NCBI RefSeq assembly: GCF_012034205.1
Contig: NZ_JAATEM010000008.1
Span: forward strand, 1 to 64,000
DNA from: Streptomyces composti
GTDB lineage: Bacteria; Actinomycetota; Actinomycetes; Streptomycetales; Streptomycetaceae
Direction: 5' to 3'
DNA: 64,000 nucleotides
In this document: piece after piece, positions 1 to 64,000 of the stretch
How the letters are laid out: the number at the start of each line of letters is the position of its first letter
How positions within the stretch are numbered: position 1 is the stretch's first letter
The notes under the pieces: generated by a model
Databases searched by the model: none
Told to the model about the DNA's origin: nothing
What the model saw: only the letters and a program-made list of their open reading frames with translations
Made by a program: the position numbers and the translations under genes

Positions 1-2
1 AT

Positions 3-2147
3 CATGACCCGCTCCTGCAGGAGGCGATCGAGACCATCGACGAAGCGCTCCGGCAGATCTCCTCGGGCGGAGAGGAGCTGCGCCGGACGACCGAGTATCC
101 GCTGCCTCTGTCCGACCTGGGGACGCTGCTGGTCGCGCTGGGCGGCCGCCGGGGCAGAAAGAAGGACTCCGCGAGCAGGGCGCAGGCACGGCGTGATTTC
201 CTGCGCGCCAGAGACGTACTCGCGGATGCGATACGGCTGTTGCCGCCACGGCACCAGTCCCTGCCGAAGATCCAGGCGCAGTACGGTCAGGCCCTCAGAG
301 CCCTCGGCATCCTCGAGGACGACCGACCGCTTCGGCAGCGCGGACTGACTGTCCAGCGCCGGTCGTTGGAGAATGTGCCCGAGGACAGCCCCGACTGGGC
401 GCAGCAGGCGCTGCTGCTCGGAGAGGATTTCGTCGACGAAGCCTGGGCCGCCGCCACGCCCGAGGAGATGAACGAGGCGTTCGACCTGTTCATGCGGGCC
501 GCGAGACAGCCGTCAGGAGCCGCGTCCGTCCGGTGGCAGGCCGCCCTGGACGCAGTCGAGCTTCGTGTGGCGCAGCAGGACTGGAGCTCCGCCCTCCAGG
601 CGTGCACGGCGGCCATCGACGTCCTGCCCCGACTCGCCTGGGGCGGCCTGGGACTGGACGACAAGCTGCGTGCGCTCGGCGACACGTCCCAGACCGTCTC
701 CCTCCTCGCCTCGGTCGCGCTCAACGCCGGCGCACCGGAAAGGGCCCTGGAGATTCTTGAGCACGGACGTGGCCTCCTGCTGTCGCAGGCACTGGACCGG
801 CGCGCGGACCTGGACGCGGTCCGCCGTCATGCACCTGAGCTGGCCGCCCGACTGGCACAGCTCAGTGAGGAGCCGGCCCACGGCGGAGACACGGCCGCCG
901 CGGGGGTGCGGCGCAGACGCCTTCAGTACCGCTGGGAGGAGACGGTCGAGGAGGTACGCCGCCTGCCGGGCCTGGCCGACTTCCTGAAGCCACTGCCGTA
1001 CCGGGAACTGGTGGCGGTCGCCGAGCACGGTCCGGTCGTGGTCCTCACCTCCAGCCCTCTCCGTTCGGACGCCCTCGTCCTGTACGAGGGCTCGCTCTCC
1101 GTGGTGCCGCTGCCCCTGTTCCGCCACACCCGGGCGGTGCGACGTGCCGGGCATCTGTCCCTGCTGCAGCAGGCTTCCCGACGGGACGAGACATCGGGAG
1201 CGGCAGACGGGGGTCTCGACGACCTGCGGGACTATCTGACCGACCTGCTCGGCTGGTTGTGGGCGGCCGTGGCCGAGCCCGTGCTGGCGGCGCTGCCGGA
1301 CAGGTGCCGCGCGGTCCCCGACCCGGCGCGGATCTGGTGGTGCCCCACCGGCGTCTTCAACCACTTGCCGGTACACGCCGCCTCCCGGCTCGACCTGCGC
1401 GACCCCGACCACGTCAACCAGGAGAGCCTCGCCGACACCTTCGTCTCCAGCTACACCCCGACCCTGCGCGCCCTGAGGACTGCGCGCCGGGCCGAGGCGG
1501 CGCAGCCGTCCACCGCCGCTTCCCCGGTTCTGCTGGTCGGGGTGGGCAGGACGCCACCGGGCTCGCAGTTGCCGCCGATCGCGGACGCCACCGAGGAGAT
1601 CGAGGAGGTGGCCCGGCTCTTCCCCGCGGATCCGCGGCCGCTGTGCGACGAGGAGGCGACGCGCGACCTCGTGCTCCAGCGGATCCGGGCGGGCGGCTGG
1701 TTCCACTTCGCCGGGCACGGTGATCAAGGCGCCGAGGAACCCGACGGCCGTCTGTACCTGTGGGACTGCCGGAGCAGCGGCCCCCTGCTGATGCGGGACA
1801 TCGCGGGTCTGCGCCTGCAGCGGGCGGAGCTGGCCTATCTGTCGGCCTGCCGCACCCATGTGACCCCGCGGGCCCACTCCGACGAGCCCGTCAGTCTGGC
1901 GGGCTCACTCCAGCTCGCCGGCTACCGGCATGTGGTCGCCACCCAGTGGGAGGTGCAGTCCTACCGGGCCAGAAAGGTCGCGGCACGCTTCTACAGGGAG
2001 CTTCTGGAAGGGGACGTGGGGAGCGGGGCAACCGCTCCCGCGGCTGCCCGCGCCGCACACGCGCTGCACGTCGCCGTGGGAGAACAGCGGCGGAGATTCC
2101 CCGAGCGGGTCGAGGTCTGGGCCTCCTACATCCATCTCGGTGCTTGA
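3..2147 (+). CDS. CHAT-domain (caspase-like) protein, 5' end outside window
   Basis: The frame is open from the left edge, so the start lies outside; at least 714 residues are present. The N-terminal two thirds is Leu/Ala-rich and helical, like TPR-type repeats. The C-terminal third is a CHAT (caspase HetF-associated with TPRs) peptidase domain. The catalytic histidine is in the segment WFHFAGHGDQ (around base 1700) and the catalytic cysteine in AYLSACRTH (around 1850). CHAT proteins act as proteases in conflict or cell-death type systems, usually with a partner encoded nearby. The partner, if any, is outside the window; the genes to the right look like housekeeping genes. The family call is firm; the substrate is unknown. 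Confidence 0.85.
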   Translation, partial: HDPLLQEAIETIDEALRQISSGGEELRRTTEYPLPLSDLGTLLVALGGRRGRKKDSASRAQARRDFLRARDVLADAIRLLPPRHQSLPKIQAQYGQALRALGILEDDRPLRQRGLTVQRRSLENVPEDSPDWAQQALLLGEDFVDEAWAAATPEEMNEAFDLFMRAARQPSGAASVRWQAALDAVELRVAQQDWSSALQACTAAIDVLPRLAWGGLGLDDKLRALGDTSQTVSLLASVALNAGAPERALEILEHGRGLLLSQALDRRADLDAVRRHAPELAARLAQLSEEPAHGGDTAAAGVRRRRLQYRWEETVEEVRRLPGLADFLKPLPYRELVAVAEHGPVVVLTSSPLRSDALVLYEGSLSVVPLPLFRHTRAVRRAGHLSLLQQASRRDETSGAADGGLDDLRDYLTDLLGWLWAAVAEPVLAALPDRCRAVPDPARIWWCPTGVFNHLPVHAASRLDLRDPDHVNQESLADTFVSSYTPTLRALRTARRAEAAQPSTAASPVLLVGVGRTPPGSQLPPIADATEEIEEVARLFPADPRPLCDEEATRDLVLQRIRAGGWFHFAGHGDQGAEEPDGRLYLWDCRSSGPLLMRDIAGLRLQRAELAYLSACRTHVTPRAHSDEPVSLAGSLQLAGYRHVVATQWEVQSYRARKVAARFYRELLEGDVGSGATAPAAARAAHALHVAVGEQRRRFPERVEVWASYIHLGA

Positions 2148-2233
2148 TCCCCTGATCCTGCGGTGAGTGCCGTCGTGCCGGTGCGGAAGTGCCTGCCGGC
2201 CGCGCGGGGCGGAGGGCCCGCCGGAAAAACCGG

Positions 2234-2264
2234 TTGACGGGCAGGGGCCGCCGCGGACTACCGT
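2234..2264 (+). promoter_or_regulatory. candidate promoter upstream of small ORF and rsgA
   Basis: A TTGACG hexamer at 2234-2239 is followed, 19 bases on, by TACCGT at 2259-2264, resembling a vegetative Streptomyces promoter with a slightly long spacer. It lies about 85 bases before the 23-codon ORF. The 2148-2477 gap otherwise holds only that ORF. Confidence 0.35.
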
Positions 2265-2350
2265 GAGCGCGGATCACACGGCCCCCGTCAGGGCTGCCGT
2301 ACCGGAGCGTCGCGAGGGCGACGCGTGTGCGAGTGAGGAGGTGTCGACAG

Positions 2351-2422
2351 ATGGCCGTCACCGTGCCGGGCGCTGCCCGCATCCAGGAAACCGTCAAGTC
2401 CACCTCCGTGGCCGCCGGCTGA
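2351..2422 (+). CDS. 23-residue small ORF (possible leader peptide)
   Basis: An ATG at 2351 follows a near-perfect AGGAGGT ribosome site with good spacing and opens a 23-codon frame ending at TGA 2420-2422 (starts MAVTVPGAAR, ends TSVAAG). It lies between a candidate promoter and rsgA, so it could be a leader peptide or an independent small protein. I recognise no attenuator-type codon run (no Cys, Trp or His cluster). The ribosome site is the main evidence; function is unknown. Confidence 0.4.
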   Translation: MAVTVPGAARIQETVKSTSVAAG

Positions 2423-2477
2423 CTCACCCTTTCCTCCTCCGTGCCCCGCACGAGGCACGGCCGCCGGAGCCACCCTT

Positions 2478-3647
2478 GTGAAGGGTCACCCGTTGACTTC
2501 CAGCTCCAGCCCCATGTCCGTCTCCGGCTCCGGCTCCGGCCGGGGTGCCGGCTCCACCCCCACCGACACCGCCACCGCGCTCGCTCCGTACGGCTGGGAC
2601 GAGGGGTGGGCCGAGGCGTTCGCCCCGTACTACGCGCAGGGGTTGCTGCCCGGGCGCGTGATCCGCGTAGACCGCGGCCAGTGCGACGTCGTCACCGCCG
2701 AGGGGACCGTGCGCGCCGACACGGCCTTCGTCACCCCGCACGACCCGATGCGGGTCGTCTGCACCGGCGACTGGGTCGCCGTCCAGCCCGAGGGCAACCC
2801 GTGCCACGTGCGGGCGTACCTGCCCCGCCGCACCGCCTTCGTGCGCTCCACCTCCTCCAGGCGGTCCGAAGGGCAGATCCTCGCCGCCAACGTCGACCAC
2901 GCCGTGGTCGCCGTCTCCCTCGCCGCCGAACTCGAACTGGCCCGGGTGGAACGCTTCCTCGCCCTCGCCTGGGAGTCCGGGGCGCAGCCGCTGGTCGTCC
3001 TCACCAAGGCCGACCTGGTGCCGGACCCGGTCACCCGGTCCCATCTGGTGGCGGACGTCGAGACCAGCGCGCCCGGCGTGCCGGTGTACGCCGTCAGCGC
3101 CCGGACCGGGGAGGGCCTGGACGTGCTCGCCGCGGTCGCCGCCGGCGGCACCTCCGTGCTGCTCGGCCAGTCCGGAGCGGGCAAGTCCACCCTCGCCAAC
3201 GCGCTGCTCGGCGAGGACGTCATGGACGTCCGCGCCGTCCGTGACGCGGACGGCAAGGGCCGGCACACCACGACCACCCGCAACCTGCTCGCCCTGCCCG
3301 GCGGCGGCGTCCTCATCGACACACCGGGACTGCGCGGCGTGGGCCTGTACGACGCCGCCACCGGCGTCGGCCAGGTGTTCGCCGAGATCGAGGAGCTCGC
3401 CGAGGGGTGCCGCTTCCACGACTGCGCCCACGAGAGCGAGCCCGGCTGCGCCGTCCAGGAGGCCATCGCCGAGGGTGAGCTGCCGCACCGCCGCCTGGAG
3501 AGCTACCGCAAGCTGCTCCGCGAGAACCAGCGCATCGTCGCCCAGTCCGACGCCCGGCTCCGGTCGGAGATCCGCAAGGACTGGAAGCGCAAGGACGCGC
3601 AGGCCAGGGCGGCGATGGAGTTCAAGCGGGGTGGCCACTGGCGATAG
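2478..3647 (+). CDS. rsgA: ribosome small subunit-dependent GTPase A
   Basis: A circularly permuted GTPase that acts in late 30S subunit maturation. The OB-fold N-terminal part is followed by the permuted order G4 (LTKAD), G5 (SA), G1 P-loop (GQSGAGKST), then G3 (DTPG). The C-terminal zinc-binding region has the expected Cys/His set (GCRFHDCAHESEPGCAV). At 389 residues with this start it is slightly longer than typical because of a Ser/Gly-rich N-terminus. The GTG at 2478 has a GGAG eight bases upstream; a TTG at 2493 behind AAGGG, or the ATG at 2514, are reasonable alternatives. The downstream repair genes are separated from it by a tandem repeat and are probably not in the same operon. Confidence 0.93.
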   Translation: MKGHPLTSSSSPMSVSGSGSGRGAGSTPTDTATALAPYGWDEGWAEAFAPYYAQGLLPGRVIRVDRGQCDVVTAEGTVRADTAFVTPHDPMRVVCTGDWVAVQPEGNPCHVRAYLPRRTAFVRSTSSRRSEGQILAANVDHAVVAVSLAAELELARVERFLALAWESGAQPLVVLTKADLVPDPVTRSHLVADVETSAPGVPVYAVSARTGEGLDVLAAVAAGGTSVLLGQSGAGKSTLANALLGEDVMDVRAVRDADGKGRHTTTTRNLLALPGGGVLIDTPGLRGVGLYDAATGVGQVFAEIEELAEGCRFHDCAHESEPGCAVQEAIAEGELPHRRLESYRKLLRENQRIVAQSDARLRSEIRKDWKRKDAQARAAMEFKRGGHWR

Positions 3648-3670
3648 CGGGACGGGAGCCGGGCGGGGCC

Positions 3671-3750
3671 GGACCCGGGCGAGTTCGGACCCGGGCTGGA
3701 CTGGACCCGGGCGAGTTCGGACCCGGGCTGGACTGGACCCGGGCGGGTCC
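3671..3750 (+). repeat. five phased 16-bp repeats upstream of ada
   Basis: The decamer GGACCCGGGC recurs exactly every 16 bases at 3671, 3687, 3703, 3719 and 3735. The six bases after it alternate between GAGTTC and TGGACT, so the array is also two and a half copies of a 32-bp unit. Each core holds the palindrome CCCGGG. It fills the gap between rsgA and the Ada/AlkA gene. Confidence 0.9.
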
Positions 3751-3833
3751 GCCGGGCCGCCGGGCTCACTGGGGCCACGTCCATGTCCGATTTCCGCCAG
3801 CCGCGGGTCCCCGCAGGGCGGAGACTGGACCCT

Positions 3834-5435
3834 GTGACGGACGAAACCAGCAGGTACGAGGCGGTACGCAGCCGCGACGGGCGTTTCGACGGCGTGTTCT
3901 TCTTCGCCGTCGAGACGACCGGCATCTACTGCCGGCCCAGCTGCCCCGCCACCACCCCGCGACGGCGCAATGTGCGCTTCTTCCCGACCGCCGCCGCCGC
4001 GCAGAGCGCCGGATTCCGGGCCTGCCGGCGGTGCCGGCCGGACGCCGTCCCCGGGTCCCCCGAGTGGAATGTGCGCGCCGACGTCGTGGGCCGCGCCATG
4101 CGGCTGATCGCCGACGGCGTGGTGGACCGCGAGGGCGTCGCGGGACTCGCTGCGCGGCTCGGCTACAGCCCCCGCCAGATGCAGCGGCAGCTCACCGCCG
4201 AGCTGGGCGCCGGGCCGGTCGCGCTGGCCCGGGCACAGCGCGCCCACACCGCGCGGGTCCTGCTGCAGACCACCGGCCTGCCGATCACGGAGATCGCCTT
4301 CGCCGCCGGATTCGCCAGCGTGCGGCAGTTCAACGACACCATCCGGGCCGTCTACGCGGCCACCCCCAGCGAACTGCGCGCCGCCGCGTCCGGAACCCCC
4401 GGCCGGTCCGCACGCACCACCACCAGGTACGGCCGCCGGGCCACCCCCGAGGCCGGTGTCCCGCTGCGCCTCGCCCACCGCGGCCCCTACTGCGCCGGGC
4501 CCGTCTTCGACCTGCTGGAACGGGAGGCCGTACCCGGCGTCGAGGAGGTGAGCGGAGAGCGGGGCGCCCGCACCTACCGGCGCACACTGCGCCTGCCCTA
4601 CGGCACCGGCATCGCCGCCGTCGAGGAGCCCGGCGAGGCCGGCCGGAGGGGACGCGCCCCGTCCGGTGCCCGTCCCGGCGGCTGGCTCGAGGCGCGCATC
4701 CATCTCACCGACCCGCGCGACCTCACCACGGCCGTGCAGCGCCTTCGCCGCCTGTTCGACCTGGACGCCGACCCGTACGCCGTCGACGAACGCCTCGGCG
4801 CCGACCCCGGCCTCGCCCCGCTGGTCGCCGCCCGGCCAGGACTCCGGTCACCCGGAGCCGCCGACCCGGAGGAGCTGGCCGTACGGGCCCTGGTGGGCCG
4901 CGAGGAGGCCGCGCGGCTGGTCCAGCGGTACGGCAAGGCGCTGGACGCCCCTTGCGGGGGCCTCACCCACCTGTTCCCCGAGCCCGCCGTCCTGGCCGGC
5001 GCGGAACCGGACGGCCCCCTGGGCGCGCTCACCGCCGCCCTCGCCGACGGAACCCTGCGCCTCGACCCCGGCGCCGACCGGGAGGCCGCCGAGGCCGCCC
5101 TGCGTGCATTGCCGGGCATGGACGGCCCCACCATCGCCGAGATCCGCATGCGCGCCCTCGGCGACCCCGACGTGGCGCCGGACGGCCCGGACGCCACCGA
5201 CGCCGCCGACGTCCCCGACCGCCGGCGCCCCTGGCGCTCCTACGCCCACCGTCACCTGCGCGCGGCAGCCGAGTCCGCGGCAGCCGAGTCCGCGGCAGCC
5301 GAGTCCGCAGCCGGCGAGCCCGCGGCCACAGAGCCCGGGGCCACGACGCCCGCGTCCGCCGAGCCCGCGGCGGCCGGTCGCACGGCACTCGGACACGCGA
5401 ACGCCGACCTCCCGACCACCGAACCGGAGCACTGA
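3834..5435 (+). CDS. Ada-type methyl-sensor / AraC HTH / AlkA glycosylase fusion
   Basis: An adaptive-response protein with three parts in order. First is an Ada N-terminal zinc domain with the methyl-accepting Cys region (GIYCRPSCPA, then FRACRRCRP). Next is an AraC-type double HTH (YSPRQMQRQL, ITEIAFAAGFASVRQFN). Last is an AlkA-like N-domain plus helix-hairpin-helix base (LPGMDGPTIAEIRMRALGDPD). The segment after the HhH, where AlkA proteins carry the catalytic Asp, is short and unusual here, so glycosylase activity is uncertain. The C-terminus is a low-complexity AAESA/EPA tail. The GTG at 3834 gives the usual N-terminus of this family; an in-frame ATG at 3783 would add 17 residues. The stop overlaps the ogt start (TGATG). 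It probably senses methylphosphotriester DNA and activates its own repair operon. Confidence 0.85.
   Translation: MTDETSRYEAVRSRDGRFDGVFFFAVETTGIYCRPSCPATTPRRRNVRFFPTAAAAQSAGFRACRRCRPDAVPGSPEWNVRADVVGRAMRLIADGVVDREGVAGLAARLGYSPRQMQRQLTAELGAGPVALARAQRAHTARVLLQTTGLPITEIAFAAGFASVRQFNDTIRAVYAATPSELRAAASGTPGRSARTTTRYGRRATPEAGVPLRLAHRGPYCAGPVFDLLEREAVPGVEEVSGERGARTYRRTLRLPYGTGIAAVEEPGEAGRRGRAPSGARPGGWLEARIHLTDPRDLTTAVQRLRRLFDLDADPYAVDERLGADPGLAPLVAARPGLRSPGAADPEELAVRALVGREEAARLVQRYGKALDAPCGGLTHLFPEPAVLAGAEPDGPLGALTAALADGTLRLDPGADREAAEAALRALPGMDGPTIAEIRMRALGDPDVAPDGPDATDAADVPDRRRPWRSYAHRHLRAAAESAAAESAAAESAAGEPAATEPGATTPASAEPAAAGRTALGHANADLPTTEPEH
5265..5309 (+). repeat. three tandem 15-bp units in the 3' end of the Ada/AlkA gene
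   Basis: GCAGCCGAGTCCGCG occurs three times head to tail at 5265, 5280 and 5295 (last base differs in the third). It encodes AAESA repeats in the disordered tail, so copy number can change without breaking the frame. Confidence 0.85.
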
Positions 5436-5929
5436 TGAGCACCTACTGGACGACCCTCGACAGCCCCCTCGGGCCGCTCCTCCTCACCGCCGGCCCCGAC
5501 GGCGAGCTGACCTCGCTGTCCCTGCCCGGGCAGCGGAACGCCCCGGCCGTACCGCCCGACGGGCGGCCGGACTCCGGCCCCTTCCGCGAGGCCGAGGAGC
5601 AGCTCGGCGCCTACTTCGCCGGCGACCTGAAGGACTTCCGGCTGCCGCTGCGCACCACCGGCACACCCTTCCGGGAGAAGGTCTGGGCCGCCCTCGACGC
5701 CATCCCCTACGGCGCCACCACCTCCTACGGCGAGATCGCGGCCCGGATCGGCGCGCCCAGGGCGGCCGTGCGGGCGGTCGGCGGTGCGATCGGCGCGAAC
5801 CCGCTGCTGATCGTCCGCCCCTGCCACCGCGTGATCGGCGCCGACGGCTCCCTCACCGGATACGCGGGCGGCCTGGAGAACAAGGTGCGGCTGCTGACGC
5901 ACGAGGGGGTGCTGCAGGCGGCGGCCTGA
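5435..5929 (+). CDS. ogt: methylated-DNA--protein-cysteine methyltransferase
   Basis: A suicide repair protein that moves the alkyl group from O6-alkylguanine to its own cysteine. The active-site motif PCHRV (IVRPCHRVIGADG) and the upstream helix region (RAVGGAIGANP) are intact, and the full length is 164 residues. The ATG overlaps the stop of the Ada/AlkA gene (TGATG), so the two are translationally coupled. That matches the Streptomyces arrangement where the methyltransferase domain of E. coli Ada is a separate protein. A perfect terminator follows the stop. Confidence 0.95.
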   Translation: MSTYWTTLDSPLGPLLLTAGPDGELTSLSLPGQRNAPAVPPDGRPDSGPFREAEEQLGAYFAGDLKDFRLPLRTTGTPFREKVWAALDAIPYGATTSYGEIAARIGAPRAAVRAVGGAIGANPLLIVRPCHRVIGADGSLTGYAGGLENKVRLLTHEGVLQAAA

Positions 5930-5935
5930 CCACAG

Positions 5936-5970
5936 ACCGCCCCGACGGCCGTCGCCGCCGTCGGGGCGGT
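5936..5970. terminator. bidirectional terminator between ogt and the DUF456 gene
   Basis: A perfect 13-bp stem (5936-5948 with 5958-5970, arm ACCGCCCCGACGG) sits between two convergent stop codons. There is no strong T-run, as usual for Streptomyces. Confidence 0.75.
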
Positions 5971-5975
5971 CGTCG

Positions 5976-6458
5976 TCAGCCCCAGAAGACCGCGCCAAGC
6001 CAGGCCGCGGTGATCAGCAGGCAGGTGAACAACTCCGTCAGCAGGCTCCAGCCGCCCGCCCGCATCGTGGTGCGCAGCGACACCATCGCCTCGCCGTGGC
6101 GGCCCAGACGGATCCGCTCACAGAGGTAGATCCCGGCGAGGAACCCGGGGATCGCGCCCACCACCGGCAACAGCACGAATCCGGCCAGTGAGCCGGCCCC
6201 CGCGTACGTCATCATCCGGGCGTCGTCGCCGGCGGGCCACAGGCGCCGGGGCGGCAGGGCCCAGCGGATGACCTGGGAGAGCAGCAGAACCGCCGTCGCG
6301 CCCACCAGCACCCACCAGGCGACCGGCCGCGGGTCCTTCAGCGCCCACCACATGACCGCCGCCCACACCAGCCAGGACCCCGGCACTCCGGGCAGCAGCA
6401 CTCCGCACAGACCGAACAGGATCACCAGTCCGGCCAGCAGGAGTTCCCACGCTCCCAT
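5976..6458 (-). CDS. DUF456 integral membrane protein
   Basis: A 160-residue protein with about four hydrophobic segments. The first is LLLAGLVILFGLCGVLLPGVPGSWLVWAAVMWW; a Gly-rich loop (YAGAGSLAGF) and a segment with GAIPGFLAGIY follow. This pattern is that of DUF456, a small membrane family of unknown function. I chose the ATG at 6458 because it starts directly before the first membrane helix; an upstream GTG would add a non-conserved polar leader. It is convergent with ogt and divergent from the PP2C-like gene. Confidence 0.8.
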   Translation of the reverse strand: MGAWELLLAGLVILFGLCGVLLPGVPGSWLVWAAVMWWALKDPRPVAWWVLVGATAVLLLSQVIRWALPPRRLWPAGDDARMMTYAGAGSLAGFVLLPVVGAIPGFLAGIYLCERIRLGRHGEAMVSLRTTMRAGGWSLLTELFTCLLITAAWLGAVFWG

Positions 6459-6611
6459 CTGTCCAGGGTGCAGGAGGGTGAGGGGCGGCGCAGAACGGCG
6501 ACGAACAGCTGTACCGGCCGTCACCCGAGGTGCGGTCCCTGGCCGGGGAAGCGACGGGGATTTTCCGGATGCCCCGTTTTCATCGGGGCTGTGCGGTGGA
6601 CAATTGGGGGC

Positions 6612-8435
6612 ATGAGCCAGCAGGGGGGAAGGCCCACCGGCCCCGAGGACGACTGGTGGGCGCAGCTGTACGACGACTCCACGGGCGACACGGGCGGCAC
6701 ACCCGCCCCCGACTCCCTGGACGACCGCTTCGCCTCGGCGAAGGTGACTCTGAACGGCCCGCCACCCCCGAGGGACGCCGCCCCTTCACCTCAGCAGGCC
6801 ACACCACCACTGCCCCCGCCGCGCGCCCCCCGGGAACCCTCGTCCCCGGACGCCACGTCCACCACCACCCACCCGACCGTCCCGCTCACCTCCGCGTCCT
6901 CTGCGCCGCTCTCCTCCGTCCCCTCCGGCGCGGCGCCTCCGGCAACACCGGCCGACGCGCCACCGGGCCCCACGCCACCCGACGGCCCGCCGGACGCCCC
7001 GTCCCGCGAGGCTTCGTCCGCCGGCCAGCAGGCCCAGGGTTCGCCCCGCACCGCCACCGAGCCGTCCGACCCGTCCGACCCGTCCGAGCCGCCCGGCACG
7101 GCCGATACGACGGAGACGACCGAGGCGGCCGACCCGGCCGAGACGACCTCGACGGCCGACCCAGCCGGTACGGCCGACCCGGCCGATACGGGCGGCCCGG
7201 CTGATACGGGCGGCCCGGCCGGCAAGGCCGACACGGTCGGCACCCCGCCCGTCCAGGTGCCGTCCCCGGCACCGCCCGCCGGGGCACCGCAGCCGTCACC
7301 CGAGGACGCGCCCCAGCCCGTCCCCTCCGGCGCCGCACCCGACACCGGCCCCCGAACGCCCCTTCGTACGGACTACGACCCCCGAACGCCCCCACTCACG
7401 AGCACCGACCCGCGCACCGACCCCCGCGATGCCCAGCCCTCGGGCCCGGCGTCGCCACCACCCCCCGCCACCCGTGCCTACGTCGGTTCCCGGCCGCCCA
7501 CCTACGATCCCGAGCCCACCGCGCTGCCCGCCGCCGATCCCGAGCGGCTGGACGACCTCGTTCCGGACACCGTCCTGGACGGCGCCCGGTACGGGGCGGG
7601 CACCTTACGGGCCGCCTCCGTGCGCGGGGACTCCGCCCGGTACCGGGGCGAACCGCGCCGGGACGCGCTGCTCACCGCCCGTTTCGGCAGCGGCGACCAG
7701 GCGCTGCTGCTGGTCGCCGTCGCGACCGGTGCCCGGACCGCGCCGCTCGGGCATCGCGCCGCCGCCGAGGCCTGCCGCTGGATCGGCAGAGCGGTCGGCC
7801 GCAGTCACCCCCGGCTGGTCGAGGACATAAGAGCCGCCCGGCGCGGCGACCTGAAGTCCGGACTGCAGCGGCTCACCGACCGCAGCCTCGGCCGGCTCCG
7901 CGCCGGCGCCGCCGAACAGGGGCTCCAACCGGAGGAGTACACCGCGACCCTGCGCTGCCTGCTCCTGCCCGCCGACCCCGAGTGCCGCACCCGGGTCTTC
8001 TTCGGCGTCGGGCCCGGCGGGCTGTTCCGGCTGCGGGACGGGATCTGGCAGGACATCGAACCGCAGGCCGCCGAGGTCAAGGGCGAGCCCGTGCTCGGTT
8101 TCGGCTCGCCGCCCGCCGAGACCGCCGAGGGCGACCGTCTCACCATGGACCTCGGCATCCCCACACCCCCGGGCCCGTCCTACGAACCGGCGCCCGAACC
8201 ACCACGCGAGCCCTACCGATTCCGCACCTCGATAGCCCGCCCGGGTGACACCCTGCTGATGTGCTCTGCCGGGTTCGCCGAACCGCTGCGCGGCGAGGAG
8301 GAGCTGCGCGCCCACCTGGCCGCCCGGTGGTCCCACCCCGAACCGCCCGGCCTCGCCGCGTTCCTGGCCGACACCCAGGTGCGGGTCAAGGGTTACGCCG
8401 ACGACCGTACGGCTGTGGCCGTCTGGGAGGCGTGA
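6612..8435 (+). CDS. PP2C-like protein with long disordered N-terminus
   Basis: A 607-residue protein. Residues about 25-300 are Pro/Ala/Thr/Asp-rich with a run of near-repeats (ADPAG, ADTGGPADTGGPAG), predicted disordered. The C-terminal part resembles a PP2C phosphatase fold: a start like RGDSARYRGEPRRDALLTARFG, then VFFGVGPGGLFRLRDG, and GDTLLMCSAGFAEPL near the end. The metal-binding Asp-Gly motif expected after the first strands is replaced by VATGART, and the usual C-terminal Asp pair is not evident, so it may be a pseudophosphatase. The ATG at 6612 follows GGGGG. A small GCCCCG hairpin at 6571-6589 lies just upstream. Confidence 0.7.
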   Translation: MSQQGGRPTGPEDDWWAQLYDDSTGDTGGTPAPDSLDDRFASAKVTLNGPPPPRDAAPSPQQATPPLPPPRAPREPSSPDATSTTTHPTVPLTSASSAPLSSVPSGAAPPATPADAPPGPTPPDGPPDAPSREASSAGQQAQGSPRTATEPSDPSDPSEPPGTADTTETTEAADPAETTSTADPAGTADPADTGGPADTGGPAGKADTVGTPPVQVPSPAPPAGAPQPSPEDAPQPVPSGAAPDTGPRTPLRTDYDPRTPPLTSTDPRTDPRDAQPSGPASPPPPATRAYVGSRPPTYDPEPTALPAADPERLDDLVPDTVLDGARYGAGTLRAASVRGDSARYRGEPRRDALLTARFGSGDQALLLVAVATGARTAPLGHRAAAEACRWIGRAVGRSHPRLVEDIRAARRGDLKSGLQRLTDRSLGRLRAGAAEQGLQPEEYTATLRCLLLPADPECRTRVFFGVGPGGLFRLRDGIWQDIEPQAAEVKGEPVLGFGSPPAETAEGDRLTMDLGIPTPPGPSYEPAPEPPREPYRFRTSIARPGDTLLMCSAGFAEPLRGEEELRAHLAARWSHPEPPGLAAFLADTQVRVKGYADDRTAVAVWEA

Positions 8436-8454
8436 GCGTCCGCCATGTGAATTC

Positions 8455-10206
8455 ATGGATTCCATGGCCAAACAGAACGTCGCGGAACAGTTCGTCGACA
8501 TCCTCACCCGCGCGGGCGTCAAACGCCTGTACGGCGTGGTCGGCGACAGCCTCAACCCCGTCGTCGACGCCGTCCGCCGCAACCCCGCCATCGACTGGGT
8601 CCACGTACGGCACGAGGAGACCGCCGCCTTCGCCGCCGGAGCGGAGGCGCAGATCACCGGCCGGCTCGCCGCCTGCGCGGGCTCCTGCGGGCCGGGCAAC
8701 CTGCACCTCATCAACGGCCTGTACGACGCCAACCGTTCCATGGCGCCGGTGCTCGCCCTGGCCTCCCACATCCCGTCCAGCGAGATCGGGCTCGGCTACT
8801 TCCAGGAGACCCACCCCGACCAGCTGTTCAGGGAGTGCAGCCAGTACTGCGAGCTGATCTCCAGCCCGCGGCAGATGCCCCGGCTGCTGCAGACCGCCAT
8901 CCAGCACGCCATCGGCCGCTCGGGCGTCGCCGTCGTCTCGATGCCCGGCGACATCGCCGACCAGCCCGCACCGGAGCAGACCGGGGCGTCCGCCCTCGTC
9001 CCCGCCCGGCCGACCGTCCGCCCCGGCGACGCCGAGATCGACCAGCTGGTCGACATGATCGACGCGGCCGGGAAGGTCACCCTCTTCTGCGGCAGCGGCA
9101 CCAAGGGCGCCCACGCCGAGGTCATGGAACTCGCCCAGCGCATCAAGTCCCCCGTGGGCCACGCCCTGCGCGGCAAGGAGTGGATCCAGTACAACAACCC
9201 CTTCGACGTCGGCATGAGCGGCCTGCTCGGCTACGGCGCCGCGTACGAAGCCACCCACGAGTGCGACCTGCTGATCCTCCTCGGCACCGACTTCCCCTAC
9301 AACGCCTTCCTCCCCGACGACATCCCCATCGTCCAGGTCGACATCCGGCCTGAGAACCTGGGCCGCCGCTCCCGCCTGGACCTCGCGGTGTGGGGCGACG
9401 TACGGGAGACGCTGCGCTGCCTGATCCCCCGGGTCCGTGAGAAGACCGACCGGCGCTTCCTCGACCGGATGCTGAAGAAGCACGCGGACGCCCTGGAGGG
9501 GGTGGTGAAGGCCTACACGCGCAAGGTGGAGAAGCATGTGCCGATCCACCCCGAGTACGCGGCCTACGTCCTCGACGAACTCGCCGACGACGACGCCGTG
9601 TTCACCGTCGACACCGGCATGTGCAACGTCTGGGCCGCCCGCTACATCTCGCCCAACGGCCGCCGCCGGGTGATCGGTTCCTTCTCCCACGGCTCCATGG
9701 CGAACGCGCTGCCCATGGCGATCGGGGCGCAGTTCACCGACCGGGGCCGGCAGATCGTCTCGATGTCCGGCGACGGCGGATTCGCCATGCTCATGGGTGA
9801 CTTCCTCACCCTCGTCCAGTACGACCTGCCGGTGAAGGTGGTCCTCTTCAACAACTCCTCCCTCTCCATGGTCGAGCTGGAGATGCTGGTCGCCGGCCTC
9901 CCGTCCCACGGCACCGCCAACAAGAACCCCGACTTCGCCGCCGTCGCCCGTGCCTGCGGCGCCTACGGCGTCCGCGTGGAGAAACCCAAGGACCTCCCCG
10001 GAGCCCTCAAGTCCGCCTTCAAGCACAAGGGCCCCGCTCTCGTGGACATCGTCACCGACCCCAACGCCCTCTCCATCCCACCCAAGATCAGCCGCGAAAT
10101 GGTCACCGGCTTCGCCCTCTCCGCCTCCAAGATCGTCCTCGACGGCGGAGTAGGCCGCATGCTCCAAATGGCCCGCTCCAACCTGCGCAACGTGCCCCGG
10201 CCCTGA
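8455..10206 (+). CDS. poxB: pyruvate dehydrogenase (quinone) / pyruvate oxidase, ThDP-dependent
   Basis: A 583-residue ThDP enzyme of the PoxB group, converting pyruvate to acetate and CO2 with electrons passed to the quinone pool at the membrane. Visible parts are the N-terminal Pyr domain with the catalytic Glu region (VRHEETAAFAAGAEAQ), a central FAD/nucleotide domain (ILLGTDFPYNAFLPDD) and the C-terminal PP domain with the ThDP motif GDGGFAMLMGDF. NNSS replaces the usual second Asn segment. The amphipathic C-terminus (KIVLDGGVGRML) fits lipid activation. The ribosome site is weak; a second ATG at 8464 is possible. It starts 20 bases after the PP2C-like gene and may be co-transcribed. Confidence 0.88.
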   Translation: MDSMAKQNVAEQFVDILTRAGVKRLYGVVGDSLNPVVDAVRRNPAIDWVHVRHEETAAFAAGAEAQITGRLAACAGSCGPGNLHLINGLYDANRSMAPVLALASHIPSSEIGLGYFQETHPDQLFRECSQYCELISSPRQMPRLLQTAIQHAIGRSGVAVVSMPGDIADQPAPEQTGASALVPARPTVRPGDAEIDQLVDMIDAAGKVTLFCGSGTKGAHAEVMELAQRIKSPVGHALRGKEWIQYNNPFDVGMSGLLGYGAAYEATHECDLLILLGTDFPYNAFLPDDIPIVQVDIRPENLGRRSRLDLAVWGDVRETLRCLIPRVREKTDRRFLDRMLKKHADALEGVVKAYTRKVEKHVPIHPEYAAYVLDELADDDAVFTVDTGMCNVWAARYISPNGRRRVIGSFSHGSMANALPMAIGAQFTDRGRQIVSMSGDGGFAMLMGDFLTLVQYDLPVKVVLFNNSSLSMVELEMLVAGLPSHGTANKNPDFAAVARACGAYGVRVEKPKDLPGALKSAFKHKGPALVDIVTDPNALSIPPKISREMVTGFALSASKIVLDGGVGRMLQMARSNLRNVPRP

Positions 10207-10407
10207 AAACCCGTCGTCAAACCCGTCGCCGCCGCCCCGTGGCCACCGCCCACGCCCGGCGCCGTGGTGGGCGCGCCCGCATCAGGCGAGGCCGGCATCC
10301 TCCGCAGGCGACGGAACCCCACGGGTGTCACGGGCAGGGACGGTCGTGCTCGCTGGGGTCAGGACTCGAGTCGTGGGTGGCGGCAGTCGGGTGCGCTGGT
10401 GTCCGGG

Positions 10408-12105
10408 TCAGGTGGAGCGCGGGCGCCAGCGGCGGTTCAGGGTGTCGTACTCGTAGTGCGGGAGGCCGTCGACGGCGGAGGTGCGGAACGGGCGGCCGTG
10501 GTCGTCGATGCGGACGGTGCCGGTGCGGCCCTGGGAGGACCAGTCCAGCTCCAGGTACCAGCGGCAGTCGCAGGTGCCGGTGCGGGCGGTGACCAGCAGG
10601 ACCTCCGGCTCCTTGGAGGAGACCCGGTAGGGGAGGCGTACGGCCGGGATCGGGGTGCCGGCGTCGTTGCCGGGGACCGCGCGGGCGACGGGGCGGTCCT
10701 TGTCGAGGTCCACGTCGAAGGAGCGGGGCGTCAGTGCGCCGCCGCAGCCCTGGTCCATGGCGTACGCGTTGCCCGCCACCGGCTCGGCCCGGCCGGCGAC
10801 ACGGACCCGCAGCGCGGTCAGGACGACCGCGGCCTCGGACTTGCCCTGGACGGACACCTCCACCTGGGTCTTCCCGCCGTGCACCGCTCCCTGCGCGGCC
10901 GCCCAGGCGGGGGCGTCCTGCGCGGCGGGCGGCGGCGGGACCTTGGCGGGCGGCTTGCCGATGACGTAGTCGTGCCCGCAGCCGCCTTCCCAGACGTGGG
11001 AGTCGAGGGTCCAGACGAGCGGGGAGCCGGCCGAGCCGCCGCCGGGGGCGTTCCGGGCGGTTCCGCCGTCCTCCGAGGCGGGGGAGGAGGGCTTGGTTCC
11101 CGGGCGGAGCCCACCGTCCTCGGTGCCCCGGCCGCTGGCGGAGTTCTCGGCGGGGGAGCCGGAATCGGCCGTGGAGGGGGACGCCGACCGGCCGTGCCGC
11201 GGGCCGGTCGCGGTGCTGCCGGCCGTCGGCCCGTCGGTGGCCCGGACGCCCTGGGAGGCCGGGCGCTTTCCCGCGTCGGGCAGGGCGGAGAGGCTGCCCA
11301 CGACGGCCAGGACGGCACAGACGGCGGCGACCAGGACGCGCTTGCGGCGGTACCAGCGACGTCGTCCGGGAGCGGCGCCGTGTGGTGCCTCGGCACGGTC
11401 CGACGACGGGCGGCGGGTGGTGGAGGCGGTGGGGGTGAGAGGGCCCTGGACCACGCCGTCCAGGACGTGGCCGGTGCCCTGCGCAGGCTCGGGTGCGGGG
11501 GCGTCCGCGGGGGCGGGGGGCGGGGTGTCGGTGTCCGCCGGGGGCCGGGGGCTCGTCGGCCCGGCGCCTGTCTGTTCGGAGCCTTCCTGTCCGGAGCGCT
11601 TCGGTTCGGGGTCCTCGGGCGCGGAGGGGACGTCGGGTGCCGGTTCCGGGCGGTCGGTCGCCGCCTCCGGCCGCTCCGTGGCCGGGGCGTCCGCCTCCGG
11701 GGCGGAGCGGGGCGGCTCGCCGGCCGGTCCCGGTTCCGTGGTCGTGCGCTGCTGCCGGTCGCCCGTCCCGGCCGTGCCCGTACCGCCGGAGCCCTGCGCG
11801 GCGGCCGTCGCGGATCCGCCGTTGCCGCGGGGGCGCCGGCGGGCCGCCGTGGCGCTGAGCCAGCGGCGGTGGAGTTCGAGGCGTTCCTCGGGGCTCGCCC
11901 CGCACAGCGCGGCGAAGCGTTCGATGGGGGCGAAGTCGACCGGCACCGCCTCACCGGCGCAGTAGCGGTGCAGGGTGGAGGTGTTCATGCCGAGGCGGCG
12001 GGCCAGCGAGCCGTAGCTGCGGTCCGTCCGTTCCTTCAGCTCCCGGAGCAGCGCCGCGAAGCCGGTCACCTCGTCCTGGCCGCCGCCCTGTGCCGACACC
12101 GTCAC
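10408..12105 (-). CDS. membrane-anchored helix-turn-helix regulator
   Basis: A 565-residue one-component receptor architecture. An XRE-like helix-turn-helix (about residues 14-65, YGSLARRLGMNTSTLHRYC) comes first. It is followed by a Pro/Ala/Glu-rich linker (90-245), a basic stretch RRRWYRRKR and one transmembrane helix (about 255-275). An outside domain with several Cys follows (EGGCGHDY, MDQGCGGAL, TCDCRWYLELDW). This topology suggests an external signal read by the C-terminal domain and relayed to DNA. The secreted protein encoded divergently is a natural candidate target or partner (inference). The GTG at 12105 is used; a GTG two codons downstream is possible. Confidence 0.75.
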   Translation of the reverse strand: MTVSAQGGGQDEVTGFAALLRELKERTDRSYGSLARRLGMNTSTLHRYCAGEAVPVDFAPIERFAALCGASPEERLELHRRWLSATAARRRPRGNGGSATAAAQGSGGTGTAGTGDRQQRTTTEPGPAGEPPRSAPEADAPATERPEAATDRPEPAPDVPSAPEDPEPKRSGQEGSEQTGAGPTSPRPPADTDTPPPAPADAPAPEPAQGTGHVLDGVVQGPLTPTASTTRRPSSDRAEAPHGAAPGRRRWYRRKRVLVAAVCAVLAVVGSLSALPDAGKRPASQGVRATDGPTAGSTATGPRHGRSASPSTADSGSPAENSASGRGTEDGGLRPGTKPSSPASEDGGTARNAPGGGSAGSPLVWTLDSHVWEGGCGHDYVIGKPPAKVPPPPAAQDAPAWAAAQGAVHGGKTQVEVSVQGKSEAAVVLTALRVRVAGRAEPVAGNAYAMDQGCGGALTPRSFDVDLDKDRPVARAVPGNDAGTPIPAVRLPYRVSSKEPEVLLVTARTGTCDCRWYLELDWSSQGRTGTVRIDDHGRPFRTSAVDGLPHYEYDTLNRRWRPRST

Positions 12106-12153
12106 CCTGCCTCTCGTCGCCTCACGTTCACCCGTTCGCGGGGTCCCAGAGCC

Positions 12154-12212
12154 TGGAACGGCATCCCAGGCACCCCATATATCTGCACGTCAGACGGGCT
12201 GGGATGGTTCCA
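12154..12212. promoter_or_regulatory. long imperfect dyad in the divergent promoter region
   Basis: TGGAACGGCATCCCAG (12154-12169) is mirrored by CTGGGATGGTTCCA (12199-12212) around an AT-richer centre containing CATATATCTG. It lies 50-110 bases before the start of the transmembrane regulator and about 210 before the secreted-protein gene. It could be an operator or an RNA hairpin. The rest of the 12106-12422 gap shows no convincing gene. Confidence 0.45.
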
Positions 12213-12422
12213 TGCCCGCCGAAACGCCACCGCCGCTTGCACCGGCCGCCCGGGACGTCCGATGCTCATGGCACCTGGCCGCGCCGCACCGACGGCCACC
12301 GGACGGACCGCACCGGCCGTCGCGGTGACCCCGGTCCGCGCGCACCACGGGGACCCTACGGTCCCCGCACCGCGCGCCGCGGTCATTTCCGTCGATCCAC
12401 GCACTCCGTACGGGGGACACGT

Positions 12423-13052
12423 ATGACCAACCGCACCCGGGCCCGGGCTCTCGCCGCGCTCGCCGTAGCCGCCCTCGCCGCCGGCACCGCGCTCACCGCG
12501 GGGACCGCACCGGCCGGAGCCGCCTCGGCCAAGAGCAAGCAGCCGCGGTTCCTCTCGGCGTCCCAGCTGCCGCCGCACCCGTCGTCGAGCTGGACCGCCG
12601 GCCCTGTGACCGACGGCTTCCCCGAGCAGCTCGCCTACTGCCTGGGCGAGGGCGTGCCCGCCTACGACTACCGGCACCGCCTGTTCCACACCGACCTCGA
12701 CACCCAGGCCGTGCAGGTCACCACCGTCACCGGCTCGGCCGCCAAGGGCAAGGCGCTGGCCGACCACCTGGCCAAGGTGATCCGCGGCTGCGCGGACCGG
12801 CTGGAGCAGCAGTACCCGGACGTCGAGGCCGAGGGCCGCTACTACGGCGCGCTGAAGGTCGAGGAGGGCGCCAAGGTCTTCGGCCTGCAGACCAAGACCT
12901 CCTACGGCGCCGCGGACATCAACCTGCTGTCCGTCGGCCGGGACGGCCGGACCGTGACGATCGTCGGCTGGGGCCAGATGGGCGGCTTCAAGGACGCCCC
13001 CGTGGCCGCCTTCAAGAAGACGACGAAGACCGCCGTCAACAAGCTCTACTGA
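12423..13052 (+). CDS. secreted protein of unknown function
   Basis: A 209-residue protein with a clear Sec signal peptide: positive start (MTNRTRARA), an Ala/Leu-rich core, and a likely cleavage near AGAASA at residues 33-36. The mature part has two Cys (YCLGEG and RGCADRLEQQ) and a motif SASQLPPHPSSSWTAGPVTDG, similar in feel to Streptomyces extracellular sensor-type domains, but I do not recognise a named family. The ATG at 12423 follows GGGGGA. It is divergent from the transmembrane regulator. Confidence 0.75.
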   Translation: MTNRTRARALAALAVAALAAGTALTAGTAPAGAASAKSKQPRFLSASQLPPHPSSSWTAGPVTDGFPEQLAYCLGEGVPAYDYRHRLFHTDLDTQAVQVTTVTGSAAKGKALADHLAKVIRGCADRLEQQYPDVEAEGRYYGALKVEEGAKVFGLQTKTSYGAADINLLSVGRDGRTVTIVGWGQMGGFKDAPVAAFKKTTKTAVNKLY

Positions 13053-13055
13053 CGG

Positions 13056-13097
13056 ACTCTGCTGACGGCGAGCGCCGAAGGCTCTGCTGACGGCGAG
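13056..13097 (+). repeat. 16-bp direct repeat after the secreted-protein gene
   Basis: CTCTGCTGACGGCGAG occurs at 13057-13072 and 13082-13097, just after the stop codon; the gene's own end (CTCTACTGACGG) resembles the first half. Confidence 0.7.
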
Positions 13098-13141
13098 AGC
13101 CGGCGGCCCACCGCACACCCCCACGACCACCGCGAGGAGCC

Positions 13142-13181
13142 GGGGTCGTCCTCCCGCCACGGGGGTCGGGAGGACGACCCC
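13142..13181. terminator. strong hairpin terminator
   Basis: A perfect 15-bp stem (13142-13156 with 13167-13181, arm GGGGTCGTCCTCCCG) with a 10-base loop follows the secreted-protein gene. Confidence 0.8.
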
Positions 13182-13323
13182 GCGCAGACCGGTGGCCGTC
13201 GCACTTCGGCCAACAACCGTCCGTGACCACCCCGGCATGCGTGCCGCCCCGCCGACGGGGCATGGATTCCCGTGTACGTGTTCGAGACGCCGGGGGAGCC
13301 GAACGGCACACGGACGGGGGGTC

Positions 13324-13797
13324 ATGACGAGTCAGGTGCGAGAGGGCAGGCCCGGCACGGGCGGTTCCTCGGTGAGAAGGGGGCAGGACCGGCCCGGTGG
13401 ACGACGGGGCCCGGCGGCCCAGCTCCGGCGCAGACTGGGGCGCGCCGACCTACGGGCCGTGCCCGAGTCCCGCCGGGCGCTGCGCGAGCTGCTGCGGCAC
13501 TGGGGCCGGCCCGGCCGGTCGGAGATCGCGGAGCTGCTCACCAGCGAGCTGGTCACCAACGCCCTGGTGCACACCGACCGCGAGGCGGTCCTGACGGCCA
13601 CCGTGGGGCCGCGCCGGCTGCGCGTGGAGGTGCGGGACTTCGTGGCACGCGAGCCCCGGCCGTGCGTACCGGGCGCCGGCGACGGCACGCACGGCCGGGG
13701 CCTCGTTCTGCTGGAGTCCCTGGCCGATCAGTGGGGGGTACGGCCGCACGCCGTGGGCAAGGCCGTCTGGTTCGAACTCGGTGCCGACGCCGCCTGA
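13324..13797 (+). CDS. RsbW-like ATP-binding protein (HATPase_c)
   Basis: A 157-residue GHKL-type ATPase of the kind that forms anti-sigma factors or serine kinases in Streptomyces. The N-box is visible as LTSELVTNALVHT and the later Gly-rich loop as GTHGRGLVLLESLADQWGV. The first 40 residues are basic and Arg/Gly-rich. The ATG at 13324 follows a run of G; longer in-frame starts lack a ribosome site and would run into the upstream region. No sigma factor or anti-anti-sigma gene is adjacent, as is common for these orphan ATPases. Confidence 0.85.
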   Translation: MTSQVREGRPGTGGSSVRRGQDRPGGRRGPAAQLRRRLGRADLRAVPESRRALRELLRHWGRPGRSEIAELLTSELVTNALVHTDREAVLTATVGPRRLRVEVRDFVAREPRPCVPGAGDGTHGRGLVLLESLADQWGVRPHAVGKAVWFELGADAA

Positions 13798-13832
13798 GGG
13801 ACCCGCGGTCACGCGCACGTGGGGACGCGGGG

Positions 13833-14882
13833 TCAGCCGAACTGCTGCTCCAGGTCCTTCAGCTTGCGCTCCAGGGAGTCCAGCCGCGGCAGCGCCTGCG
13901 TGTCGTCCTCCGCGGTCAGATCCACGGTCGTCACCGGGTCACTGCTGCCGCGCACCGGCGCGAGGGAGGGCCGGGTGCGCATGGGCAGGGGCTCCGGCGC
14001 GGATATGGCAGGCTCCGCCGTGACCACCTCGTCGTCCCGCTCCACGGTCGCGGTCGCCGTCTCCAGCTGACGCCCGCCACGGCCCACGAAACCGCGGTGC
14101 CCGCGGCTGATGGCCTTCAGCTGGGCCCGTTCCACCCGCTCCTGCTCCCGCCTGCGCCGGCGGGCCTCCTGCTTCTGCCGCTGGTCCTCGCGGACCTCCT
14201 CGACCGCCTCGTCGAGGCTGCGCACGCCCTCCAGCAGCATCAGTGACCAGGCGCGGTAGGTCTCCCGGGGAGCCCGCAGCCAGCGCACGATCCGGATCTG
14301 CGGCAAGGGGCGCGGCACCAGGCCCTGTTCGCGCAGGGCCGCCCGGCGGGTCTGCTTCAGCGCGCGGTCGAACAGCACCGCCGCGGACAGCGACATGCCC
14401 GCGAAGAAGTGCGGGGCGCCCGCGTGCCCGGCACCGCGCGGCGCGTGCACCCAGTTGAACCAGGCCGCCGCGAACGCGAACGTCCATACGAGTATGCGTG
14501 AGCCGAGGGCCGCGTCGCCGTGGCTGGCCTCGCGCACGGCGAGCACCGAGCAGAACATGGCCGCTCCGTCCAGGCCGAAGGGGACGAGGTACTGCCAGCC
14601 GCCCGACAGGCCGAGGTTCTGTTCACCGAAGCCGACCAGGCCGTGGAAGGAGAGAGCCGCGGCCACTGCCGCACAGCAGAACAGCAGGACATAGGAGACG
14701 GTGCCGTAGATGGCCTCCTTGCGCCTGCGGCGCTCCTCGCTGCGTTCCCACGAGTCCTCCACGCTCGTGTCCTTGACCGAGGAGCGCTTGCCGCGCGCCA
14801 GCACCGCCACCGCCGCCAGCATGCCCAGGAGCAGCACGGCGCCCGGAAGCAGCCAGTTCAGCGATATGTCGGTCAGTCTCAT
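13833..14882 (-). CDS. DUF2637 membrane protein
   Basis: A 349-residue protein with an N-terminal membrane helix (WLLPGAVLLLGMLAAVAVLA), a short acidic/basic stretch, then about three more helices containing the DUF2637 signature (SFHGLVGFGEQNLG, FGLDGAAMFCSVLA, WTFAFAAAWFNWVHAPRG). The C-terminal half is soluble: a highly charged, coiled-coil prone stretch (RQKQEARRRRREQERVERAQ) and an acidic tail ending in LDSLERKLKDLEQQFG. DUF2637 proteins resemble plasmid-spread (Spd) membrane proteins, but no plasmid functions are nearby. Start ATG 14882. Confidence 0.85.
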   Translation of the reverse strand: MRLTDISLNWLLPGAVLLLGMLAAVAVLARGKRSSVKDTSVEDSWERSEERRRRKEAIYGTVSYVLLFCCAAVAAALSFHGLVGFGEQNLGLSGGWQYLVPFGLDGAAMFCSVLAVREASHGDAALGSRILVWTFAFAAAWFNWVHAPRGAGHAGAPHFFAGMSLSAAVLFDRALKQTRRAALREQGLVPRPLPQIRIVRWLRAPRETYRAWSLMLLEGVRSLDEAVEEVREDQRQKQEARRRRREQERVERAQLKAISRGHRGFVGRGGRQLETATATVERDDEVVTAEPAISAPEPLPMRTRPSLAPVRGSSDPVTTVDLTAEDDTQALPRLDSLERKLKDLEQQFG

Positions 14883-14896
14883 CTAGGGGTCCCTTG

Positions 14897-14935
14897 CATT
14901 GGGATAGGGCGTAACGCCCGTCATAGTGGCCCAAT
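14897..14935. promoter_or_regulatory. nested dyad upstream of the DUF2637 gene
   Basis: A 13-base palindrome GGGCGTAACGCCC (14907-14919) sits inside outer arms ATTGGG (14898-14903) and CCCAAT (14930-14935), about 15-50 bases before the start codon on the minus strand. It may be an operator. The rest of the 14883-15218 gap holds only degenerate GCGGGAG-type repeats (15120-15215). Confidence 0.35.
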
Positions 14936-15218
14936 CCCCACAGCTCTCAGGGTGTTTCGGGGCAACAGGCCGCCAAGGAGGGGCAAGGGGCCCTCCCAGA
15001 CGCCTCGAGTCTCGAACTCCCGCTTGAAATGCGGCAGTTGTGTTCGAACAACGGTGACCGTGCGAGTGGTTCGTGCGGCGGATGGTTGCGGTGGCCACGG
15101 TGATGCGTGAGGCCGCCTGCGGGTGAGCGGGAAGCCGTCAGGGAGTGACGCGGAGACTGTGCGGAGGCGATGCGGGAGACTGCACGGAGGGATGCGGGAA
15201 GCCGTCCGGAGGGGGCGG

Positions 15219-16079
15219 TCAGCCGGCCTTCGCCAGCTCCCGTGCCGGGGTCCGCCGGGGCGCACAGGTGCGCGGGCAGGTGGCGCACACCTCGTCCGGG
15301 CGCAGCGTGTAGAACATGCAGCAGCTGACCCGGTCGCGGGTGTGCGCGGTCTCACCCGCCGGGCCGGTGGCCGGGCGGAAGGCCGCGGCGCCCACGTACG
15401 GCTTGGTCGTGCCCGGCAGCAGCAGCTCCAGCTCGCGCCGCGCCCGCTCCTCCTCGCCGAGCAGCTGGGCCACGTACCACAGGCTCTCCACGACCTCGTC
15501 GGTCGCCATGCCCCACAGGGCCCGGCCGCGCCGCCGCATCCGGGGGCCGAAGGCGGTCAGCACGGGTTCGAGGTGCTCGGAGACCGCCGCTCGCACCTCG
15601 GCGCGCAGCGCGTGCTCGTCCGGGACGACGCGGGCGCCGGGCAGGTCCGCGGCCGGGTCGCCGGGCAGGCAGGCGAAGCCGGCCGGGCGCACCGCCATGC
15701 GGCCGACGGCGAGGCCGGGCGCGGTGCGGTCGAAGGAGACATGCGTCACGGGGTAGCGCGGCACCCGGCGCAGCAGGAACCACGGCACGGTGATCAGCAG
15801 ACAGGCCGGCCAGGCGTAGCGGTGCAGCCCGAAGCTGGCCACCACGTCGGGGCGGGCCCGCACGCCGTAGTCGCGCCGCACCTGGCTGTCGTCCCAGCTC
15901 AGAAAGCTCTCCAGATCCGCACCGCCCGCGGCGAGCCCGGCCGCGGAGACCCAGCCGCCGCCGGCCGGCGCCTCCTCGTCCGCGCGCAGCTCGGTGACGG
16001 CGAGGGCCGGGAAGGCCGCGGCCAGACGGTCGTAGGCGTCCGTGACGGCCGAACCGGGCACAGGCATGGGACCACCCAT
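15219..16079 (-). CDS. FhuF-type ferric/siderophore reductase, [2Fe-2S]
   Basis: A 286-residue protein of the FhuF group, which reduces ferric siderophores to release iron inside the cell. The C-terminus carries the diagnostic 2Fe-2S cysteines (CCMFYTLRPDEVCATC, with an additional Cys in CPRTC). The central region is an FhuF-like domain with FLSWDDSQVRRDYG and GMATDEVVESLWYV. The start is ATG 16079; an ATG four codons in is possible. The iron box 40-60 bases upstream supports the iron-related role and predicts repression by DmdR/DtxR when iron is sufficient. No siderophore biosynthesis or uptake genes adjoin it. Confidence 0.85.
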   Translation of the reverse strand: MGGPMPVPGSAVTDAYDRLAAAFPALAVTELRADEEAPAGGGWVSAAGLAAGGADLESFLSWDDSQVRRDYGVRARPDVVASFGLHRYAWPACLLITVPWFLLRRVPRYPVTHVSFDRTAPGLAVGRMAVRPAGFACLPGDPAADLPGARVVPDEHALRAEVRAAVSEHLEPVLTAFGPRMRRRGRALWGMATDEVVESLWYVAQLLGEEERARRELELLLPGTTKPYVGAAAFRPATGPAGETAHTRDRVSCCMFYTLRPDEVCATCPRTCAPRRTPARELAKAG

Positions 16080-16116
16080 TCACACATCGTGGGACCGAGT
16101 CGTTGCACGAGCCGGA

Positions 16117-16137
16117 CAAGGTAAGGCTCACCTTACC
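16117..16137 (-). promoter_or_regulatory. iron box (DmdR1/DtxR-type operator)
   Basis: CAAGGTAAGGCTCACCTTA at 16117-16135 matches the DtxR/DmdR consensus TTAGGTTAGGCTAACCTAA at 14 of 19 positions, with the core AGGCT and arms GGTAAGG/CCTTACC (16120-16126, 16131-16137). It lies in the promoter region of the FhuF gene. Confidence 0.85.
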
Positions 16138-16286
16138 CAAACTCGGTGAGGTGTGAACCGGAGGGTCCGGTCGCTTAGGGTGCTTGACGGACGGACAGCA
16201 ACCCGCCGTAATGGCCCGAAGTACCGATACGTCCGCCGTCCGTCCCCCCAGCCCGCCGTCCCGTCCGTAGCCGTCAGGAGGCCCCC

Positions 16287-17129
16287 GTGAAGCAGGGCAC
16301 CCAGGGCTCCGCCGAGCCCGGCATGCGCCGCGCGCGGGTGCCCGCCCAGCCCGGACGGGAGGACGTGGACCGGTCCTACCGGCAGCACCGGCCCGAACGC
16401 CGGACCGGCCAGACGCAGACGGCCGGACCCGGGCACGACACGGCGGCCCGCGGAGAGCACACTCACAGCGAACCGGCACCGGTGCGGCCCGCCACCCGGC
16501 CCGTGGTGCAGCGCACCTCGGTCCGGGAGCAGATCCTCACCGCACTGCGCACCGCGCTGGTGAGCGGGGAGCTGCGGCCCGGCGAGGTCTACTCGGCGCC
16601 CGCGCTCGGCGAGCGGTTCGGCGTCTCCGCGACGCCCGTGCGCGAGGCGATGCAGCAGCTCGCGCTCGAGGGCGCCGTCGAAGTCGTCCCGAACCGGGGA
16701 TTCCGGGTCGTCGAGCGGGACCGCCGGGAGCTGGCCGAGCTGGCGGAGGTCAGGGCGCTGATCGAAGTCCCGGTGATGCTGCGGCTGGCCCGCTCCGTCC
16801 CGGCCGAGCGGTGGGCCGAGCTGCGGCCCCTCGCCGAGGCGACGGTCCGCGCGGCCTCCTCCGGCTGCCGGGCGACGTACGCGGAGACCGACCGTGCCTT
16901 CCACCGCGCGGTGCTGTCCCTGGCCGGCAACGAGCAGCTGGTCCGCATCGCCGAGGACCTGCACCGCCGCGCCCAGTGGCCCCTGGCCGGCACCGCCCCC
17001 GGCGCCCGCAGCCGCGCCGATCTCATAGCCGACGCCCACGAACACACGGCCCTCCTGGACGCCCTGATCGCCGGCGACGCCGACCTCATCCGCGCCCTGG
17101 TGGAAGAACACTTCACCGGCGCCCGCTGA
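16287..17129 (+). CDS. GntR/FCD-family transcriptional regulator
   Basis: A 280-residue regulator. A disordered, basic N-terminal extension of about 70 residues precedes the winged HTH (REQILTALRTALVSGELRPGEVYSAPALGERFGVSATPVREAMQQLALEGAVEVVPNRGF). A C-terminal FCD helical domain follows, with metal-ligand-like residues (DRAFHRAVL, DAHEHTALLDAL). FCD-GntR proteins usually sense small carboxylates. The GTG at 16287 follows AGGAGG. No target gene is obvious; a TTGT-TG-ACAA element near the AraC gene is one possible site. Confidence 0.88.
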   Translation: MKQGTQGSAEPGMRRARVPAQPGREDVDRSYRQHRPERRTGQTQTAGPGHDTAARGEHTHSEPAPVRPATRPVVQRTSVREQILTALRTALVSGELRPGEVYSAPALGERFGVSATPVREAMQQLALEGAVEVVPNRGFRVVERDRRELAELAEVRALIEVPVMLRLARSVPAERWAELRPLAEATVRAASSGCRATYAETDRAFHRAVLSLAGNEQLVRIAEDLHRRAQWPLAGTAPGARSRADLIADAHEHTALLDALIAGDADLIRALVEEHFTGAR

Positions 17130-17286
17130 CGCCGGGACGGCAGCCGGGCGGACCGCAACCTTCTCGCGGGTGCGGGAGCCCGCGGCGCGATCCGCCCAGG
17201 CGGTCCGCGAGTCCCCTCCCGGGGGCGCGGGGAACTCTGCGAGCCCCCCTACGCGCCCGCCACCCGGCCGGGCGCCGGAACCGCCC

Positions 17287-18093
17287 CTACGCGCTGGCCG
17301 CGCCCTCCGCCGGAGGCGCCTGCACCTGAGCCGGAACCTCCCCCAACTGCCCCGCCAGCCACGTCGGCACACCCCCCAGCAGCCGGAACAACCGCCGCGC
17401 CTCGTCCCGCAGCCTGGACGCCTCCGGCTCCTTCTCCGTGTCCGCCAGCGACACCAGCGCCGGCGCCGTCCCGACCAGGTACCCGAGCTCCTCCCGGATC
17501 CGCAGCGACTCCGCGAACCCGTGCCGCGCCTCCGCCAACTCCCCCTCCCGCAACGCCAGCCCCGCGAGATGCCGCCAGGTGGCCGACAGCAGCAGCGGAT
17601 CCGCATGCGCCGTGGCCCCCGCGTGCGCCCGGCGGTAGGCCGCCCGCGCCGCCTGCGGCGACCGCGTCAGGTTCTCGGCGATCAGCCCCCGCCGGAAGTC
17701 CAGCAGCGCTCTGCCCGCCGCCCCCGGCGCGATCAGCGCCGCCGCCCTGCCGAGAGCCGCCCGCGCCTCGTCGGCCCGGTCGCGGACCTGGAACAGGGTC
17801 GCCGCGTAGGCCAAGTACCCGCGTTCACAAGCGGCCGCACCCCGCTCGTCGTCGGTGTGGGCCATCGCCTCCGCCGTCCGCAGCGCGTCCTCCGCCTCCT
17901 CCCAGCCGGTCTCGGTGTACAGGCACCGCTCCACCAGCAGGGACGCCCGCTGCAGGGCGGCGGCCGGAGTGGTCGGCGTGATCATGGCGGCGGCGTCGGC
18001 CCAGCAGGCGCGCGAGCGCAGCCGCCATACCGCGGTCTGGAGGGGATCGTCTTCGGCGGTCGTTCCGTTACCAGACATGGCGGTATGCGCCAC
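17287..18093 (-). CDS. TPR-like helical repeat protein
   Basis: A 268-residue, Ala/Arg/Leu-rich helical protein. Repeated helix-turn-helix units of TPR type can be seen (EEAEDALRTAEAMAHTDDERGAAACERGYLAYAATLF, LAGLALREGELAEARHGFAESLRIREELGY). No enzymatic motif is present, so a scaffold or regulatory role is likely. The GTG at 18093 has GGGGAGGG four bases upstream; a GTG at 18111 and an ATG at 18078 are alternatives. It is convergent with the GntR gene. Confidence 0.65.
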   Translation of the reverse strand: MAHTAMSGNGTTAEDDPLQTAVWRLRSRACWADAAAMITPTTPAAALQRASLLVERCLYTETGWEEAEDALRTAEAMAHTDDERGAAACERGYLAYAATLFQVRDRADEARAALGRAAALIAPGAAGRALLDFRRGLIAENLTRSPQAARAAYRRAHAGATAHADPLLLSATWRHLAGLALREGELAEARHGFAESLRIREELGYLVGTAPALVSLADTEKEPEASRLRDEARRLFRLLGGVPTWLAGQLGEVPAQVQAPPAEGAASA

Positions 18094-18431
18094 GTTGCCC
18101 TCCCCGAGCACGCCATCGAGCTGTTGAGTGGTGGCCGCATCTCAGCACGAACAACATGGCTCGGCCAAGAGGGTGGGTGAAGGATTTCACAAAGTCATGG
18201 GGCAAGGACCCGGAACGCGGAAGCGGGCCGGGTGGCGCACTGGATCACTCGCGCCCCTCGGCCCGCCCCTGCCCCGCCAACTCCCCCCTCAGCAGGGCCC
18301 GACCGGGATGTACCCGGCGTCCGGGAGACCCGGCACAGCGGCCGCGGGATGCTCCTGCCCGCGCCGTGTCCGCTGGTCGGTCCCCAGGATGCCGGGCGCG
18401 CGGGACCGCGGCCTTGTCCGTGCGCGCACCG

Positions 18432-18442
18432 TTGTTGACAAT
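18432..18442 (+). promoter_or_regulatory. TTGTTGACAAT element (possible GntR operator / -35)
   Basis: The palindromic core TTGT-TG-ACAA contains a perfect TTGACA hexamer and lies 150 bases before the AraC gene in the 18094-18588 gap. It resembles GntR/FCD operators; a clear -10 at normal spacing is not seen. Nothing else in this roughly 500-base gap looks like a gene. Confidence 0.3.
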
Positions 18443-18588
18443 GCGTGCAGGAATGTTGATCCGAGGGATGCCAGGGGATCACAGGGACGCCGGGCCAGGC
18501 ATGTGACCGAAGGTCAGCTCGACCGCGGGCACCGGCCCGTGCCAGGTGCCGGGCGGGCACGGACGAGCGGGGGGCTACGGGGACCGGA

Positions 18589-19581
18589 ATGCTGGTGACG
18601 GAGTTCAGCACGCAGGCCGTGGCGCCGCCCGAGCGGTTCGCGCTGTTCGAGGAGGTCTCCGCGGGCACCCACCTGCGCAACCTCCTGCGCAGCGACGACC
18701 GGGAGGATTTCCGCGCCCGGCTGCGCGTGGTCGACCTGGGGGAACTGCAGCTGTCCGCGCAGTCCTTCCCGCATCTGGAGGTCGTGCGGACGGCCGAGCA
18801 GATCCGGCGCGCCGACCCCGAGGTATACATGATCAACTGCGTCCTCCACGGGCAGGCCGGGCTGTCCCACACGGGCCGTCACACCACGCCCCGCGTGGGC
18901 GACCTCGTGGTGCTGGACAGCAGCCGTCCCTTCGAGGCCCACCGCCGCACCGTCCCGGACGGCTGGTCCCAGCTGACGGTGCAGCTGCCGCACCGGATGC
19001 TGCCGCTGCCGGAAAGGACGGTGCGGCAGGTGCTCGCGCTTCCGATCGACGGCCGCAGCGGCATGGGCGGGGTGTTCGCCCGCTGGCTCGGTGATCTCAA
19101 CGCGCGCGCCGACGAGTTCACCGCGGCCGACGTCCCCGCCCTCACCTCGGTCATCCTGGACCTCCTGGCCTCCGTCATCGCCGGCTGCCTTCAGGCCGAG
19201 GAACGGCTGAGCCCGAAGACCCGCAGGACGGCGCTGCGGGCCCGGATCCAAGCGTTCGTCGAGCGGCACCTCGCCGACCCGGACCTGACGCCCCGGGCCG
19301 TCGCGGAGGCCCACCACATCTCGCTGCGCCACCTGCAGCAGCTGTTCGCCGAGGACGGCACCTCCCCGGCGGCCTGGATCCGCCACCGCCGCCTGGAACG
19401 CTGCCGCCGCGACCTGGCCGACCCCGGCCTGGACGCCCGCCCGGTCCAGGCCATAGCCGCCCGCTGGGGGTTCACCGACCCGGCCCACTTCAGCCGCCTC
19501 TTCCGCGCCGCCTACGGGATGCCACCGCGGGAGTACCGGACCATGACGGGCGCACGGCGGAACCGGCGGGCGGACACCTGA
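18589..19581 (+). CDS. AraC-family transcriptional regulator
   Basis: A 330-residue regulator with an AraC-binding-like N-terminal domain (RVGDLVVLDSSRPFEAHRR) and a C-terminal AraC/XylS double helix-turn-helix. The HTH segments are AVAEAHHISLRHLQQLFAEDGTSPAAWIRHRRLERCRRDL and AIAARWGFTDPAHFSRLFRAAYGMPPREYR. The ATG at 18589 follows GGGGACC. The adjacent pucR gene is convergent, so its target is not obvious from context. Confidence 0.9.
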   Translation: MLVTEFSTQAVAPPERFALFEEVSAGTHLRNLLRSDDREDFRARLRVVDLGELQLSAQSFPHLEVVRTAEQIRRADPEVYMINCVLHGQAGLSHTGRHTTPRVGDLVVLDSSRPFEAHRRTVPDGWSQLTVQLPHRMLPLPERTVRQVLALPIDGRSGMGGVFARWLGDLNARADEFTAADVPALTSVILDLLASVIAGCLQAEERLSPKTRRTALRARIQAFVERHLADPDLTPRAVAEAHHISLRHLQQLFAEDGTSPAAWIRHRRLERCRRDLADPGLDARPVQAIAARWGFTDPAHFSRLFRAAYGMPPREYRTMTGARRNRRADT

Positions 19582-19605
19582 ACCCGGCGGCGGGCGCCCC
19601 GCGGC

Positions 19606-21279
19606 TCAGCTCATCCGCAGCGCCAGGAAGAAGTCCAGCTTGTCCTCCAGGCGGGACAGGTCACGTCCCGTCAGCTGCTCGATCCGGCCCACCCGGTACC
19701 GCAGCGTGTTGACGTGCAGGTGCAGCCGCGAGGCACACCGGGTCCAGGAGCCGTCGCAGTCCAGGAACGCCTCCAGCGTGGAGATCAGCTCCGCGCGGTG
19801 ACGCTGGTCGTACTCGCGCAGCGGGTCGAGCAGCCGGGCGGTGAAGGCCCGGCGCACGTCGTCCGGCACGAAGGGCAGCAGCAGCACGTGGGAGGCCAGC
19901 TCCTGGTGGCCCGCCGCGCAGACCCGGCCCGGGCGCGCCGCCGCCACCCGCCGCGCGTGCCGCGCCTCCTCCAGCGCACCGCGCAGCCCCTCCGCCGAGT
20001 GCACGGCCGCGCTGACGCCGAGCGTGAGCCTGCCGTCGCCGTCGAGGCCGGCCGACAGCGGGCCCCGCACGGCCTCGAGCAGCACGTCCGCGGGCACGCC
20101 CTGCTCGGAGCCGTCGTGCTCGCCGGTCACCGCGGGCAGCGGGACCAGGGCGATCGCCTCCTCGCCGCTGTGCGCGACCGCGATCCGGTCGGAGGGCTCG
20201 GGCCCGGTGGCCGACGGGTCGACCAGGATCTCCTCCAGCAGTGCCTGGGCCACCGCCTGGCCCTCGAGCTGCGCGTCGTCCCACTCCACGCGGGCCACGA
20301 CCACCTGCCAGTGCGGTGCCGCGCCGAGACCGGGCAGCAGCACGGGCGCCGCCACGCGCAGCCGGGCGGCGATCTCGGCCGGCGGCGCGCCCGTCTGCAC
20401 CAGCTCGAGCACCTCCTGCGCCAGCCGCCGCCGCACCGTGCGGGCGGCGTCCCGGCGGTCGCGCTCCACCGCGATCAGCTGGGTGACCCCGTGCAGCAGG
20501 TCCAGGCGCTCCTCGGCCCACTCCCCGGCGTCCGCCTCGACCGCGAGCAGCCAGTCCGACAGCATCGTCTCGCGCACATCCCGGGCGGGCTGCGGGTCGC
20601 GTCCGGTGCTGCGCACCGGGAACAGGCTGTACGTGGTCGGCCCGAGCGTGACCCGGTGCGGCCCCCGCCGCCCGGTGCGGGCGGCGGCCAGCTGCTCCGT
20701 CGCCAGCCGCGCGCACACCTCCGGGGGCAGCGCAGGGCCGGCCTCCTTGGCGCCGGCGATCAGCCGACCGGTCGGCGACAGCACCCAGGCCCGCAGGTCC
20801 AGGTCGGAGCGGAGCAGGTCGAGCACCACGTCGGGACCGCCGCCCGCGGGGCCGGAGGTCATCATCCGCCGGTGCCGGTCCACCACGGCCGCCAGGTCCC
20901 CGGCCCGCTCGCCCGACACCTGCCGCACCACGTGCTCGGTGATCGTCGCGAACGCCACCGACTCGTGCACCGCGAACAGCGGCAGCCGGTGCCGGGCGCA
21001 GGCCACCACCAGGTCGTCCGGGATCTCGTTGAGCTCCGCCTCGCCCGCCGCCAGCGCCGCCACCCCGGACTGCACCAGGATGCGGACGAACGGCTCGGAG
21101 TCCGCTGCGTCACGGCGCCAGGCGAGGCCGGTGAGCACCAGCTCCCCGCCCGAGAGGTAGCGGCTGGGGTCGCGGAGGTCGGTGGTCATCACACCGCGCA
21201 CGGTGCGGTCCAGTTCCTCCTCGCCGCCGAGCAGCTTCAGGCCCAGCGCGTCGGTCTCCAGCAGTGCGCGCAGCCGCAT
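19606..21279 (-). CDS. pucR: PucR-family regulator of purine catabolism/uptake
   Basis: A 557-residue regulator with the N-terminal PucR sensor domain (MRLRALLETDALGLKLLGGEE, RDPSRYLSGGELVLTGLAW) and a central GGDEF-like/CdaR region. The C-terminal HTH_30 has the typical ending (SRLHLHVNTLRYRVGRIEQLTGRDLSRLEDKLDFFLALRMS). In Bacillus and Streptomyces such proteins control purine degradation. Divergent transcription from the NCS2 purine permease across a 484-base promoter region supports that role here. Confidence 0.9.
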   Translation of the reverse strand: MRLRALLETDALGLKLLGGEEELDRTVRGVMTTDLRDPSRYLSGGELVLTGLAWRRDAADSEPFVRILVQSGVAALAAGEAELNEIPDDLVVACARHRLPLFAVHESVAFATITEHVVRQVSGERAGDLAAVVDRHRRMMTSGPAGGGPDVVLDLLRSDLDLRAWVLSPTGRLIAGAKEAGPALPPEVCARLATEQLAAARTGRRGPHRVTLGPTTYSLFPVRSTGRDPQPARDVRETMLSDWLLAVEADAGEWAEERLDLLHGVTQLIAVERDRRDAARTVRRRLAQEVLELVQTGAPPAEIAARLRVAAPVLLPGLGAAPHWQVVVARVEWDDAQLEGQAVAQALLEEILVDPSATGPEPSDRIAVAHSGEEAIALVPLPAVTGEHDGSEQGVPADVLLEAVRGPLSAGLDGDGRLTLGVSAAVHSAEGLRGALEEARHARRVAAARPGRVCAAGHQELASHVLLLPFVPDDVRRAFTARLLDPLREYDQRHRAELISTLEAFLDCDGSWTRCASRLHLHVNTLRYRVGRIEQLTGRDLSRLEDKLDFFLALRMS

Positions 21280-21763
21280 TCTCGTCGCCGCCGTTCCTTG
21301 TCTCGATGTCTACGCTGAAACGTCAGGGGTCTTCCACGGATCCTCGGGCCGGATCTCCGGAGCCCGGGTCGGTCTCCGGAGATCCGGGGCTCCGGAAATG
21401 GCCCGTCGGTGGCTGAGCAGCGCTGCCGGCCGTCTCCAGGACTGTGTCCTCAGCTTTCCGGGGAAAAGCGGGAGGCCGTCGGGGCCTCCTTTCATATGAA
21501 TCTACAAGATGTCCCGGCTGGCCAGCCAACTCCTTCATGTTTTCCGTGACTGACCCGTGCGGACACACGGCGGTGTACTGAGTCCGATCCGAGTGAACAG
21601 CACATGAACGAGCCGCCCCCCACCGCAGGCGGAGTGGCTCGATTCTTACGCCCCATATTCCAGATCACGGGTGCAGTACCGGGCCGTCCCCCGGGTCTGG
21701 CACCTCCCAAATCCCGGCACGCCACACCGCCGGGTGCCCCTATGAACCTTGGGAGACGGCACC
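21280..21763. promoter_or_regulatory. divergent pucR/permease control region
   Basis: This 484-base intergenic region has an 11-bp dyad (GGATCTCCGGA 21351-21361 with TCCGGAGATCC 21375-21385) close to the pucR side. A GGAGGCC/GGCCTCC hairpin (21471-21477 with 21483-21489) followed by TTT lies midway. The first could be a PucR operator, the second an attenuator-like terminator. No gene is seen. Confidence 0.4.
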
Positions 21764-23230
21764 ATGACCCAGCAGTCCGTGGAGCCCAGGACCACCGCCG
21801 AGGACGCGGGCGCGGGAACCCGCGTCCCGGCCGGCCGGTCCTGGCTCGACCGGTACTTCCACATCACGCACCGAGGATCGACGGTCGCACGGGAAGTGCG
21901 CGGCGGCATCACCACCTTCATGGCGATGGCCTACATCCTCCTGCTCAACCCGCTGATCCTTTCCGGTGAGGACGCCGCGGGCAACACCCTCGGACACACC
22001 GCGGTGATCACGGCCACCGCGTTCGCCGCCGCCCTCACCACCCTGCTGATGGGATTCGTCGGCAAGGTGCCGCTCGCCCTCGCCGCCGGCCTGTCCGTCT
22101 CCGGAGTGCTCGCCGGCCAGGTCGTGCCCCAGATGACCTGGCCGCAGGCCATGGGCATGTGCGTGATGTACGGCGCGGTGATCATGCTGCTGGTGGTCAC
22201 CGGCCTGCGCGAGATGATCATGAACGCGATACCGCTCGCCCTGAAGCACGGCATCACCATGGGCATCGGACTGTTCATCGCCCTGATCGGCCTGGTGAAG
22301 GCCGGATTCGTGCAGGAGAACCCGGCCCCCGGCGGCGGCCCCGTCGTGCTCGGCCCCGACGGTGAACTCGCCGGCTGGCCGGTGCTGCTGTTCGCCGTCA
22401 CCCTGCTCGCCATCTTCATGCTCCAGGCCCGAGGCGTCCCCGGCGCCATCCTGATCGGCATCGTCGGCGGCACGGTCCTCGCCGTTGCCCTCAACGCCTT
22501 CGGCGTCATCGACCCCAAGCAGTGGGTCGGCGGGGCGCCCGAGCTGCACGGCAGCGCGGTCTCCATGCCCGACTTCTCGGTCTTCGGCCAGGTCGAGTTC
22601 GGCGGCTGGGGAGAGGTCGGCGCGATGACCGTCGGCCTGATCGTCTTCACCCTGGTCCTCGCCGGGTTCTTCGACGCCATGGCCACGATCATCGGCGTCG
22701 GCACCGAGGCCAGGCTCGCCGACGACAAGGGCCGCATGCCCGGCCTGTCCAAGGCGCTGTTCATCGACGGCGCGGGCGGCGCGATCGGCGGCGTCTCGGG
22801 CGCCTCAGGCCAGACCGTCTTCGTCGAGTCGGCCACCGGCGTCGGCGAGGGCGCCCGCACCGGCCTGTCCGCCGTGGTCACCGGGCTCTTCTTCGCCGCC
22901 TGCCTGTTCTTCACCCCGCTCACCGCGATCGTGCCGGGCGAGGTCGCCGCGGCGGCGCTGGTGGTGATCGGCGCCATGATGATGATGAACGCCCGGCACG
23001 TCGACTGGGCCGACCGCGCCACCGCCATCCCGGTCTTCCTCACGGTCGTCCTGATGCCGTTCACCTACACCATCACCACGGGCGTGGCCGCGGGCGTCAT
23101 CTCCTACGTCGCCATCAAGGTCGCCCAGGGCAAGGCACGGGAGATCGGGGCGTTCATGTGGGGTCTGACCGTGATCTTCCTGATCTACTTCGCGCTCAAC
23201 CCGATCGAGAGCTGGCTCGGCGTCCACTGA
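21764..23230 (+). CDS. NCS2 family purine (adenine/guanine/hypoxanthine) permease
   Basis: A 488-residue membrane transporter of the AzgA/PbuG branch of NCS2, a proton-coupled nucleobase importer. Hallmarks are the N-terminal TVAREVRGGITTFMAMAYILLLNPLIL, the GFVGKVPLALAAGL segment, and the conserved ASGQTVFVESATGVGEGARTGL region. The C-terminus is TYTITTGVAAGVISYVAIK, and 12-14 membrane segments are expected. The ATG at 21764 follows GGGAG. Its divergent neighbour pucR likely controls it in response to purine supply. Confidence 0.92.
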   Translation: MTQQSVEPRTTAEDAGAGTRVPAGRSWLDRYFHITHRGSTVAREVRGGITTFMAMAYILLLNPLILSGEDAAGNTLGHTAVITATAFAAALTTLLMGFVGKVPLALAAGLSVSGVLAGQVVPQMTWPQAMGMCVMYGAVIMLLVVTGLREMIMNAIPLALKHGITMGIGLFIALIGLVKAGFVQENPAPGGGPVVLGPDGELAGWPVLLFAVTLLAIFMLQARGVPGAILIGIVGGTVLAVALNAFGVIDPKQWVGGAPELHGSAVSMPDFSVFGQVEFGGWGEVGAMTVGLIVFTLVLAGFFDAMATIIGVGTEARLADDKGRMPGLSKALFIDGAGGAIGGVSGASGQTVFVESATGVGEGARTGLSAVVTGLFFAACLFFTPLTAIVPGEVAAAALVVIGAMMMMNARHVDWADRATAIPVFLTVVLMPFTYTITTGVAAGVISYVAIKVAQGKAREIGAFMWGLTVIFLIYFALNPIESWLGVH

Positions 23231-23258
23231 CCGGCCGGCCGGCTCGCCGGCCGTGCTC

Positions 23259-23289
23259 ACCGCCGCCGCCCAGGGGAGGCGGCGGCGGT
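23259..23289. terminator. bidirectional terminator
   Basis: A perfect 12-bp stem (ACCGCCGCCGCC 23259-23270 with GGCGGCGGCGGT 23278-23289) lies between the convergent permease and kinase-like genes. A GGCCGGC/GCCGGCC hairpin precedes it. Confidence 0.75.
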
Positions 23290-23321
23290 ACGGACCGCCT
23301 GCCTCGGCGGACGCGCCGGCT

Positions 23322-25082
23322 TCAGGAGGCCCGGGCGATGGCGGCGATGGCCCCGCCCACCTCGTCCAGCAGGCTGCCGAGCGCGTCCGCCAGCTCGTCC
23401 TGCTGCCGGGGGTTCTGGCGGGCCGTGAGCGTCTGCATGCGCAGCACCGGGTTGACCAGGAACTGATGCAGCGGCTTCGCCGCCGCCGCCACGTCGTGCA
23501 GCAGATCCTTCACCCGGCCGAGGGCGCCCGCCCCCGCCGCCGGCGGCGCCTCCATCTGGGCCCGGGTCAGCTCGGTCCGCAGCTGCTGGGCCCTGCGCCG
23601 CACGAACAGGACCACCTCCGGCTGGAGCTCGCCGAACGACAGACCGGACACCTGCCGCGTCGGCCGTTCGAGGGTGGTCCAGATCTCCTTCAGAACGTCC
23701 ACGACGAGCCGCCCACCGGCCGGGTCCGGAACCAGGGCGGGCGCGGACACCGCCACGGCATCCGGCTCGGTCCGCTGCGACACCACCGAGACCCTGGGCG
23801 CGGCACCGGATCGGGACGCCTTTTCCCGCGATCCCCCTCCCGGCTCGCCCGGGATCACCACTTCGGGGGATCCGGAACGCTCCGCACCCGCGAGATCCAG
23901 ATACGCCCCGCACGCGTGCGCCGCGAGTCGGAAGAACCACGCACGGTCGCCGTCCGGGTACCGCTCGCGCCCGGTGAACATCAGGGCACACGCCTGCAAC
24001 GCCAGCAGCCACTGAGCACGCCACGCCTGGGTGACCCGCCGGGTGGCCGCCCAGTCGGTCAGCTGCGTGCGCACCCCGACGACCAGCGCGGCCAGCCCTT
24101 GCGGAATCAGCAGCCCCGCGCACCGGGACTCCGCCTCCGCACCGGTGCCGGTGAGGGCGCCCACCAGTTCGGCGCGGGCCTCCTCGGACAGATGAGGCAG
24201 GTAGTGGTCGGCGATCAGGCACAGCAGCAGGTGCACGGGGTCGCGCGCCAGGAGCGCACCCTCGCTGAACCGGGACAGGTCGATGAGCCAGAAGGCGTCC
24301 TCCGGGGCGTCGTCGCGCACCGGCACCATGATGTTGCCCGGATGCAGGTCGCCGTGCCCCCTTCCCCGGGCGGCGAGCTTGACCGGCAGCCGGACCAGCG
24401 GCGAACCGTCGCCCAGCGCCAGGGGATTGGGCAGCACCGGGCCGCGGTCCTCCGCCGCGAACCAGACGCAGTCGTGCACCCCGTCACCGAAGCGGCTCCT
24501 GACCCAGGTGCGCAGCGGGCCGTCCTCCTCGCAGCGCGCACCGAGGAGCTCCCGCACGAAGGCGGCGGCCGTCAGGCCCTGGTCGATCTGCGGATCCTCG
24601 GGATTCCAGCCGCTCAGCAGCCCCTTGACGATCTGCGCCGCGAGGCCGGGCAGGCGTGCGCTGCGGCCGAGCGCCGCGAGCGTGACCGTCGGGTCCTTGC
24701 CGTCCCCGGCGGGCTCCTGAAACATGACCCAGTACTCGCCGAGGCGCCAGGGCCTGCCCGCAAGTCCGACCAGGTGCCGGCCGACGAATTCGGCGTTGCC
24801 CGGGAGGCCGCTGCGCAGCGCGGCCTTGTGGTTGCGCGGCTCGGCCTGCGCGTCCGGTGAGGGAGCCACCAGCTTGATGATGCGCATGCCCCCGGTCTGC
24901 CCCTGGTCCAGCTCCCGGAGGAAGGCCGACACCAGCCGGCCGCCGCTCTGCCCGGTCTCCAGCAGCTCCGGGTCCACCAGCTCGAGTTCGTTGGCGTGCA
25001 GCCAGTCGCCGAGGGCCCGGTCGACCTCGGGCAGGCCGAAGACCCGTAAGGCGTGCGGCGACTGGGACGGGAAGCATTCCAT
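23322..25082 (-). CDS. APH-like phosphotransferase/kinase-fold protein
   Basis: A 586-residue protein with a degenerate aminoglycoside-phosphotransferase-like kinase fold. A Gly-rich loop and ATP-binding Lys region come first (GQSGGRLVSAFLRE, MRIIKLV around residue 70). The catalytic loop is HGDLHPGNIM (about 243-252) and the metal-binding Asp is in WLIDLSRF (about 267). The last 250 residues are helical and unrecognised. The pattern resembles the kinase-like components of predicted ternary-complex conflict systems, but I cannot confirm this without a search. It starts at ATG 25082, divergent from a membrane-anchored beta-helix protein across about 100 bases, so the two may be a functional pair. 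Confidence 0.65.
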   Translation of the reverse strand: MECFPSQSPHALRVFGLPEVDRALGDWLHANELELVDPELLETGQSGGRLVSAFLRELDQGQTGGMRIIKLVAPSPDAQAEPRNHKAALRSGLPGNAEFVGRHLVGLAGRPWRLGEYWVMFQEPAGDGKDPTVTLAALGRSARLPGLAAQIVKGLLSGWNPEDPQIDQGLTAAAFVRELLGARCEEDGPLRTWVRSRFGDGVHDCVWFAAEDRGPVLPNPLALGDGSPLVRLPVKLAARGRGHGDLHPGNIMVPVRDDAPEDAFWLIDLSRFSEGALLARDPVHLLLCLIADHYLPHLSEEARAELVGALTGTGAEAESRCAGLLIPQGLAALVVGVRTQLTDWAATRRVTQAWRAQWLLALQACALMFTGRERYPDGDRAWFFRLAAHACGAYLDLAGAERSGSPEVVIPGEPGGGSREKASRSGAAPRVSVVSQRTEPDAVAVSAPALVPDPAGGRLVVDVLKEIWTTLERPTRQVSGLSFGELQPEVVLFVRRRAQQLRTELTRAQMEAPPAAGAGALGRVKDLLHDVAAAAKPLHQFLVNPVLRMQTLTARQNPRQQDELADALGSLLDEVGGAIAAIARAS

Positions 25083-25184
25083 GAACCCAGTATGACCGGA
25101 GTGCCCGCATGGTCCGGATCTGTGTCCGGCGCGGGCCCGCGGATGTGATATTCCATCCCGTTGGGACGGCAGAGGGGGACCAAC

Positions 25185-26645
25185 GTGGCACGGCTCGAGG
25201 GAAGTCGGCGCATGCGCCGCGCGCTCCGCTCCGGCGAGATCGACGCCGGAACGCTGTGCGACCTCATCACGGAACGCGGCACGGACGACGGGCAACCACC
25301 CCAGCGCTACCAGGGCTTGCGCGTCACGGGCGCACTGCGTCTGGACCGCCGTCGCATCACCACCGCGCTCTCCCTCGTCGACTGCGTCTTCGAGGAGCCC
25401 GTCGACCTGACCGAACTCACCGTCCCCGCACTGGATCTCTCCGGCTCCACCCTCCCCGCCCTGCGAGCCGACCGCCTCACCGTCGACGGCGAACTCCGCC
25501 TGGCCGGCACGAGGGCGGGCGACGGCACCGCGGGCCCCCGCCCCATGACCGACCCGACCGACTCCCGCACCGGGCGACGCGCACCGCGCCGCCTCCATGA
25601 GGACTCGGCCACCGCCGCCGTACGCCTGGCCGACGCGCACATCGCGGGCAACCTCGTCGCCCAGGGGCTCACCGTCGCCGACGGCAGCCCCTGGTCACTG
25701 CTGGCGCCCCGCCTCACCGTGGGCGGTTCGCTGCACGGCCGCGGCCTGACCGCCAACGGCGCCCTCCACCTGCGCGACGCCCGCGTCACCCACGCCGTCA
25801 ATCTGCACGCCGCCGACGTGGGCGGCATCGACGCCACCGGGGTCGTCTGCACCGGCTTCTACGCCGACTGGGGCTTTCGCAGCACCGGCCAGGTGCTGTT
25901 GCGCGCGGCCGAGGTCGCCGGGGTGGTCACCTTCCACGACGCCGTCCTGGCCGCGCCCGCCGGCTCCCTGCTGTGCGGGCGGCTCCGCGTCCCGCGGCTG
26001 CGCCTCGACCTGCGCGAACCGCCCGCGGGCAAGGTGGTGCTGCAGGACGCAGCCGTCGACGTCCTGGTGGACTCCGAGGCCACCTGGCCCGCCCCCGGTT
26101 CCCTCTCCCTGGAGGGCTTCACCTATCAGCGCCTCGAGACCGGACAACCCGTCGCCCTCCGCGCCCGCATCTCCTGGCTCACCCGCGACCCGCGGGCCGG
26201 CGCCCGCGCCTTCGAGCAGCTCGCGAGATCGTACGAGAGCGGCGGCGACGAACGCTCGGCCCGCGCGGTGCGGCACGCCAAGGAGCGACACCTCAGCCGC
26301 AACGACCGCCTCACCGGCCGGATCTGGGGCCTGCTGCAGGACGTCCTCTTCGGCTACGGCTACGCGCCCCGGCGGGCGCTGCTGTGGCTGCTGTCCCTCG
26401 TCGCCCTGGGCTCCGCCTGGTTCGCCACCCATCCGCCGCGCCCGGTCGGCGGAGACCCCGAACGCGCCTGGGACCCCGTCCTCTACAGCCTCGACCTGCT
26501 CGTCCCCGTCGCGAGCCTCGGCCACCGCGGCGCCTGGGACCCCACGGGCCCGAGCAAGGCCGTCGCGCTCTTCCTGGTCGTCTCCGGCTGGGTCCTGGCC
26601 ACAGCCGTGATCGCCGGCGCCCGCAGGGTGCTGGGCCGGAGCTGA
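25185..26645 (+). CDS. membrane-associated beta-helical (pentapeptide-like) protein
   Basis: A 486-residue protein. Residues about 45-310 are beta-strand repeats (VTGALRLDRRRI, VDLTELTVPALDLSGSTLPALRADRLTVDGELRLAGT, NLVAQGLTVADG, HLRDARVTHAVNLHAADVGGIDATG), like a pentapeptide or bactofilin-type right-handed helix. A helical linker follows (ARAFEQLARSYESGGDERSARAVRHAKERHLSRNDRL), then two to three membrane helices (RALLWLLSLVALGSAWFA, VALFLVVSGWVLATAVIAGA). Streptomyces relatives are often labelled membrane-associated oxidoreductase, but no redox motif is visible. The GTG at 25185 follows GAGGGGGAC. It is divergent from the kinase-like gene. Confidence 0.7.
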   Translation: MARLEGSRRMRRALRSGEIDAGTLCDLITERGTDDGQPPQRYQGLRVTGALRLDRRRITTALSLVDCVFEEPVDLTELTVPALDLSGSTLPALRADRLTVDGELRLAGTRAGDGTAGPRPMTDPTDSRTGRRAPRRLHEDSATAAVRLADAHIAGNLVAQGLTVADGSPWSLLAPRLTVGGSLHGRGLTANGALHLRDARVTHAVNLHAADVGGIDATGVVCTGFYADWGFRSTGQVLLRAAEVAGVVTFHDAVLAAPAGSLLCGRLRVPRLRLDLREPPAGKVVLQDAAVDVLVDSEATWPAPGSLSLEGFTYQRLETGQPVALRARISWLTRDPRAGARAFEQLARSYESGGDERSARAVRHAKERHLSRNDRLTGRIWGLLQDVLFGYGYAPRRALLWLLSLVALGSAWFATHPPRPVGGDPERAWDPVLYSLDLLVPVASLGHRGAWDPTGPSKAVALFLVVSGWVLATAVIAGARRVLGRS

Positions 26646-26711
26646 CCTTTCGCGCACAAGCCACCACAGAACGGGTGGCAGCCGGTACGCTCGACGCGGC
26701 CCGTCGCCCCC

Positions 26712-26861
26712 GTGGTGCATCAGGCGGTGCCGGGTGTCTGGCTGCCCGGCTACGAGGAACAGCGGCACTACTGGGAAGGCATGTTCATCGAGATGACGGA
26801 ACGCTGCCTCCGGCACCGGGCGTGGGTCGCCGAACGGCAGCGACCCGGCTCACGCGTCTGA
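26712..26861 (+). CDS. small ORF or gene remnant
   Basis: A 49-codon frame (GTG 26712) with unusually protein-like composition for this DNA: VPGVWLPGYEEQRHYWEG and MFIEMTERCLRHRAWVAE contain clustered aromatic and acidic residues. The frame is open back to the stop of the previous gene with no clear ribosome site. It may be the C-terminal remnant of a lost gene or a real small protein; I do not recognise it. Confidence 0.35.
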   Translation: MVHQAVPGVWLPGYEEQRHYWEGMFIEMTERCLRHRAWVAERQRPGSRV

Positions 26862-26888
26862 CCGCATGTCAGCGGCACGCCGCCGCAG

Positions 26889-27388
26889 TCACATCGGCTC
26901 CGGACCCGGCCGCTGATCGAGCTGGTGGTCCGCCCACACGTACGTCTCCGGCAGCAAGCCGGCGACGGGACGGTGCGTCGGGCGTTGCCGTTGCCGACGA
27001 CGACCTTCAGGGACGGGAAGTAGTCGAGGAGGACCTGGCGGCAGCGACCGCAGGGCGGGACGACGCCGCGGTCGCGGTCGCCCACGGCGACGACGGTGGT
27101 GAGCTCGTGGGCGCCCTGGGCGGCCGCCGCGCCGATGAGGACCAGCTCGGCGCAGGGGCCGCCCGTGAAGTGGTAGGCGTTCACGGCGGTGATGATCCGG
27201 CCGTCGGCGGCGCGGGCCGCGGCCGCCATCGTGTGGTTGTCGCCGCGGCAGCGGGTGCGGGCGATGTGCGCGGCTGCCTGGACGAGTTCGTGGTCGACGG
27301 GGTGCGGCGGCTGCGGCTGGGGCTGCGGCTGGGAATGGTCGGTCAACTCTCTGCCTTCGTACGGGTGTCGTGCGGACGTTCCGCTCAC
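26889..27388 (-). pseudogene. cytidine/blasticidin-S deaminase-like gene with a -1 frameshift
   Basis: A zinc-dependent deaminase with intact Zn-site motifs: the Cys-Ala-Glu site (FTGGPCAELVLIG) and PCGRCRQVL. Just after KVVVGNGNARRTVP the frame changes. Restoring one base near 26963-26970 would give VAGLLPETYVWADHQLDQRPG and a stop at 26889, the normal family ending. As read, translation runs on into an unrelated Cys/Arg-rich tail ending at 26768. The core catalytic residues precede the break, so partial function is possible. The GTG at 27388 overlaps the upstream SRPBCC stop (GTGA), suggesting coupling; a TTG at 27346 is an alternative start. Natural frameshift or sequencing error cannot be told apart here. 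Confidence 0.75.
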
Positions 27389-27825
27389 GGCTGTCGCAGC
27401 AGCCGGTTCACCGTGCGCCCGAACACCCGGCGGCCCGCGCGGGCCAGGACCGGGTCCAGCGCGCCGGGGACCGCGCGCACCCACATCTGCTCGCGCCAGA
27501 CCACGCGGGCCCGGCCGCCGGGACCCGGCCGCACCTCCAGCTCGGCCCAGCCCCTGACGATCCGTCCGCGCTTCTCCAGACGGCACCGGCCGGGCAGGTC
27601 GCCCTGGGGCGGCCGCCAGACGGTCACCTCCATGGGGTCGTCGAAGGCGAGCGGGCCGATCCCCGTGCGGGCCACGATGCGGGTGCCCTCGCCGGTGGGC
27701 GGGGGAGTGGTGACGGTGACCCGGGTCAGGGGGACCGCTTCGCCGTGCCGGTGCCACCGGGTGAGCCTGCGCCAGGCCTCGTCGAGGGGGAGCGGCACGG
27801 TGCGCTGGAGCTGGAATTCGGCCAC
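27385..27825 (-). CDS. SRPBCC (START-like) family protein
   Basis: A 146-residue protein with the SRPBCC pattern: an N-terminal strand and helix (AEFQLQRTVPLPLDEAWRRLTRWHRHG), a middle beta-sheet (GTRIVARTGIGPLAFDDPMEVTVW, RARVVWREQMWV) and a C-terminal amphipathic helix (GRRVFGRTVNRLLRQP). Such proteins bind hydrophobic ligands in a deep pocket; no catalytic residues can be inferred. The GTG start at 27825 has no strong ribosome site. Its stop overlaps the deaminase-like start. Confidence 0.8.
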   Translation of the reverse strand: MAEFQLQRTVPLPLDEAWRRLTRWHRHGEAVPLTRVTVTTPPPTGEGTRIVARTGIGPLAFDDPMEVTVWRPPQGDLPGRCRLEKRGRIVRGWAELEVRPGPGGRARVVWREQMWVRAVPGALDPVLARAGRRVFGRTVNRLLRQP

Positions 27826-27950
27826 ATGAAGATCTTATGGAATCCGCCCCGGCCCGCTGCCCGCCCGTTCGGCCGTCACCCGGTCGGCGCAGTCACCGGC
27901 GCGGAAGCGGCCCGCGGTGCGGGTCGCTCGCGCGGGTGCGCGTGGGCCGC

Positions 27951-28859
27951 CTACCCCGCTCGGCGGGCCGTGAGCGCCTCCACCAGGCGGTCGGCACCGT
28001 CCGCCGCCCGGCCCTCGCGGAAGGCGTCGCGGGCCTGGCGCGCGGCCACGCGGCCCGAGGTCAGGCACCAGTCCCACCAGCGTTCCAGCCGCCGTTCCGT
28101 GAGCTCCTCGACGGGCACCAGAGCGGGCCAGCCGCACACCCGGGCCTGCGCCGTCACCGTCGCCCCGCCCGCCACCGGGTCGATGGCCAGGACCGGCGTG
28201 CCGACCCGCAGCGCCAGCACCAGGCCCTGCAGCTGGTCGGTGACCACCAGATCGAGCCGCGCCAGCACCGACTGGACCTGGGCGGGCGTCGCGCTCAGAT
28301 GCCAGTCGCGGGTGTCCAGCCGGGTGTCCAGCTCCAGCCGGGCACAGTCCTTGCCGGCCAGCCAGCGCGTCACCTCCCGGGCGACCTGCTCGTGCCGCCG
28401 CTGCTCTCCGTACTCCTGCTCGCCGTGGGTGAGGATCACGCCCACCACGGGCCGGGCCGGGGCGGCCGGAGCGCGGGCCGCCAGATCCTCCGTCGGCTGC
28501 ACGTCCGGGGCGTCGCGTGCCAGCACCCGGTGGAACCCGCGCACCGCCTCCGCACCCGGGTCGATCACCGAGGCCCCCACCGCGATCCGCGTACAGTGCG
28601 CGAACCGCCGGTGCAGCTCCTCGATCTGTGGCCCCTCGAGCGGGCCGCACACGAACACCAGATGCGAGTAGTCGCGCGGTCGCACATCGTCCAGATGCCG
28701 GGCCTCGGGCCGGAAGCCGGGGCTCCATGCCACGTCGTACGGGATCCCGGCGCCCCGCAGCACCTCCTCCACCCGCTGCAGCGCCAGCACGTCCCCGGCG
28801 GTCGCCTCCCCGTCCCGGAAGCTGAACCACCCGGTCAGCAGGACCCGCTTCGGTCCCAT
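27951..28859 (-). CDS. polysaccharide pyruvyl transferase-family protein
   Basis: A 302-residue protein with the fold of polysaccharide pyruvyl transferases, enzymes that add ketal-pyruvate to sugars from PEP. Recognisable parts are an opening strand/loop (KRVLLTGWFSFRDGEATAGDVLAL), a central Rossmann-like turn (SHLVFVCGPLEGPQI), VGVILTHGEQEYG, and the C-terminal nucleotide-binding region (LDLVVTDQLQGLVLALRVGTPVLAID). The latter has the D-x-LHG-like position as DQLQGL, missing the usual His. The ATG at 28859 has AGGTGAG upstream. No glycan gene cluster is nearby, so its substrate is unknown. Confidence 0.7.
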   Translation of the reverse strand: MGPKRVLLTGWFSFRDGEATAGDVLALQRVEEVLRGAGIPYDVAWSPGFRPEARHLDDVRPRDYSHLVFVCGPLEGPQIEELHRRFAHCTRIAVGASVIDPGAEAVRGFHRVLARDAPDVQPTEDLAARAPAAPARPVVGVILTHGEQEYGEQRRHEQVAREVTRWLAGKDCARLELDTRLDTRDWHLSATPAQVQSVLARLDLVVTDQLQGLVLALRVGTPVLAIDPVAGGATVTAQARVCGWPALVPVEELTERRLERWWDWCLTSGRVAARQARDAFREGRAADGADRLVEALTARRAG

Positions 28860-29146
28860 GAGCTCACTCACCTGCACAATGCACCCCGAGTGCCCCACCC
28901 GCCCCCGCCGCAACCGTCCTCCGGCCACGGACCGCCGGACCGGAAGCGGTGGCGCCCGGGGCCGGGATCGGGGGGAACGAGTTCTGCGTCCCGCGCAGCG
29001 ATTCCGACCGGGCCGAGCAGGAGCCGCCGCGTACGACGGCCGCTGAAGCGGGCTGCCGAACCCCGGGCCGCTCAGCCCAGGGCCGCAGGACTGCTGACCC
29101 CAGGACTGCTGACCTCAGGGCTGCTCAGGGGCGGCCCGGGCCGGGG

Positions 29147-29740
29147 CTACTGCCGGGGGCCGGAGCGCTCTCCAGGACGGGACTGCCCCTGCGGGCCCGG
29201 CCGCCCCTGCTGGCCAGGCCCGCCCTGAGGAGCGGGCTGCCCCTGGGGACGGCGGCCGGGGAAGGGCTGCTGGGGACGCCGGCCGGCGGGAGGCTGCTGC
29301 GGGCCTCGGCCGGCGGGGGGCTGCTGGGGGTGTTGATCGGTGGGGGACTGCTGCTGAGGGCGGGGACCGCTGCGGGGCTGGTCCTGAGGGCCGCGCCCGT
29401 CGGGGGACTGCTGCTGCGGACCGCGCCCGTCCGGCGACTGCTGCGACTGCCGCGGGCCGGGCCCGTCCTGCGACTGCTGCGAGCCGGGCCCGCCGAAGGG
29501 CTGCTCCTGGGTGCCGCGCCCGTCGACGTGCTGCTGGGGACCGGGACCGGCGGGGGACTGCTGCCGGCGCTCGTGAACCGCGAAGGGCTGGTGGGGGCGG
29601 TGGTGGCCGGAGAGGGCCTCGTGGGCCTCACGCTGCGTGCGCTCGGCGACCTCTCGGGTCTCGGTGAGGACGTCGCCGAGTTCGCGCACCAGGCTCTCGT
29701 AGACGGGCAGGCGGTCGGAGGCCGAGGGAGGGCGTGTCAC
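29147..29740 (-). CDS. conserved N-terminal helix protein with Q/P/G-rich tail
   Basis: A 197-residue protein. The first 45 residues are well-formed helix (SASDRLPVYESLVRELGDVLTETREVAERTQREAHEAL). The remainder is low-complexity Gln/Pro/Gly with imperfect repeats (DGRGPQQQSPDGRGPQDQP, GRGPQQPPAGRRPQQPFPGRRP), predicted disordered. The repeats make long opposite-strand frames, which I discount. Function unknown; the tail may be a flexible linker or a phase-separating segment. Confidence 0.6.
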   Translation of the reverse strand: MTRPPSASDRLPVYESLVRELGDVLTETREVAERTQREAHEALSGHHRPHQPFAVHERRQQSPAGPGPQQHVDGRGTQEQPFGGPGSQQSQDGPGPRQSQQSPDGRGPQQQSPDGRGPQDQPRSGPRPQQQSPTDQHPQQPPAGRGPQQPPAGRRPQQPFPGRRPQGQPAPQGGPGQQGRPGPQGQSRPGERSGPRQ

Positions 29741-29970
29741 AGAGCTTGGTCCTTCGTGTGGGAGGTCGTTCCGATCATGGGCGCCACCGAGGGCCCTAGA
29801 GATTCAGCGTCCCGCGGAGCCCCGGATGTCACGGGCGTTGCGAGATGTCCCGGAAACGGGCACACACTCTCCACTTCTCGTCCTCTCGCCCTCCCGTCGC
29901 GGCTCATGGCGGTTCCCTGCACCCCTCGTTGCGGACGGAATCTGACCGCGAGCGGCGCTAGCGTGCCGCC

Positions 29971-31104
29971 ATGACCCAGACGAAGCGCACCGCGGGCCCG
30001 GCTGGCGGCCCCGTACTCGGCACCCGCGCCCTCAACCGGGCCACCCTCGCCCGCCAGCTCCTGCTGACCCGGTCGCCGATGTCCGCGAAGGAAGCGGTGG
30101 AGCATCTCGTCGGACTGCAGGCCCAGGAGGTGAAGCCGCCGTACCACGCGCTCACGGCCCGCCTGGAGAACTTCCGGCCCGAGGAGCTCTCCGGGCTGCT
30201 GGAGCGCCGCGAGGCGGTGCGCATCGTCACCCTGCGCTCCACCATCCATCTGCACACACCGGACGACTGCATGACGCTGCGCCCCCTGGTGCAGCCGGTG
30301 CGCGACCGGGAGATCGGCATCTTCCGCAAGGGACTGACCGGCGTCGACCTGGAGCGGCTGGCCGCGCTCGCCCGCGCCTTCGTGGAGGAGGAGCCGCGCA
30401 CCATGAAGCAGCTGCGGGAGATGCTCAACGCCGAGTGGCCGGACGCCGACCCGCAGGCGCTCGCCATCGCCGCCCGCTGCACCCTCCCGCTCGTCCAGGT
30501 CACCCCGCGCGGCATGTGGGGCCGCAGCGCCCAGGTCGCCCTCACCACCGCCGAGCACTGGCTGGACCGCCCCACGGAGCCCGCCGCCCCGCCGGACACC
30601 GTCGTGCTGCGCTACCTGGCCGCCTTCGGGCCGGCCTCGGTGAAGGACATGCAGACCTGGTCGGGGCTCACCCGGATGCGCCCGGTCTTCGAACGGCTCC
30701 GCCCGCGGCTGCTCACCTTCCGCGACGAGAACGGCGTCGAGCTGTTCGACCTGCCCGGCGCGCCCCGCCCCGAGCCGGACACCCCGGCGCCGCCGCGCTT
30801 CCTGCCCGAGTTCGACAACCTGATGCTCTCGCACGCCGACCGCACCCGGGTGATCCCGCCCGCCGACCGCCGCAGCACCTGGCAGGCGAACACCTTCTAC
30901 TGCCCGCTCCTGGTCGACGGCTTCCTCGCGGGCGTGTGGCGCATCATCGACCGATCTCTCGTCATCGAGCCGTTCCGTGAGCTCCCGAAGGCCGTGCGCG
31001 AGGAGGTCCTGGAGGAGGGCGCCCGCATGCTGGACATCCTCTACCAGGGATCCTCCTACGACATCCGCTTCGGCACGGTGCGCGCGCAGGTGGCGCCTCG
31101 GTGA
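29971..31104 (+). CDS. AlkZ/YcaQ-like winged-helix DNA glycosylase
   Basis: A 377-residue protein of the HTH_42 family. The segment VGLQAQEVKPPYHAL carries the QxQ motif (QAQ) that is catalytic in AlkZ, a glycosylase that unhooks bulky alkyl adducts and interstrand crosslinks. Winged-helix regions follow (RIVTLRSTIHLHTPDD, LRYLAAFGPASVKDMQTWSGL), then the conserved C-terminal LPEFDNLMLSHADRTRV. Whether it is an antibiotic self-resistance type or general repair enzyme cannot be told; no biosynthetic cluster is adjacent. The start ATG 29971 lacks a strong ribosome site. Confidence 0.85.
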   Translation: MTQTKRTAGPAGGPVLGTRALNRATLARQLLLTRSPMSAKEAVEHLVGLQAQEVKPPYHALTARLENFRPEELSGLLERREAVRIVTLRSTIHLHTPDDCMTLRPLVQPVRDREIGIFRKGLTGVDLERLAALARAFVEEEPRTMKQLREMLNAEWPDADPQALAIAARCTLPLVQVTPRGMWGRSAQVALTTAEHWLDRPTEPAAPPDTVVLRYLAAFGPASVKDMQTWSGLTRMRPVFERLRPRLLTFRDENGVELFDLPGAPRPEPDTPAPPRFLPEFDNLMLSHADRTRVIPPADRRSTWQANTFYCPLLVDGFLAGVWRIIDRSLVIEPFRELPKAVREEVLEEGARMLDILYQGSSYDIRFGTVRAQVAPR

Positions 31105-31180
31105 CAACGGCGGCGAGCGGGAACGGCTGCGCCCGGCGACAGCGGACCGCGGGGACCGGGCGGGAACGGCCGGCGGGCCC

Positions 31181-31828
31181 TCAGTCCGCCCGCCCCGTGA
31201 CCGCCACCGACACTCCCAGGCCGATCATCGTGCAGCCGCCCGCGCCGCCGATCAGGGACAGGCGCCGGTCCGAGCGGGCGACCCAGGCGCGGGCGGCCGA
31301 GGCCGTCAGCCCCCACAGGGTGTCCGTGACCAGGCCGATGAGGATCGGCATCAGGCCCAGCACCAGCATCTGTGCGGGCACATGCCCCGCCGAGTGGTCG
31401 ACGAACTGCGGCAGCACGGCGGCGAAGAACACCACGCCCTTCGGGTTGGTCGCGCCGACCAGGATCCCGTCGAGCACGGTCCGCAGATCCCCGCGCGCCG
31501 GCCGGCCGCCGGCTGCCGTGATCTGCTCGGTCCCCAGCTTCCTGCGGTGCCGCAGCGCCTGGACACCGAGGTACACCAGATACGCGGCCCCGGCGAACTT
31601 CACCGCCAGATAGACCGTCACCGAGCGCTCCACGACCGAGCCGACGCCCAGGGCGACCGCCACGACCAGCAGATAGGAGCCGATGACATTGCCGAGGACG
31701 GTCGCCAGCGCGGTGCGCCGGCCATGGGCGAGCGCCCGGCCGATCACGAACAGCACGCTCGGCCCGGGTATCACGATCACCAGCACGGACATCGCCGCGA
31801 AGGCGGCGAGGCGTTCCGGGGACACCAT
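31181..31828 (-). CDS. LysE-family amino-acid/metabolite exporter
   Basis: A 215-residue membrane protein of the LysE/RhtB type. The N-terminal VIVIPGPSVLFVIGRALAHGRRTALATVLGN and central GILVGATNPKGVVFFAAVLPQFV are the family signatures, and five to six helices are expected. The ATG at 31828 starts directly before the first helix; the longer frame adds a polar leader that is unlikely for this family. Confidence 0.88.
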   Translation of the reverse strand: MVSPERLAAFAAMSVLVIVIPGPSVLFVIGRALAHGRRTALATVLGNVIGSYLLVVAVALGVGSVVERSVTVYLAVKFAGAAYLVYLGVQALRHRRKLGTEQITAAGGRPARGDLRTVLDGILVGATNPKGVVFFAAVLPQFVDHSAGHVPAQMLVLGLMPILIGLVTDTLWGLTASAARAWVARSDRRLSLIGGAGGCTMIGLGVSVAVTGRAD

Positions 31829-31936
31829 GTACGGGATTGAAGCACGGGCGGGGGTGTGCTCGTCAGTGCCGTGCGGCGACATCGTCGTGCGCAGCCGCGT
31901 GCGGCGCAGCGGCACCCACGGGACGAGCATTGGAGA

Positions 31937-31977
31937 GGGGGCGTTGCGGGCTGCTCGTGGAAGCCCGCAACGCCCCC
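31937..31977. terminator. 16-bp stem terminator
   Basis: GGGGCGTTGCGGGCT and its complement, extended by one G-C pair, form a 16-bp stem (31937-31952 with 31962-31977). It is the distal of two hairpins after the trypsin gene. Confidence 0.8.
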
Positions 31978-31986
31978 TGGTCCTGG

Positions 31987-32010
31987 CCCGGGAGGCAGCT
32001 GCCTCCCGGG
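31987..32010. terminator. perfect 24-base palindrome after the trypsin gene
   Basis: Two 12-base arms (CCCGGGAGGCAG / CTGCCTCCCGGG) meet with no loop, 14 bases beyond the trypsin stop on the minus strand. It can extrude as a hairpin and works with the neighbouring stem as a double terminator. Confidence 0.7.
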
Positions 32011-32023
32011 AAACCGGTGGGAC

Positions 32024-32815
32024 CTACGAGTTGACCTGGGCGGTCACCTGCGCGGAGAAGGTGGTCAGCCGGGTGTAGACGCCGGGGGAGCCGGCCGCCG
32101 CGCAGCCGTCGCCCCAGGAGGTGATGCCGGCCAGCCGGCCGCCTATCAGCAGCGGGCCGCCGCTGTCGCCCTGGCAGGCGTCCACGCCGCCGGAGTCGTA
32201 CCCGGCGCACACCATGTCGCTGCTGACGTAGCGCGAGCCGTAGGAGCCGCTGCAGCTGGAGTCGGAGACGGTCGGCACGGTCGCGGTGCGCAGCTGGTTG
32301 GAGGAGCTGCCGCCGGAGGAGGTGGTGCCCCAGCCGAGGATGCGGGCGGTGGTGCCCGGTGCGTACACGGAGGTGTCCGAGGAGGAGACGTACGGGGCCG
32401 TGGCGTACGGCATCGAGGTGGACAGCGTCAGCACGGCCACGTCGTCGCCGCGGGTGACGCTGCGGTAGTCGGGGTGGATCCAGATCTTGCTGACCCTCGC
32501 CACCGTGCCGTCGGTGCCGTTGCGGTAGGTGCGCCCGCCGACCACCCGCACGCTGCTGGTGGTCTCGCCGACCATGCAGTGCGCGGCCGTGACCACCTTG
32601 GTGGGAGCCACCAGGGTGCCGCCGCAGAACTGGCGCTGCGAGGAGTCGGTGATCTGCATCATGAACGGGTACGCCGACGTGGTGGTCGTCGTACCGCCGA
32701 CGATCGGCTGGGGAGCGGCGCCGGCGGCCGGGGCGGTGAACAGCGCGGTGGCGGCGGCCGCGGCGGTCGCGGCGGCGAGGGCGGCGGTGCGTCTGGCACG
32801 CGTGAGGCGGGACAT
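32024..32815 (-). CDS. secreted trypsin-like serine protease
   Basis: A 263-residue prepro-enzyme of the chymotrypsin fold. The signal peptide runs over residues 1-33 (Ala-rich core, AAG-AAP region) and a short propeptide leads to the mature N-terminus IVGG (about residue 38). The triad is His in TAAHC (79), Asp in DDVAVL (about 125) and Ser in DACQGDSGGPL. The Asp of DACQG at the S1 pocket predicts trypsin-like Lys/Arg cleavage, as in S. griseus trypsin. Six Cys for three disulfides are present. The ATG at 32815 has GGAG six bases upstream; two earlier in-frame starts are rejected. Terminators follow. Confidence 0.93.
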   Translation of the reverse strand: MSRLTRARRTAALAAATAAAAATALFTAPAAGAAPQPIVGGTTTTTSAYPFMMQITDSSQRQFCGGTLVAPTKVVTAAHCMVGETTSSVRVVGGRTYRNGTDGTVARVSKIWIHPDYRSVTRGDDVAVLTLSTSMPYATAPYVSSSDTSVYAPGTTARILGWGTTSSGGSSSNQLRTATVPTVSDSSCSGSYGSRYVSSDMVCAGYDSGGVDACQGDSGGPLLIGGRLAGITSWGDGCAAAGSPGVYTRLTTFSAQVTAQVNS

Positions 32816-32986
32816 GGGTCTCCTCATGGGTTGCCGGTGGGGGGTCGCACGGGGTGGGGGTGGAGCACGAGGGCCTGGTTCACCGGCCCTCGTGTGCCCG
32901 GGCGAGCGGCACGCACTTACGCTACGACCCGGAGCGTGGCGCCCCAATGAGGGACTCCCCTAAGGGAGTTGTGGAGGGAAAACCCT

Positions 32987-33205
32987 ATGTCCCGCCGGGC
33001 GGCGCGCGGTGTTCGGGTCCCGGCCACGGGTGACGGACGCCCGGACTCCCGGGCCGACGGACGCACGGACGGACGCCCGGACTCCCGGGCTGACGGACGC
33101 ACGGACGGACGCCCGGACTCCCGGGCTGACGGACACACGGACGGACGCCCGGACTCCCGGGCCGACGGACGCACGGGTGCCCGGGCGCGGGCGATCCGTC
33201 CATGA
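32987..33205 (+). CDS. questionable 72-codon repeat ORF
   Basis: An ATG at 32987 follows GGAGGG with good spacing and opens a frame made largely of four copies of a 12-residue unit (DGRPDSRADGRT). The repeat unit is 36 bases, so other frames are open as well, and composition alone cannot prove coding. The product would be highly charged and disordered. The ribosome site is the only positive evidence. Confidence 0.3.
   Translation: MSRRAARGVRVPATGDGRPDSRADGRTDGRPDSRADGRTDGRPDSRADGHTDGRPDSRADGRTGARARAIRP
33035..33178 (+). repeat. four head-to-tail 36-bp repeats
   Basis: The 19-mer GGACGCCCGGACTCCCGGG begins at 33035, 33071, 33107 and 33143, exactly 36 bases apart. The intervening 17 bases are nearly constant. 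Each unit contains GCCCGG-ACTC-CCGGGC, which can fold into a 6-bp stem. It lies between the trypsin and LAL genes; the 32816-33295 gap otherwise has a small ACTCCC/GGGAGT hairpin near 32950. Confidence 0.95.
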
Positions 33206-33295
33206 CCGGGGTCTCTTCGCTGAGCAGACGTCAGGTCAGCTTCCGGCCGCGTGAGTTGGCGGGCCCGGCGCCGGACACCGGAACGGCCCCGGACC

Positions 33296-36103
33296 TCACT
33301 TCGTGTTGCGCCCCGCCGCCAGCCGGACGATGTCCACCCGGGAGCGGATGCCCAGCTTGCGGTACACCCGGGTGAGGGTCGCCTCCACGGTCTTGACGCT
33401 GATGAACAGGCGCGCGGCGATCTCCCGGTTGGTCGCTCCCTCCATCACCAGCGCGGCCACCTGGCGTTCCATGGCGGCGAGACCGTCCAGCGCGGCCGGG
33501 GCAGCGGCCGGTGCCGCCTCCGGCTCCGGCGGGCCCGCTGCGGCCGCCGCCTCCACCTGGCGCAGCCAGGGCAGCGCGCGGCAGCGCCGGAACAGGCGAG
33601 CCGCCTCGTCGTAGGCCCGCGGGCCCGGGCGGCGGGAGCGCAGCCGGGCCAGCGCGAAGGCCGCCCGCGCCTCCTCCAGGCCGTAGCCCAGCTTGCCGAG
33701 CCGGTCCCGGGCGGAGGCCAACTGCGCCTCGGCGGCGTCGTGTTCGCCGCGTGCGGCGCGCACCAGCGCCTCGGCGCGGTCGAGCACGGCGAGCACGCCC
33801 GCCCGGTCCAGTCGCAGGGCGTGCACCCGGGTGAGGTTGATCAGCTCCTGGGCCTCGCCCGGCTCGCCGATCCGCACCAGCGCCTCGGCGAGGTCGCCGT
33901 GCCAGCGGCCGCGGGCCGGGTCGCTGATGCCCATGCCCTGCTCCAGCTCCCGCACCCGCCTGAGCGAACGCACCGCCGCCGCCGCGTCCCCGCAGACCAG
34001 CTGGGCGTAGCCGAGCGCGGCCAGCGCCCGCGAGAGGTACATCTGGTCGCCGTCGACCTCGGCGTGGTCGGCCGCCTCGCGGGCCAGTGCCAGCGCGCGG
34101 TCCACGTCCCCGCCGGACGCCTCGGCGAGCGAGGCCAGCATCGCGGAGGCGCCCTCGCCGATGCCGGAGTCGCGGGCCAGGCGCAGGCTCTCCCTGGCCA
34201 GGTCCAGGGCCCGGCCGCAGTGCCCGGAGCGCAGCTCGGTGTCGGCCAGGAAGCGCAGGAAGTGCACCTCGCTCTCGACCATGCCGCGCCGCCGCGCCTC
34301 GCGCAGCAGGGCGGTGATGGACATCCGGGCCTGGGGCAGCTGGTCGCTCATCAGCAGCCAGCGGAAGCGGGCCATGCCGGCGCCGTTGTGGTGGCAGGCG
34401 ACGTACGGGTCCTGCGGCTCGCGCAGGGCCCGCTTGATGGTGACGGGGGCGTCGGGGTGGCCCATCAGCGTCTCGGTGGACGCCTGGAAGGCCAGCGACA
34501 TCAGCTCGGTGCGCCGGTCCCCGCCCCGCGCCGCCAGCTCCGCCGCGTGCGCGGCCTCCCGGCGCGCCTTGTCGAAGTCGCCGTCGACGACCAGTTCCCG
34601 CCAGGCCAGCTGGTAGTGGACCAGCGCCAGCAGCCGCGGGTCGTCGCCCGCGTCGGCCAGCACCTGCGGGAACACCGCGTCGACCTCGCCGAGCGCCTGC
34701 CCGGCCGCCTCGATGACCACCATCCAGGCCCGCACCCGCTCCGCCGGCACGGTGGCCCGGGTGAGCACCTCGCGGGCGATGTCCCGCGCCAGGTCGGCCT
34801 CGCCCGCGGTGATCGCGTCCTCCGCGGCCTGCAGCCGCCGCTCGTCCGGTCCCGGTGAGCTGCCGGCGGGCGTGTGCCGGGCGGCCAGCAGCCCCAGCGA
34901 GGCGGCCACCGAGGGCGCACCGCGGTCCCGGGCCAGTGCGGCGGCCTCCGCGAGCCGGGCCGCCACCTCCGGGTCGGTGCCGGTGGTCGCCAGTGCCAGA
35001 TGCCGGGCCCGCTCGATCGGGTCGGAGGCGGCCCTGGACAGTGCGGTGTGCACCGCCCGCCGCTCGTGCGCCGGGGCCTCCGCGTACAGGGCCGCCGAGA
35101 TCAGCGGGTGCGCGAACCGCAGCGCCGGCTCCTCCGGGTCGGTGGCGAGCAGACCCAGCGCGGCGGCCTGCGCGGTCTCCGCCTCGGCGTTCTCCCGGCC
35201 CGCCGCGTGCAGCAGCGCCAGCGTGGGCCGGGCGCCCGCGCTGGCCACCAGCAGCGTGCGGCGTGCCTCCGCCGAGAGCAGCTCCAGGCGGCTGAGGACC
35301 AGGGCGCGCAGCGAGGTCGGCACCGGCAGCGGCTCGCCCGGCCGGGGCCTGGTGGGGCTCTCCGCGAGGGCGCGGCCCAGCTCGAGCGCGAACAGCGGGT
35401 TGCCGCCGCTGGTGCGGTGGATGTCGCGGGCCGTGGAGCGGGACAGGCCGGTGTAGCCGCGGTGGTCCAGCAGCGCCGAGACCTGGGCGCGGGTGAACGG
35501 GCCCAGCCGCACGGCCAGCGTGTCCGGCGGGCAGGACCGCAGGTGCCGGTCGTACTCCTCGTCCTCGGTGCGCACCGCGCACAGCATCTGCACCGGTGTG
35601 CCGCCGAGCCGCCGGGCGGCGAAGCCGAGCAGCTCGGCGCTGGCCGAGTCCAGCCACTGCAGATCGTCGGCGACCACCAGCACGGGACCGTCGGCGGCGA
35701 GCGCGCGCAGCGCGGACAGCACCGCGAGGCGCAGCGCGAGACCGTCCCGCTGCAGTGTGGACTCGCGGCCGGTGAGCGCCGACTCCAGGGCGGTGCGCTG
35801 GGCGGCGGGCAGCCGCGGGGCGACCCGGTCCAGGACGAGACCGAACAGGTCGGCCAGCGCCAGGAACGGCAGATGCGATTCGGACTCGGTGGCCGAGCAG
35901 CGCAACACGGTGCGCGGCGCGGCGGCGTTTTCCGCCGCAAGTGCCCGCAGCACGGTCGATTTTCCTATTCCGGCGGGGCCGTGCAGCAGCACGCTGCCGC
36001 CGCGGGCCAGCTGCTCGCGGGCGTCGGAGAACAGCTCCTCCCGCCCGATGACCAGGTCGGGGCGGCTCCTGGCAGGCTCCTGGAAGTCCCGTCGCACGGT
36101 CAC
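33296..36103 (-). CDS. LAL-type LuxR regulator (AAA ATPase + HTH)
   Basis: A 935-residue regulator of the large ATP-binding LuxR (LAL) family. An N-terminal AAA/NB-ARC-like ATPase has Walker A (LLHGPAGIGKSTVLRAL, about residue 40-55) and Walker B (GPVLVVADDLQWLD). It is followed by long TPR-like helical repeats and a C-terminal LuxR HTH (AAMERQVAALVMEGATNREIAARLFISVKTVEATLTRVYRKLGIRSRVDIVRLA). LAL proteins often act as pathway-specific activators. The GTG at 36103 follows GGAGGGGAG. No biosynthetic cluster is visible in the window; a second LuxR gene and an acyl-CoA synthetase lie just to its right. Confidence 0.92.
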   Translation of the reverse strand: MTVRRDFQEPARSRPDLVIGREELFSDAREQLARGGSVLLHGPAGIGKSTVLRALAAENAAAPRTVLRCSATESESHLPFLALADLFGLVLDRVAPRLPAAQRTALESALTGRESTLQRDGLALRLAVLSALRALAADGPVLVVADDLQWLDSASAELLGFAARRLGGTPVQMLCAVRTEDEEYDRHLRSCPPDTLAVRLGPFTRAQVSALLDHRGYTGLSRSTARDIHRTSGGNPLFALELGRALAESPTRPRPGEPLPVPTSLRALVLSRLELLSAEARRTLLVASAGARPTLALLHAAGRENAEAETAQAAALGLLATDPEEPALRFAHPLISAALYAEAPAHERRAVHTALSRAASDPIERARHLALATTGTDPEVAARLAEAAALARDRGAPSVAASLGLLAARHTPAGSSPGPDERRLQAAEDAITAGEADLARDIAREVLTRATVPAERVRAWMVVIEAAGQALGEVDAVFPQVLADAGDDPRLLALVHYQLAWRELVVDGDFDKARREAAHAAELAARGGDRRTELMSLAFQASTETLMGHPDAPVTIKRALREPQDPYVACHHNGAGMARFRWLLMSDQLPQARMSITALLREARRRGMVESEVHFLRFLADTELRSGHCGRALDLARESLRLARDSGIGEGASAMLASLAEASGGDVDRALALAREAADHAEVDGDQMYLSRALAALGYAQLVCGDAAAAVRSLRRVRELEQGMGISDPARGRWHGDLAEALVRIGEPGEAQELINLTRVHALRLDRAGVLAVLDRAEALVRAARGEHDAAEAQLASARDRLGKLGYGLEEARAAFALARLRSRRPGPRAYDEAARLFRRCRALPWLRQVEAAAAAGPPEPEAAPAAAPAALDGLAAMERQVAALVMEGATNREIAARLFISVKTVEATLTRVYRKLGIRSRVDIVRLAAGRNTK

Positions 36104-36272
36104 CGCTCCCCTCCGTGTGGCGTGTCCCGGCCAATATTAGGCAACGGGCTGTTTATTTCGGACGGACGGTCTCGTGAGGGAAATAACAGCGGCCGCCGCA
36201 ACGGTAAATCCAAAACGCTCGTCGGCGGTAATCACGACCGTGCAACGATCGCGGACGGAAATCGCCGCAAAC

Positions 36273-37121
36273 CTACGGCAACCACCCGGCCCGGCGGGCC
36301 GCCACGACGGCCTGGCCGCGGGTGCGGGCGCCCAGCTTCCGCATCGCGGAGCGCAGATACGCCTTGACGGTTTCGGCCGTCACGCCCAACTGCCGTGCGG
36401 CCGCCGCATTGGTCGCGCCGGCCGCCACACAGGCCAGCACGTCCAGCTCGCGCGGCGCCAGCCGCACCGGCGCCGCGGGGTCCGGCCCGGCCGTCAGCAG
36501 GGAGCAGGCCTGCAGCAGCTCGGCCCGCAGCGCCGGGTCCGCGATCCGCGGGGCGAGCGCCCGCAGCGCCGCGTGCGCCTCCCGCACCTGCTCCCAGGCG
36601 GCCCCGGACGCCGAGTCCGGCCCCGGCTGCGGGCGGGCCGCCGCCAGCAGCTCACCGGCCTCCTCCCGCACCACCAGCGCCTGCTCCACGTCCCGCGCTG
36701 CCTGCACGGCCAGCCCCAGCACCCGGTCGCCGAGCGGCTGCGCCGCGCGCAGCGCCCCGTAGAGCACGCCCCGCACCCGCCGCCGCACCACCACCGGGAC
36801 GGCCACCACCGCGCGCAGGCCCTCGGCGGAGACGGGGCCGTCGTACTCGTGGCTGATCTGCCGGGACGACGAGTAGTCGGTCACCGCGCACGGGCGGGCC
36901 AGCGCCAGCGCCTTGCCGCCCAGGCCGTTGCCCGCGGTCACCGCGAGCGAGCTCAGCGCGGGCGTGGCCGTGCCGCTGAGCTCGCTGATGCGCACCTGCT
37001 GCCGTCCGGGCTCCACCAGGCCGCCGAAGGCCACCGGCAGGCCGGTCGTACGCCGCAGCCTGGCGAGCGCACCGCGGATCTCGGCCGCACCGTCGACCGC
37101 CGTCATCCGGTCAGCTGTCAC
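36273..37121 (-). CDS. GAF-LuxR transcriptional regulator
   Basis: A 282-residue regulator with an N-terminal GAF-type sensor region (LPVAFGGLVEPG, GLGGKALALARPCAVTDYSSSRQISHEYDGPVSAEGLRAVVAVPVVVRRRVRGVLYG). A helical linker and a C-terminal LuxR HTH follow (LAPRELDVLACVAAGATNAAAARQLGVTAETVKAYLRSAMRKLGARTRGQAVVAARRAG). The GTG at 37121 follows GGAGGGG. It is divergent from the acyl-CoA synthetase across 147 bases that contain a CCCCC-CTTT-CGGGGG hairpin, so it probably controls that gene in response to a small ligand. Confidence 0.88.
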   Translation of the reverse strand: MTADRMTAVDGAAEIRGALARLRRTTGLPVAFGGLVEPGRQQVRISELSGTATPALSSLAVTAGNGLGGKALALARPCAVTDYSSSRQISHEYDGPVSAEGLRAVVAVPVVVRRRVRGVLYGALRAAQPLGDRVLGLAVQAARDVEQALVVREEAGELLAAARPQPGPDSASGAAWEQVREAHAALRALAPRIADPALRAELLQACSLLTAGPDPAAPVRLAPRELDVLACVAAGATNAAAARQLGVTAETVKAYLRSAMRKLGARTRGQAVVAARRAGWLP

Positions 37122-37268
37122 CTGTTCGCCCCTCCACCGCGGCTTCCTGCGGGCGCACCCCCCCTTTCGGGGGTAGTGAGACCTGCATCACGGATTACAC
37201 GATGGCGGCGAGCCGCTCGGCAAGGCTCCGGGACAGGCCGGGGAGAGTCCGGGACCGAAGGAGGACAC

Positions 37269-38651
37269 ATGACGGCGACGGAGGAGTTCCGCAGGGCCAG
37301 GGACTTCCTGCTGGAACACCGGGAGGACTACGCCACGGCCTACGAGCAGTTCCGCTGGCCCCGGCCGGAACGGTTCAACTGGGCGCTGGACTGGTTCGAC
37401 GTGATCGCCGACGGCAACGACCGCACGGCGCTCCACCTCGTCGAGGAGGACGGCAGCCGGACCCGGCTGTCCTTCGCCGACCTCGCCCGCCGCTCCGACC
37501 AGGTCGCCAACTGGCTGCGCGACCAGGGGGTGACCGCCGAGGACCGGGTCCTGGTGATGCTCGGCAACCAGGCGGAGCTGTGGGAGACCGCTCTCGCCGC
37601 GATGAAGCTGCGCGCCGTCGTCATCCCGGCCACCCCGCTGCTCGGTCCCGCCGACCTCAGGGACCGCGTCGACCGGGGCCGGGTCCGGCATGTGATCGTG
37701 CGCGCCGCCGACACCGCCAAGTTCGACCAGGTGCCCGGCGACTACACCCGCGTCGCCGTGGGCGAGGGGGCCGGCGACGGCTGGCTGCCGTACGCCGACG
37801 CCTACGGCTCCGCCGAGCACTTCGCGCCGGACGGGCCGACCCTCGCCGACGACCCGCTGATGCTGTACTTCACCTCGGGCACCACCGCGCGGCCGAAACT
37901 CGTCGAGCACACGCATGTGTCGTACCCGATCGGCCATCTCGCGACGATGTACTGGATCGGCCTGAGGCCCGGCGACGTGCACCTCAACATCTCCTCGCCC
38001 GGCTGGGCCAAGCACGCCTGGTCCAATCTCTTCGCCCCGTGGAACGCCGAGGCGACCGTCTTCCTGCACAACTACACCCGCTTCGACGCGGCCCGCCTGA
38101 TGGCCGAGATGGACAAGGCCGGCGTCACCACCTTCTGCGCCCCGCCGACCGTGTGGCGCATGCTCATCCAGGCCGACCTCACCCAGCTGAGCACCCCGCC
38201 CCGGGAGGTCGTCGCCGCGGGCGAACCGCTCAACCCCGAGGTCATCGAGCAGGTGCGGCGGGCCTGGGGCGTGACCATCCGGGACGGCTTCGGGCAGACC
38301 GAGACCGCCGTGCAGGTCTCCAACAGCCCCGGCCAGGTCCTCAAGACCGGCTCCATGGGCCGCCCCAGCCCCGGCTACCGCATCGAGCTGCTCGACCCCG
38401 TCTCCGGCGCGCCCGGAGCCCACGAGGGCGAGATCGCCATCGACCTGTCCCAGCGCCCGGTGGGCCTGATGACCGGCTACCACGGCGACCCCGAGCGCAC
38501 CGCGGAGGCGATGGCCGGCGGCTACTACCGCACCGGCGACATCGGCTCCCGCGACGCCGACGGCTACATCACCTATGTGGGGCGCGCCGACGACGTGTTC
38601 AAGGCGTCTGCACCAGGTGCAATTTCTTTCCGATTGGAACTAGCCGCCTGA
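37269..38651 (+). pseudogene. acyl-CoA synthetase interrupted by prophage integration (5' part)
   Basis: An AMP-forming acyl-CoA synthetase of the medium-chain/benzoate type. The ATP-binding motif YFTSGTTARPKLVEHTH, the SSPGWAKHAWSNLFAPW segment, the A5 motif GFGQTET and the adenylate motif GYYRTGDIG are intact. The protein breaks right after the hinge motif GRADDVFKAS; family members continue with DYKISPFELES and a C-terminal lid carrying the catalytic Lys. Here the frame enters phage DNA and ends as APGAISFRLELAA (460 residues instead of about 550). The enzyme should therefore be unable to complete adenylation while the prophage is present. The ATG at 37269 has AGGAGG upstream. The 3' part should sit at the other prophage end, outside the window. 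Confidence 0.9.
38596..38622 (+). other. prophage attachment junction (left-hand in window)
   Basis: Host coding sequence is recognisable up to about GTTCAAGGCGTC (38597-38608). Beyond it the DNA turns AT-richer and no longer encodes the enzyme. A 13-base palindrome TGCACCAGGTGCA (38609-38621) begins the phage side and may be an integrase half-site. The crossover is most likely within AAGGCGTC; the exact core cannot be fixed without the other junction. Confidence 0.75.
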
Positions 38652-38666
38652 CCTGCACAAACACCG

Positions 38667-38694
38667 AGGCCCCCGCGAGTCGGGGGCCTTTGTC
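38667..38694 (+). terminator. phage terminator just inside the att junction
   Basis: A 9-bp stem (AGGCCCCCG 38667-38675 with CGGGGGCCT 38681-38689) and a TTTGTC tail lie directly after the chimeric stop codon. It would stop host transcription from entering the phage early operon. Confidence 0.85.
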
Positions 38695-38706
38695 GTGGGA
38701 GGAACC

Positions 38707-38976
38707 GTGTCCGAACCGGACTGGAAGGCCGCCCTGCGGGCGGATCTGGGCGAGGCGTTCGACGCTGCCATGCCCCACATCGAGGCCGCCTTCAAGCGGG
38801 GCTTCGACAGGGGCAGGAGCCGGGCCGGCTACCGCGTGCTCCGGGAGAACGAGCGGCTACGCCGCGAGCTGGAGCTTGCGCACGGAGAGAGAAAGGAGGA
38901 GCCGTGCAGAACGGACACTGCTGGTGCGGCAGGCCCTACCCCTGCCTCGCCCACGGAAGCGGGCGATGACTCGTGA
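38707..38976 (+). CDS. small phage protein, coiled-coil
   Basis: An 89-residue charged protein with a helical, coiled-coil-prone centre (FKRGFDRGRSRAGYRVLRENERLRRELELAHGERK) and an Ala/Pro tail. The GTG at 38707 follows GGGAGGA. It is the first gene of the rightward phage operon; its stop overlaps the next start (GTGA). Function unknown. Confidence 0.65.
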   Translation: MSEPDWKAALRADLGEAFDAAMPHIEAAFKRGFDRGRSRAGYRVLRENERLRRELELAHGERKEEPCRTDTAGAAGPTPASPTEAGDDS

Positions 38977-39062
38977 TCGTCCTCACCCGCCTTCAGAAAG
39001 TGATCATCGTGGCCGCCTTCACGGCGGCCTTCGTCATGTCAGGGGTGCCGCACTGGTGGTGA
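38973..39062 (+). CDS. 29-residue phage membrane miniprotein
   Basis: GTG 38973 overlaps the previous stop (GTGA). The product is one hydrophobic helix (VIIVAAFTAAFVMSG) with a short basic start and a Trp-Trp end (GVPHWW). The stop again overlaps the following GTG. Coupled overlaps on both sides support translation. Function unknown. Confidence 0.5.
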   Translation: MIVLTRLQKVIIVAAFTAAFVMSGVPHWW

Positions 39063-39187
39063 AGCACAGAGTGAATTCGTGGAAGAGCCACCTGACCTCA
39101 TTCGGGTGGTCGGTGGCCTCCGGCGTCGTCGGGTCGGGCATCGGCCTTCTGGCCGCAGCCCTCTATCTGCGCGTGCGGGGATGGTGA
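39059..39187 (+). CDS. 42-residue phage membrane miniprotein
   Basis: GTG 39059 overlaps the stop of the preceding miniprotein. A basic start (MKHRVNSWKSH) is followed by one Gly-rich membrane helix (WSVASGVVGSGIGLLAAALYLRV). The stop overlaps the WhiB-like start (TGATG). With its neighbour it could form a small membrane pair, for example in exclusion; this is only inference. Confidence 0.5.
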   Translation: MKHRVNSWKSHLTSFGWSVASGVVGSGIGLLAAALYLRVRGW

Positions 39188-39921
39188 TGGTGCTCTATGA
39201 CCCGCACCGCCGATGGGCGCACCGCGGCATCTGCCGCTGGGAAGACCGCGCCCTCTTCTTCGCCGAGGGCGGCATGCCCCATCGCCGCCCGGCGGAGAAC
39301 GTCCAGAAGCTCTGGGACCAGGCCAAGGAAATCTGTGCCATGTGCCCGGTGCTCGCCGAGTGCCAGCGAGACACGCTCGGTGAGGAATACGGCGTGTACG
39401 GCGGGCGTGATCCCTACGAGCGCTGGCGCATTCGGAAGGTGATGAACCGGTCCATCGTCCGATGGCCGGAGGAACGGCGCCTCGCCTGGGCGAAAGAGAT
39501 CTACTTCCTGCGCAAGGAGCTGGGCATGGGCTGGCGGGCGATCCAGACCCGGACCGGGATGCCGGAATCGGCCGCACAGACCCTCTACGCCCTCTGGAAG
39601 GACCGCCTGGCCGAGGAGAAGGAGAAGGCGGCCAAGGCCGACATCATCGACCTTGACCTTCCCGAGCCGGAGCCGGCCAAGCCGGATTTCCCCGAGCGCC
39701 CCGGACGACGCCACGCATGGGTCCGCAATCACGGGCTCATCGCCGACGGCTGGTACCGGGGCGAAACACCGGACGGCCAATGGATCAATCTCACCGTCTT
39801 CAGCGGCCGGGGTCAGGTGCACAAGTGGTTCCGCAAGGACGACGTGCACCTGTACCGCCCGCAGGCGGTGGTCATTCTCAACTACGCCGAAAGGCCGGAC
39901 GATCATGACCTCACCGCCTGA
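39187..39921 (+). CDS. WhiB-like protein with extra HTH and C-terminal domain
   Basis: A 244-residue protein. Residues 1-75 are a WhiB-like Fe-S domain with the four ligands Cys16, Cys50, Cys53 and Cys59 (GICRW, EICAMCPVLAEC) and the turn motif GVYGG. WhiB proteins bind sigma factor region 4 to redirect transcription. Unlike the usual 80-110 residue family members, this one adds a helix-turn-helix-like segment (about 105-140, FLRKELGMGWRAIQTRTGMPESAAQTLYALW), a charged linker, and a C-terminal beta-rich domain (HAWVRNHGLIADGWYRGETPDGQWINLTVF). ATG 39187 overlaps the previous stop; an ATG six bases earlier is possible. It is a likely phage regulator of host or phage transcription. Confidence 0.82.
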   Translation: MVLYDPHRRWAHRGICRWEDRALFFAEGGMPHRRPAENVQKLWDQAKEICAMCPVLAECQRDTLGEEYGVYGGRDPYERWRIRKVMNRSIVRWPEERRLAWAKEIYFLRKELGMGWRAIQTRTGMPESAAQTLYALWKDRLAEEKEKAAKADIIDLDLPEPEPAKPDFPERPGRRHAWVRNHGLIADGWYRGETPDGQWINLTVFSGRGQVHKWFRKDDVHLYRPQAVVILNYAERPDDHDLTA

Positions 39922-40771
39922 GCTGAGGTTGCCCGACCACATCTCTCATTCGTCCCGTGAGGCCCTGGAGCGCTGCGCCAAGCAGTACTTCCTGACCCGC
40001 GTGGCGAAAGCCCCGCAGACGCCCGCCCTGTGGCTGGCAGGGGGGTCCGCGGTGCATGAGGCGACCGAGAACTACGACCTTCTGGCCTTCGCGGGAATGC
40101 TGGAGGACTTCCAGGCCGAAGAGGTCTGGAACGCCTTCTTCGACTCGCAGTTGGCCGAGGCCCGAGAAAGGGAGGAGAACGAGAATCTGTGGCGCCAGGC
40201 CGCCACCGAGCCCATCGAGGTCTGGCGCCGCATGGGCCTGCAATTCGTGCAGGCGTACGTGGACTGGCGCGAGCGTAGCCCGTGGGAGATCTGGACGACA
40301 CCCGACGGGTTCCCCGCCATCGAGCTGGATGTGTCGGGCAAGCTGCCCGGCTGCGACGTCGAGATCAAGGCGTACCTTGACCGGGTCTTCTGGGACCCGG
40401 TGCTCAAGCGGCTCGTGATCGTCGATCTGAAGACGAGCAAGAGGCCGCCCAAGACGCCGGCCCAGTTCGAGACGTACGCGGCCCTGCTGAAGGCCAAGTA
40501 CGACGTCCAGGCGGACCTGGGCGCGGCCTTCATGAACCGCAGGGGCACGCTCGGCGCGCCCTTCGACCTGTCCGGCGTGACGCCTCAGGCCGTGGGCGCC
40601 GTCTACGGCGAGGCGTGGCGGCAGATCCAGGGCTACATGGCTGCCGGGAACTTCCCGGCCGACACCTCGGACTGCTTCCTGTGCGACGTGAAGGCCGCCT
40701 GCCACGCCCAGAACGGGCCGCTGGCCCACCTCTACGACCCGGCGTCGCCGGGCTACCCCATTCCCTTCTGA
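39905..40771 (+). CDS. RecB/Cas4-like PD-(D/E)XK nuclease with Fe-S cluster
   Basis: A 288-residue nuclease. Motifs are an early helix with Cys (ALERCAKQYFL), the His in AVHEATEN, the acidic residue in YLDRVFWD, and the core VDLKTSKRPPK. A QxxxY-like helix (AQFETYAALLK) follows. The C-terminal CFLCDVKAAC, with the first Cys, matches the four-Cys Fe-S staple of AddB/Cas4 exonucleases. It probably processes DNA ends in phage recombination or replication. Start ATG 39905 overlaps the end of the WhiB-like gene. Confidence 0.88.
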   Translation: MTSPPELRLPDHISHSSREALERCAKQYFLTRVAKAPQTPALWLAGGSAVHEATENYDLLAFAGMLEDFQAEEVWNAFFDSQLAEAREREENENLWRQAATEPIEVWRRMGLQFVQAYVDWRERSPWEIWTTPDGFPAIELDVSGKLPGCDVEIKAYLDRVFWDPVLKRLVIVDLKTSKRPPKTPAQFETYAALLKAKYDVQADLGAAFMNRRGTLGAPFDLSGVTPQAVGAVYGEAWRQIQGYMAAGNFPADTSDCFLCDVKAACHAQNGPLAHLYDPASPGYPIPF

Positions 40772-40780
40772 GGAGGACTC

Positions 40781-40954
40781 ATGGCCGACAGGAGTGCCAA
40801 GGACAAGGCCATGGCCGCAGAGCTGAAGAAGCGCGGCGTGCAGCGCACCACCGGCATGTGCCCCATGGGCTGCGGCCGTGCGCTGCCCAACGGGGGCGGG
40901 GCCCTGGTGGTGCACCTGGGCCACTGCCGCGGGCGTACGAAGCGTGCTGCCTGA
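40781..40954 (+). CDS. 57-residue zinc-ribbon-like phage protein
   Basis: ATG 40781 follows a full AGGAGGA. A basic helical half is followed by a Cys/His site (CPMGCGRALP, VVHLGHCRGR), a plausible one-zinc fold. Function unknown; its position between nuclease and methyltransferase suggests a DNA-related role. Confidence 0.6.
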   Translation: MADRSAKDKAMAAELKKRGVQRTTGMCPMGCGRALPNGGGALVVHLGHCRGRTKRAA

Positions 40955-41042
40955 CTGTGACTGTGGCGCCTGCTGCGAGCAGTGCGGCCACGAGCCCGAC
41001 TGCATCCGCAACGAGCCTCGGGAGGACGATGCCGATTCTTAG
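40944..41042 (+). CDS. 32-residue Cys-rich phage miniprotein
   Basis: GTG 40944 overlaps the previous gene by 11 bases, and its TAG overlaps the methyltransferase start by 14. It encodes CDCGACCEQCGHEPDC, six Cys and one His in 16 residues, far denser than chance. Ribosome site weak (GAAG). Possible metal-binding peptide. Confidence 0.45.
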   Translation: MLPDCDCGACCEQCGHEPDCIRNEPREDDADS

Positions 41043-42165
41043 CCTCTGCACGGGCTATGGAGGGCTGGACATGGCCGTGGAGGCCCTGACCGGTGACAAG
41101 GTCGCTTACGTCGCGGAGAACGACGAAGCGGCCTCTCTTGTGCTCGCGCACCACTGGCCCGAGGTGCCCAACCTCGGGGACATCACCACGTACGACTTCA
41201 CGCAACTGGCCGGCGAGGTGGACATCATCACCGCCGGCTTCAGTTGTCAGGACATCTCCAACGCCGGAGGCAGAGAGGGGATCAATGGCAGCAAGTCCAA
41301 GATCTGGAAAGACGTCTGCCGGGCCGTACGCGATATTCGACCTCGCTACGCGTTCCTGGAGAACGTTGCGGCGATCCGCTCGCGGGGCCTCGACGTCGTC
41401 GCTGAAGACCTGGCCAGCGTCGGGTATGACCTCTGGTGGACGACTCTTCGAGCTTCCGACGTGGGAGCCGCCCACATCCGCTACCGGTGGTTCGGTATTG
41501 CCGTTCCCCACGCCGAAGGCGTCCGACGGCCCCCATGGAGGGCCGAACCAACGCAGCAGCAAGGGGAAGTACGACGCTCTGCCGGGGATGGTGGTCAACC
41601 TTCTGCCGACCCCGATCGCCCGAGACTGGAAGCCCGGGACGCTGACGCTGGGCACCAGGGGCCGCCCGCTGGGGGAAGTCGTCCTGCTGCTGAAGACCCC
41701 TACGGCCCAGCTCGGGACGAACGGGGCAGCGCAGCACCCGGACAAGAGGCGAGGGGGGGGCACGGACCGACCCTTGACGACGAAGTCTCCTTCCTTCTTC
41801 CCCACGCCCACGGCGGCGGACGGGAGGGGAGGGCCGGGGACGAGCCCGAACCGGAAGGGCGGGATGAACCTTCGGACGGCAGTTACTCACCTGCCGAATG
41901 GTGGGGGGAGTACCTGCCCGCTATCCGTAGATGGGAAAAACTGAGCGGGGTTCCCGCCCCCGCTCCCACAGAGATTGGACCCCGAGGAGGCCGCCGATTG
42001 GCGGCCCCTTTTGCTGAGTGGCTGATGGGCGTACCCGGCCATGTCACCGGGGTCCCGGGCCTGGATCGGGCCCAGCAACTCCACAAGATCGGCAACGGCG
42101 CCATGCCGCAGCAGGCGTACGTGGCGTACGAGCACATCTTCAACCTGATGAAAGAGGCCGTGTGA
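41029..42165 (+). CDS. DNA (cytosine-5) methyltransferase, frame scrambled in the middle
   Basis: A Dcm-type enzyme. Motif I (LCTGYGGLD), motif IV with catalytic Cys73 (GFSCQDISNAG), motif VI (FLENVA), motif VIII (HIRYRWFGIA) and motif X (LHKIGNGAMPQQAYVAY) are all in one open frame of 378 residues. Between residues about 160 and 305, however, that frame is mostly nonsense-like. The typical target-recognition repeats (FPTPKASDG, LLPTPIARDWK, FPTPTAADGRGG) lie in the +1 frame. Joining them needs switches near 41504-41514, 41753-41760, 41798-41808 and 41903-41908. As it reads, the target-recognition part is disrupted. The ATG at 41029 follows GGGAGGA. Confidence 0.8.
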   Translation: MPILSLCTGYGGLDMAVEALTGDKVAYVAENDEAASLVLAHHWPEVPNLGDITTYDFTQLAGEVDIITAGFSCQDISNAGGREGINGSKSKIWKDVCRAVRDIRPRYAFLENVAAIRSRGLDVVAEDLASVGYDLWWTTLRASDVGAAHIRYRWFGIAVPHAEGVRRPPWRAEPTQQQGEVRRSAGDGGQPSADPDRPRLEARDADAGHQGPPAGGSRPAAEDPYGPARDERGSAAPGQEARGGHGPTLDDEVSFLLPHAHGGGREGRAGDEPEPEGRDEPSDGSYSPAEWWGEYLPAIRRWEKLSGVPAPAPTEIGPRGGRRLAAPFAEWLMGVPGHVTGVPGLDRAQQLHKIGNGAMPQQAYVAYEHIFNLMKEAV

Positions 42166-42791
42166 CCGACACCCCTGACTCTGTTGATGTTGATGTTGAG
42201 GCCGAGGGCTGGGACGAGCCGCAGGCCACCTACCCGGAGTTTCCGGCGAACCCCCACAACCACCGCTACACCATCTCGATGAACGCCCAGGGCCCGATGC
42301 TGGTGATCCGGGCGAACACTGGGGAGGAGATCAAGGCGGCCTCCGAGGAACTGGAGGACGCCGCCGTGGGCGCGGCCATCGGCCGCGCGTGGTCCGCGTT
42401 CAAGGCCGGTGCGGCCCTCGGGAACGGTCTGGGAGCCACGCCCGTCCAGGGCCCGCCGGCGGCCCCGCAGGCGCCCACGCCGCCCCCGTTCGGGCCGAAC
42501 GTGAGCGTGCCGCAGGCGCCGGGCTACCAGGGCCCGCCGGTGCCCCCTCCTCCGCCGCCCGCTCCGGCGGCGCACAACAACGCGGCTGAGTTCTCTCAGG
42601 CCGGCTGGTACCGGCTGAACGTCCCGTTCAAGCAGAAGAGCACCTTTGACGGCATCGTGGCGCAGTACCAACTGCGCAAGGGCCGCCCGTCCGAGGGCGG
42701 GCAGGTGTCGTTCAACAAGGCGGACAAGAGCTGGTACGTGGACCCGCAGTACGCGGGCGCCTTCAGCCAGTTCAACCCCGTGCCTGCGTAG
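42162..42791 (+). CDS. phage protein with proline-rich linker
   Basis: A 209-residue protein in two parts. The N-terminal domain (PHNHRYTISMNAQGPMLVIRANTGEEIKAASEELEDAAVGAAIGRAWSAFKAG) and the compact C-terminal domain (AGWYRLNVPFKQKSTFDGIVAQYQLRKGRPSEGGQVSFNKADKSWYVD) are joined by a Pro-rich linker with seven consecutive prolines. The composition would suit an accessory DNA-binding protein, for example one acting at replication forks, but no family is recognised. GTG 42162 overlaps the methyltransferase stop, with AAAGAGG upstream. Confidence 0.6.
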   Translation: MTDTPDSVDVDVEAEGWDEPQATYPEFPANPHNHRYTISMNAQGPMLVIRANTGEEIKAASEELEDAAVGAAIGRAWSAFKAGAALGNGLGATPVQGPPAAPQAPTPPPFGPNVSVPQAPGYQGPPVPPPPPPAPAAHNNAAEFSQAGWYRLNVPFKQKSTFDGIVAQYQLRKGRPSEGGQVSFNKADKSWYVDPQYAGAFSQFNPVPA

Positions 42792-42797
42792 GGTCCC

Positions 42798-43628
42798 GTG
42801 CTCACGCTCTCACGGTCGGTGAAGCGGGCGGCCAGCGGCAAGGAGCCGTTGCCGCCCGCTTTCGCTTCGTGGGCAGCGCACGGGATACGGCCCCGGCGGG
42901 CGTCGGTGTCGATGCTCGCCGGGGTCCCCGGCACCCACAAGACACGGATCATGCTCAACGCCGTGGTCAACATGGGCGTGTCCACGCTCGCGTTCTCCAC
43001 GGACTCCGATCAGGACACGATCAGCTCTCGCCTGCTGGCGAGGGCGACGGGTACGCCGACGTCGGTCACCGAGGAGTGGCTGAGGACGGAGCCGGACAAG
43101 TGCGCCCGGCTGCTGGCTCAGTACGACTTCATCCGCTGGGACTTCCGTCCCGATCCGACCATGGATGACATCTGGCTGGGGCTGTACGCCTACCACGAGA
43201 CGGAGGGGCGCTACCCGGACCAGACGGTGATCGACATTGCCTCCGACGTCGGGCACGACGCCGGGGACGAGTGGGCGTCTCTGCGGGACCTGATGCGCCA
43301 GGCGAAGGTCATTGCCCGGGAGACCGGGACGCATCTGTGGCTGGTGCACCACTGCTCCGACTCGCCGAACACCAAGCGGCCGTGTCCGCGCCGTTCGGAC
43401 ATCCATGGCAAGGTCGCCGCCATTCCCGAGCTGATCGTCACCGTCGGCATGGACAACTCAGGCGGCCTGTACGCCGCGCCGGTGAAGAACCGACACGCCA
43501 AGGCATCGGCGGATGCCGAGATCCGTATCCCCATGACGCTGAACGCGGAGACGTCCTACGTCGGGGACTACGTGCCCCAGACCCCCGCCTACGGGGGCTG
43601 GAGCGCAGGAGAGGAGGACTGGGGTTGA
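42798..43628 (+). CDS. DnaB/RecA-like replication ATPase
   Basis: A 276-residue P-loop ATPase. Walker A is AGVPGTHKTRIML (about residue 41-53) and a Walker B-like strand is TVIDIASDVGHD. A conserved His-rich strand (THLWLVHHCSD) and a C-terminal LIVTVGMDNSGGLYAAPVKNRHA resemble the RecA core of DnaB-type helicases without the N-terminal primase-binding domain. It probably unwinds DNA or acts as a loader with the split primase downstream. GTG 42798 start; its stop overlaps the next TTG. Confidence 0.75.
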   Translation: MLTLSRSVKRAASGKEPLPPAFASWAAHGIRPRRASVSMLAGVPGTHKTRIMLNAVVNMGVSTLAFSTDSDQDTISSRLLARATGTPTSVTEEWLRTEPDKCARLLAQYDFIRWDFRPDPTMDDIWLGLYAYHETEGRYPDQTVIDIASDVGHDAGDEWASLRDLMRQAKVIARETGTHLWLVHHCSDSPNTKRPCPRRSDIHGKVAAIPELIVTVGMDNSGGLYAAPVKNRHAKASADAEIRIPMTLNAETSYVGDYVPQTPAYGGWSAGEEDWG

Positions 43629-44407
43629 GACACATAGTCATGTGGTCCGGCGGGATCACATCGTGGGCAACGGCCCGCATCATCGTTGAACGTCACGGCC
43701 CAGATGCCGTGACGTTCTTGTTTGCGGACACCAACGCGGAAGACGAAGACCTCTACCGCTTCAACGAGGAGGCCGCCGCCAAGCTGGGCGGCCAGGTCGT
43801 ACGCGTGGCAGATCCGCGGGAGCGGGACCCCTGGGACGTCTTTGAAGACGAACGCTATCTAGGGAACACCCGCCTGGCCCCCTGCTCGAAGCTGCTCAAG
43901 CAGGCACCCGCACGACGCTGGGTCGCCGACAACACCACTCCGGAGGACGCCACCCTTTACATCGGCATTGACTGGACAGAGACCCACCGCATCCCGGCGA
44001 ACCGGGCTGGCTGGGCGCCCTGGCCTGTTGAGTATCCATTGACTGAACCGCCCTACCGAGACAAAGACTTCTGGATCGAGGAGGCCCGCAGGGCTGGCCT
44101 GGAGCCCACCAGGATGTATGACCTTGGCTTCAGCCATGCGAATTGCGGGGGAGCCTGCGTCAGAGCGGGGCAGGGCCAGTGGGCCCATCTCCTGAAGGTC
44201 TTCCCTGAGCGCTACGCCTACGCGGAAGCGCGAGAGGAGCGACTGCGCCAGAAGCTCGGCAAGGACGTCTCGATCCTGCGAGATCGCCGGGGCGGAACGC
44301 TCAAGCCGTTGACTCTCAAGGCGTTCAGGGAACGCATCGAGGCCCAGGAGGCCGATGTGGACGCCGACGACATCGGCGGGTGCGGATGCTTCACGGAGGC
44401 CGCATGA
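43625..44407 (+). CDS. PAPS reductase-like (adenine nucleotide alpha hydrolase) protein
   Basis: A 260-residue protein with the N-type PP-loop (MWSGGITSWATA, the SGG-x-x-S pyrophosphate motif) and PAPS-reductase-like continuation (VTFLFADTNAEDEDLYRF). Cys pairs occur in APCSKLLK and CGGACVRAGQ near the middle and CGCF at the end. Phage members are thought to act in nucleotide or DNA/tRNA modification; the substrate is unknown. TTG 43625 has GGAGG seven bases upstream and overlaps the previous stop, so I prefer it to the ATG at 43640. Confidence 0.75.
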   Translation: MRHIVMWSGGITSWATARIIVERHGPDAVTFLFADTNAEDEDLYRFNEEAAAKLGGQVVRVADPRERDPWDVFEDERYLGNTRLAPCSKLLKQAPARRWVADNTTPEDATLYIGIDWTETHRIPANRAGWAPWPVEYPLTEPPYRDKDFWIEEARRAGLEPTRMYDLGFSHANCGGACVRAGQGQWAHLLKVFPERYAYAEAREERLRQKLGKDVSILRDRRGGTLKPLTLKAFRERIEAQEADVDADDIGGCGCFTEAA

Positions 44408-44589
44408 CCTGCCGCTACTTCCACCGCTGGAGCGAGTGGAGCACCGAGTACGAGGAATGCCCGGACGGCGAGATGGGGGTCTACGAGTACAGGTCCCGCC
44501 GCTGCAAACGGCGGGGCTGCGACATGATCGAGGAGGACTTCCGATGCGTGTCATTGTCACCGGAAGTCGTGCGTGGCCGGACCCGGTGA
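44404..44589 (+). CDS. 61-residue Cys-rich phage protein
   Basis: ATG 44404 overlaps the preceding TGA. The sequence (CRYFHRWSEWSTEYEECPDG, RRCKRRGCDM) has five Cys and many aromatic residues, typical of small phage zinc-binding proteins. It overlaps the next gene by 46 bases. Function unknown. Confidence 0.55.
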   Translation: MTCRYFHRWSEWSTEYEECPDGEMGVYEYRSRRCKRRGCDMIEEDFRCVSLSPEVVRGRTR

Positions 44590-44936
44590 GGGTCGCCCAC
44601 GAGCTGAACAAGCTCTACCTACAGCACGGCCCGTTCGTGCTCGTGCACGGCGCCTGCGCCACCGGCGCGGACGCTGCCGCCCACCACTGGTACGAGACGG
44701 CCGGCGAAGACCTCGGCTGCATCGAGGTCCGCTATCCGGCCGACTGGGAGCAGTACGGCAAGAAGGCCGGGCCTATCCGCAACAAGGAGATGGTCAGCAA
44801 GGGTGCTGACCTTGTGCTGGCGTTCCCGCTGCCCGGCGGCAGCGGGACACAGATGACGATGGAACTGGCCCGCGAAGCGGGCATCCCGGTGCAGGAGTTC
44901 GTCCATGACCGACACACACACGGGCCTGCCGCATGA
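44544..44936 (+). CDS. SLOG-superfamily (DUF2493, YspA-like) protein
   Basis: A 130-residue Rossmann-like protein. It starts with the family motif RVIVTGSRAWPDP, then LVHGACATGADAAAHHW (Gly-rich nucleotide loop), RYPADWEQYGKKAGPIRNKEMV and LVLAFPLPGGSGTQMTMELAREAGI. SLOG proteins bind nucleotides or nucleotide-derived signals; DprA is a relative. ATG 44544 follows AGGAGGA. In a phage it might sense or sequester a nucleotide messenger (inference). Confidence 0.85.
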   Translation: MRVIVTGSRAWPDPVRVAHELNKLYLQHGPFVLVHGACATGADAAAHHWYETAGEDLGCIEVRYPADWEQYGKKAGPIRNKEMVSKGADLVLAFPLPGGSGTQMTMELAREAGIPVQEFVHDRHTHGPAA

Positions 44937-45099
44937 CCTGCCGCTGGCCAAGGTCCGGATCTACAAGCAGGGCGTCTGGTGGTACTGGGAGCACCCCTGT
45001 GTCTGGCGTCCGGCGTCCACGCCGTACAACAGCTACCCCTGCGTCTCGCACGCCACGGCTCTGCAAGGGGCGTTGAGGCATCTGGAGCGGTGTGCATGA
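44905..45099 (+). CDS. 64-residue Trp-rich phage protein
   Basis: ATG 44905 lies inside the SLOG gene end (32-base overlap) and the stop overlaps the next start (ATGA). The product has a compact aromatic centre (VRIYKQGVWWYWEHPCVWRP) and a helical end (SHATALQGALRHLERC), consistent with a small folded domain. Function unknown. Confidence 0.6.
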   Translation: MTDTHTGLPHDLPLAKVRIYKQGVWWYWEHPCVWRPASTPYNSYPCVSHATALQGALRHLERCA

Positions 45100-45506
45100 C
45101 CGCGTCCAAGAAGAAGGGCACGGCCGCCGAGCGCGAGGTTGTGAACTTTCTGAAGATCTGGTGGCCCGCCGCTGAGCGGCGGGCCCTGTCCGGCAACAAG
45201 GACAAGGGCGACGTCGCCGGGATACCCGGCGTGGTCGTGGAGGTGAAGGCGGCCAGCCGCCTGGAGCTGGCCAAGTGGCAGCGCGAGACGTACGCGGAGT
45301 TGGCCAACGCCGGCGTGTCCGCCTGCGTGCTGGTGGTGAAGCGGGCGTACAAGGCCGTCGGCCAGTGGGACGCGTACGTTCCCGCGGATCAGATCCCTTC
45401 CGTGCTCCGCTGGGGCGGAGAGCAGGCCGTGACGAAGGACGGGTGTGTATGGGTGCGTATGGATCTTCTGCTCGCCGCCACGCTCTTGAAGGCCAACGGG
45501 TACTGA
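45096..45506 (+). CDS. PD-(D/E)XK nuclease, Holliday-junction-resolvase-like
   Basis: A 136-residue nuclease. The core motif is GDVAGIPGVVVEVKAASRLEL (acidic residue, then E-V-K), following an N-terminal helix KKKGTAAEREVVNFLK and the basic RRALSGNKDKG. This is the archaeal-type Hjc/VRR-like arrangement used by actinophages to resolve branched DNA. ATG 45096 overlaps the previous stop and its own stop overlaps the primase start (TGATG). Confidence 0.8.
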   Translation: MTASKKKGTAAEREVVNFLKIWWPAAERRALSGNKDKGDVAGIPGVVVEVKAASRLELAKWQRETYAELANAGVSACVLVVKRAYKAVGQWDAYVPADQIPSVLRWGGEQAVTKDGCVWVRMDLLLAATLLKANGY

Positions 45507-45880
45507 TGCCGCTTGCGCCGATCCTCGCCCACTACGGCGTAGACCTCCATGAGGGGCGGTGGGGCAACGAGATGGTGTGCTGCCCCGTCCACGGCGAGCG
45601 CCGGGCCTCCATGTCCGTCTCCGTGCAGAAGGGCCTGTTCCACTGCTTCGCCTGCGGCGCCTCGGGCGACGCCGTAAAGCTCGTCAAGTTGATGGAGGGG
45701 TGCGACTTTGCAGACGCTCTCCGCCGAGCAGAGGAGATTCTTCGAGCAGGCGGCCACGACCTACCGAGCCGATCTCGCGGCCGATACCGCCGCCCAGGGC
45801 TATCTGACGAGCCGGGGGCTGGGCGGCGCACTCGATACGTTCCGCCTGGGCGTCGTGAGGCGCCCGCTGGTCGGCCATGA
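45506..45880 (+). CDS. CHC2 zinc-finger part of a split DNA primase
   Basis: A 124-residue frame whose first 75 residues are the CHC2 primase zinc finger (CCPVHGERRASMSV, LFHCFACGASGDAVKLVKLMEGCDFADALRRAEEIL). The rest is Arg/Gly-rich and looks like out-of-frame sequence. The TOPRIM part starts inside it in another frame at 45708. The CHC2 part should bind template DNA for primer synthesis. Confidence 0.75.
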   Translation: MPLAPILAHYGVDLHEGRWGNEMVCCPVHGERRASMSVSVQKGLFHCFACGASGDAVKLVKLMEGCDFADALRRAEEILRAGGHDLPSRSRGRYRRPGLSDEPGAGRRTRYVPPGRREAPAGRP

Positions 45881-46346
45881 GCAGTACCAGGGACGCCTGG
45901 CGATCCCGTACCTGACCCCTGCGGGGGTCGTGAACATGCGTTTCCGCTGCCTCCAGCCGCACGACTGCAAGGCCGTGGACTGCCCCAAGTACCTGTCCGC
46001 CGACGGGGCGGGGACCAACCTCTACAACGTCCTGGATCTGAAGAAGGACTCGCCCTTCATCGTCGTGTGTGAGGGCGAGATCGACGCCATGTCCTTCTCT
46101 CTGGCCGGCATCCCGGCCGTGGGCGTGCCCGGCGTGGACGCCTGGCAGAAGCATTTCGCCCGCTGCCTGGAGGACTTCGAGGTCATCTACAGCGCCGGGG
46201 ACGGCGACAAGGCGGGGTCCAAGTTCAACAGCCTTCTGTCCCGCGAGGTCAAGGCCCGTCCATTGCGCTTCCCGCGAGGCATGGACGCCAATGCTCTGTA
46301 CGTAAAGGAGGGAGCCGGTGGGCTCCGACGACTCATCGAAGGATGA
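45708..46346 (+). CDS. TOPRIM part of a split DNA primase
   Basis: A 212-residue frame with the TOPRIM catalytic motifs: Glu in FIVVCEGEIDAMSF and the Asp pair in YSAGDGDKAG. Before them is the primase core entry (LAIPYLTPAGVVNMRFRCLQ). TTG 45708 has GGAGGGG seven bases upstream, so it can be translated on its own. It overlaps the CHC2 frame by 173 bases. In most phages both parts are one polypeptide; here they are either two subunits or the result of a frameshift. Confidence 0.8.
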   Translation: MQTLSAEQRRFFEQAATTYRADLAADTAAQGYLTSRGLGGALDTFRLGVVRRPLVGHEQYQGRLAIPYLTPAGVVNMRFRCLQPHDCKAVDCPKYLSADGAGTNLYNVLDLKKDSPFIVVCEGEIDAMSFSLAGIPAVGVPGVDAWQKHFARCLEDFEVIYSAGDGDKAGSKFNSLLSREVKARPLRFPRGMDANALYVKEGAGGLRRLIEG

Positions 46347-46863
46347 CCGCTGCATCTGCGGGCACATCCGCTTCCGCCATGAGCGGGAGGGCTCGCAGGA
46401 TACGCACTGCTCGCATCCGTCGTGCGCCTGCACGCAATACCACCAGGACGACCCCCGGACCAAGCCCTGCACGTGCGGGCCGGACGAAGCATGCGGTGAC
46501 CCGCGCACCAAAGAGCCCCAGTGTCCCCCGGCTTGCTCCGAGGGGCACACGTACAGCGGTAGCTGCGTGCAGCGGGCCTACGGCCCGGGAGAGCCCCCGC
46601 TGACGCCGGAGGAGGAAGGGGAGGCACCGGAGGACAGCGCCCCGTCGGAACCGCCCCCGCCCCAGCCGCCGAGGCGGCCACCGTTCGCCGTGAACTACTC
46701 CGTGCAGGGCCACCTGTACCAGCTCGCCGTCCCCGGTGACGCCACGGTGACGGCCGTGGACGGGGCCCTGGTCATCCAGCACCACTGGGGCCCGGTCTCC
46801 GGGATCGTCAAGGTGCTGCCGATCATCAGTGAGGAGAGCCATGCCGCTGAGGCTGACCAGTAA
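46318..46863 (+). CDS. phage protein with N-terminal Cys/His cluster
   Basis: A 181-residue protein. Residues 10-85 contain many Cys and His (CICGHIRFRHERE, HCSHPSCACTQYH, CTCGPDEACG, CPPACSEGH), probably two or more zinc sites. After a Pro-rich linker there is a small beta domain (FAVNYSVQGHLYQLAVPGDATVTAVDGALVIQHHWG). GTG 46318 follows GGAGGGAG and overlaps the TOPRIM gene. Function unknown. Confidence 0.6.
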   Translation: MGSDDSSKDDRCICGHIRFRHEREGSQDTHCSHPSCACTQYHQDDPRTKPCTCGPDEACGDPRTKEPQCPPACSEGHTYSGSCVQRAYGPGEPPLTPEEEGEAPEDSAPSEPPPPQPPRRPPFAVNYSVQGHLYQLAVPGDATVTAVDGALVIQHHWGPVSGIVKVLPIISEESHAAEADQ

Positions 46864-47161
46864 GGGAGCCGTCCGCTTCAGTTGGGCGGACGAGACGATG
46901 GAGGCCATCTGGACCCTGCGGCCGGAGGACACGCAGGACGAGCTGATGTCCAAGATGAAGCAGATTGTGGCCTTCATCGAGAGCCAGGGCCCCAAGGCGC
47001 CCCTGCCGGAGCGCACGCCGGGCCTGGCCCTGGAGATGACCAAGATGGCCCACCCGGCGCCACCGGGCAACGGGTGGGCGGCCATGGTGCCGCCGGAGCT
47101 GCCCGAGGACCGCAAGGGCGAGTGGGAGCTGATGCCGTCGGAGGAACAGGACAATGGCTGA
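46841..47161 (+). CDS. phage protein of unknown function
   Basis: A 106-residue protein with a defined N-terminal part (VRFSWADETMEAIWTLRPEDTQDELMSKMKQIVAFIE) and a Pro-rich second half. ATG 46841 follows GAGGAGAG; an ATG 12 bases earlier is less well placed. It overlaps both neighbours slightly. No family recognised. Confidence 0.55.
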   Translation: MPLRLTSKGAVRFSWADETMEAIWTLRPEDTQDELMSKMKQIVAFIESQGPKAPLPERTPGLALEMTKMAHPAPPGNGWAAMVPPELPEDRKGEWELMPSEEQDNG

Positions 47162-47357
47162 CCGCGAGTTCTTCATCACCGATCCGGACAGGACGGCGAA
47201 GGAGTATCCCAACCTGGAGCAGGCCGACAGGGCGGCCCGTGCCCTGATCGAGGACGGAGAGAGCGAGGTCTTCGTCATCCGCTGCACGGCCACCAGGCTG
47301 CGCCGCTACCAGCGGCAGGTGTCCGTGGCCGTCGAGGACGTCACCCGCCCGGCGTAG
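47154..47357 (+). CDS. 67-residue phage protein
   Basis: ATG 47154 overlaps the preceding gene by eight bases. The sequence (REFFITDPDRTAKEYPNLEQADRAARALIEDGESEVFVIRCTATRL) reads like a compact alpha/beta fold. Last gene of the rightward operon; a strong terminator follows 60 bases later. Confidence 0.6.
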   Translation: MADREFFITDPDRTAKEYPNLEQADRAARALIEDGESEVFVIRCTATRLRRYQRQVSVAVEDVTRPA

Positions 47358-47417
47358 CATGTGGAGGCCGTCCCGGCCTCCCGGCTTCATCACCCGGGCA
47401 CCTCTCCTCGGGACAGC

Positions 47418-47450
47418 AAAGAGCCCACCCCTTCGGGGGTGGGCTCTTTT
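47418..47450. terminator. perfect UUCG terminator between early and late modules
   Basis: A 14-bp stem (AAAGAGCCCACCCC 47418-47431 with GGGGTGGGCTCTTT 47436-47449) closed by a TTCG tetraloop ends in a T-run on the plus strand and has a fair T-run on the minus strand. It separates convergent phage operons. Confidence 0.95.
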
Positions 47451-47521
47451 GTTTGCCCGCAGGGGACCTTGCGGGCAACTGCTGCCGTCTTCGACGATAC
47501 CGGACGCCACTGACAGATGGG

Positions 47522-47779
47522 TCAGTCCGTGACTGATCCCTTCCCGACCGCCTTGCGTACGGCTTCCTCGATGCGCTTGGTCAGTACACCGTTGGTGTTC
47601 TCGTGGATCTCGTGCAGGACTTCGTCCTGCTTGCCCAGGCGGCCCTGGAGGATCACCACGGCCAGCACAGGGCCGATCAGGGTCACGTATTCGGCCGTCG
47701 GCTCGCCGCCGATGGCGAGGCCCACATAGCCGGCCACGCAGATGGCGAAGACGATCACCTGCATCAGTCGGTCGCTCAT
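47522..47779 (-). CDS. holin-like membrane protein
   Basis: An 85-residue protein with two hydrophobic segments (VIVFAICVAGYVGLAIGG, YVTLIGPVLAVVILQG) and a charged C-terminus (KQDEVLHEIHENTNGVLTKRIEEAVRKAVGKG), the layout of a class II holin. It is the last gene of the leftward late operon and overlaps the peptidoglycan-binding gene (ATGA), a usual place for lysis functions. Confidence 0.65.
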   Translation of the reverse strand: MSDRLMQVIVFAICVAGYVGLAIGGEPTAEYVTLIGPVLAVVILQGRLGKQDEVLHEIHENTNGVLTKRIEEAVRKAVGKGSVTD

Positions 47780-48018
47780 TCGTCCTCCCTCAAAGACGGG
47801 TGCTTCAGCCTGTCCAGGACCTCGGCCGTGGCCCTGTCCAGGACGCCTGTCACCGGGAGGCGGAAGAGCTTCTGCACGCCCCGCAGAGCCGCTTTCGTGG
47901 CGTCGTCCATCGCCCCGGTCACATCGAGGTTCAGAGCCCGCTGTGCGGTCCTCACGGCCTCTCTCTCGCCCTCGTTGGCGGGGGCGATGATCACCCGGTC
48001 AGGGGGCCAGTTCGTCAT
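47776..48018 (-). CDS. peptidoglycan-binding (PG_binding_1) protein
   Basis: An 80-residue protein with one PG_binding_1 unit (EREAVRTAQRALNLDVTGAMDDATKAALRGVQKLFRLPVTGVLDRATAEVLDRL). No hydrolase domain is attached. It may target lysis or adsorption to the wall. ATG 48018 overlaps the stop of the upstream virion gene; both ends overlap neighbours, so it is translationally coupled. Confidence 0.8.
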   Translation of the reverse strand: MTNWPPDRVIIAPANEGEREAVRTAQRALNLDVTGAMDDATKAALRGVQKLFRLPVTGVLDRATAEVLDRLKHPSLREDE

Positions 48019-49937
48019 CACACCACCACGTCCGCGATCGTCCGAAGCTCCACCCACAACACCCCGCCGTACACGGACTGGTTCGCGCCCGGCTGAGCCG
48101 CCTGCTCGAACCGGTAGTCGTCGATGACCACCAGGTCCGATGTGCCGTTGCGCAAGTCCTGCCAGGCCACCGCGTCACCGCGGGCGAAGATCTGCTCAAA
48201 GGCCGCCAGGCGGTCAAAGGTGCGCCCCTCGTAGCCGACGCGCTGGCCGGACTGCGTGGTCTCGAAGTCCCAGCAGGCCAGGGGCACGGTGATGATGCGC
48301 TGGCGCACGGCGCCGGGCATGGCCTTGAGCTGCCAGGCGTTGACCTCACCACCCTTGGTGGTGTCGGTGCCCGAGCGCATGAGCGTCAGCTTGAGCTGCA
48401 CCCACTCCGTGGCCGACGACGGGGCGGGCATGACCACGTTCTCGATCGTCGTGGAGCCGCCCTGCGACACGGTAAGGATCGAGGTCTCGCCACCGCCCGG
48501 ATCGAGCACCGCCACGCCCACAGAGCCCCACAGGGGGCTGGGCGTGCGCACGGTGGCGAACTTGAAGATCTTCGGTTCGAGCGTGTTGAAGCGGACCCGG
48601 CCCGTGGTCAGGTAGCCGGAGGGCTCGAGCGTGGAGGCGGACTCGAGATAGGCGCCCTGGCCGGCCACGGCCAGGACCATGCGGTCACTGTTGCCGAAGT
48701 TGGTCACGCCGGTGACCTCGCCCGCGACATGCGCTTGCAGGTCCGTGGCGTAGGCGAAGCGCACCGAGGGGGAGATGTCCCCGCCCTGGAGAGGCTGGCC
48801 CAGGTCCACCCGGTACAGGCCCGAGCTGCCCTCGATGCCGTTCGTCGCGGCGACGAAGAAGAATCGATCGTAGGCCGCGATGGCCTTGACACCGCTGCTG
48901 TTCTCGATCAGCAGCGGCCCGTACTGGATGTCACCGTTGTCGTCTATCTGGCCCACGCGGAAGCCGCGGTTGGTGCCGATGCCGACGAACGCGCCCAGGT
49001 AGGTGGTCAGGGCGTGCACGATCTCCCCGCGGGGGAGCTGGGCGGCAAGGATGCCGCCGGAGGACAGCGTGGGTACCGAGCCGGAGGTGTCCAGGCCGAA
49101 CTTCAGGATCTCGCCCTGGCTGCCGGCGTTCCCGGCCGCGTAGATGGCGTTGGTGCCCTCGGCAAAGCAGGTGAAGGTGAAGGCAGGGTTGAGGTGCGTG
49201 AACTTCGCCGTGGGCAGGGCGGGCGGAGTCCCGCCCACCAGCTCGTACACCTTGTTGTCGATGGCCGCCATCAGGCGGCCCTTCACCCACGCGATGACCA
49301 CGTTCACCGAGCCGGTGTCCCACAGCTTCGCCCCGGCGCTGTTGCCCGCGCCGGAGTAGATCCCGACGTCATCGGCCGCGTAGTAGTTCGTGCCGTCGCT
49401 CGTCAGGGAGCGGATGGTGTTCGCTCCGCCCCACGTGATCGTCGTGGTGGTCGTGCCGTCATCGCTCTTCAGGGCGGTGCCTACGGCCGACCAGAAGCGG
49501 TCCGTGCCGTCGTTCCAGCCCACCACGTGGTGGGGGTTGGCGGTGCCGTCGGCCACGCGCAGCGCCGTGGTGCGCAGCAGCGTCAGGCGGCCGTTCACCC
49601 ACGGGTTGACGCCCACCGACTCGTGGAAACGGATGGCGTACTGGTTGTCGTTGGACGGGTCCTGGTACAGGACGCCGGCGCCGCCGATGAACGACGACTG
49701 AGAGCGCAGCCACCAGGACGCAAGAGACTGCTCACCAGGGATGGTCTGCTGGTCCACCTGCTCCTTGCGCACCGGCGCGCCGGAGCGGGTCATGCGGCGT
49801 TCGTCGTTGATGGCCGACAGCCAGGGCATGCCGCCCAGCGCGAAGTGGTACTGCACCCCGTCCAGGCCGAAGGTCGTGGCCGCGGCCGTCGTCCGCCCGG
49901 AGAGGGCGAACGGTATACGGCTGACGATGCCGGCCAT
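48018..49937 (-). CDS. large beta-rich virion protein (propeller-like)
   Basis: A 639-residue protein dominated by short beta repeats (GVNPWVNGRLTLLRTTALRVADG, IRSLTSDGTNYYAADDVGIYSG, IYAAGNAGSQGEILKFGLDTSG, IAAYDRFFFVAATNGIEGSSGLYRVD), suggesting a beta-propeller. The C-terminal domain (SVGVAVLDPGGGE, WDFETTQSGQRVGYEGRTFDRLAAFEQIFARGDAVAWQDLRNGTSDLVVIDDYRFEQ) looks like a carbohydrate- or tail-binding fold. Probably a distal tail or receptor-binding component, from its position among fibre genes. No enzymatic motif seen. Confidence 0.6.
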   Translation of the reverse strand: MAGIVSRIPFALSGRTTAAATTFGLDGVQYHFALGGMPWLSAINDERRMTRSGAPVRKEQVDQQTIPGEQSLASWWLRSQSSFIGGAGVLYQDPSNDNQYAIRFHESVGVNPWVNGRLTLLRTTALRVADGTANPHHVVGWNDGTDRFWSAVGTALKSDDGTTTTTITWGGANTIRSLTSDGTNYYAADDVGIYSGAGNSAGAKLWDTGSVNVVIAWVKGRLMAAIDNKVYELVGGTPPALPTAKFTHLNPAFTFTCFAEGTNAIYAAGNAGSQGEILKFGLDTSGSVPTLSSGGILAAQLPRGEIVHALTTYLGAFVGIGTNRGFRVGQIDDNGDIQYGPLLIENSSGVKAIAAYDRFFFVAATNGIEGSSGLYRVDLGQPLQGGDISPSVRFAYATDLQAHVAGEVTGVTNFGNSDRMVLAVAGQGAYLESASTLEPSGYLTTGRVRFNTLEPKIFKFATVRTPSPLWGSVGVAVLDPGGGETSILTVSQGGSTTIENVVMPAPSSATEWVQLKLTLMRSGTDTTKGGEVNAWQLKAMPGAVRQRIITVPLACWDFETTQSGQRVGYEGRTFDRLAAFEQIFARGDAVAWQDLRNGTSDLVVIDDYRFEQAAQPGANQSVYGGVLWVELRTIADVVV

Positions 49938-51143
49938 CTACTCCTCCCGGTACCAGCCCTGAATGGTGATCAGGGTGCCCACTTGCAGGTCGGAGCCGTC
50001 CATGCTGCCGCCGTCGTACAGGCGGATGCGGTCGAAGACGTTGCCGGAGCCGCCCAGGAACGTCATCAGGGTGGCCGCGCCGACGGCCGGCGTCGGCCCC
50101 TCGATGTTCACCGGCATCACCTGGCGGATGCTGCGGTCGATGTTGCTCGGGGCGGAGATGGTGAGCGTGTCAGTGCCGGAGCCCGCTCCGGAGACCGAGA
50201 TGTAGATGGTCAGGAAGACGAGCTTGCCGATCTTCCAGTAGTAGCCGGCCCTGTTGCTGTAGGTGGCGCCGCCGGCGTTGCCGACGGTGGGGGTGTAGGT
50301 GGTCCAGGTGGGCCCGCCCACCACGGTCAGGCCGCCGTTGACGTAGAAGTCGTCATCGGTGCGCAGCACGTTGGCGCCGGCCCTGTACAGGTTGGTGTCC
50401 ACCGTTCCGGCGCCGGAGCCCCACCAGTGGCGGCCGTCGGCCTGGATGAACATGCGGGCGGCGGAGTCGCCGGCCTGCCGGGTCTCCCACTGCGAGTCAG
50501 TGGCCACGGTGCGGGTGCCGCGGAACAGGTTCTGGTGCACGATTTCGCCGGTCACCGTCATGGACGTGGTGGTGCCGGAGAACGTGGTGTTCGCCGAGAA
50601 GGTGGGGTTGCCGGAGAACGTGGGGTTCCCGGAGAAGGTGGGCGAGCCCGTGAAGGTGCCCGTCAGAGCGCCGCCCCCGGACAGGGACACCGCGCCGGAG
50701 AACGTGGGCGTGCCGGAGAGGGTGCCGCTGAGGGCGGCACCGTTGATCACCGGGGCGGTGAGCGTCTTGTTCGTCAGTGTCTGCGTGGACGTGGCGCCCA
50801 CCAGGGCGCCGGTGACGCCGTGCACGTCCGTCGTGGCGGCCTCATGGGTGCGGAAGTCCGTCAGGTCCACGGCGTTGACCACATGCCGCACCACGGCCCC
50901 GAGACTGTGGCTCTGGGCGGAGGTGCCGCCGAAACCGCGTTCGATGGTCAGCGAGGTCCCGGCCACGCCGGTGACCTTCACCAGCTCCTCCGTGGCCGCC
51001 CCGTAGTCCACGGCCAGGACGTACGGCGTGGAGCCGGGGAAACCGGTGGTGGCGTCCACGGTCATGGTCGTGGCCGCGCCGGAGATGCTGCCGGTCAGCG
51101 TCGTCTGGATCGCCGTGTTCGAGTAGTTGTAGGCGTTGGCCAT
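49938..51143 (-). CDS. tail fibre / receptor-binding protein
   Basis: A 401-residue fibre. The N-terminal domain (residues about 15-95, SLTIERGFGGTSAQSHSLGAVV) probably attaches to the virion. DVHGVTGALVGATSTQTLTNKTL is a common fibre-shaft motif. Residues 140-190 are six-residue repeats (TFSGNP, TFSANT), then a module with GDSAARMFIQADG (225-262). The C-terminal tip (GYYWKIGKLVFLTIYISVSG, MPVNIEGPTPAVG) follows. ATG 51143 overlaps the stop of the adaptor gene. Confidence 0.75.
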   Translation of the reverse strand: MANAYNYSNTAIQTTLTGSISGAATTMTVDATTGFPGSTPYVLAVDYGAATEELVKVTGVAGTSLTIERGFGGTSAQSHSLGAVVRHVVNAVDLTDFRTHEAATTDVHGVTGALVGATSTQTLTNKTLTAPVINGAALSGTLSGTPTFSGAVSLSGGGALTGTFTGSPTFSGNPTFSGNPTFSANTTFSGTTTSMTVTGEIVHQNLFRGTRTVATDSQWETRQAGDSAARMFIQADGRHWWGSGAGTVDTNLYRAGANVLRTDDDFYVNGGLTVVGGPTWTTYTPTVGNAGGATYSNRAGYYWKIGKLVFLTIYISVSGAGSGTDTLTISAPSNIDRSIRQVMPVNIEGPTPAVGAATLMTFLGGSGNVFDRIRLYDGGSMDGSDLQVGTLITIQGWYREE

Positions 51144-52048
51144 CACGACCCCTGGAAGTAGGCGTAGTTGGGGATCTCCGCGCGCTGGATCGCCTTCTCC
51201 TGCTCCAGGCGCTCCGCGTACAGCGAGGCGAAGAGCTGCGCTGTCTTCGTGGCGCTGGTGGGCGGCACGAGCGGGGCCCGCTCGGTGGTCTCCACGGACT
51301 GGAGCTGGAGCCGTGCGGCCTCAAGGGCCGGGACCAGGCGCTTGCACGCGCCGTAGACCACCAGGTCCGTGCACCGCTCGGGATAGCCGGTCAGGGTGAA
51401 GTCGTCCGTGCCCGCGGACAGTGTGGAGGGCTGCTTGACGTACACCACCTTGATCGGCTGGCCCGGGGTGACGAAGTCGAAGATCTGAATGGACTTGCCC
51501 GACGGGAACACGGAGGTGCGCGCCTCGGGGTTGTAGCGCCAGTTCGGCATGGGCGTGGCGGCCTGGGACGGGCCGATGGTCTGGCCGACCAGGTACCAGA
51601 CGTCGTCCACGTCCGCGGGCAGCTCGTATTCGACCACCGGGGCCAATTTGGTGATCTCCGTGGAGTCGAAGACGACCAGATCCGGGTACAGGCCCCGGAT
51701 CGTGTCATTGATCGCCTTCTTGATCCTCGCCCTGGGGAAGGCGGGGTTGGAGGTCACTATGGCGTGCTGGTCGTGCGCGGCCGGTGTGGTGCCCTCGTAG
51801 CCGCGCCCGTTGCCCAGGCCCATCACGGAGACCACGCCCGACTGGGCGTCGTACGCCTTGACCAGGATCAGTTCGTCGTCGATCTCCACCAGGCCGCGGG
51901 AGAGGTTCTGCACCGTGCCGGGATCGCACGTGAAAGTGGTGTCCGTGTCCGACATGGCCACGGCCAGCTCACTGACCGACTCCTGGTTCATGGAGTAGCC
52001 CAGAAGCTGCTGGCGCACCTCGTTGACGAGCTGATCGAAGGTGGTCAT
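51143..52048 (-). CDS. probable head-tail adaptor or tail-tube protein
   Basis: A 301-residue protein. A helical opening (TTFDQLVNEVRQQLLGYSMNQESVSELAVAM) is followed by a beta domain with a short motif shared with the fibre N-terminus (GNGRGYEGTTPAAHDQHAIVTSNPAF). A middle helix (ARIKKAINDTIRGLYPDLV), a beta domain and a helical end (LVPALEAARLQLQSVETTE, QLFASLYAERLEQEKAIQRAE) complete it. Podophage-type adaptors have a comparable layout; assignment is by pattern and position. Confidence 0.5.
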   Translation of the reverse strand: MTTFDQLVNEVRQQLLGYSMNQESVSELAVAMSDTDTTFTCDPGTVQNLSRGLVEIDDELILVKAYDAQSGVVSVMGLGNGRGYEGTTPAAHDQHAIVTSNPAFPRARIKKAINDTIRGLYPDLVVFDSTEITKLAPVVEYELPADVDDVWYLVGQTIGPSQAATPMPNWRYNPEARTSVFPSGKSIQIFDFVTPGQPIKVVYVKQPSTLSAGTDDFTLTGYPERCTDLVVYGACKRLVPALEAARLQLQSVETTERAPLVPPTSATKTAQLFASLYAERLEQEKAIQRAEIPNYAYFQGS

Positions 52049-52049
52049 C

Positions 52050-52343
52050 TCACATCGCCTCTACTCCGGCGGGCAGGGGAGCAGCCGCCGAGAAGTCGCG
52101 GCCGTAGGCCGCGCCGGCGGCGTCCGAGGCCCGCAGGGCGGCCTCGATCTGGTGGGCCTTGGTGCCGTCGGGCTGAATGCCCTGCGCCCGCGCAGAGCGG
52201 TACATGGCCAGCTCCTGGTCCCACTTCTTCTGTTCGGTGGCGTCGCCTCCGCCGATGCCGCAGTACGCCACACGCAGATTCGCCGCACGGGCGCACTCGC
52301 CCCACGTGCGGTGGTCCTGGGTCGGGCAGCCGGTGCGGCACAT
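52050..52343 (-). CDS. 97-residue phage protein
   Basis: A Cys-containing N-terminus (CRTGCPTQDHRTWGECARAANLRVAYCGIGGGD) is followed by helices (QKKWDQELAMYRSARAQGIQPDGTKAHQIEAALRASDAAGAAYG). ATG 52343 overlaps the stop of a 53-codon gene (TGATG). Conserved-looking but unrecognised. Confidence 0.6.
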   Translation of the reverse strand: MCRTGCPTQDHRTWGECARAANLRVAYCGIGGGDATEQKKWDQELAMYRSARAQGIQPDGTKAHQIEAALRASDAAGAAYGRDFSAAAPLPAGVEAM

Positions 52344-52504
52344 CAGTGGCGTCCCGGCTCCTGCATGCCCTCGGCACGCACGGCGCAGCCCTGCGTGGTG
52401 GCCTCCAGGATCATCCGCTCGTCCTGGTTGGTCACGGTGCTGGTGCCGCCGTCGCCCTTGGGGCAGACCTTCTCGTATTCCTGGCTGTAGCCGTATCCGG
52501 CCAT
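52343..52504 (-). CDS. 53-residue phage protein
   Basis: ATG 52504 opens a 53-codon frame (AGYGYSQEYEKVCPKGDGGTSTVTNQ, ILEATTQGCAVRAEGMQEPG) that ends by overlapping the next start and lies nine bases after the fibre gene stop. It fills a space that would otherwise be empty in a tightly packed operon. Two Cys; function unknown. Confidence 0.55.
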   Translation of the reverse strand: MAGYGYSQEYEKVCPKGDGGTSTVTNQDERMILEATTQGCAVRAEGMQEPGRH

Positions 52505-52513
52505 GACCGCTCC

Positions 52514-53812
52514 TTACGCGGGTTCCAGCAGCAGCCAGCCGACGGTGGACGTGTCGGTGCCGGAGCTGGAGGTGATGGTGAAGCCGGCGCCGGCGGTGCG
52601 TGCCGACACCCGCAGGAATCCGGGCGTGCCGCCCGGGGTCTGGCATGTGAGGAAGATCCTCGTATTCGCCGTCACGGAGGTGTTGTTCACGGTGACCGTT
52701 CCGGCCGTGAGTGTGGCCACGCCCATGCGGGGTGCCGTGCCGCCCTCGGAGATGGCGATACCGGCATTGCCGGTGCCCAGGCGCAGGGCGTTGGGCTGGT
52801 TGCCGAAGATGGAGAACTGGCCACCGGACTGGCCCGAGCCCATGGCGAAGAAGCCGGGCGTTTCGATGGCGCCCGCGCCGCTGCGGTACATCTCGGCATC
52901 GGTGGCGCCGGTGCCCGAGCCGAACTTCAGGTGGCCGTTGGCGGCCACTTCGACCAGGGCGCCCGTGCCGCCGTTGCGCAGGTGCAGCAGCGGGCCCGTG
53001 GTGCCGCCCGAGGTGGAGGTGAGGAAGATTCCCTGGGCGGCCGTGCCGGTGCCTGCCAGGTCGATGGACAGGGCGGACGCGTTGGCGTCCGTCCCGGTGC
53101 CGGTGTGCGTGACCTTGATGGTGCCGCGGCCGGTCTCCTGGCCGCTCACGCCCAGCGCACTGTGGGCGGTGTTGTTGCTCGCCACGTTCAGGGCGGAGCT
53201 GGCGGAGCCCGTGCCCTGGTGGTTGATCGAGACCGCATGCGAGGTGCCGGTGTACTCCGCGTAGATCGCCGCCTGATTGAACGTCGCGGAATTCACCCGG
53301 CTCACGATCAGGTGGCCGCTCGGGGCCGCCTGTTCGGAGTAGACGACGATGCCCGCGCCGGTGCTGGACGTGTTGGTGACGTTCAGAGCGCCGCCGACAG
53401 AGCTGGACGCCGCCGCATTCGCGGTCGGTGTGATGCGTAGCTGTGCCGTGGAGGCGCGGCGCAGCGAGGTGTCCGCGCTCGCCGAACCGCTGGAGAAGAA
53501 CAGATCGCCGTCCGCCTGGACCTGGAGGCGGTCCACGCTGTCCCCGGACACCCGCGTGGCCAGCGCCGTGTCATTGGCGCTGGCGCGGGTGCTGGTGAGG
53601 CCCGCGAACGTGGCCACGGCCCCGCTGACCGTGAGGGCGTCGTCCGCCGTGAGCGTCCCGGTGACGGCCAGGGGGCCCTGGACGGCCAGGGCATCACTCA
53701 AGGTGCCGCCCGTGAGCGGCAGCTTGGCGTCCACGGCCGCCTGAAGCTCGTCCAGGGCGGCGTTGAGGACTTCTCCCCACCCCTCGGACCCGAGTTCCGG
53801 CTTCGTGACCAT
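52514..53812 (-). CDS. second tail fibre-like protein
   Basis: A 432-residue protein with a helical attachment start (GSEGWGEVLNAALDELQAAVDAKLPLTGGTLS), then long Ser/Thr/Ala/Gly beta-helical repeats (ALAVQGPLAVTGTLTADDALTVSG, NVTNTSSTGAGIVVYSE, VSINHQGTGSASSALNVASNN). A module at 90-127 (GDSVDRLQVQADGDLFFSSG) recurs in the neighbouring fibre, and a related copy is near 275-315 (VEVAANGHLKFGSGTGATDAEMYRSG). ATG 53812 overlaps the previous stop. Structural or receptor-binding role likely. Confidence 0.7.
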   Translation of the reverse strand: MVTKPELGSEGWGEVLNAALDELQAAVDAKLPLTGGTLSDALAVQGPLAVTGTLTADDALTVSGAVATFAGLTSTRASANDTALATRVSGDSVDRLQVQADGDLFFSSGSASADTSLRRASTAQLRITPTANAAASSSVGGALNVTNTSSTGAGIVVYSEQAAPSGHLIVSRVNSATFNQAAIYAEYTGTSHAVSINHQGTGSASSALNVASNNTAHSALGVSGQETGRGTIKVTHTGTGTDANASALSIDLAGTGTAAQGIFLTSTSGGTTGPLLHLRNGGTGALVEVAANGHLKFGSGTGATDAEMYRSGAGAIETPGFFAMGSGQSGGQFSIFGNQPNALRLGTGNAGIAISEGGTAPRMGVATLTAGTVTVNNTSVTANTRIFLTCQTPGGTPGFLRVSARTAGAGFTITSSSGTDTSTVGWLLLEPA

Positions 53813-54138
53813 CACACGCCTCCGTACGGCCCGTCGCCGTAGCCGCCGGCCCCGTAGGTGCCGGCAGGCAAGGAGAAGTTGGCTGAGGTGACGCCCACAC
53901 CGGCGTTGATCAGCGCCGTCTTCGTGGCGTCGTCCACCTCGTACTCATGGCCACCCATGTAGAAGGTGACCGCAGCGGCGATCTCGTCCTGGGTGGGGAA
54001 CCGCAGGGCGCGATACGTGCCCTGCGGCAGCTCCTGGATCGAGATGCCGCGGGCCAACTTGACGCGCAGGAAAAGCGGGTCGTCCCAGGACGCCGGCCCC
54101 TCATCGACTGTGGGGGGCCGGAACGTCCAGGTAGCCAT
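53812..54138 (-). CDS. small virion/adaptor protein
   Basis: A 108-residue protein (ATWTFRPPTVDEGPASWDDPLFLRVKLARGISIQELPQGTYRALRFPTQDEIAAAVTFYMGGHEYEVDD) ending in a Gly/Tyr-rich tail (TYGAGGYGDGPYGGV). It resembles small phage proteins encoded after capsid genes. The ATG at 54138 gives the compact domain; upstream in-frame codons overlap the neighbour. Confidence 0.55.
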   Translation of the reverse strand: MATWTFRPPTVDEGPASWDDPLFLRVKLARGISIQELPQGTYRALRFPTQDEIAAAVTFYMGGHEYEVDDATKTALINAGVGVTSANFSLPAGTYGAGGYGDGPYGGV

Positions 54139-54140
54139 GG

Positions 54141-54329
54141 TCAGTCCGTCGTGATCTGAATGAGCGCGACATGACTCCACGGGAACGCGTACTTCGTCGA
54201 GGAGACCTCCGCCTCGATGTACGCATCCGTGAGGTTCGTGACCGTAGCCGTGCCGGTGGTGCTGTAGTTCCCAGGCGAGTTCTCGTAGGTCACAGAGACC
54301 TGGGAACCTTCGCGAAGGTGCTGAGCCAT
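54141..54329 (-). CDS. 62-residue beta-rich virion protein
   Basis: The sequence (REGSQVSVTYENSPGNYSTTGTATVTNLTDAYIEAEVSSTKYAFPWSHVALIQI) reads as an all-beta SH3/barrel-like domain. It sits directly after the major capsid gene, where capsid decoration or head-completion proteins are often found; that role is inferred only from position. Confidence 0.55.
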   Translation of the reverse strand: MAQHLREGSQVSVTYENSPGNYSTTGTATVTNLTDAYIEAEVSSTKYAFPWSHVALIQITTD

Positions 54330-54340
54330 CACACAGTCCC

Positions 54341-55315
54341 TTACGCGAAGTTGATGGAAGAGGTCGTCTCGGCGCGGATCAGCGCCTCGTTCCTGTAAAT
54401 CTTCCAGCCGGCCACTCCGTACCAGCCCAGAGGCCGGAACCGCGCAAGCTTGTCCACGATGGGACCGGCCACGATGTGGAACTCGTCCGCCACGGCCTCC
54501 GCCAGGGCCTGCTGGCCCGCGTAGTACGTACGGAAACGACGCACCGTGTTGTCACCGGTACCGGCGTCCACGGCGTTGAAGCAACGCGGGGACTCGATGT
54601 AGAAGGCGCCCTCGTACGCGCCGATCTCACCGGCCCAGATGTTCCCGGCCGCGCTGTAGTTGTGCGGGTCACGCCAGGCCGCCTGACCGGTCTCCGCCCG
54701 CAGGTCGTGGGAGACCTCCGGGTGGATGGCGCACCAGTACAGCGAGCCCTTACGCGGCACGGCCTTGTTCGCGCGGAGCTTCGCCGTCGCCAGGCGGGCA
54801 ATCGCGCTGTTGAAGGTGTCCGTGGTCACCATGGTCGTGGCCGCCGGGGTGGACACGGTGCCGTTGGTGACGTACGAGACGGTGCCCGCCTTGCGCTGAA
54901 TCACGTTCGTGCCCGAGCGCAGCTCGGTCTGCACGATCGTGTCCACCGAGTCGGCCATGTTGTAGGCGACGATGTTCGCGATCGCCGGGTCAACGTCCGT
55001 CAGCGAGTACAGGAACAGCTTCCGGGTGCGCAGCACCGGGTTGCCGTACTCGTTGAGCGTGATGGTGACCGTGGTGGGGTTGCCCAGGGCCACGGAGTCC
55101 GGGTCAGTGGTCTCCGTCAGGGCGGAGGTGGCCACCGCCAGGTCCTGGAAGCGCTCCAGGACGATGGAGCCGCCGGGGCCGGTCTGATTCACGGGGCGCT
55201 TGTCGGCGACAGCCCGGAACATGGGCTGCGATCGAAGCGCGAATTCGAAAGTCTTGTCGTACGCGGTCTGTACCGCGTTGGACATCGCTGAAGTGTCGGT
55301 GTACGCGTTAGCCAT
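54341..55315 (-). CDS. major capsid protein, N4-gp56-like
   Basis: A 324-residue capsid protein. Features are the N-terminal YTDTSAMSNAVQTAYDKTFEFALRSQPMFRAVADKRP, GSIVLERFQDLA, the E-loop-like LNEYGNPVLRTRKLFLYSLTDVDPAIANIVAYNMADSVDTIVQ, and a C-terminal RFRTYYAGQQALAEAVADEFHIVAGPIVDKLARFRPLGWYG. The last is the conserved ending of the N4-gp56 capsid group of the HK97 fold. A scaffold-like gene immediately upstream supports the call. Confidence 0.88.
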   Translation of the reverse strand: MANAYTDTSAMSNAVQTAYDKTFEFALRSQPMFRAVADKRPVNQTGPGGSIVLERFQDLAVATSALTETTDPDSVALGNPTTVTITLNEYGNPVLRTRKLFLYSLTDVDPAIANIVAYNMADSVDTIVQTELRSGTNVIQRKAGTVSYVTNGTVSTPAATTMVTTDTFNSAIARLATAKLRANKAVPRKGSLYWCAIHPEVSHDLRAETGQAAWRDPHNYSAAGNIWAGEIGAYEGAFYIESPRCFNAVDAGTGDNTVRRFRTYYAGQQALAEAVADEFHIVAGPIVDKLARFRPLGWYGVAGWKIYRNEALIRAETTSSINFA

Positions 55316-55358
55316 GGCCTCTCACCCCCCAGTGGGGTGCCGTAGGGACAGGGAGAGG

Positions 55359-55901
55359 TCAGGAGGCGGCGCCAGTGCCCCAGTCGTAGGGGTTGCCGTG
55401 AGCCTGCATCAGCTTGGCGAAGTCTTCGTAGCTGGGTGCGGCCTTCAGGGCCTGCGCCAGCTCGTTGTCCGTGCCCTGCGGAGGGGCCACGCCCTGCGTG
55501 CCCTGCTCCTGCATGCGCTGCATCTGCTCCTGACCGTCAGCCGGAACGGTGGACGGGGGCGGGCCCTGCGGGGCCGGCTCGCCCGGCTGCTCGCCCCCCT
55601 CGGGGGTGAGCTTGGCCAGGGCGGCGCCATTCGCCGTCAGCCACTCGTCCAGCTTGTCGGGCTCGCCCTGGAACAGGCTCGCGGCCTGCGGTGCGTAGCC
55701 CTTCGCCCTGAGCGCTTCAGCCACGGCCTGCTGCTTCTTCTCGGCCTTCAGCCGCTCGTTCTCCGCCTGAATGGCCTTCAGCTGTTCAGAGACCTTGTCC
55801 ATGTACTCGCGGAACCACTTGGGGCCCTGCTGCACGGACTGCTGCTCTCCAGCTCCCGACAGGTCGTCGGGGTCGAAGTCGCCGAAGCTGTATTCGCTCA
55901 T
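55359..55901 (-). CDS. capsid scaffolding-type protein
   Basis: A 180-residue acidic protein with a central coiled coil (WFREYMDKVSEQLKAIQAENERLKAEKKQQAVAEALRAKG), an adjoining helix, a Pro/Gln/Gly-rich stretch and a short basic end. Acidic coiled-coil composition and position just upstream of the capsid gene are typical of scaffolds. The ATG at 55901 follows GGGAG. Confidence 0.75.
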   Translation of the reverse strand: MSEYSFGDFDPDDLSGAGEQQSVQQGPKWFREYMDKVSEQLKAIQAENERLKAEKKQQAVAEALRAKGYAPQAASLFQGEPDKLDEWLTANGAALAKLTPEGGEQPGEPAPQGPPPSTVPADGQEQMQRMQEQGTQGVAPPQGTDNELAQALKAAPSYEDFAKLMQAHGNPYDWGTGAAS

Positions 55902-56084
55902 GCGCGTACTCCCATTCATCCCTTGCGCGGCCTGCTCACCCCCCGGGGAAGGGGTTCGCGCTCCACGGCTACCGGGCTTGCTCGGGACGGGGCCGGCCGA
56001 TCCGTCAGTGCACGACTGTAAACCGAACATGTTCACATCTGCGAGTCGGTGGCGCCCAGGGTGCCCCGCTGCTACAACACGGCC

Positions 56085-56270
56085 ATGAGAAACGTGCTCT
56101 TCCTGGTCGGGCTGCTCCTCTTCGCCCTCGCCTGCGTGGCCGCACGCAGCGCCTACATGCACGGCTGGGACGTCTTTGAACTGCTGATCTCGGGCGGCCT
56201 CCTGGCCGGCTCTGTGGCCGTTCTGCGCAAGGCGGGAACGCTCATGGACAGCACAAAGCCCCCGCGCTGA
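56085..56270 (+). CDS. two-helix membrane protein, moron-like, opposite to the late operon
   Basis: A 61-residue protein with two membrane helices (VLFLVGLLLFALACVAA, LLISGGLLAGSVAVL) and a basic C-terminus (RKAGTLMDSTKPPR). It is the only plus-strand gene within the leftward virion operon, in a roughly 400-base gap between the scaffold and a structural gene, and has its own terminator. A possible promoter region (AT-richer, TGTAAACCGAACATGTTCACATC) lies about 45-70 bases upstream. Expression in the lysogen, for example for superinfection exclusion, is a reasonable inference. Confidence 0.6.
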   Translation: MRNVLFLVGLLLFALACVAARSAYMHGWDVFELLISGGLLAGSVAVLRKAGTLMDSTKPPR

Positions 56271-56282
56271 GCGACGGGGGCT
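56257..56282 (+). terminator. terminator of the moron-like gene
   Basis: An 8-bp stem AGCCCCCG / CGGGGGCT (56257-56264 with 56275-56282) overlaps the last codons of the membrane gene. No T-run. Confidence 0.65.
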
Positions 56283-56309
56283 GAGGCAGTCTGCGCGCTG
56301 GGCGACGCA

Positions 56310-57512
56310 TTACGTCTGAGAATACCCCGCGTTGAGGCCCTGCACGGTGGCCCCACGGCCACCGGCGAACAGTGCGCGTTCCTGGGACTTCAGGCGCTTG
56401 CCCTTCTCGGCCGCGGACTCGCCGCCCACCGACGCGGCAGCACCCGGCGTGAAGATCTCCTGTTCGGCCTCGCGCTGGGACCAGGTGGACCCGTACCGGC
56501 CGGCGATGCCCAGCATGGCTTCGAAGCCCTCGGAGATCCGGGCGTACGCCTCCTCGGCCTCCTCCGGCGTGATCCCGAGCGTGGCGTAGCCCTCCAGGTC
56601 CAGCACGTTCGCCGCGAAGCCCCGGCGGATGGCGGCTGCGCCGATGGCGCCCGCGGCGGCCTGCTTCTTCAGGATCGGCTCCGCCTTCTTCCGGTCCAGG
56701 AAGTACGCGGCAAGGTCGGCCTCACCAATGCCGTACATCTGCCACAGGGCCCGCTTGTACTCGGGGTTGGCCTGGCTGGTGGCGGCCACCGCCATGTCCA
56801 CCCGCGACTTGATCTCGGTCGGCGAGACGTCGTCGGCAATCCACCGGGTGAAATCGGCGGGATTGTCGTAGAAGCCCTTGGGCAGCCCGGCCGCAGACAG
56901 GATCTGCCGGTACGCCTGCTCCGTGGCCAGGTAGTCCGCCGGGCTCAGCACCGGCAGACCGGCCTTCGCCCTTGCCTCGTTCGCGGCGAAACGAGCCTTG
57001 TACTCCTTGGTGTCCTGAAGATGGATGGCGATGGTGTCGGCGCCGAAGCCGAGCTTGACATAGTCGAAGATCTTCTTCGCCAGGCCCTCCAGGCCGTAGC
57101 TCTTGAACAGGGACGTCAGCGCCATGTACGCATCGCGCTGCTCACCCCACAACAGCTTGTCGTACTGGCCCTTGGCCTCGTAGATGTCCTGCTGATAGGT
57201 CGTCTGCTTCGCCTGGGACTTCTTCTGCTGCGACGCCTGCGACTTGGCCCGTGCCTGGTAGGTCTTCAGCTCGGCCGTGAGCTTGGCCTTGCGCGACTTC
57301 GACAGCCCCTTGATCTTGAGCTGCCCCTGAAGCGACTTGATCTTGGTGTTGGTGGCCTTGAGCTGGGCGGCCACCTTCGCTTCGTTGGCCTTCTCCTTCT
57401 TCATGGCGGCCTCGGCCTTGGCCAGGGCCGCCGCGTCCACCTGGTCCGGGACGGGAATGTCGATCTCGCCCCGGAACTCTTCGGGGACGTTCTGCTCAAC
57501 CGGCGTACTCAT
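56310..57512 (-). CDS. helical virion protein with long coiled coil
   Basis: A 400-residue protein. Residues 25-105 are Lys/Ala-rich coiled coil (AALAKAEAAMKKEKANEAKVAAQLKATNTKIKSLQ and following). The rest is helical, with a motif SLFKSYGLEGLAKKIFDYVKLGFGADTIAIHLQDTKEYKARF also met in large phage ejection or internal proteins. It starts at ATG 57512, overlapping the lysozyme-like gene stop. Placement with two wall-hydrolase genes suggests a component of the injected or tail-core complex. Confidence 0.6.
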   Translation of the reverse strand: MSTPVEQNVPEEFRGEIDIPVPDQVDAAALAKAEAAMKKEKANEAKVAAQLKATNTKIKSLQGQLKIKGLSKSRKAKLTAELKTYQARAKSQASQQKKSQAKQTTYQQDIYEAKGQYDKLLWGEQRDAYMALTSLFKSYGLEGLAKKIFDYVKLGFGADTIAIHLQDTKEYKARFAANEARAKAGLPVLSPADYLATEQAYRQILSAAGLPKGFYDNPADFTRWIADDVSPTEIKSRVDMAVAATSQANPEYKRALWQMYGIGEADLAAYFLDRKKAEPILKKQAAAGAIGAAAIRRGFAANVLDLEGYATLGITPEEAEEAYARISEGFEAMLGIAGRYGSTWSQREAEQEIFTPGAAASVGGESAAEKGKRLKSQERALFAGGRGATVQGLNAGYSQT

Positions 57513-58816
57513 CAGTAGCTCACCCCGAAGTCCTGCAAGATCTTGTGCGCCACGGTGAACATGGACTCACGGGCGTTGTTCGTCTTCCGCCACCGCGGAT
57601 CGTTCTTGACGGCCTTCTCGAACTCCCACAGGGGGAAGTTCGCCCCGCCGTGACCGCCGGACATCGCGTTGTAGACCAGCTTCTCGTTCAGGTCCACATC
57701 ACTCTCCGGCAGCTCCAGAAGCTGCGCCACCGACTTGATGTACGGGGCCGCAAGATCGAGAACATTCTGCCCGGCGCGGATCTGCTCCGCGTACGGCGCG
57801 TAGCGGGCCGCGGCCTGCCGGCGGATCGTCTCCTCCACGTTCTGCATCGTCGTCTTGCCCGAGACGACGTCCTTGGCCCGCTTCGCGTACCAAGAGGTGG
57901 AGTACTTCATGCCGTTGAGGTAGGCGATCTCGTGCATTTCGTCGAACGCTTCGCCGGCCTCACCCCACATGCCGCCGGAGTGGACGGACACCTTCGTGCC
58001 CATCCAGTCCTTGATCCGCGCGTCGGTCCAGCCGAGCGCCGTCTTCTTGTAGACGGCATCCTTGAGCAGCTTGGACGCCTTGCCGCCCTTGATCTGATTG
58101 CCCAGGCCGACAGCCACCGCGAGCTGGTTGACCGCGTACGTGGCCGCGGACTGCTGTTGCTTCCACGTGGCCGGGTCGGTGTACTTCGTGGTGAGGTACT
58201 TCCGCAGCGTGCTGCTCTGGTTCTTCCACCACTTGGAATTCTTCAGCGCCGCCTGGAAACGGGCGGCGCTCCAGCTCCCGGCCACGGCCTTGTTGAACAG
58301 GCTGCGCAGCTCCTTCGAGCTATTGATCAGCGAAGCGGACAGCCCGTACTGCTCCATCAGCTCCTCTCGGCTCAGTGCCACCTTGACCGGCCCTCCGCTC
58401 GTATAGCCGCCCCCGCCGCTTGCGCCCACTCCGATCTTCTGGCCCCGGTAGCTGCCCATCCGGCTGACCACCGAATTGACGTACTGGTACACGGGCGGGT
58501 TGCCGTACGTCTTGTTCGGGTTGGGCTGGCCCGAATACCACATGGCAGCGGCGCCACGGGCGCCGTACTTGCGGTAGTAGCCGCCCAGCACACCCCGCAC
58601 CACCGCGTCCTGGGCGGCCGGGTTGTTCAGGAACTGCTGCGGGGTCAGCCGCTTGCCGTAGTACTTCGCCGTCCACGGGCCCACGTTCGGCGCAAGCACC
58701 TGGTAGCGGCCGTACGCGCGCCCGTACGGCGTGGGCGGGCCGACGGCCCGGTAGTTGCCGCCGGACTCCTGCATGGTGATGGACCACAGGAACGCCTCGA
58801 AGCCCGCGTCAGCCAT
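57512..58816 (-). CDS. virion lytic transglycosylase/lysozyme with shared helical module
   Basis: A 434-residue protein. The N-terminal 130 residues are a lysozyme-like domain with catalytic Glu17 in WSITMQESGGNYRAVG, then GRAYGRYQVLAPNVGPWTAKYYGKRLTPQQFLNNPAAQDAVV. Residues 150-434 are a helical module (MEQYGLSASLINSSKELRSLFNKAVAGSWSAARFQAALKNSKWWK; IRAGQNVLDLAAPYIKSVAQLLELPESDV; NDPRWRKTNNA) clearly homologous to the C-terminal module of the neighbouring NlpC/P60 protein. It probably digests the wall during DNA entry. Confidence 0.82.
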   Translation of the reverse strand: MADAGFEAFLWSITMQESGGNYRAVGPPTPYGRAYGRYQVLAPNVGPWTAKYYGKRLTPQQFLNNPAAQDAVVRGVLGGYYRKYGARGAAAMWYSGQPNPNKTYGNPPVYQYVNSVVSRMGSYRGQKIGVGASGGGGYTSGGPVKVALSREELMEQYGLSASLINSSKELRSLFNKAVAGSWSAARFQAALKNSKWWKNQSSTLRKYLTTKYTDPATWKQQQSAATYAVNQLAVAVGLGNQIKGGKASKLLKDAVYKKTALGWTDARIKDWMGTKVSVHSGGMWGEAGEAFDEMHEIAYLNGMKYSTSWYAKRAKDVVSGKTTMQNVEETIRRQAAARYAPYAEQIRAGQNVLDLAAPYIKSVAQLLELPESDVDLNEKLVYNAMSGGHGGANFPLWEFEKAVKNDPRWRKTNNARESMFTVAHKILQDFGVSY

Positions 58817-58817
58817 C

Positions 58818-60110
58818 TCAGAACCCCAAGCCCATGTCAGCCAGCACCTGGCGGCCGATGTTCATGGTCTTCTCAGCCACGCCGGGCGTCTTGCGCCACC
58901 GCGGGTCGTTGCGCACGAGCATGGTGAACTCGTGCAGGGACATCGGCTCCGGCTCGCCCTTCTCGTTCGCCCGGTTGAGCGCGGCCTTGATCTTCGGGGT
59001 GAAGACGTTGACATCCGTCTCGGGCAGACCCAGTTCCTCGGCCAGAATCTGGACGTAGGGCTGCGCCAGATCCTGGATCGACGCCCCGGCCTTGATCTGC
59101 TCCGCGAACGCCGGATACAGGCCGATGGACTGCTCACGGATGGACGCCTGGATCTTCTCCATGGTCGTCAGGCCGCGGACCAGGTACTGGGCGTTGTTGA
59201 GCACGGACTGTTCCGTGACGGAGACGCCGTACTTGTACGCCTCCTCCTTGATCGCCTTCGCTGCGGCGCCGGCCATGCCGCCAAGGGTCTGCTCCGAGGT
59301 GAACTTCACGTACTGACCCAGGAAGTTCTGCACCTGGGCGTCGTTCCAGCCGAAATGCACCATGTTCTTGGCCAGCTTCTCGACGTTCTTGTCCGAGAGG
59401 ATCGCGCCGGCCTTCACCGCGAGCTGCTTGGCCGCCACCCGGGCGGCCTCCATCTGCGCCTTGTAGGTGGCGGGGTCCGTCTTCTGGAGCACCTGCGCCT
59501 GACGGGCCGTCTCGCTGTTCTTCTTCCACCACTTGCTGTTCTTGATCTCGGCCTGGAACTTCTCCGGCGACCACTGCTTCTCAACGGCTTGGTTGAGCAT
59601 CTTCCACAGCTCGGGCTGCGACTTGAAGAACGAGTACGACATGCCGTACGTCTCGGCCAGCTCGTGCGCATCGAGCCGGGGGGCCACCTCTTCGGCGAAG
59701 CCTCCGCCGGAGGACGGCGAGGCGGACACGCCGGAGACCCGGCGCCCGCCCATCCACCGGTCCATGTAGTAGCCGTCAGCCAGCGAACTGATCTTCACCG
59801 GCTGCCCGGTGCGGGCGGAGTGGATGAACTTGCCGCCACCGATGTAGACACCCACATGGTCCGGACCCTTACGGGACCGGTCGGTGTCGAAGAACACCAG
59901 GTCACCCGGCCGAAGCTTGTTCACCGGCACCGACGCACCCACATTGATCATGTTGTAGGTGGTGCGCGGCAGTGTGATGCCGTGCTTGCCGAACGCCCAA
60001 TACACCAGCCCCGAGCAGTCGAAGCCCGTGTTCGGGCTGGAGCCGCCCCAGGCGTACTGAACGCCCAGCGCCGAGCGCAGCGTCTCGACGATGTCCTCAC
60101 CGCGCGCCAT
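58818..60110 (-). CDS. virion NlpC/P60 peptidase with shared helical module
   Basis: A 430-residue protein. The N-terminal NlpC/P60 domain has the catalytic Cys32 (NTGFDCSGLVYWAFG), His85 (DHVGVYIG) and a third polar position near His97 (KFIHSA), and cleaves peptidoglycan stem peptides. Residues about 150-430 are the same helical module as in the lysozyme-like neighbour (MSYSFFKSQPELWKMLNQAVEKQWSPEKFQAEIKNSKWWKK; IKAGASIQDLAQPYVQILAEELGLPETDV; NDPRWRKTPGVAEK). Both enzymes probably sit in one ejection complex. Confidence 0.85.
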   Translation of the reverse strand: MARGEDIVETLRSALGVQYAWGGSSPNTGFDCSGLVYWAFGKHGITLPRTTYNMINVGASVPVNKLRPGDLVFFDTDRSRKGPDHVGVYIGGGKFIHSARTGQPVKISSLADGYYMDRWMGGRRVSGVSASPSSGGGFAEEVAPRLDAHELAETYGMSYSFFKSQPELWKMLNQAVEKQWSPEKFQAEIKNSKWWKKNSETARQAQVLQKTDPATYKAQMEAARVAAKQLAVKAGAILSDKNVEKLAKNMVHFGWNDAQVQNFLGQYVKFTSEQTLGGMAGAAAKAIKEEAYKYGVSVTEQSVLNNAQYLVRGLTTMEKIQASIREQSIGLYPAFAEQIKAGASIQDLAQPYVQILAEELGLPETDVNVFTPKIKAALNRANEKGEPEPMSLHEFTMLVRNDPRWRKTPGVAEKTMNIGRQVLADMGLGF

Positions 60111-60113
60111 GGC

Positions 60114-60998
60114 CTACTCCGGTGCTCCGAACACCAGGGACTCCAGCGCGTTCTGGTAGGTGGTCACCGCCTGGAAGACCCCGTATTCCTTCTTCTTCTT
60201 GATCTGCTGCTCGCCGATGTACGCCCTCGCCTCAGCCGTGAGACCGCCGGACTGCTGCGTGGAGGAGCTGACGGGCTGGCCGGTCTCCAGGTCGTACTGG
60301 GTCGTCGTGGTGGACACCACCGGGTTGGCCTGCTCCGCCTGGTGCAGGGCGGAGGCGAACGCGCCCAGCTCCCCGGCGCCGGGGTCGCGGCCCATCATGT
60401 CCTGGAACAGGCGGGTGGCCACCGCGCGGGCGGTGTCCGGGTCGGTCAGATCCACCCGCGTGTCCACCTGCTGCGCCTTGCCGCCGCCCAGGTAGGTTCC
60501 GGGGCCGACGTAGCGGCGCTCACCGGTGACGGTGTTGATCTCGAACACGCCGGCCTGCTTCCACGCGTTGGCGCCGCCGTGCGCCTTCACGTAGGAGGCC
60601 ATCAGGTCGATCGGGGAGACCTTCTTCCCGGCCTTGCCGTACTGACCGGCCTCCTTCACGAGCTTCTTCCACAGGGCCGCCCCCTCCATGGGGCCGTCCC
60701 CGAGCTTGAGCAGCCCGCTCAGGATGCCCTGGTCCACGAAAGCCTTCTGCTGCCTGCTGGACCACTTGTAGTACTCCTGCTCGGCCTCCCCGGTGGACAT
60801 CCATATGTCCTTCGTGCCGTACATCTTCCGGCCGCGGGGCAGGGCCTGCCCGCTCGACTTGTCGATGCCACCCTTGGTGTACCGGGTGGAGCCCATGTAG
60901 ACCTTGCCGCCCGCATCGGCGGCAGCACCGGACCCGATGGCCTGCTTCAGGGCCTTCAGGAACGGATCGTCATTGGCGCTGCTCGATACGAGTGCCAT
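60114..60998 (-). CDS. phage structural protein of unknown function
   Basis: A 294-residue protein. ATG 60998 overlaps the stop of the giant protein (TAATG). Repetitive Gly-rich beginning (GSGAAADAGGKVYMGSTRYTKGGIDKSSGQ), helical centre (EQEYYKWSSRQQKAFVDQGILSGLLKLGDG), and a C-terminal helix-rich part (DPDTARAVATRLFQDMMGRDPGAGELGAFASALHQAEQ). The part after it contains TTTTQYDLETGQPVSSSTQQSGG. Likely part of the same injection complex by position; no family recognised. Confidence 0.55.
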   Translation of the reverse strand: MALVSSSANDDPFLKALKQAIGSGAAADAGGKVYMGSTRYTKGGIDKSSGQALPRGRKMYGTKDIWMSTGEAEQEYYKWSSRQQKAFVDQGILSGLLKLGDGPMEGAALWKKLVKEAGQYGKAGKKVSPIDLMASYVKAHGGANAWKQAGVFEINTVTGERRYVGPGTYLGGGKAQQVDTRVDLTDPDTARAVATRLFQDMMGRDPGAGELGAFASALHQAEQANPVVSTTTTQYDLETGQPVSSSTQQSGGLTAEARAYIGEQQIKKKKEYGVFQAVTTYQNALESLVFGAPE

Positions 60999-63900
60999 TA
61001 CTCCTCCAGCTCCAGGTCCACGTTCATGTCCCGGCTCAGGTACCGGTGGTACAGGTCCCCGAACGAGGTGTCGGACTCCACCAGCGCGTCCACGATCCGC
61101 CGCCACGCCAGGCGCAGGTCCGCATTCGACTTGGCGCCCAACCAGGCGGAGCCGCCGGCCTTGTCCCTCTCGCCGAGCACCGTCACGATCGCCCGGCGGT
61201 AGCCCAGGTACTCCTTCAGACGTCGCAGGTCCGACCGGCTCTTGAGCTTGGCCAGGTCGCTGTTGGCCACGGTCGTCAGGCCCAGGATCAGCCGGTCATG
61301 CCGCTTGGGGTCGATCGTGTAGTAGTCCTTCGACCAGTGCTCGTTGTAGAACCGGTTCTTGTTTCCGTCGGGCAGGAGCGGGTCCCCGAGCAACTTGGCG
61401 ATGTTCGACCGCATCGCCTTGAACTCCTCCGCCCCCTCGTCCTCGAAGGAGTCGAAGCCCGCCTTGTGGAGCATGGCGGTCACCAGGTTGTTGTACTTGG
61501 TGAACTTCGCCCAGCCCAGCCGGCGCTGGTTCTCCGCCATGGCCTCGTCCGCGCTCATGCGCGTGCGCTGCATCTCCGCCCCGCCGGGGATGAGCGGGAC
61601 GGAGAGCTGGTAGGCGTACGCCTCGGGCGAGAACGGCCCGTTGCCCTCGGGGCCGATGATCAGTGCGGCCAGCTCCGGGGCCTTCGCGATGACGTCGGCG
61701 TACTTCTGCGACAGCTCCACCGCCTTCTGAGTGGCGGGGATGCCGCCCTCGTTCTCCGTGGTCGCCTGGGCGAACACGAAGTAGCTCTCGCCGAACCGCT
61801 CGAGGAACTCTTCATCCGCCGTGAGCGGGTCCTTGCGCCGCAGAGCGTTGTACTGGTCCCGGAAGAACTGGTACTTGTCGGGCTTCTGCGTGGCGAAGGG
61901 CTGCGTCCACGCCGACACCGCGGAGAACAGCCAGTAGTCACGGGTCATGTCGGCGATCTCCTTCGCCGACGGCATGGGCTTGCGCATGTTGGCGTGCTCG
62001 TAGGCCGCCCGCTGCATGATGTGCAGCTTGATCCGCTGATACCGCTCATCGCTGGTGTCGAACGCGGTCAGGAAGTTCCGCGCGTACAGCGGCAGGCTCT
62101 GCTGCACCAGCGTGTCCCCGATGCCGCCCGGGGTGGGCCCGTAGGGCAGGACGCCCATGTGCCGCAGCAGCTCGGCCTGCTTCGGCTTGTCCTTCACCAG
62201 CAGCGAGGCGGGGATGCTCACCACCGGGCCGGTACCCGGGTTGAACCACGGGTCGCCCTGCGTGATCAGGTGCATGGAGTCCTGCGAGATCCGCCAGTTG
62301 CCGGAGGAGTCCATGCCCCACGCCTTGCCGATCGGCCCGTCCGCGATGAACTTGGGCACCCGCGCCATGATGTACCGCTCGGTCTTCGGCACGAGCCTGG
62401 GGACCAGCTTCTTCTGCTTCTCGTCCCACACCATGGCCGTGCCGTCCCGGCCGATCCGGTTGCCGTCGGCGTCCTGCATCCACCCCACGGAGATGGGGGC
62501 GTTGAAGAACATGCTGGCGTAGCCAACCGTCTGCGGCCGGTCGGCGATGATGCGCGCCCAGCGCTGCCACGCCTCCGTGGTGGCCGCGAAGAACGGGCTC
62601 ATGAAGCGCAGCGCGTGCGCGGCATCCGAGCGGTGGGCGATGTCGAAGACGAGCTTGCGGGTGTCCTTCAGCGCCAGGCGCCGGGCCGTCTCCGCGATCC
62701 GGTCGGCGTCCTTCTGCGTGACCTTCACACCCTGCTTCAGCTCCTGCGACACCAGCGCGCGGGCGTGCCCCTCGTAGAGCTGGTTGAACAGCGGATGACG
62801 CGACATGCGGTCGGCCGGGATGGAGGCCGCCCACTTGTACCACCAGTCGATCACCCGGTCCGTGGCACGGGAGACGTGGTTGGACCCGGCCAGGGCCTCC
62901 CCGAGCTGGTGCGAGTGCACGTACTGCGGGCGCTGGCCCGTCTTGGCCAGCTCCGTCAGGTAATCGACGTCGGCCTCACCCTTCAGGGCGGCCTCGCGCA
63001 CCCCGGACATCGCGGGCATGTACTCGTCCACCTCATGCCACACCGCAGCCGCGATGCGCTCCGGGGTGTCGTACTTGATGCCCAGCCGCTGACGGTAGCG
63101 GCGCCCCGCCGCCGTCTTCGTCAGCCAGTCGGTCATTTCCTCGATGGACTTGCCCTGCACCGCCATACGGGCGAACTCGTCCTGCATGATCTGGTGGTTG
63201 ATGGCCTTGTGCCACGCCTGCACGAACAGGTTCTCCGTGCCTGGATACGAGATCGGCGCGGCAGCCTTGGTGCTGGCGGCCCGCTGAAGGTTGGAGTGGA
63301 TGAGCTGCTTGTTCCGCTGGAGCAGGGTCCGCAGCGAGTCGTCCGAGCTGATCAGCTTCATGTAGTACTCGCCCTTTTCACCCGCGAGGGCGGGGGGCAG
63401 CTCGATGCCGCCGACCGACACCGGCCGGTCGAGCTGCGACGCCTGACGGAAGCTCCTCTCGCGCAGCGTCTTGGCCGCCTCGGCTGCAACCACCTGCGTC
63501 TCCCGCCCGGCCAGCAGCTCGTCCATCTGCTCTTCCAGGGCGGTCAGCCGCTCCCGGCGAGCCGGCGAGTGCGTGGCAAGGCGCCGCTCCGCCGTGGCCA
63601 CCTCGCGGTCCAGCTTGGCCACGAGCTGCTGCATGGCCTTGTACTTCGCCGGGTCCGCAGCCTCGTCCATCGCCTCCAGGCGGGTGCGGGCCTTCGTCGC
63701 GCGGGCGCGGGCCTTGCCCAGGTCGGTGCGGTACACCGCGTCCGCCCGCTCGAAGCTCGTACGGATACGGTCCAGCTCGGGCTGAAGTGCCTTGATCTCC
63801 TCGTCCGCGAACTTGATGCCCTCGCGGGCCACGGCCTCCTGGCCCTCGTAGAAGGACGGCTTCTTCCAGTGGTAGAGGTTCGTGGCCAGGTTCTTGACGC

Positions 63901-64000
63901 CGTACCCGGCGCGCACGGCCATGGCCGCGGCCCCGAGACGGGCCGTCTGTCCCAGCAGGTCGTCCGACAGGACGCGGGGGATGTAGCCCAGGCGGAACAG
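60998..64000 (-). CDS. giant virion protein, N-terminal part outside window
   Basis: The frame is open across the right edge; at least 1,000 residues are visible. It has a long charged coiled coil (EEIKALQPELDRIRTSFERADAVYRTDLGKARARATKARTRLEAM and following). Then comes a large helical region with DRVIDWWYKWAASIPADRMSRHPLFNQLYEGHARALVSQEL and HALRFMSPFFAATTEAWQRWARIIADRPQ, resembling large polyvalent-type phage proteins, with membrane-active-looking segments. It is the rightmost gene seen, upstream of two wall hydrolases, and is likely an internal or ejected virion protein. Exact family is uncertain. Confidence 0.65.
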   Translation of the reverse strand: MFRLGYIPRVLSDDLLGQTARLGAAAMAVRAGYGVKNLATNLYHWKKPSFYEGQEAVAREGIKFADEEIKALQPELDRIRTSFERADAVYRTDLGKARARATKARTRLEAMDEAADPAKYKAMQQLVAKLDREVATAERRLATHSPARRERLTALEEQMDELLAGRETQVVAAEAAKTLRERSFRQASQLDRPVSVGGIELPPALAGEKGEYYMKLISSDDSLRTLLQRNKQLIHSNLQRAASTKAAAPISYPGTENLFVQAWHKAINHQIMQDEFARMAVQGKSIEEMTDWLTKTAAGRRYRQRLGIKYDTPERIAAAVWHEVDEYMPAMSGVREAALKGEADVDYLTELAKTGQRPQYVHSHQLGEALAGSNHVSRATDRVIDWWYKWAASIPADRMSRHPLFNQLYEGHARALVSQELKQGVKVTQKDADRIAETARRLALKDTRKLVFDIAHRSDAAHALRFMSPFFAATTEAWQRWARIIADRPQTVGYASMFFNAPISVGWMQDADGNRIGRDGTAMVWDEKQKKLVPRLVPKTERYIMARVPKFIADGPIGKAWGMDSSGNWRISQDSMHLITQGDPWFNPGTGPVVSIPASLLVKDKPKQAELLRHMGVLPYGPTPGGIGDTLVQQSLPLYARNFLTAFDTSDERYQRIKLHIMQRAAYEHANMRKPMPSAKEIADMTRDYWLFSAVSAWTQPFATQKPDKYQFFRDQYNALRRKDPLTADEEFLERFGESYFVFAQATTENEGGIPATQKAVELSQKYADVIAKAPELAALIIGPEGNGPFSPEAYAYQLSVPLIPGGAEMQRTRMSADEAMAENQRRLGWAKFTKYNNLVTAMLHKAGFDSFEDEGAEEFKAMRSNIAKLLGDPLLPDGNKNRFYNEHWSKDYYTIDPKRHDRLILGLTTVANSDLAKLKSRSDLRRLKEYLGYRRAIVTVLGERDKAGGSAWLGAKSNADLRLAWRRIVDALVESDTSFGDLYHRYLSRDMNVDLELEE

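Follow-up and report, generated by a model that had tools for sequence, protein, structure and literature searches.

The locus lies on a 195,740-base contig (C77; NZ_JAATEM010000008.1) of the 6.5-Mb genome of Streptomyces composti, of which bases 1–64,000 were analysed as a single stretch of 64,000 nucleotides (hereafter the window; coordinates beyond it are given as C77 positions). At window 37269 an acyl-CoA synthetase gene begins on the plus strand. The ORF (37269–38651, 460 aa) reads as an AMP-binding synthetase (PF00501, 5.9e-61) up to GRADDVFKAS, at the hinge motif, and is 91% identical to the best sampled relative over query residues 2–447. However, rather than continue into the C-terminal domain, it ends 13 residues later with the phage-derived residues APGAISFRLELAA and a stop, whereas the closest sampled relative continues with DYKISPFELESALLEHEAV for another hundred residues. 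The host-derived part spans 37269–38605 and the phage-derived 3′ end spans 38606–38651.

Divergent from the synthetase is a GAF-LuxR regulator (36273–37121, minus strand; PF00196, 4.9e-14; PF01590, 1.8e-6), a host gene found in the same place in 22 of 24 relatives. Next to it, also on the minus strand (33296–36103), is a 935-aa protein which, from a reading of its sequence alone, has a P-loop-like ATPase start and a LuxR-type end.

A prophage splits the synthetase gene

The preliminary description of this locus had proposed that a prophage is inserted at the hinge motif of the synthetase, and its observation is confirmed. The missing 116 residues, 91–93% identical to three intact relatives, lie beyond the window at C77:84680–85027. 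Both junctions share a 9-bp core, GTTCAAGGC (attL, window 38597–38605; attR, C77:84688–84696), and joining the flanks at this core gives one uninterrupted ORF of 556 aa. The insert is 46,091 bp; the part inside the window extends from 38597 to 64000. Two outcomes had been set beforehand as refuting an insertion, namely absence of the rest of the gene at the far end, or the same short gene in the closest relatives, and neither was obtained: 90 of 101 same-genus genomes (own genome included) have a match at E≤1e-100, and the 24 best intact loci all read DDVFKASDYK[I/V]SPFELES straight through the site. Four genomes (G008, G035, G044 and G046) gave only partial matches; the three of these that were examined (G035, G044 and G046) hold full-length genes, and thus no second insertion site was found there.

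Of 10 insert proteins scanned, several match phage families: exonuclease, DnaB-like helicase, major head protein, portal, large terminase and integrase. The phage-derived end of the synthetase is followed by a CCTGCACAAAC element and a G+C-rich hairpin (38652–38699, plus strand; stem at 38667–38689). The hairpin was predicted by RNA folding (z −2.45), although a simple terminator scan calls it terminator-like on the minus strand only. The first phage gene thereafter (38707–38976, plus strand) begins VSEPDWK; the exonuclease is at 39905–40771 (plus strand; phrog_1870, 2.7e-35) and the major head protein at 54341–55315 (minus strand; phrog_1357, 6e-79). A near-identity search of 19.4 of the 46 kb (window 38613–58000) in phage records found nothing.

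The integrase gene reads through attR into the synthetase

Of particular interest is the far junction. The integrase gene (int) starts at C77:82688 on the plus strand and runs rightwards into attR. The distance from its start to the first matched synthetase codon at C77:84680 is 1992 bases, or 664 codons, with no intervening stop; the lysogen therefore encodes a single ORF of 780 aa (C77:82688–85030) in which the integrase is fused in frame to the C-terminal domain of the synthetase. The stop of this fusion overlaps the GTG start of a second synthetase gene (C77:85027–85030), so the in-frame fusion may preserve translational coupling in the lysogen.

The protein is a serine integrase. It carries an N-terminal Resolvase domain (PF00239, 2.2e-20) with the R-V-S-T serine motif (R35 V36 S37 T38, invariant in 27 aligned sequences) and matches phrog_95 integrase (3.6e-61). 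For the Recombinase and zinc-ribbon domains, PF13408 scored 24.5 bits (cut-off 25.3) and PF07508 18.8 bits (cut-off 21.1), in the right order but just under the curated cut-offs. A DUF4096/IS5-transposase-type domain is fused to the C-terminus of the serine integrase (residues 559–624, locus L034; here and below, L numbers denote individual loci), and is followed in the lysogen by a complete AMP-binding_C domain (profile positions 1–76). An AlphaFold model of the chimera (mean pLDDT 77) is mostly confident over residues 20–660, but says nothing about the AMP-binding_C part because the alignment supplied had no relatives there.

It follows that attP lies inside the 3′ coding end of int: rejoining the left side of attR to the right side of attL gives an integrase that ends SEDDPFKAS-APGAISFRLELAA, that is, with the C-terminal residues SFRLELAA. 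The arrangement is seen directly in a free-phage contig (L214; IMG/VR, 92 kb, with 1162 bases after the int stop), where int reads DQDDPFKAS-RSGGISFLLTVAA and then stops. Integration thus exchanges the last codons of int, and the phage tail, with the hairpin behind it, is left on the truncated synthetase.

Distribution and targets of related integrases

Twenty-seven of 392 sampled same-genus genomes (own included) hold 28 relatives of the integrase at E below 1e-60. A profile search found 36 of 293 genomes of the order, all in the same genus (1 of 9 genera). A scan of GTDB contigs with the single protein found three distant loci, all from clostridia-type genomes, and a search of plasmids found no place covering 80% of the integrase.

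In 16 cases the target is a sense-strand protein gene that could be named, and in 13 of these the integrase is in frame with it: the synthetase (L040, L042, L255), DprA (L047, L048, L061, L062, L063, L240, L243), a Pnkp-like gene (L050, L246) and an MFS-like gene (L056). The three out-of-frame cases are L041 (synthetase), L065 (DprA) and L051 (another AMP-ligase). L041 differs from the frame of its relatives by one C in a C-run, in a genome rated 88% complete; a sequencing error is likely, but it is counted here as out of frame. DprA was confirmed by PF02481 at the other end of six of these elements, while the Pnkp and MFS names rest on our reading of the sequence. A viral contig, L213, has the same DprA tail as L240 and was not counted again. 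The remaining loci are antisense, between genes or without a named target, with short unrelated tails in many relatives. Four relatives (L045, L052, L059 and L066) sit at the 3′ end of a convergent, DUF4191-like gene. Elements in dprA with the same integrase family (L072–L076, L274 and matching int loci) are, where both ends lie on one contig, only about 10–13 kb; one (L274) encodes a Prim-Pol protein of 849 aa. They may be satellites or integrative conjugative elements rather than phages.

Chance read-through at attR can be rejected, because the same architecture is in frame with the same or other genes in 13 of 16 sense-strand cases and because the attP form exists in a free phage. A further possibility is that the in-frame chimera is itself the selected feature, the host domain giving the lysogen's integrase new properties (stability, altered directionality, or a metabolite sensor), much as the altered Mx8 integrase differs from its phage form with changed specificity (PMC6070905). 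Such a view draws support from the excess of in-frame cases over the one in three expected, across synthetase, DprA, Pnkp-like and MFS-like genes, and from the fact that the break in the synthetase falls at the domain boundary, such that a complete AMP-binding_C domain is added. However, frames are inherited within each target group, so there are only five groups (four in frame, one out), L065 is out of frame, and many relatives sit antisense, between genes or at unnamed targets. We consider this explanation unlikely.

Phage-form integrases usually end in AA

To examine the exchanged tail, phage-form ends were read in two ways. Among viral contigs, searches returned 80, 1 and 29 loci (the last partly on the same contigs), of which 33 contigs were tabulated; L150, L151 and L153, which run off the contig inside int, and the more distant loci were left out. 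In the 28 with at least 500 bases after the int stop, 23 integrases end in AA; clustered at 80% identity, 13 of 15 phage forms do so. Of these 28 contigs, 16 have a homologue of the window's exonuclease and 11 a homologue of the first phage gene within 3.5 kb after int, as expected of the attP form. Phage-form tails were also read from attL of chromosomal elements, where 10 of 15 end in AA. For these the frame of the truncated host ORF was used, except for L072 (integrase frame; the host frame gives another end) and for L052 and L059 (direct repeat). Direct-repeat searches for attL on 18 loci gave credible cores only for L052 (17 bp) and L059 (20 bp), plus the known window core; attL was not found in this way for the other 15, although that of L050 was found through its host gene.

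In total, 33 of 43 phage-form tails end in AA. The ten exceptions end LR, LAV (three times) and LAS in viral contigs, and LGA, ELV, PTG, TAP (L052, LATAP) and SEG (L059, LRSEG) when read from attL. In contrast, only 1 of 50 integrated forms ends in AA, and that one (L056) is the end of a host MFS-like protein. The 50 comprise 27 complete of the 28 relatives above (L050 runs off its locus), 18 of 19 from the profile search (L246 runs off its locus; L266, cut short by a premature stop, is included) and five viral contigs that end at int, L213 among them. Of the 30 loci from the profile search, 10 repeat places already counted and L267 is partial, leaving the 19 that were read; 10 further rows had no locus. 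The chromosomal forms are taken as integrated, and not every locus had both junctions checked. The comparison gives Fisher p=3e-15, but related sequences are not independent events and several viral contigs are near-identical, so that the p-value overstates the evidence. As a baseline, 29 of 333 script-called ORFs in the same phage DNA end in AA.

The tail resembles the host tmRNA tag, ANSKRSISQGELALAA: LELAA in the integrase compares with ELALAA in the tag. A frequent wider pattern is hydrophobic-x-F-R-L/M-x-hydrophobic-A-A, as in ISFRLELAA, ISFLLTVAA, IRFRLAIAA, IRFRMDLAA, IPFRIMVAA and VRFSMAVAA. The ending is not universal. Distant relatives in free Arquatrovirinae phages (Triumph, phiHau3, Sentinel, Tefunt and others), which are 26–30% identical and in 20 records have one place covering at least 80% of the query, end KAS, KTA, STR, LTV or PTR in 10 of 10 phages read, and two mycobacteriophage serine integrases end LSA and GMS.

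Constraint on protein or on DNA

An alternative is that this is ordinary insertion by a serine integrase whose attP happens to overlap the 3′ end of int, as attP sites next to int often nearly do; the swapped tail would then have no regulatory role, and the AA ending would reflect common descent and a conserved DNA element overlapping the stop codon. In most of the phage forms inspected the stop is indeed followed by such an element, TGA-CCTGCrmAAAC or a near variant, and by a G+C-rich stretch (L129, L130, L132, L139–L143, L145–L149, L165, L214, L215, L229, L230, L232, and window 38652). A similar element follows int in some Arquatrovirinae that do not end in AA, the LAV and LAS endings keep it, and 10 of 43 phage forms lack AA; in SV1, moreover, attP lies just downstream of int (PMC4068962). 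Part of the conservation may therefore be at the level of DNA.

Three facts nevertheless speak for the protein. Firstly, the dprA and Pnkp-like groups lack the element and mostly keep AA, with GCCGCCTGA, GCGGCGTAG or GCCGCGTAG (L077 and L276 do not keep it); across the family AA is kept with different codons and stops (GCCGCCTGA, GCGGCGTAG, GCTGCCTGA, GCCGCGTAG). Secondly, a clade that lost the stop after RVAA (L131, L133, L134, L135, L223) gained a 16-residue extension that again ends in AA (TAA or RAA in L131, L133 and L134). Thirdly, phiScoe1 and Spernnie keep the element without AA; the element does not force AA. These data weaken the alternative, which we regard as rather unlikely but as the strongest of the competing explanations.

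Comparison with known systems

In Myxococcus phage Mx8, attP also lies in the int coding sequence and integration gives int a new 3′ end, changing but not abolishing activity (PMC6070905). Mx8 Int is a tyrosine recombinase, and no degron was found in its description; here the integrase is of the serine type with DUF4096, and the lost tail is ssrA-like. In the integration-dependent immunity of mycobacteriophage BPs and relatives, attP lies in a regulatory ORF and integration removes a C-terminal ssrA-like AA tag; the integrase there also carries a degradation signal (PMC4557955, PMC8092301, PMC9934374, PMC6109161). There, however, attP is in the repressor gene and the integrase is of the tyrosine type, whereas here attP is in int itself and, on sequence alone, it is Int that has the tag in the virus form and lacks it in the prophage form. 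The work cited in these papers includes Broussard 2013, Tojo 1996 and Magrini 1999. The present system works like a cross of the two in a serine integrase and is a member of neither. Literature searches, covering open papers and mostly only their titles and the beginnings of abstracts, listed no serine integrase with attP inside its own coding end and a swapped degron, and passages on phage Samy (PMC12924846) held nothing on attP inside int.

The Streptomyces phages SV1 and R4 likewise have a serine integrase, a short core and attB in a CoA-ligase gene. In SV1 this gene is SCO4383, but attP lies outside and downstream of int (PMC4068962). The preliminary description held that the insertion point is not the R4 site, and this is supported with a caveat: a 35-base query for the R4 attB, itself provisional as a reference sequence, matches with one mismatch in the next synthetase gene downstream (C77:85696–85730; L032:1696–1730) in the one locus searched (L032). 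If so, two phage groups would target neighbouring genes of one operon.

The interpretation offered in the preliminary description is only partly supported. Its serine-integrase prophage at the hinge of an acyl-CoA synthetase holds, but its suggestion of an active-lysogeny switch, in which regulated excision restores a regulated enzyme, has no support. Rejoining the flanks restores a full ORF, but any precise insertion restores its target on excision; the enzyme is broken in the lysogen; and the conserved divergent regulator says only that the host enzyme is probably regulated. Furthermore, the prophage carries head, portal and packaging genes, and relatives of the same Int use other targets such as dprA or antisense sites, so that regulation of the synthetase is not the common theme. 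We consider such a switch very unlikely.

A putative integration-dependent stability switch

The main point is that int itself is altered by integration. The junction anatomy is shown directly by the sequences: a temperate phage inserted at the hinge codons of the synthetase by means of a large serine integrase whose attP lies inside its own coding end, and the crossover swaps the last codons of int. What we infer, with moderate confidence and without data on stability, expression or recombination, is that the swapped tail is an ssrA-like degron read by the host Clp protease, and that it would act as follows. In the infecting or excised circle the integrase would be short-lived, so that integration needs a burst of synthesis and an excised genome is not put back. 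Once integrated, the enzyme would lack the degron and persist, ready for excision when a directionality factor is made. Where the frames agree, the broken host enzyme carries the tail and would be cleared; in-frame fusion to the host gene is not required, being seen in 13 of 16 sense-strand cases. The truncated synthetase lacks the C-terminal domain that enzymes of the ANL family need for adenylation. In SV1, interruption of the ligase target by a plasmid was deduced to be toxic in one host while the prophage is tolerated (PMC4068962); clearing a broken enzyme is one possible gain, although SV1 itself is built differently. The attached AMP-binding_C domain is most likely a tolerated passenger that may also keep translation running into the overlapping second synthetase gene.

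More tentatively, and on balance slightly less likely than not, a widespread class of serine integrases may use its own integration as a stability switch. In this view the circular form makes a self-destructing integrase, and integration hands the degron to the crippled host enzyme and gives the integrase a new, stable C-terminus, in several targets a complete host domain. The switch would be shared by full-size phages and by ∼11-kb elements, and would set both the lysogeny decision and the irreversibility of excision.

Serine integrases are among the most used phage tools in Streptomyces and in synthetic biology, and the means by which a phage stops its integrase from re-inserting an excised genome is usually put down to the directionality factor. 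Here the DNA rearrangement itself would toggle enzyme stability. The ideas combined are both known, the exchange of the int end from Mx8 and the loss of a degron from integration-dependent immunity; here they would be combined in a serine integrase. If true, this adds a regulatory layer to serine integrases, predicts that vectors built with the phage-form int carry a destabilised enzyme, and offers a ready module in which recombination changes the lifetime of its own enzyme. It also explains odd annotations: long ‘recombinase – AMP-binding’ or ‘recombinase – DprA’ chimeras in genomes would be lysogen junctions, not evolved fusions.
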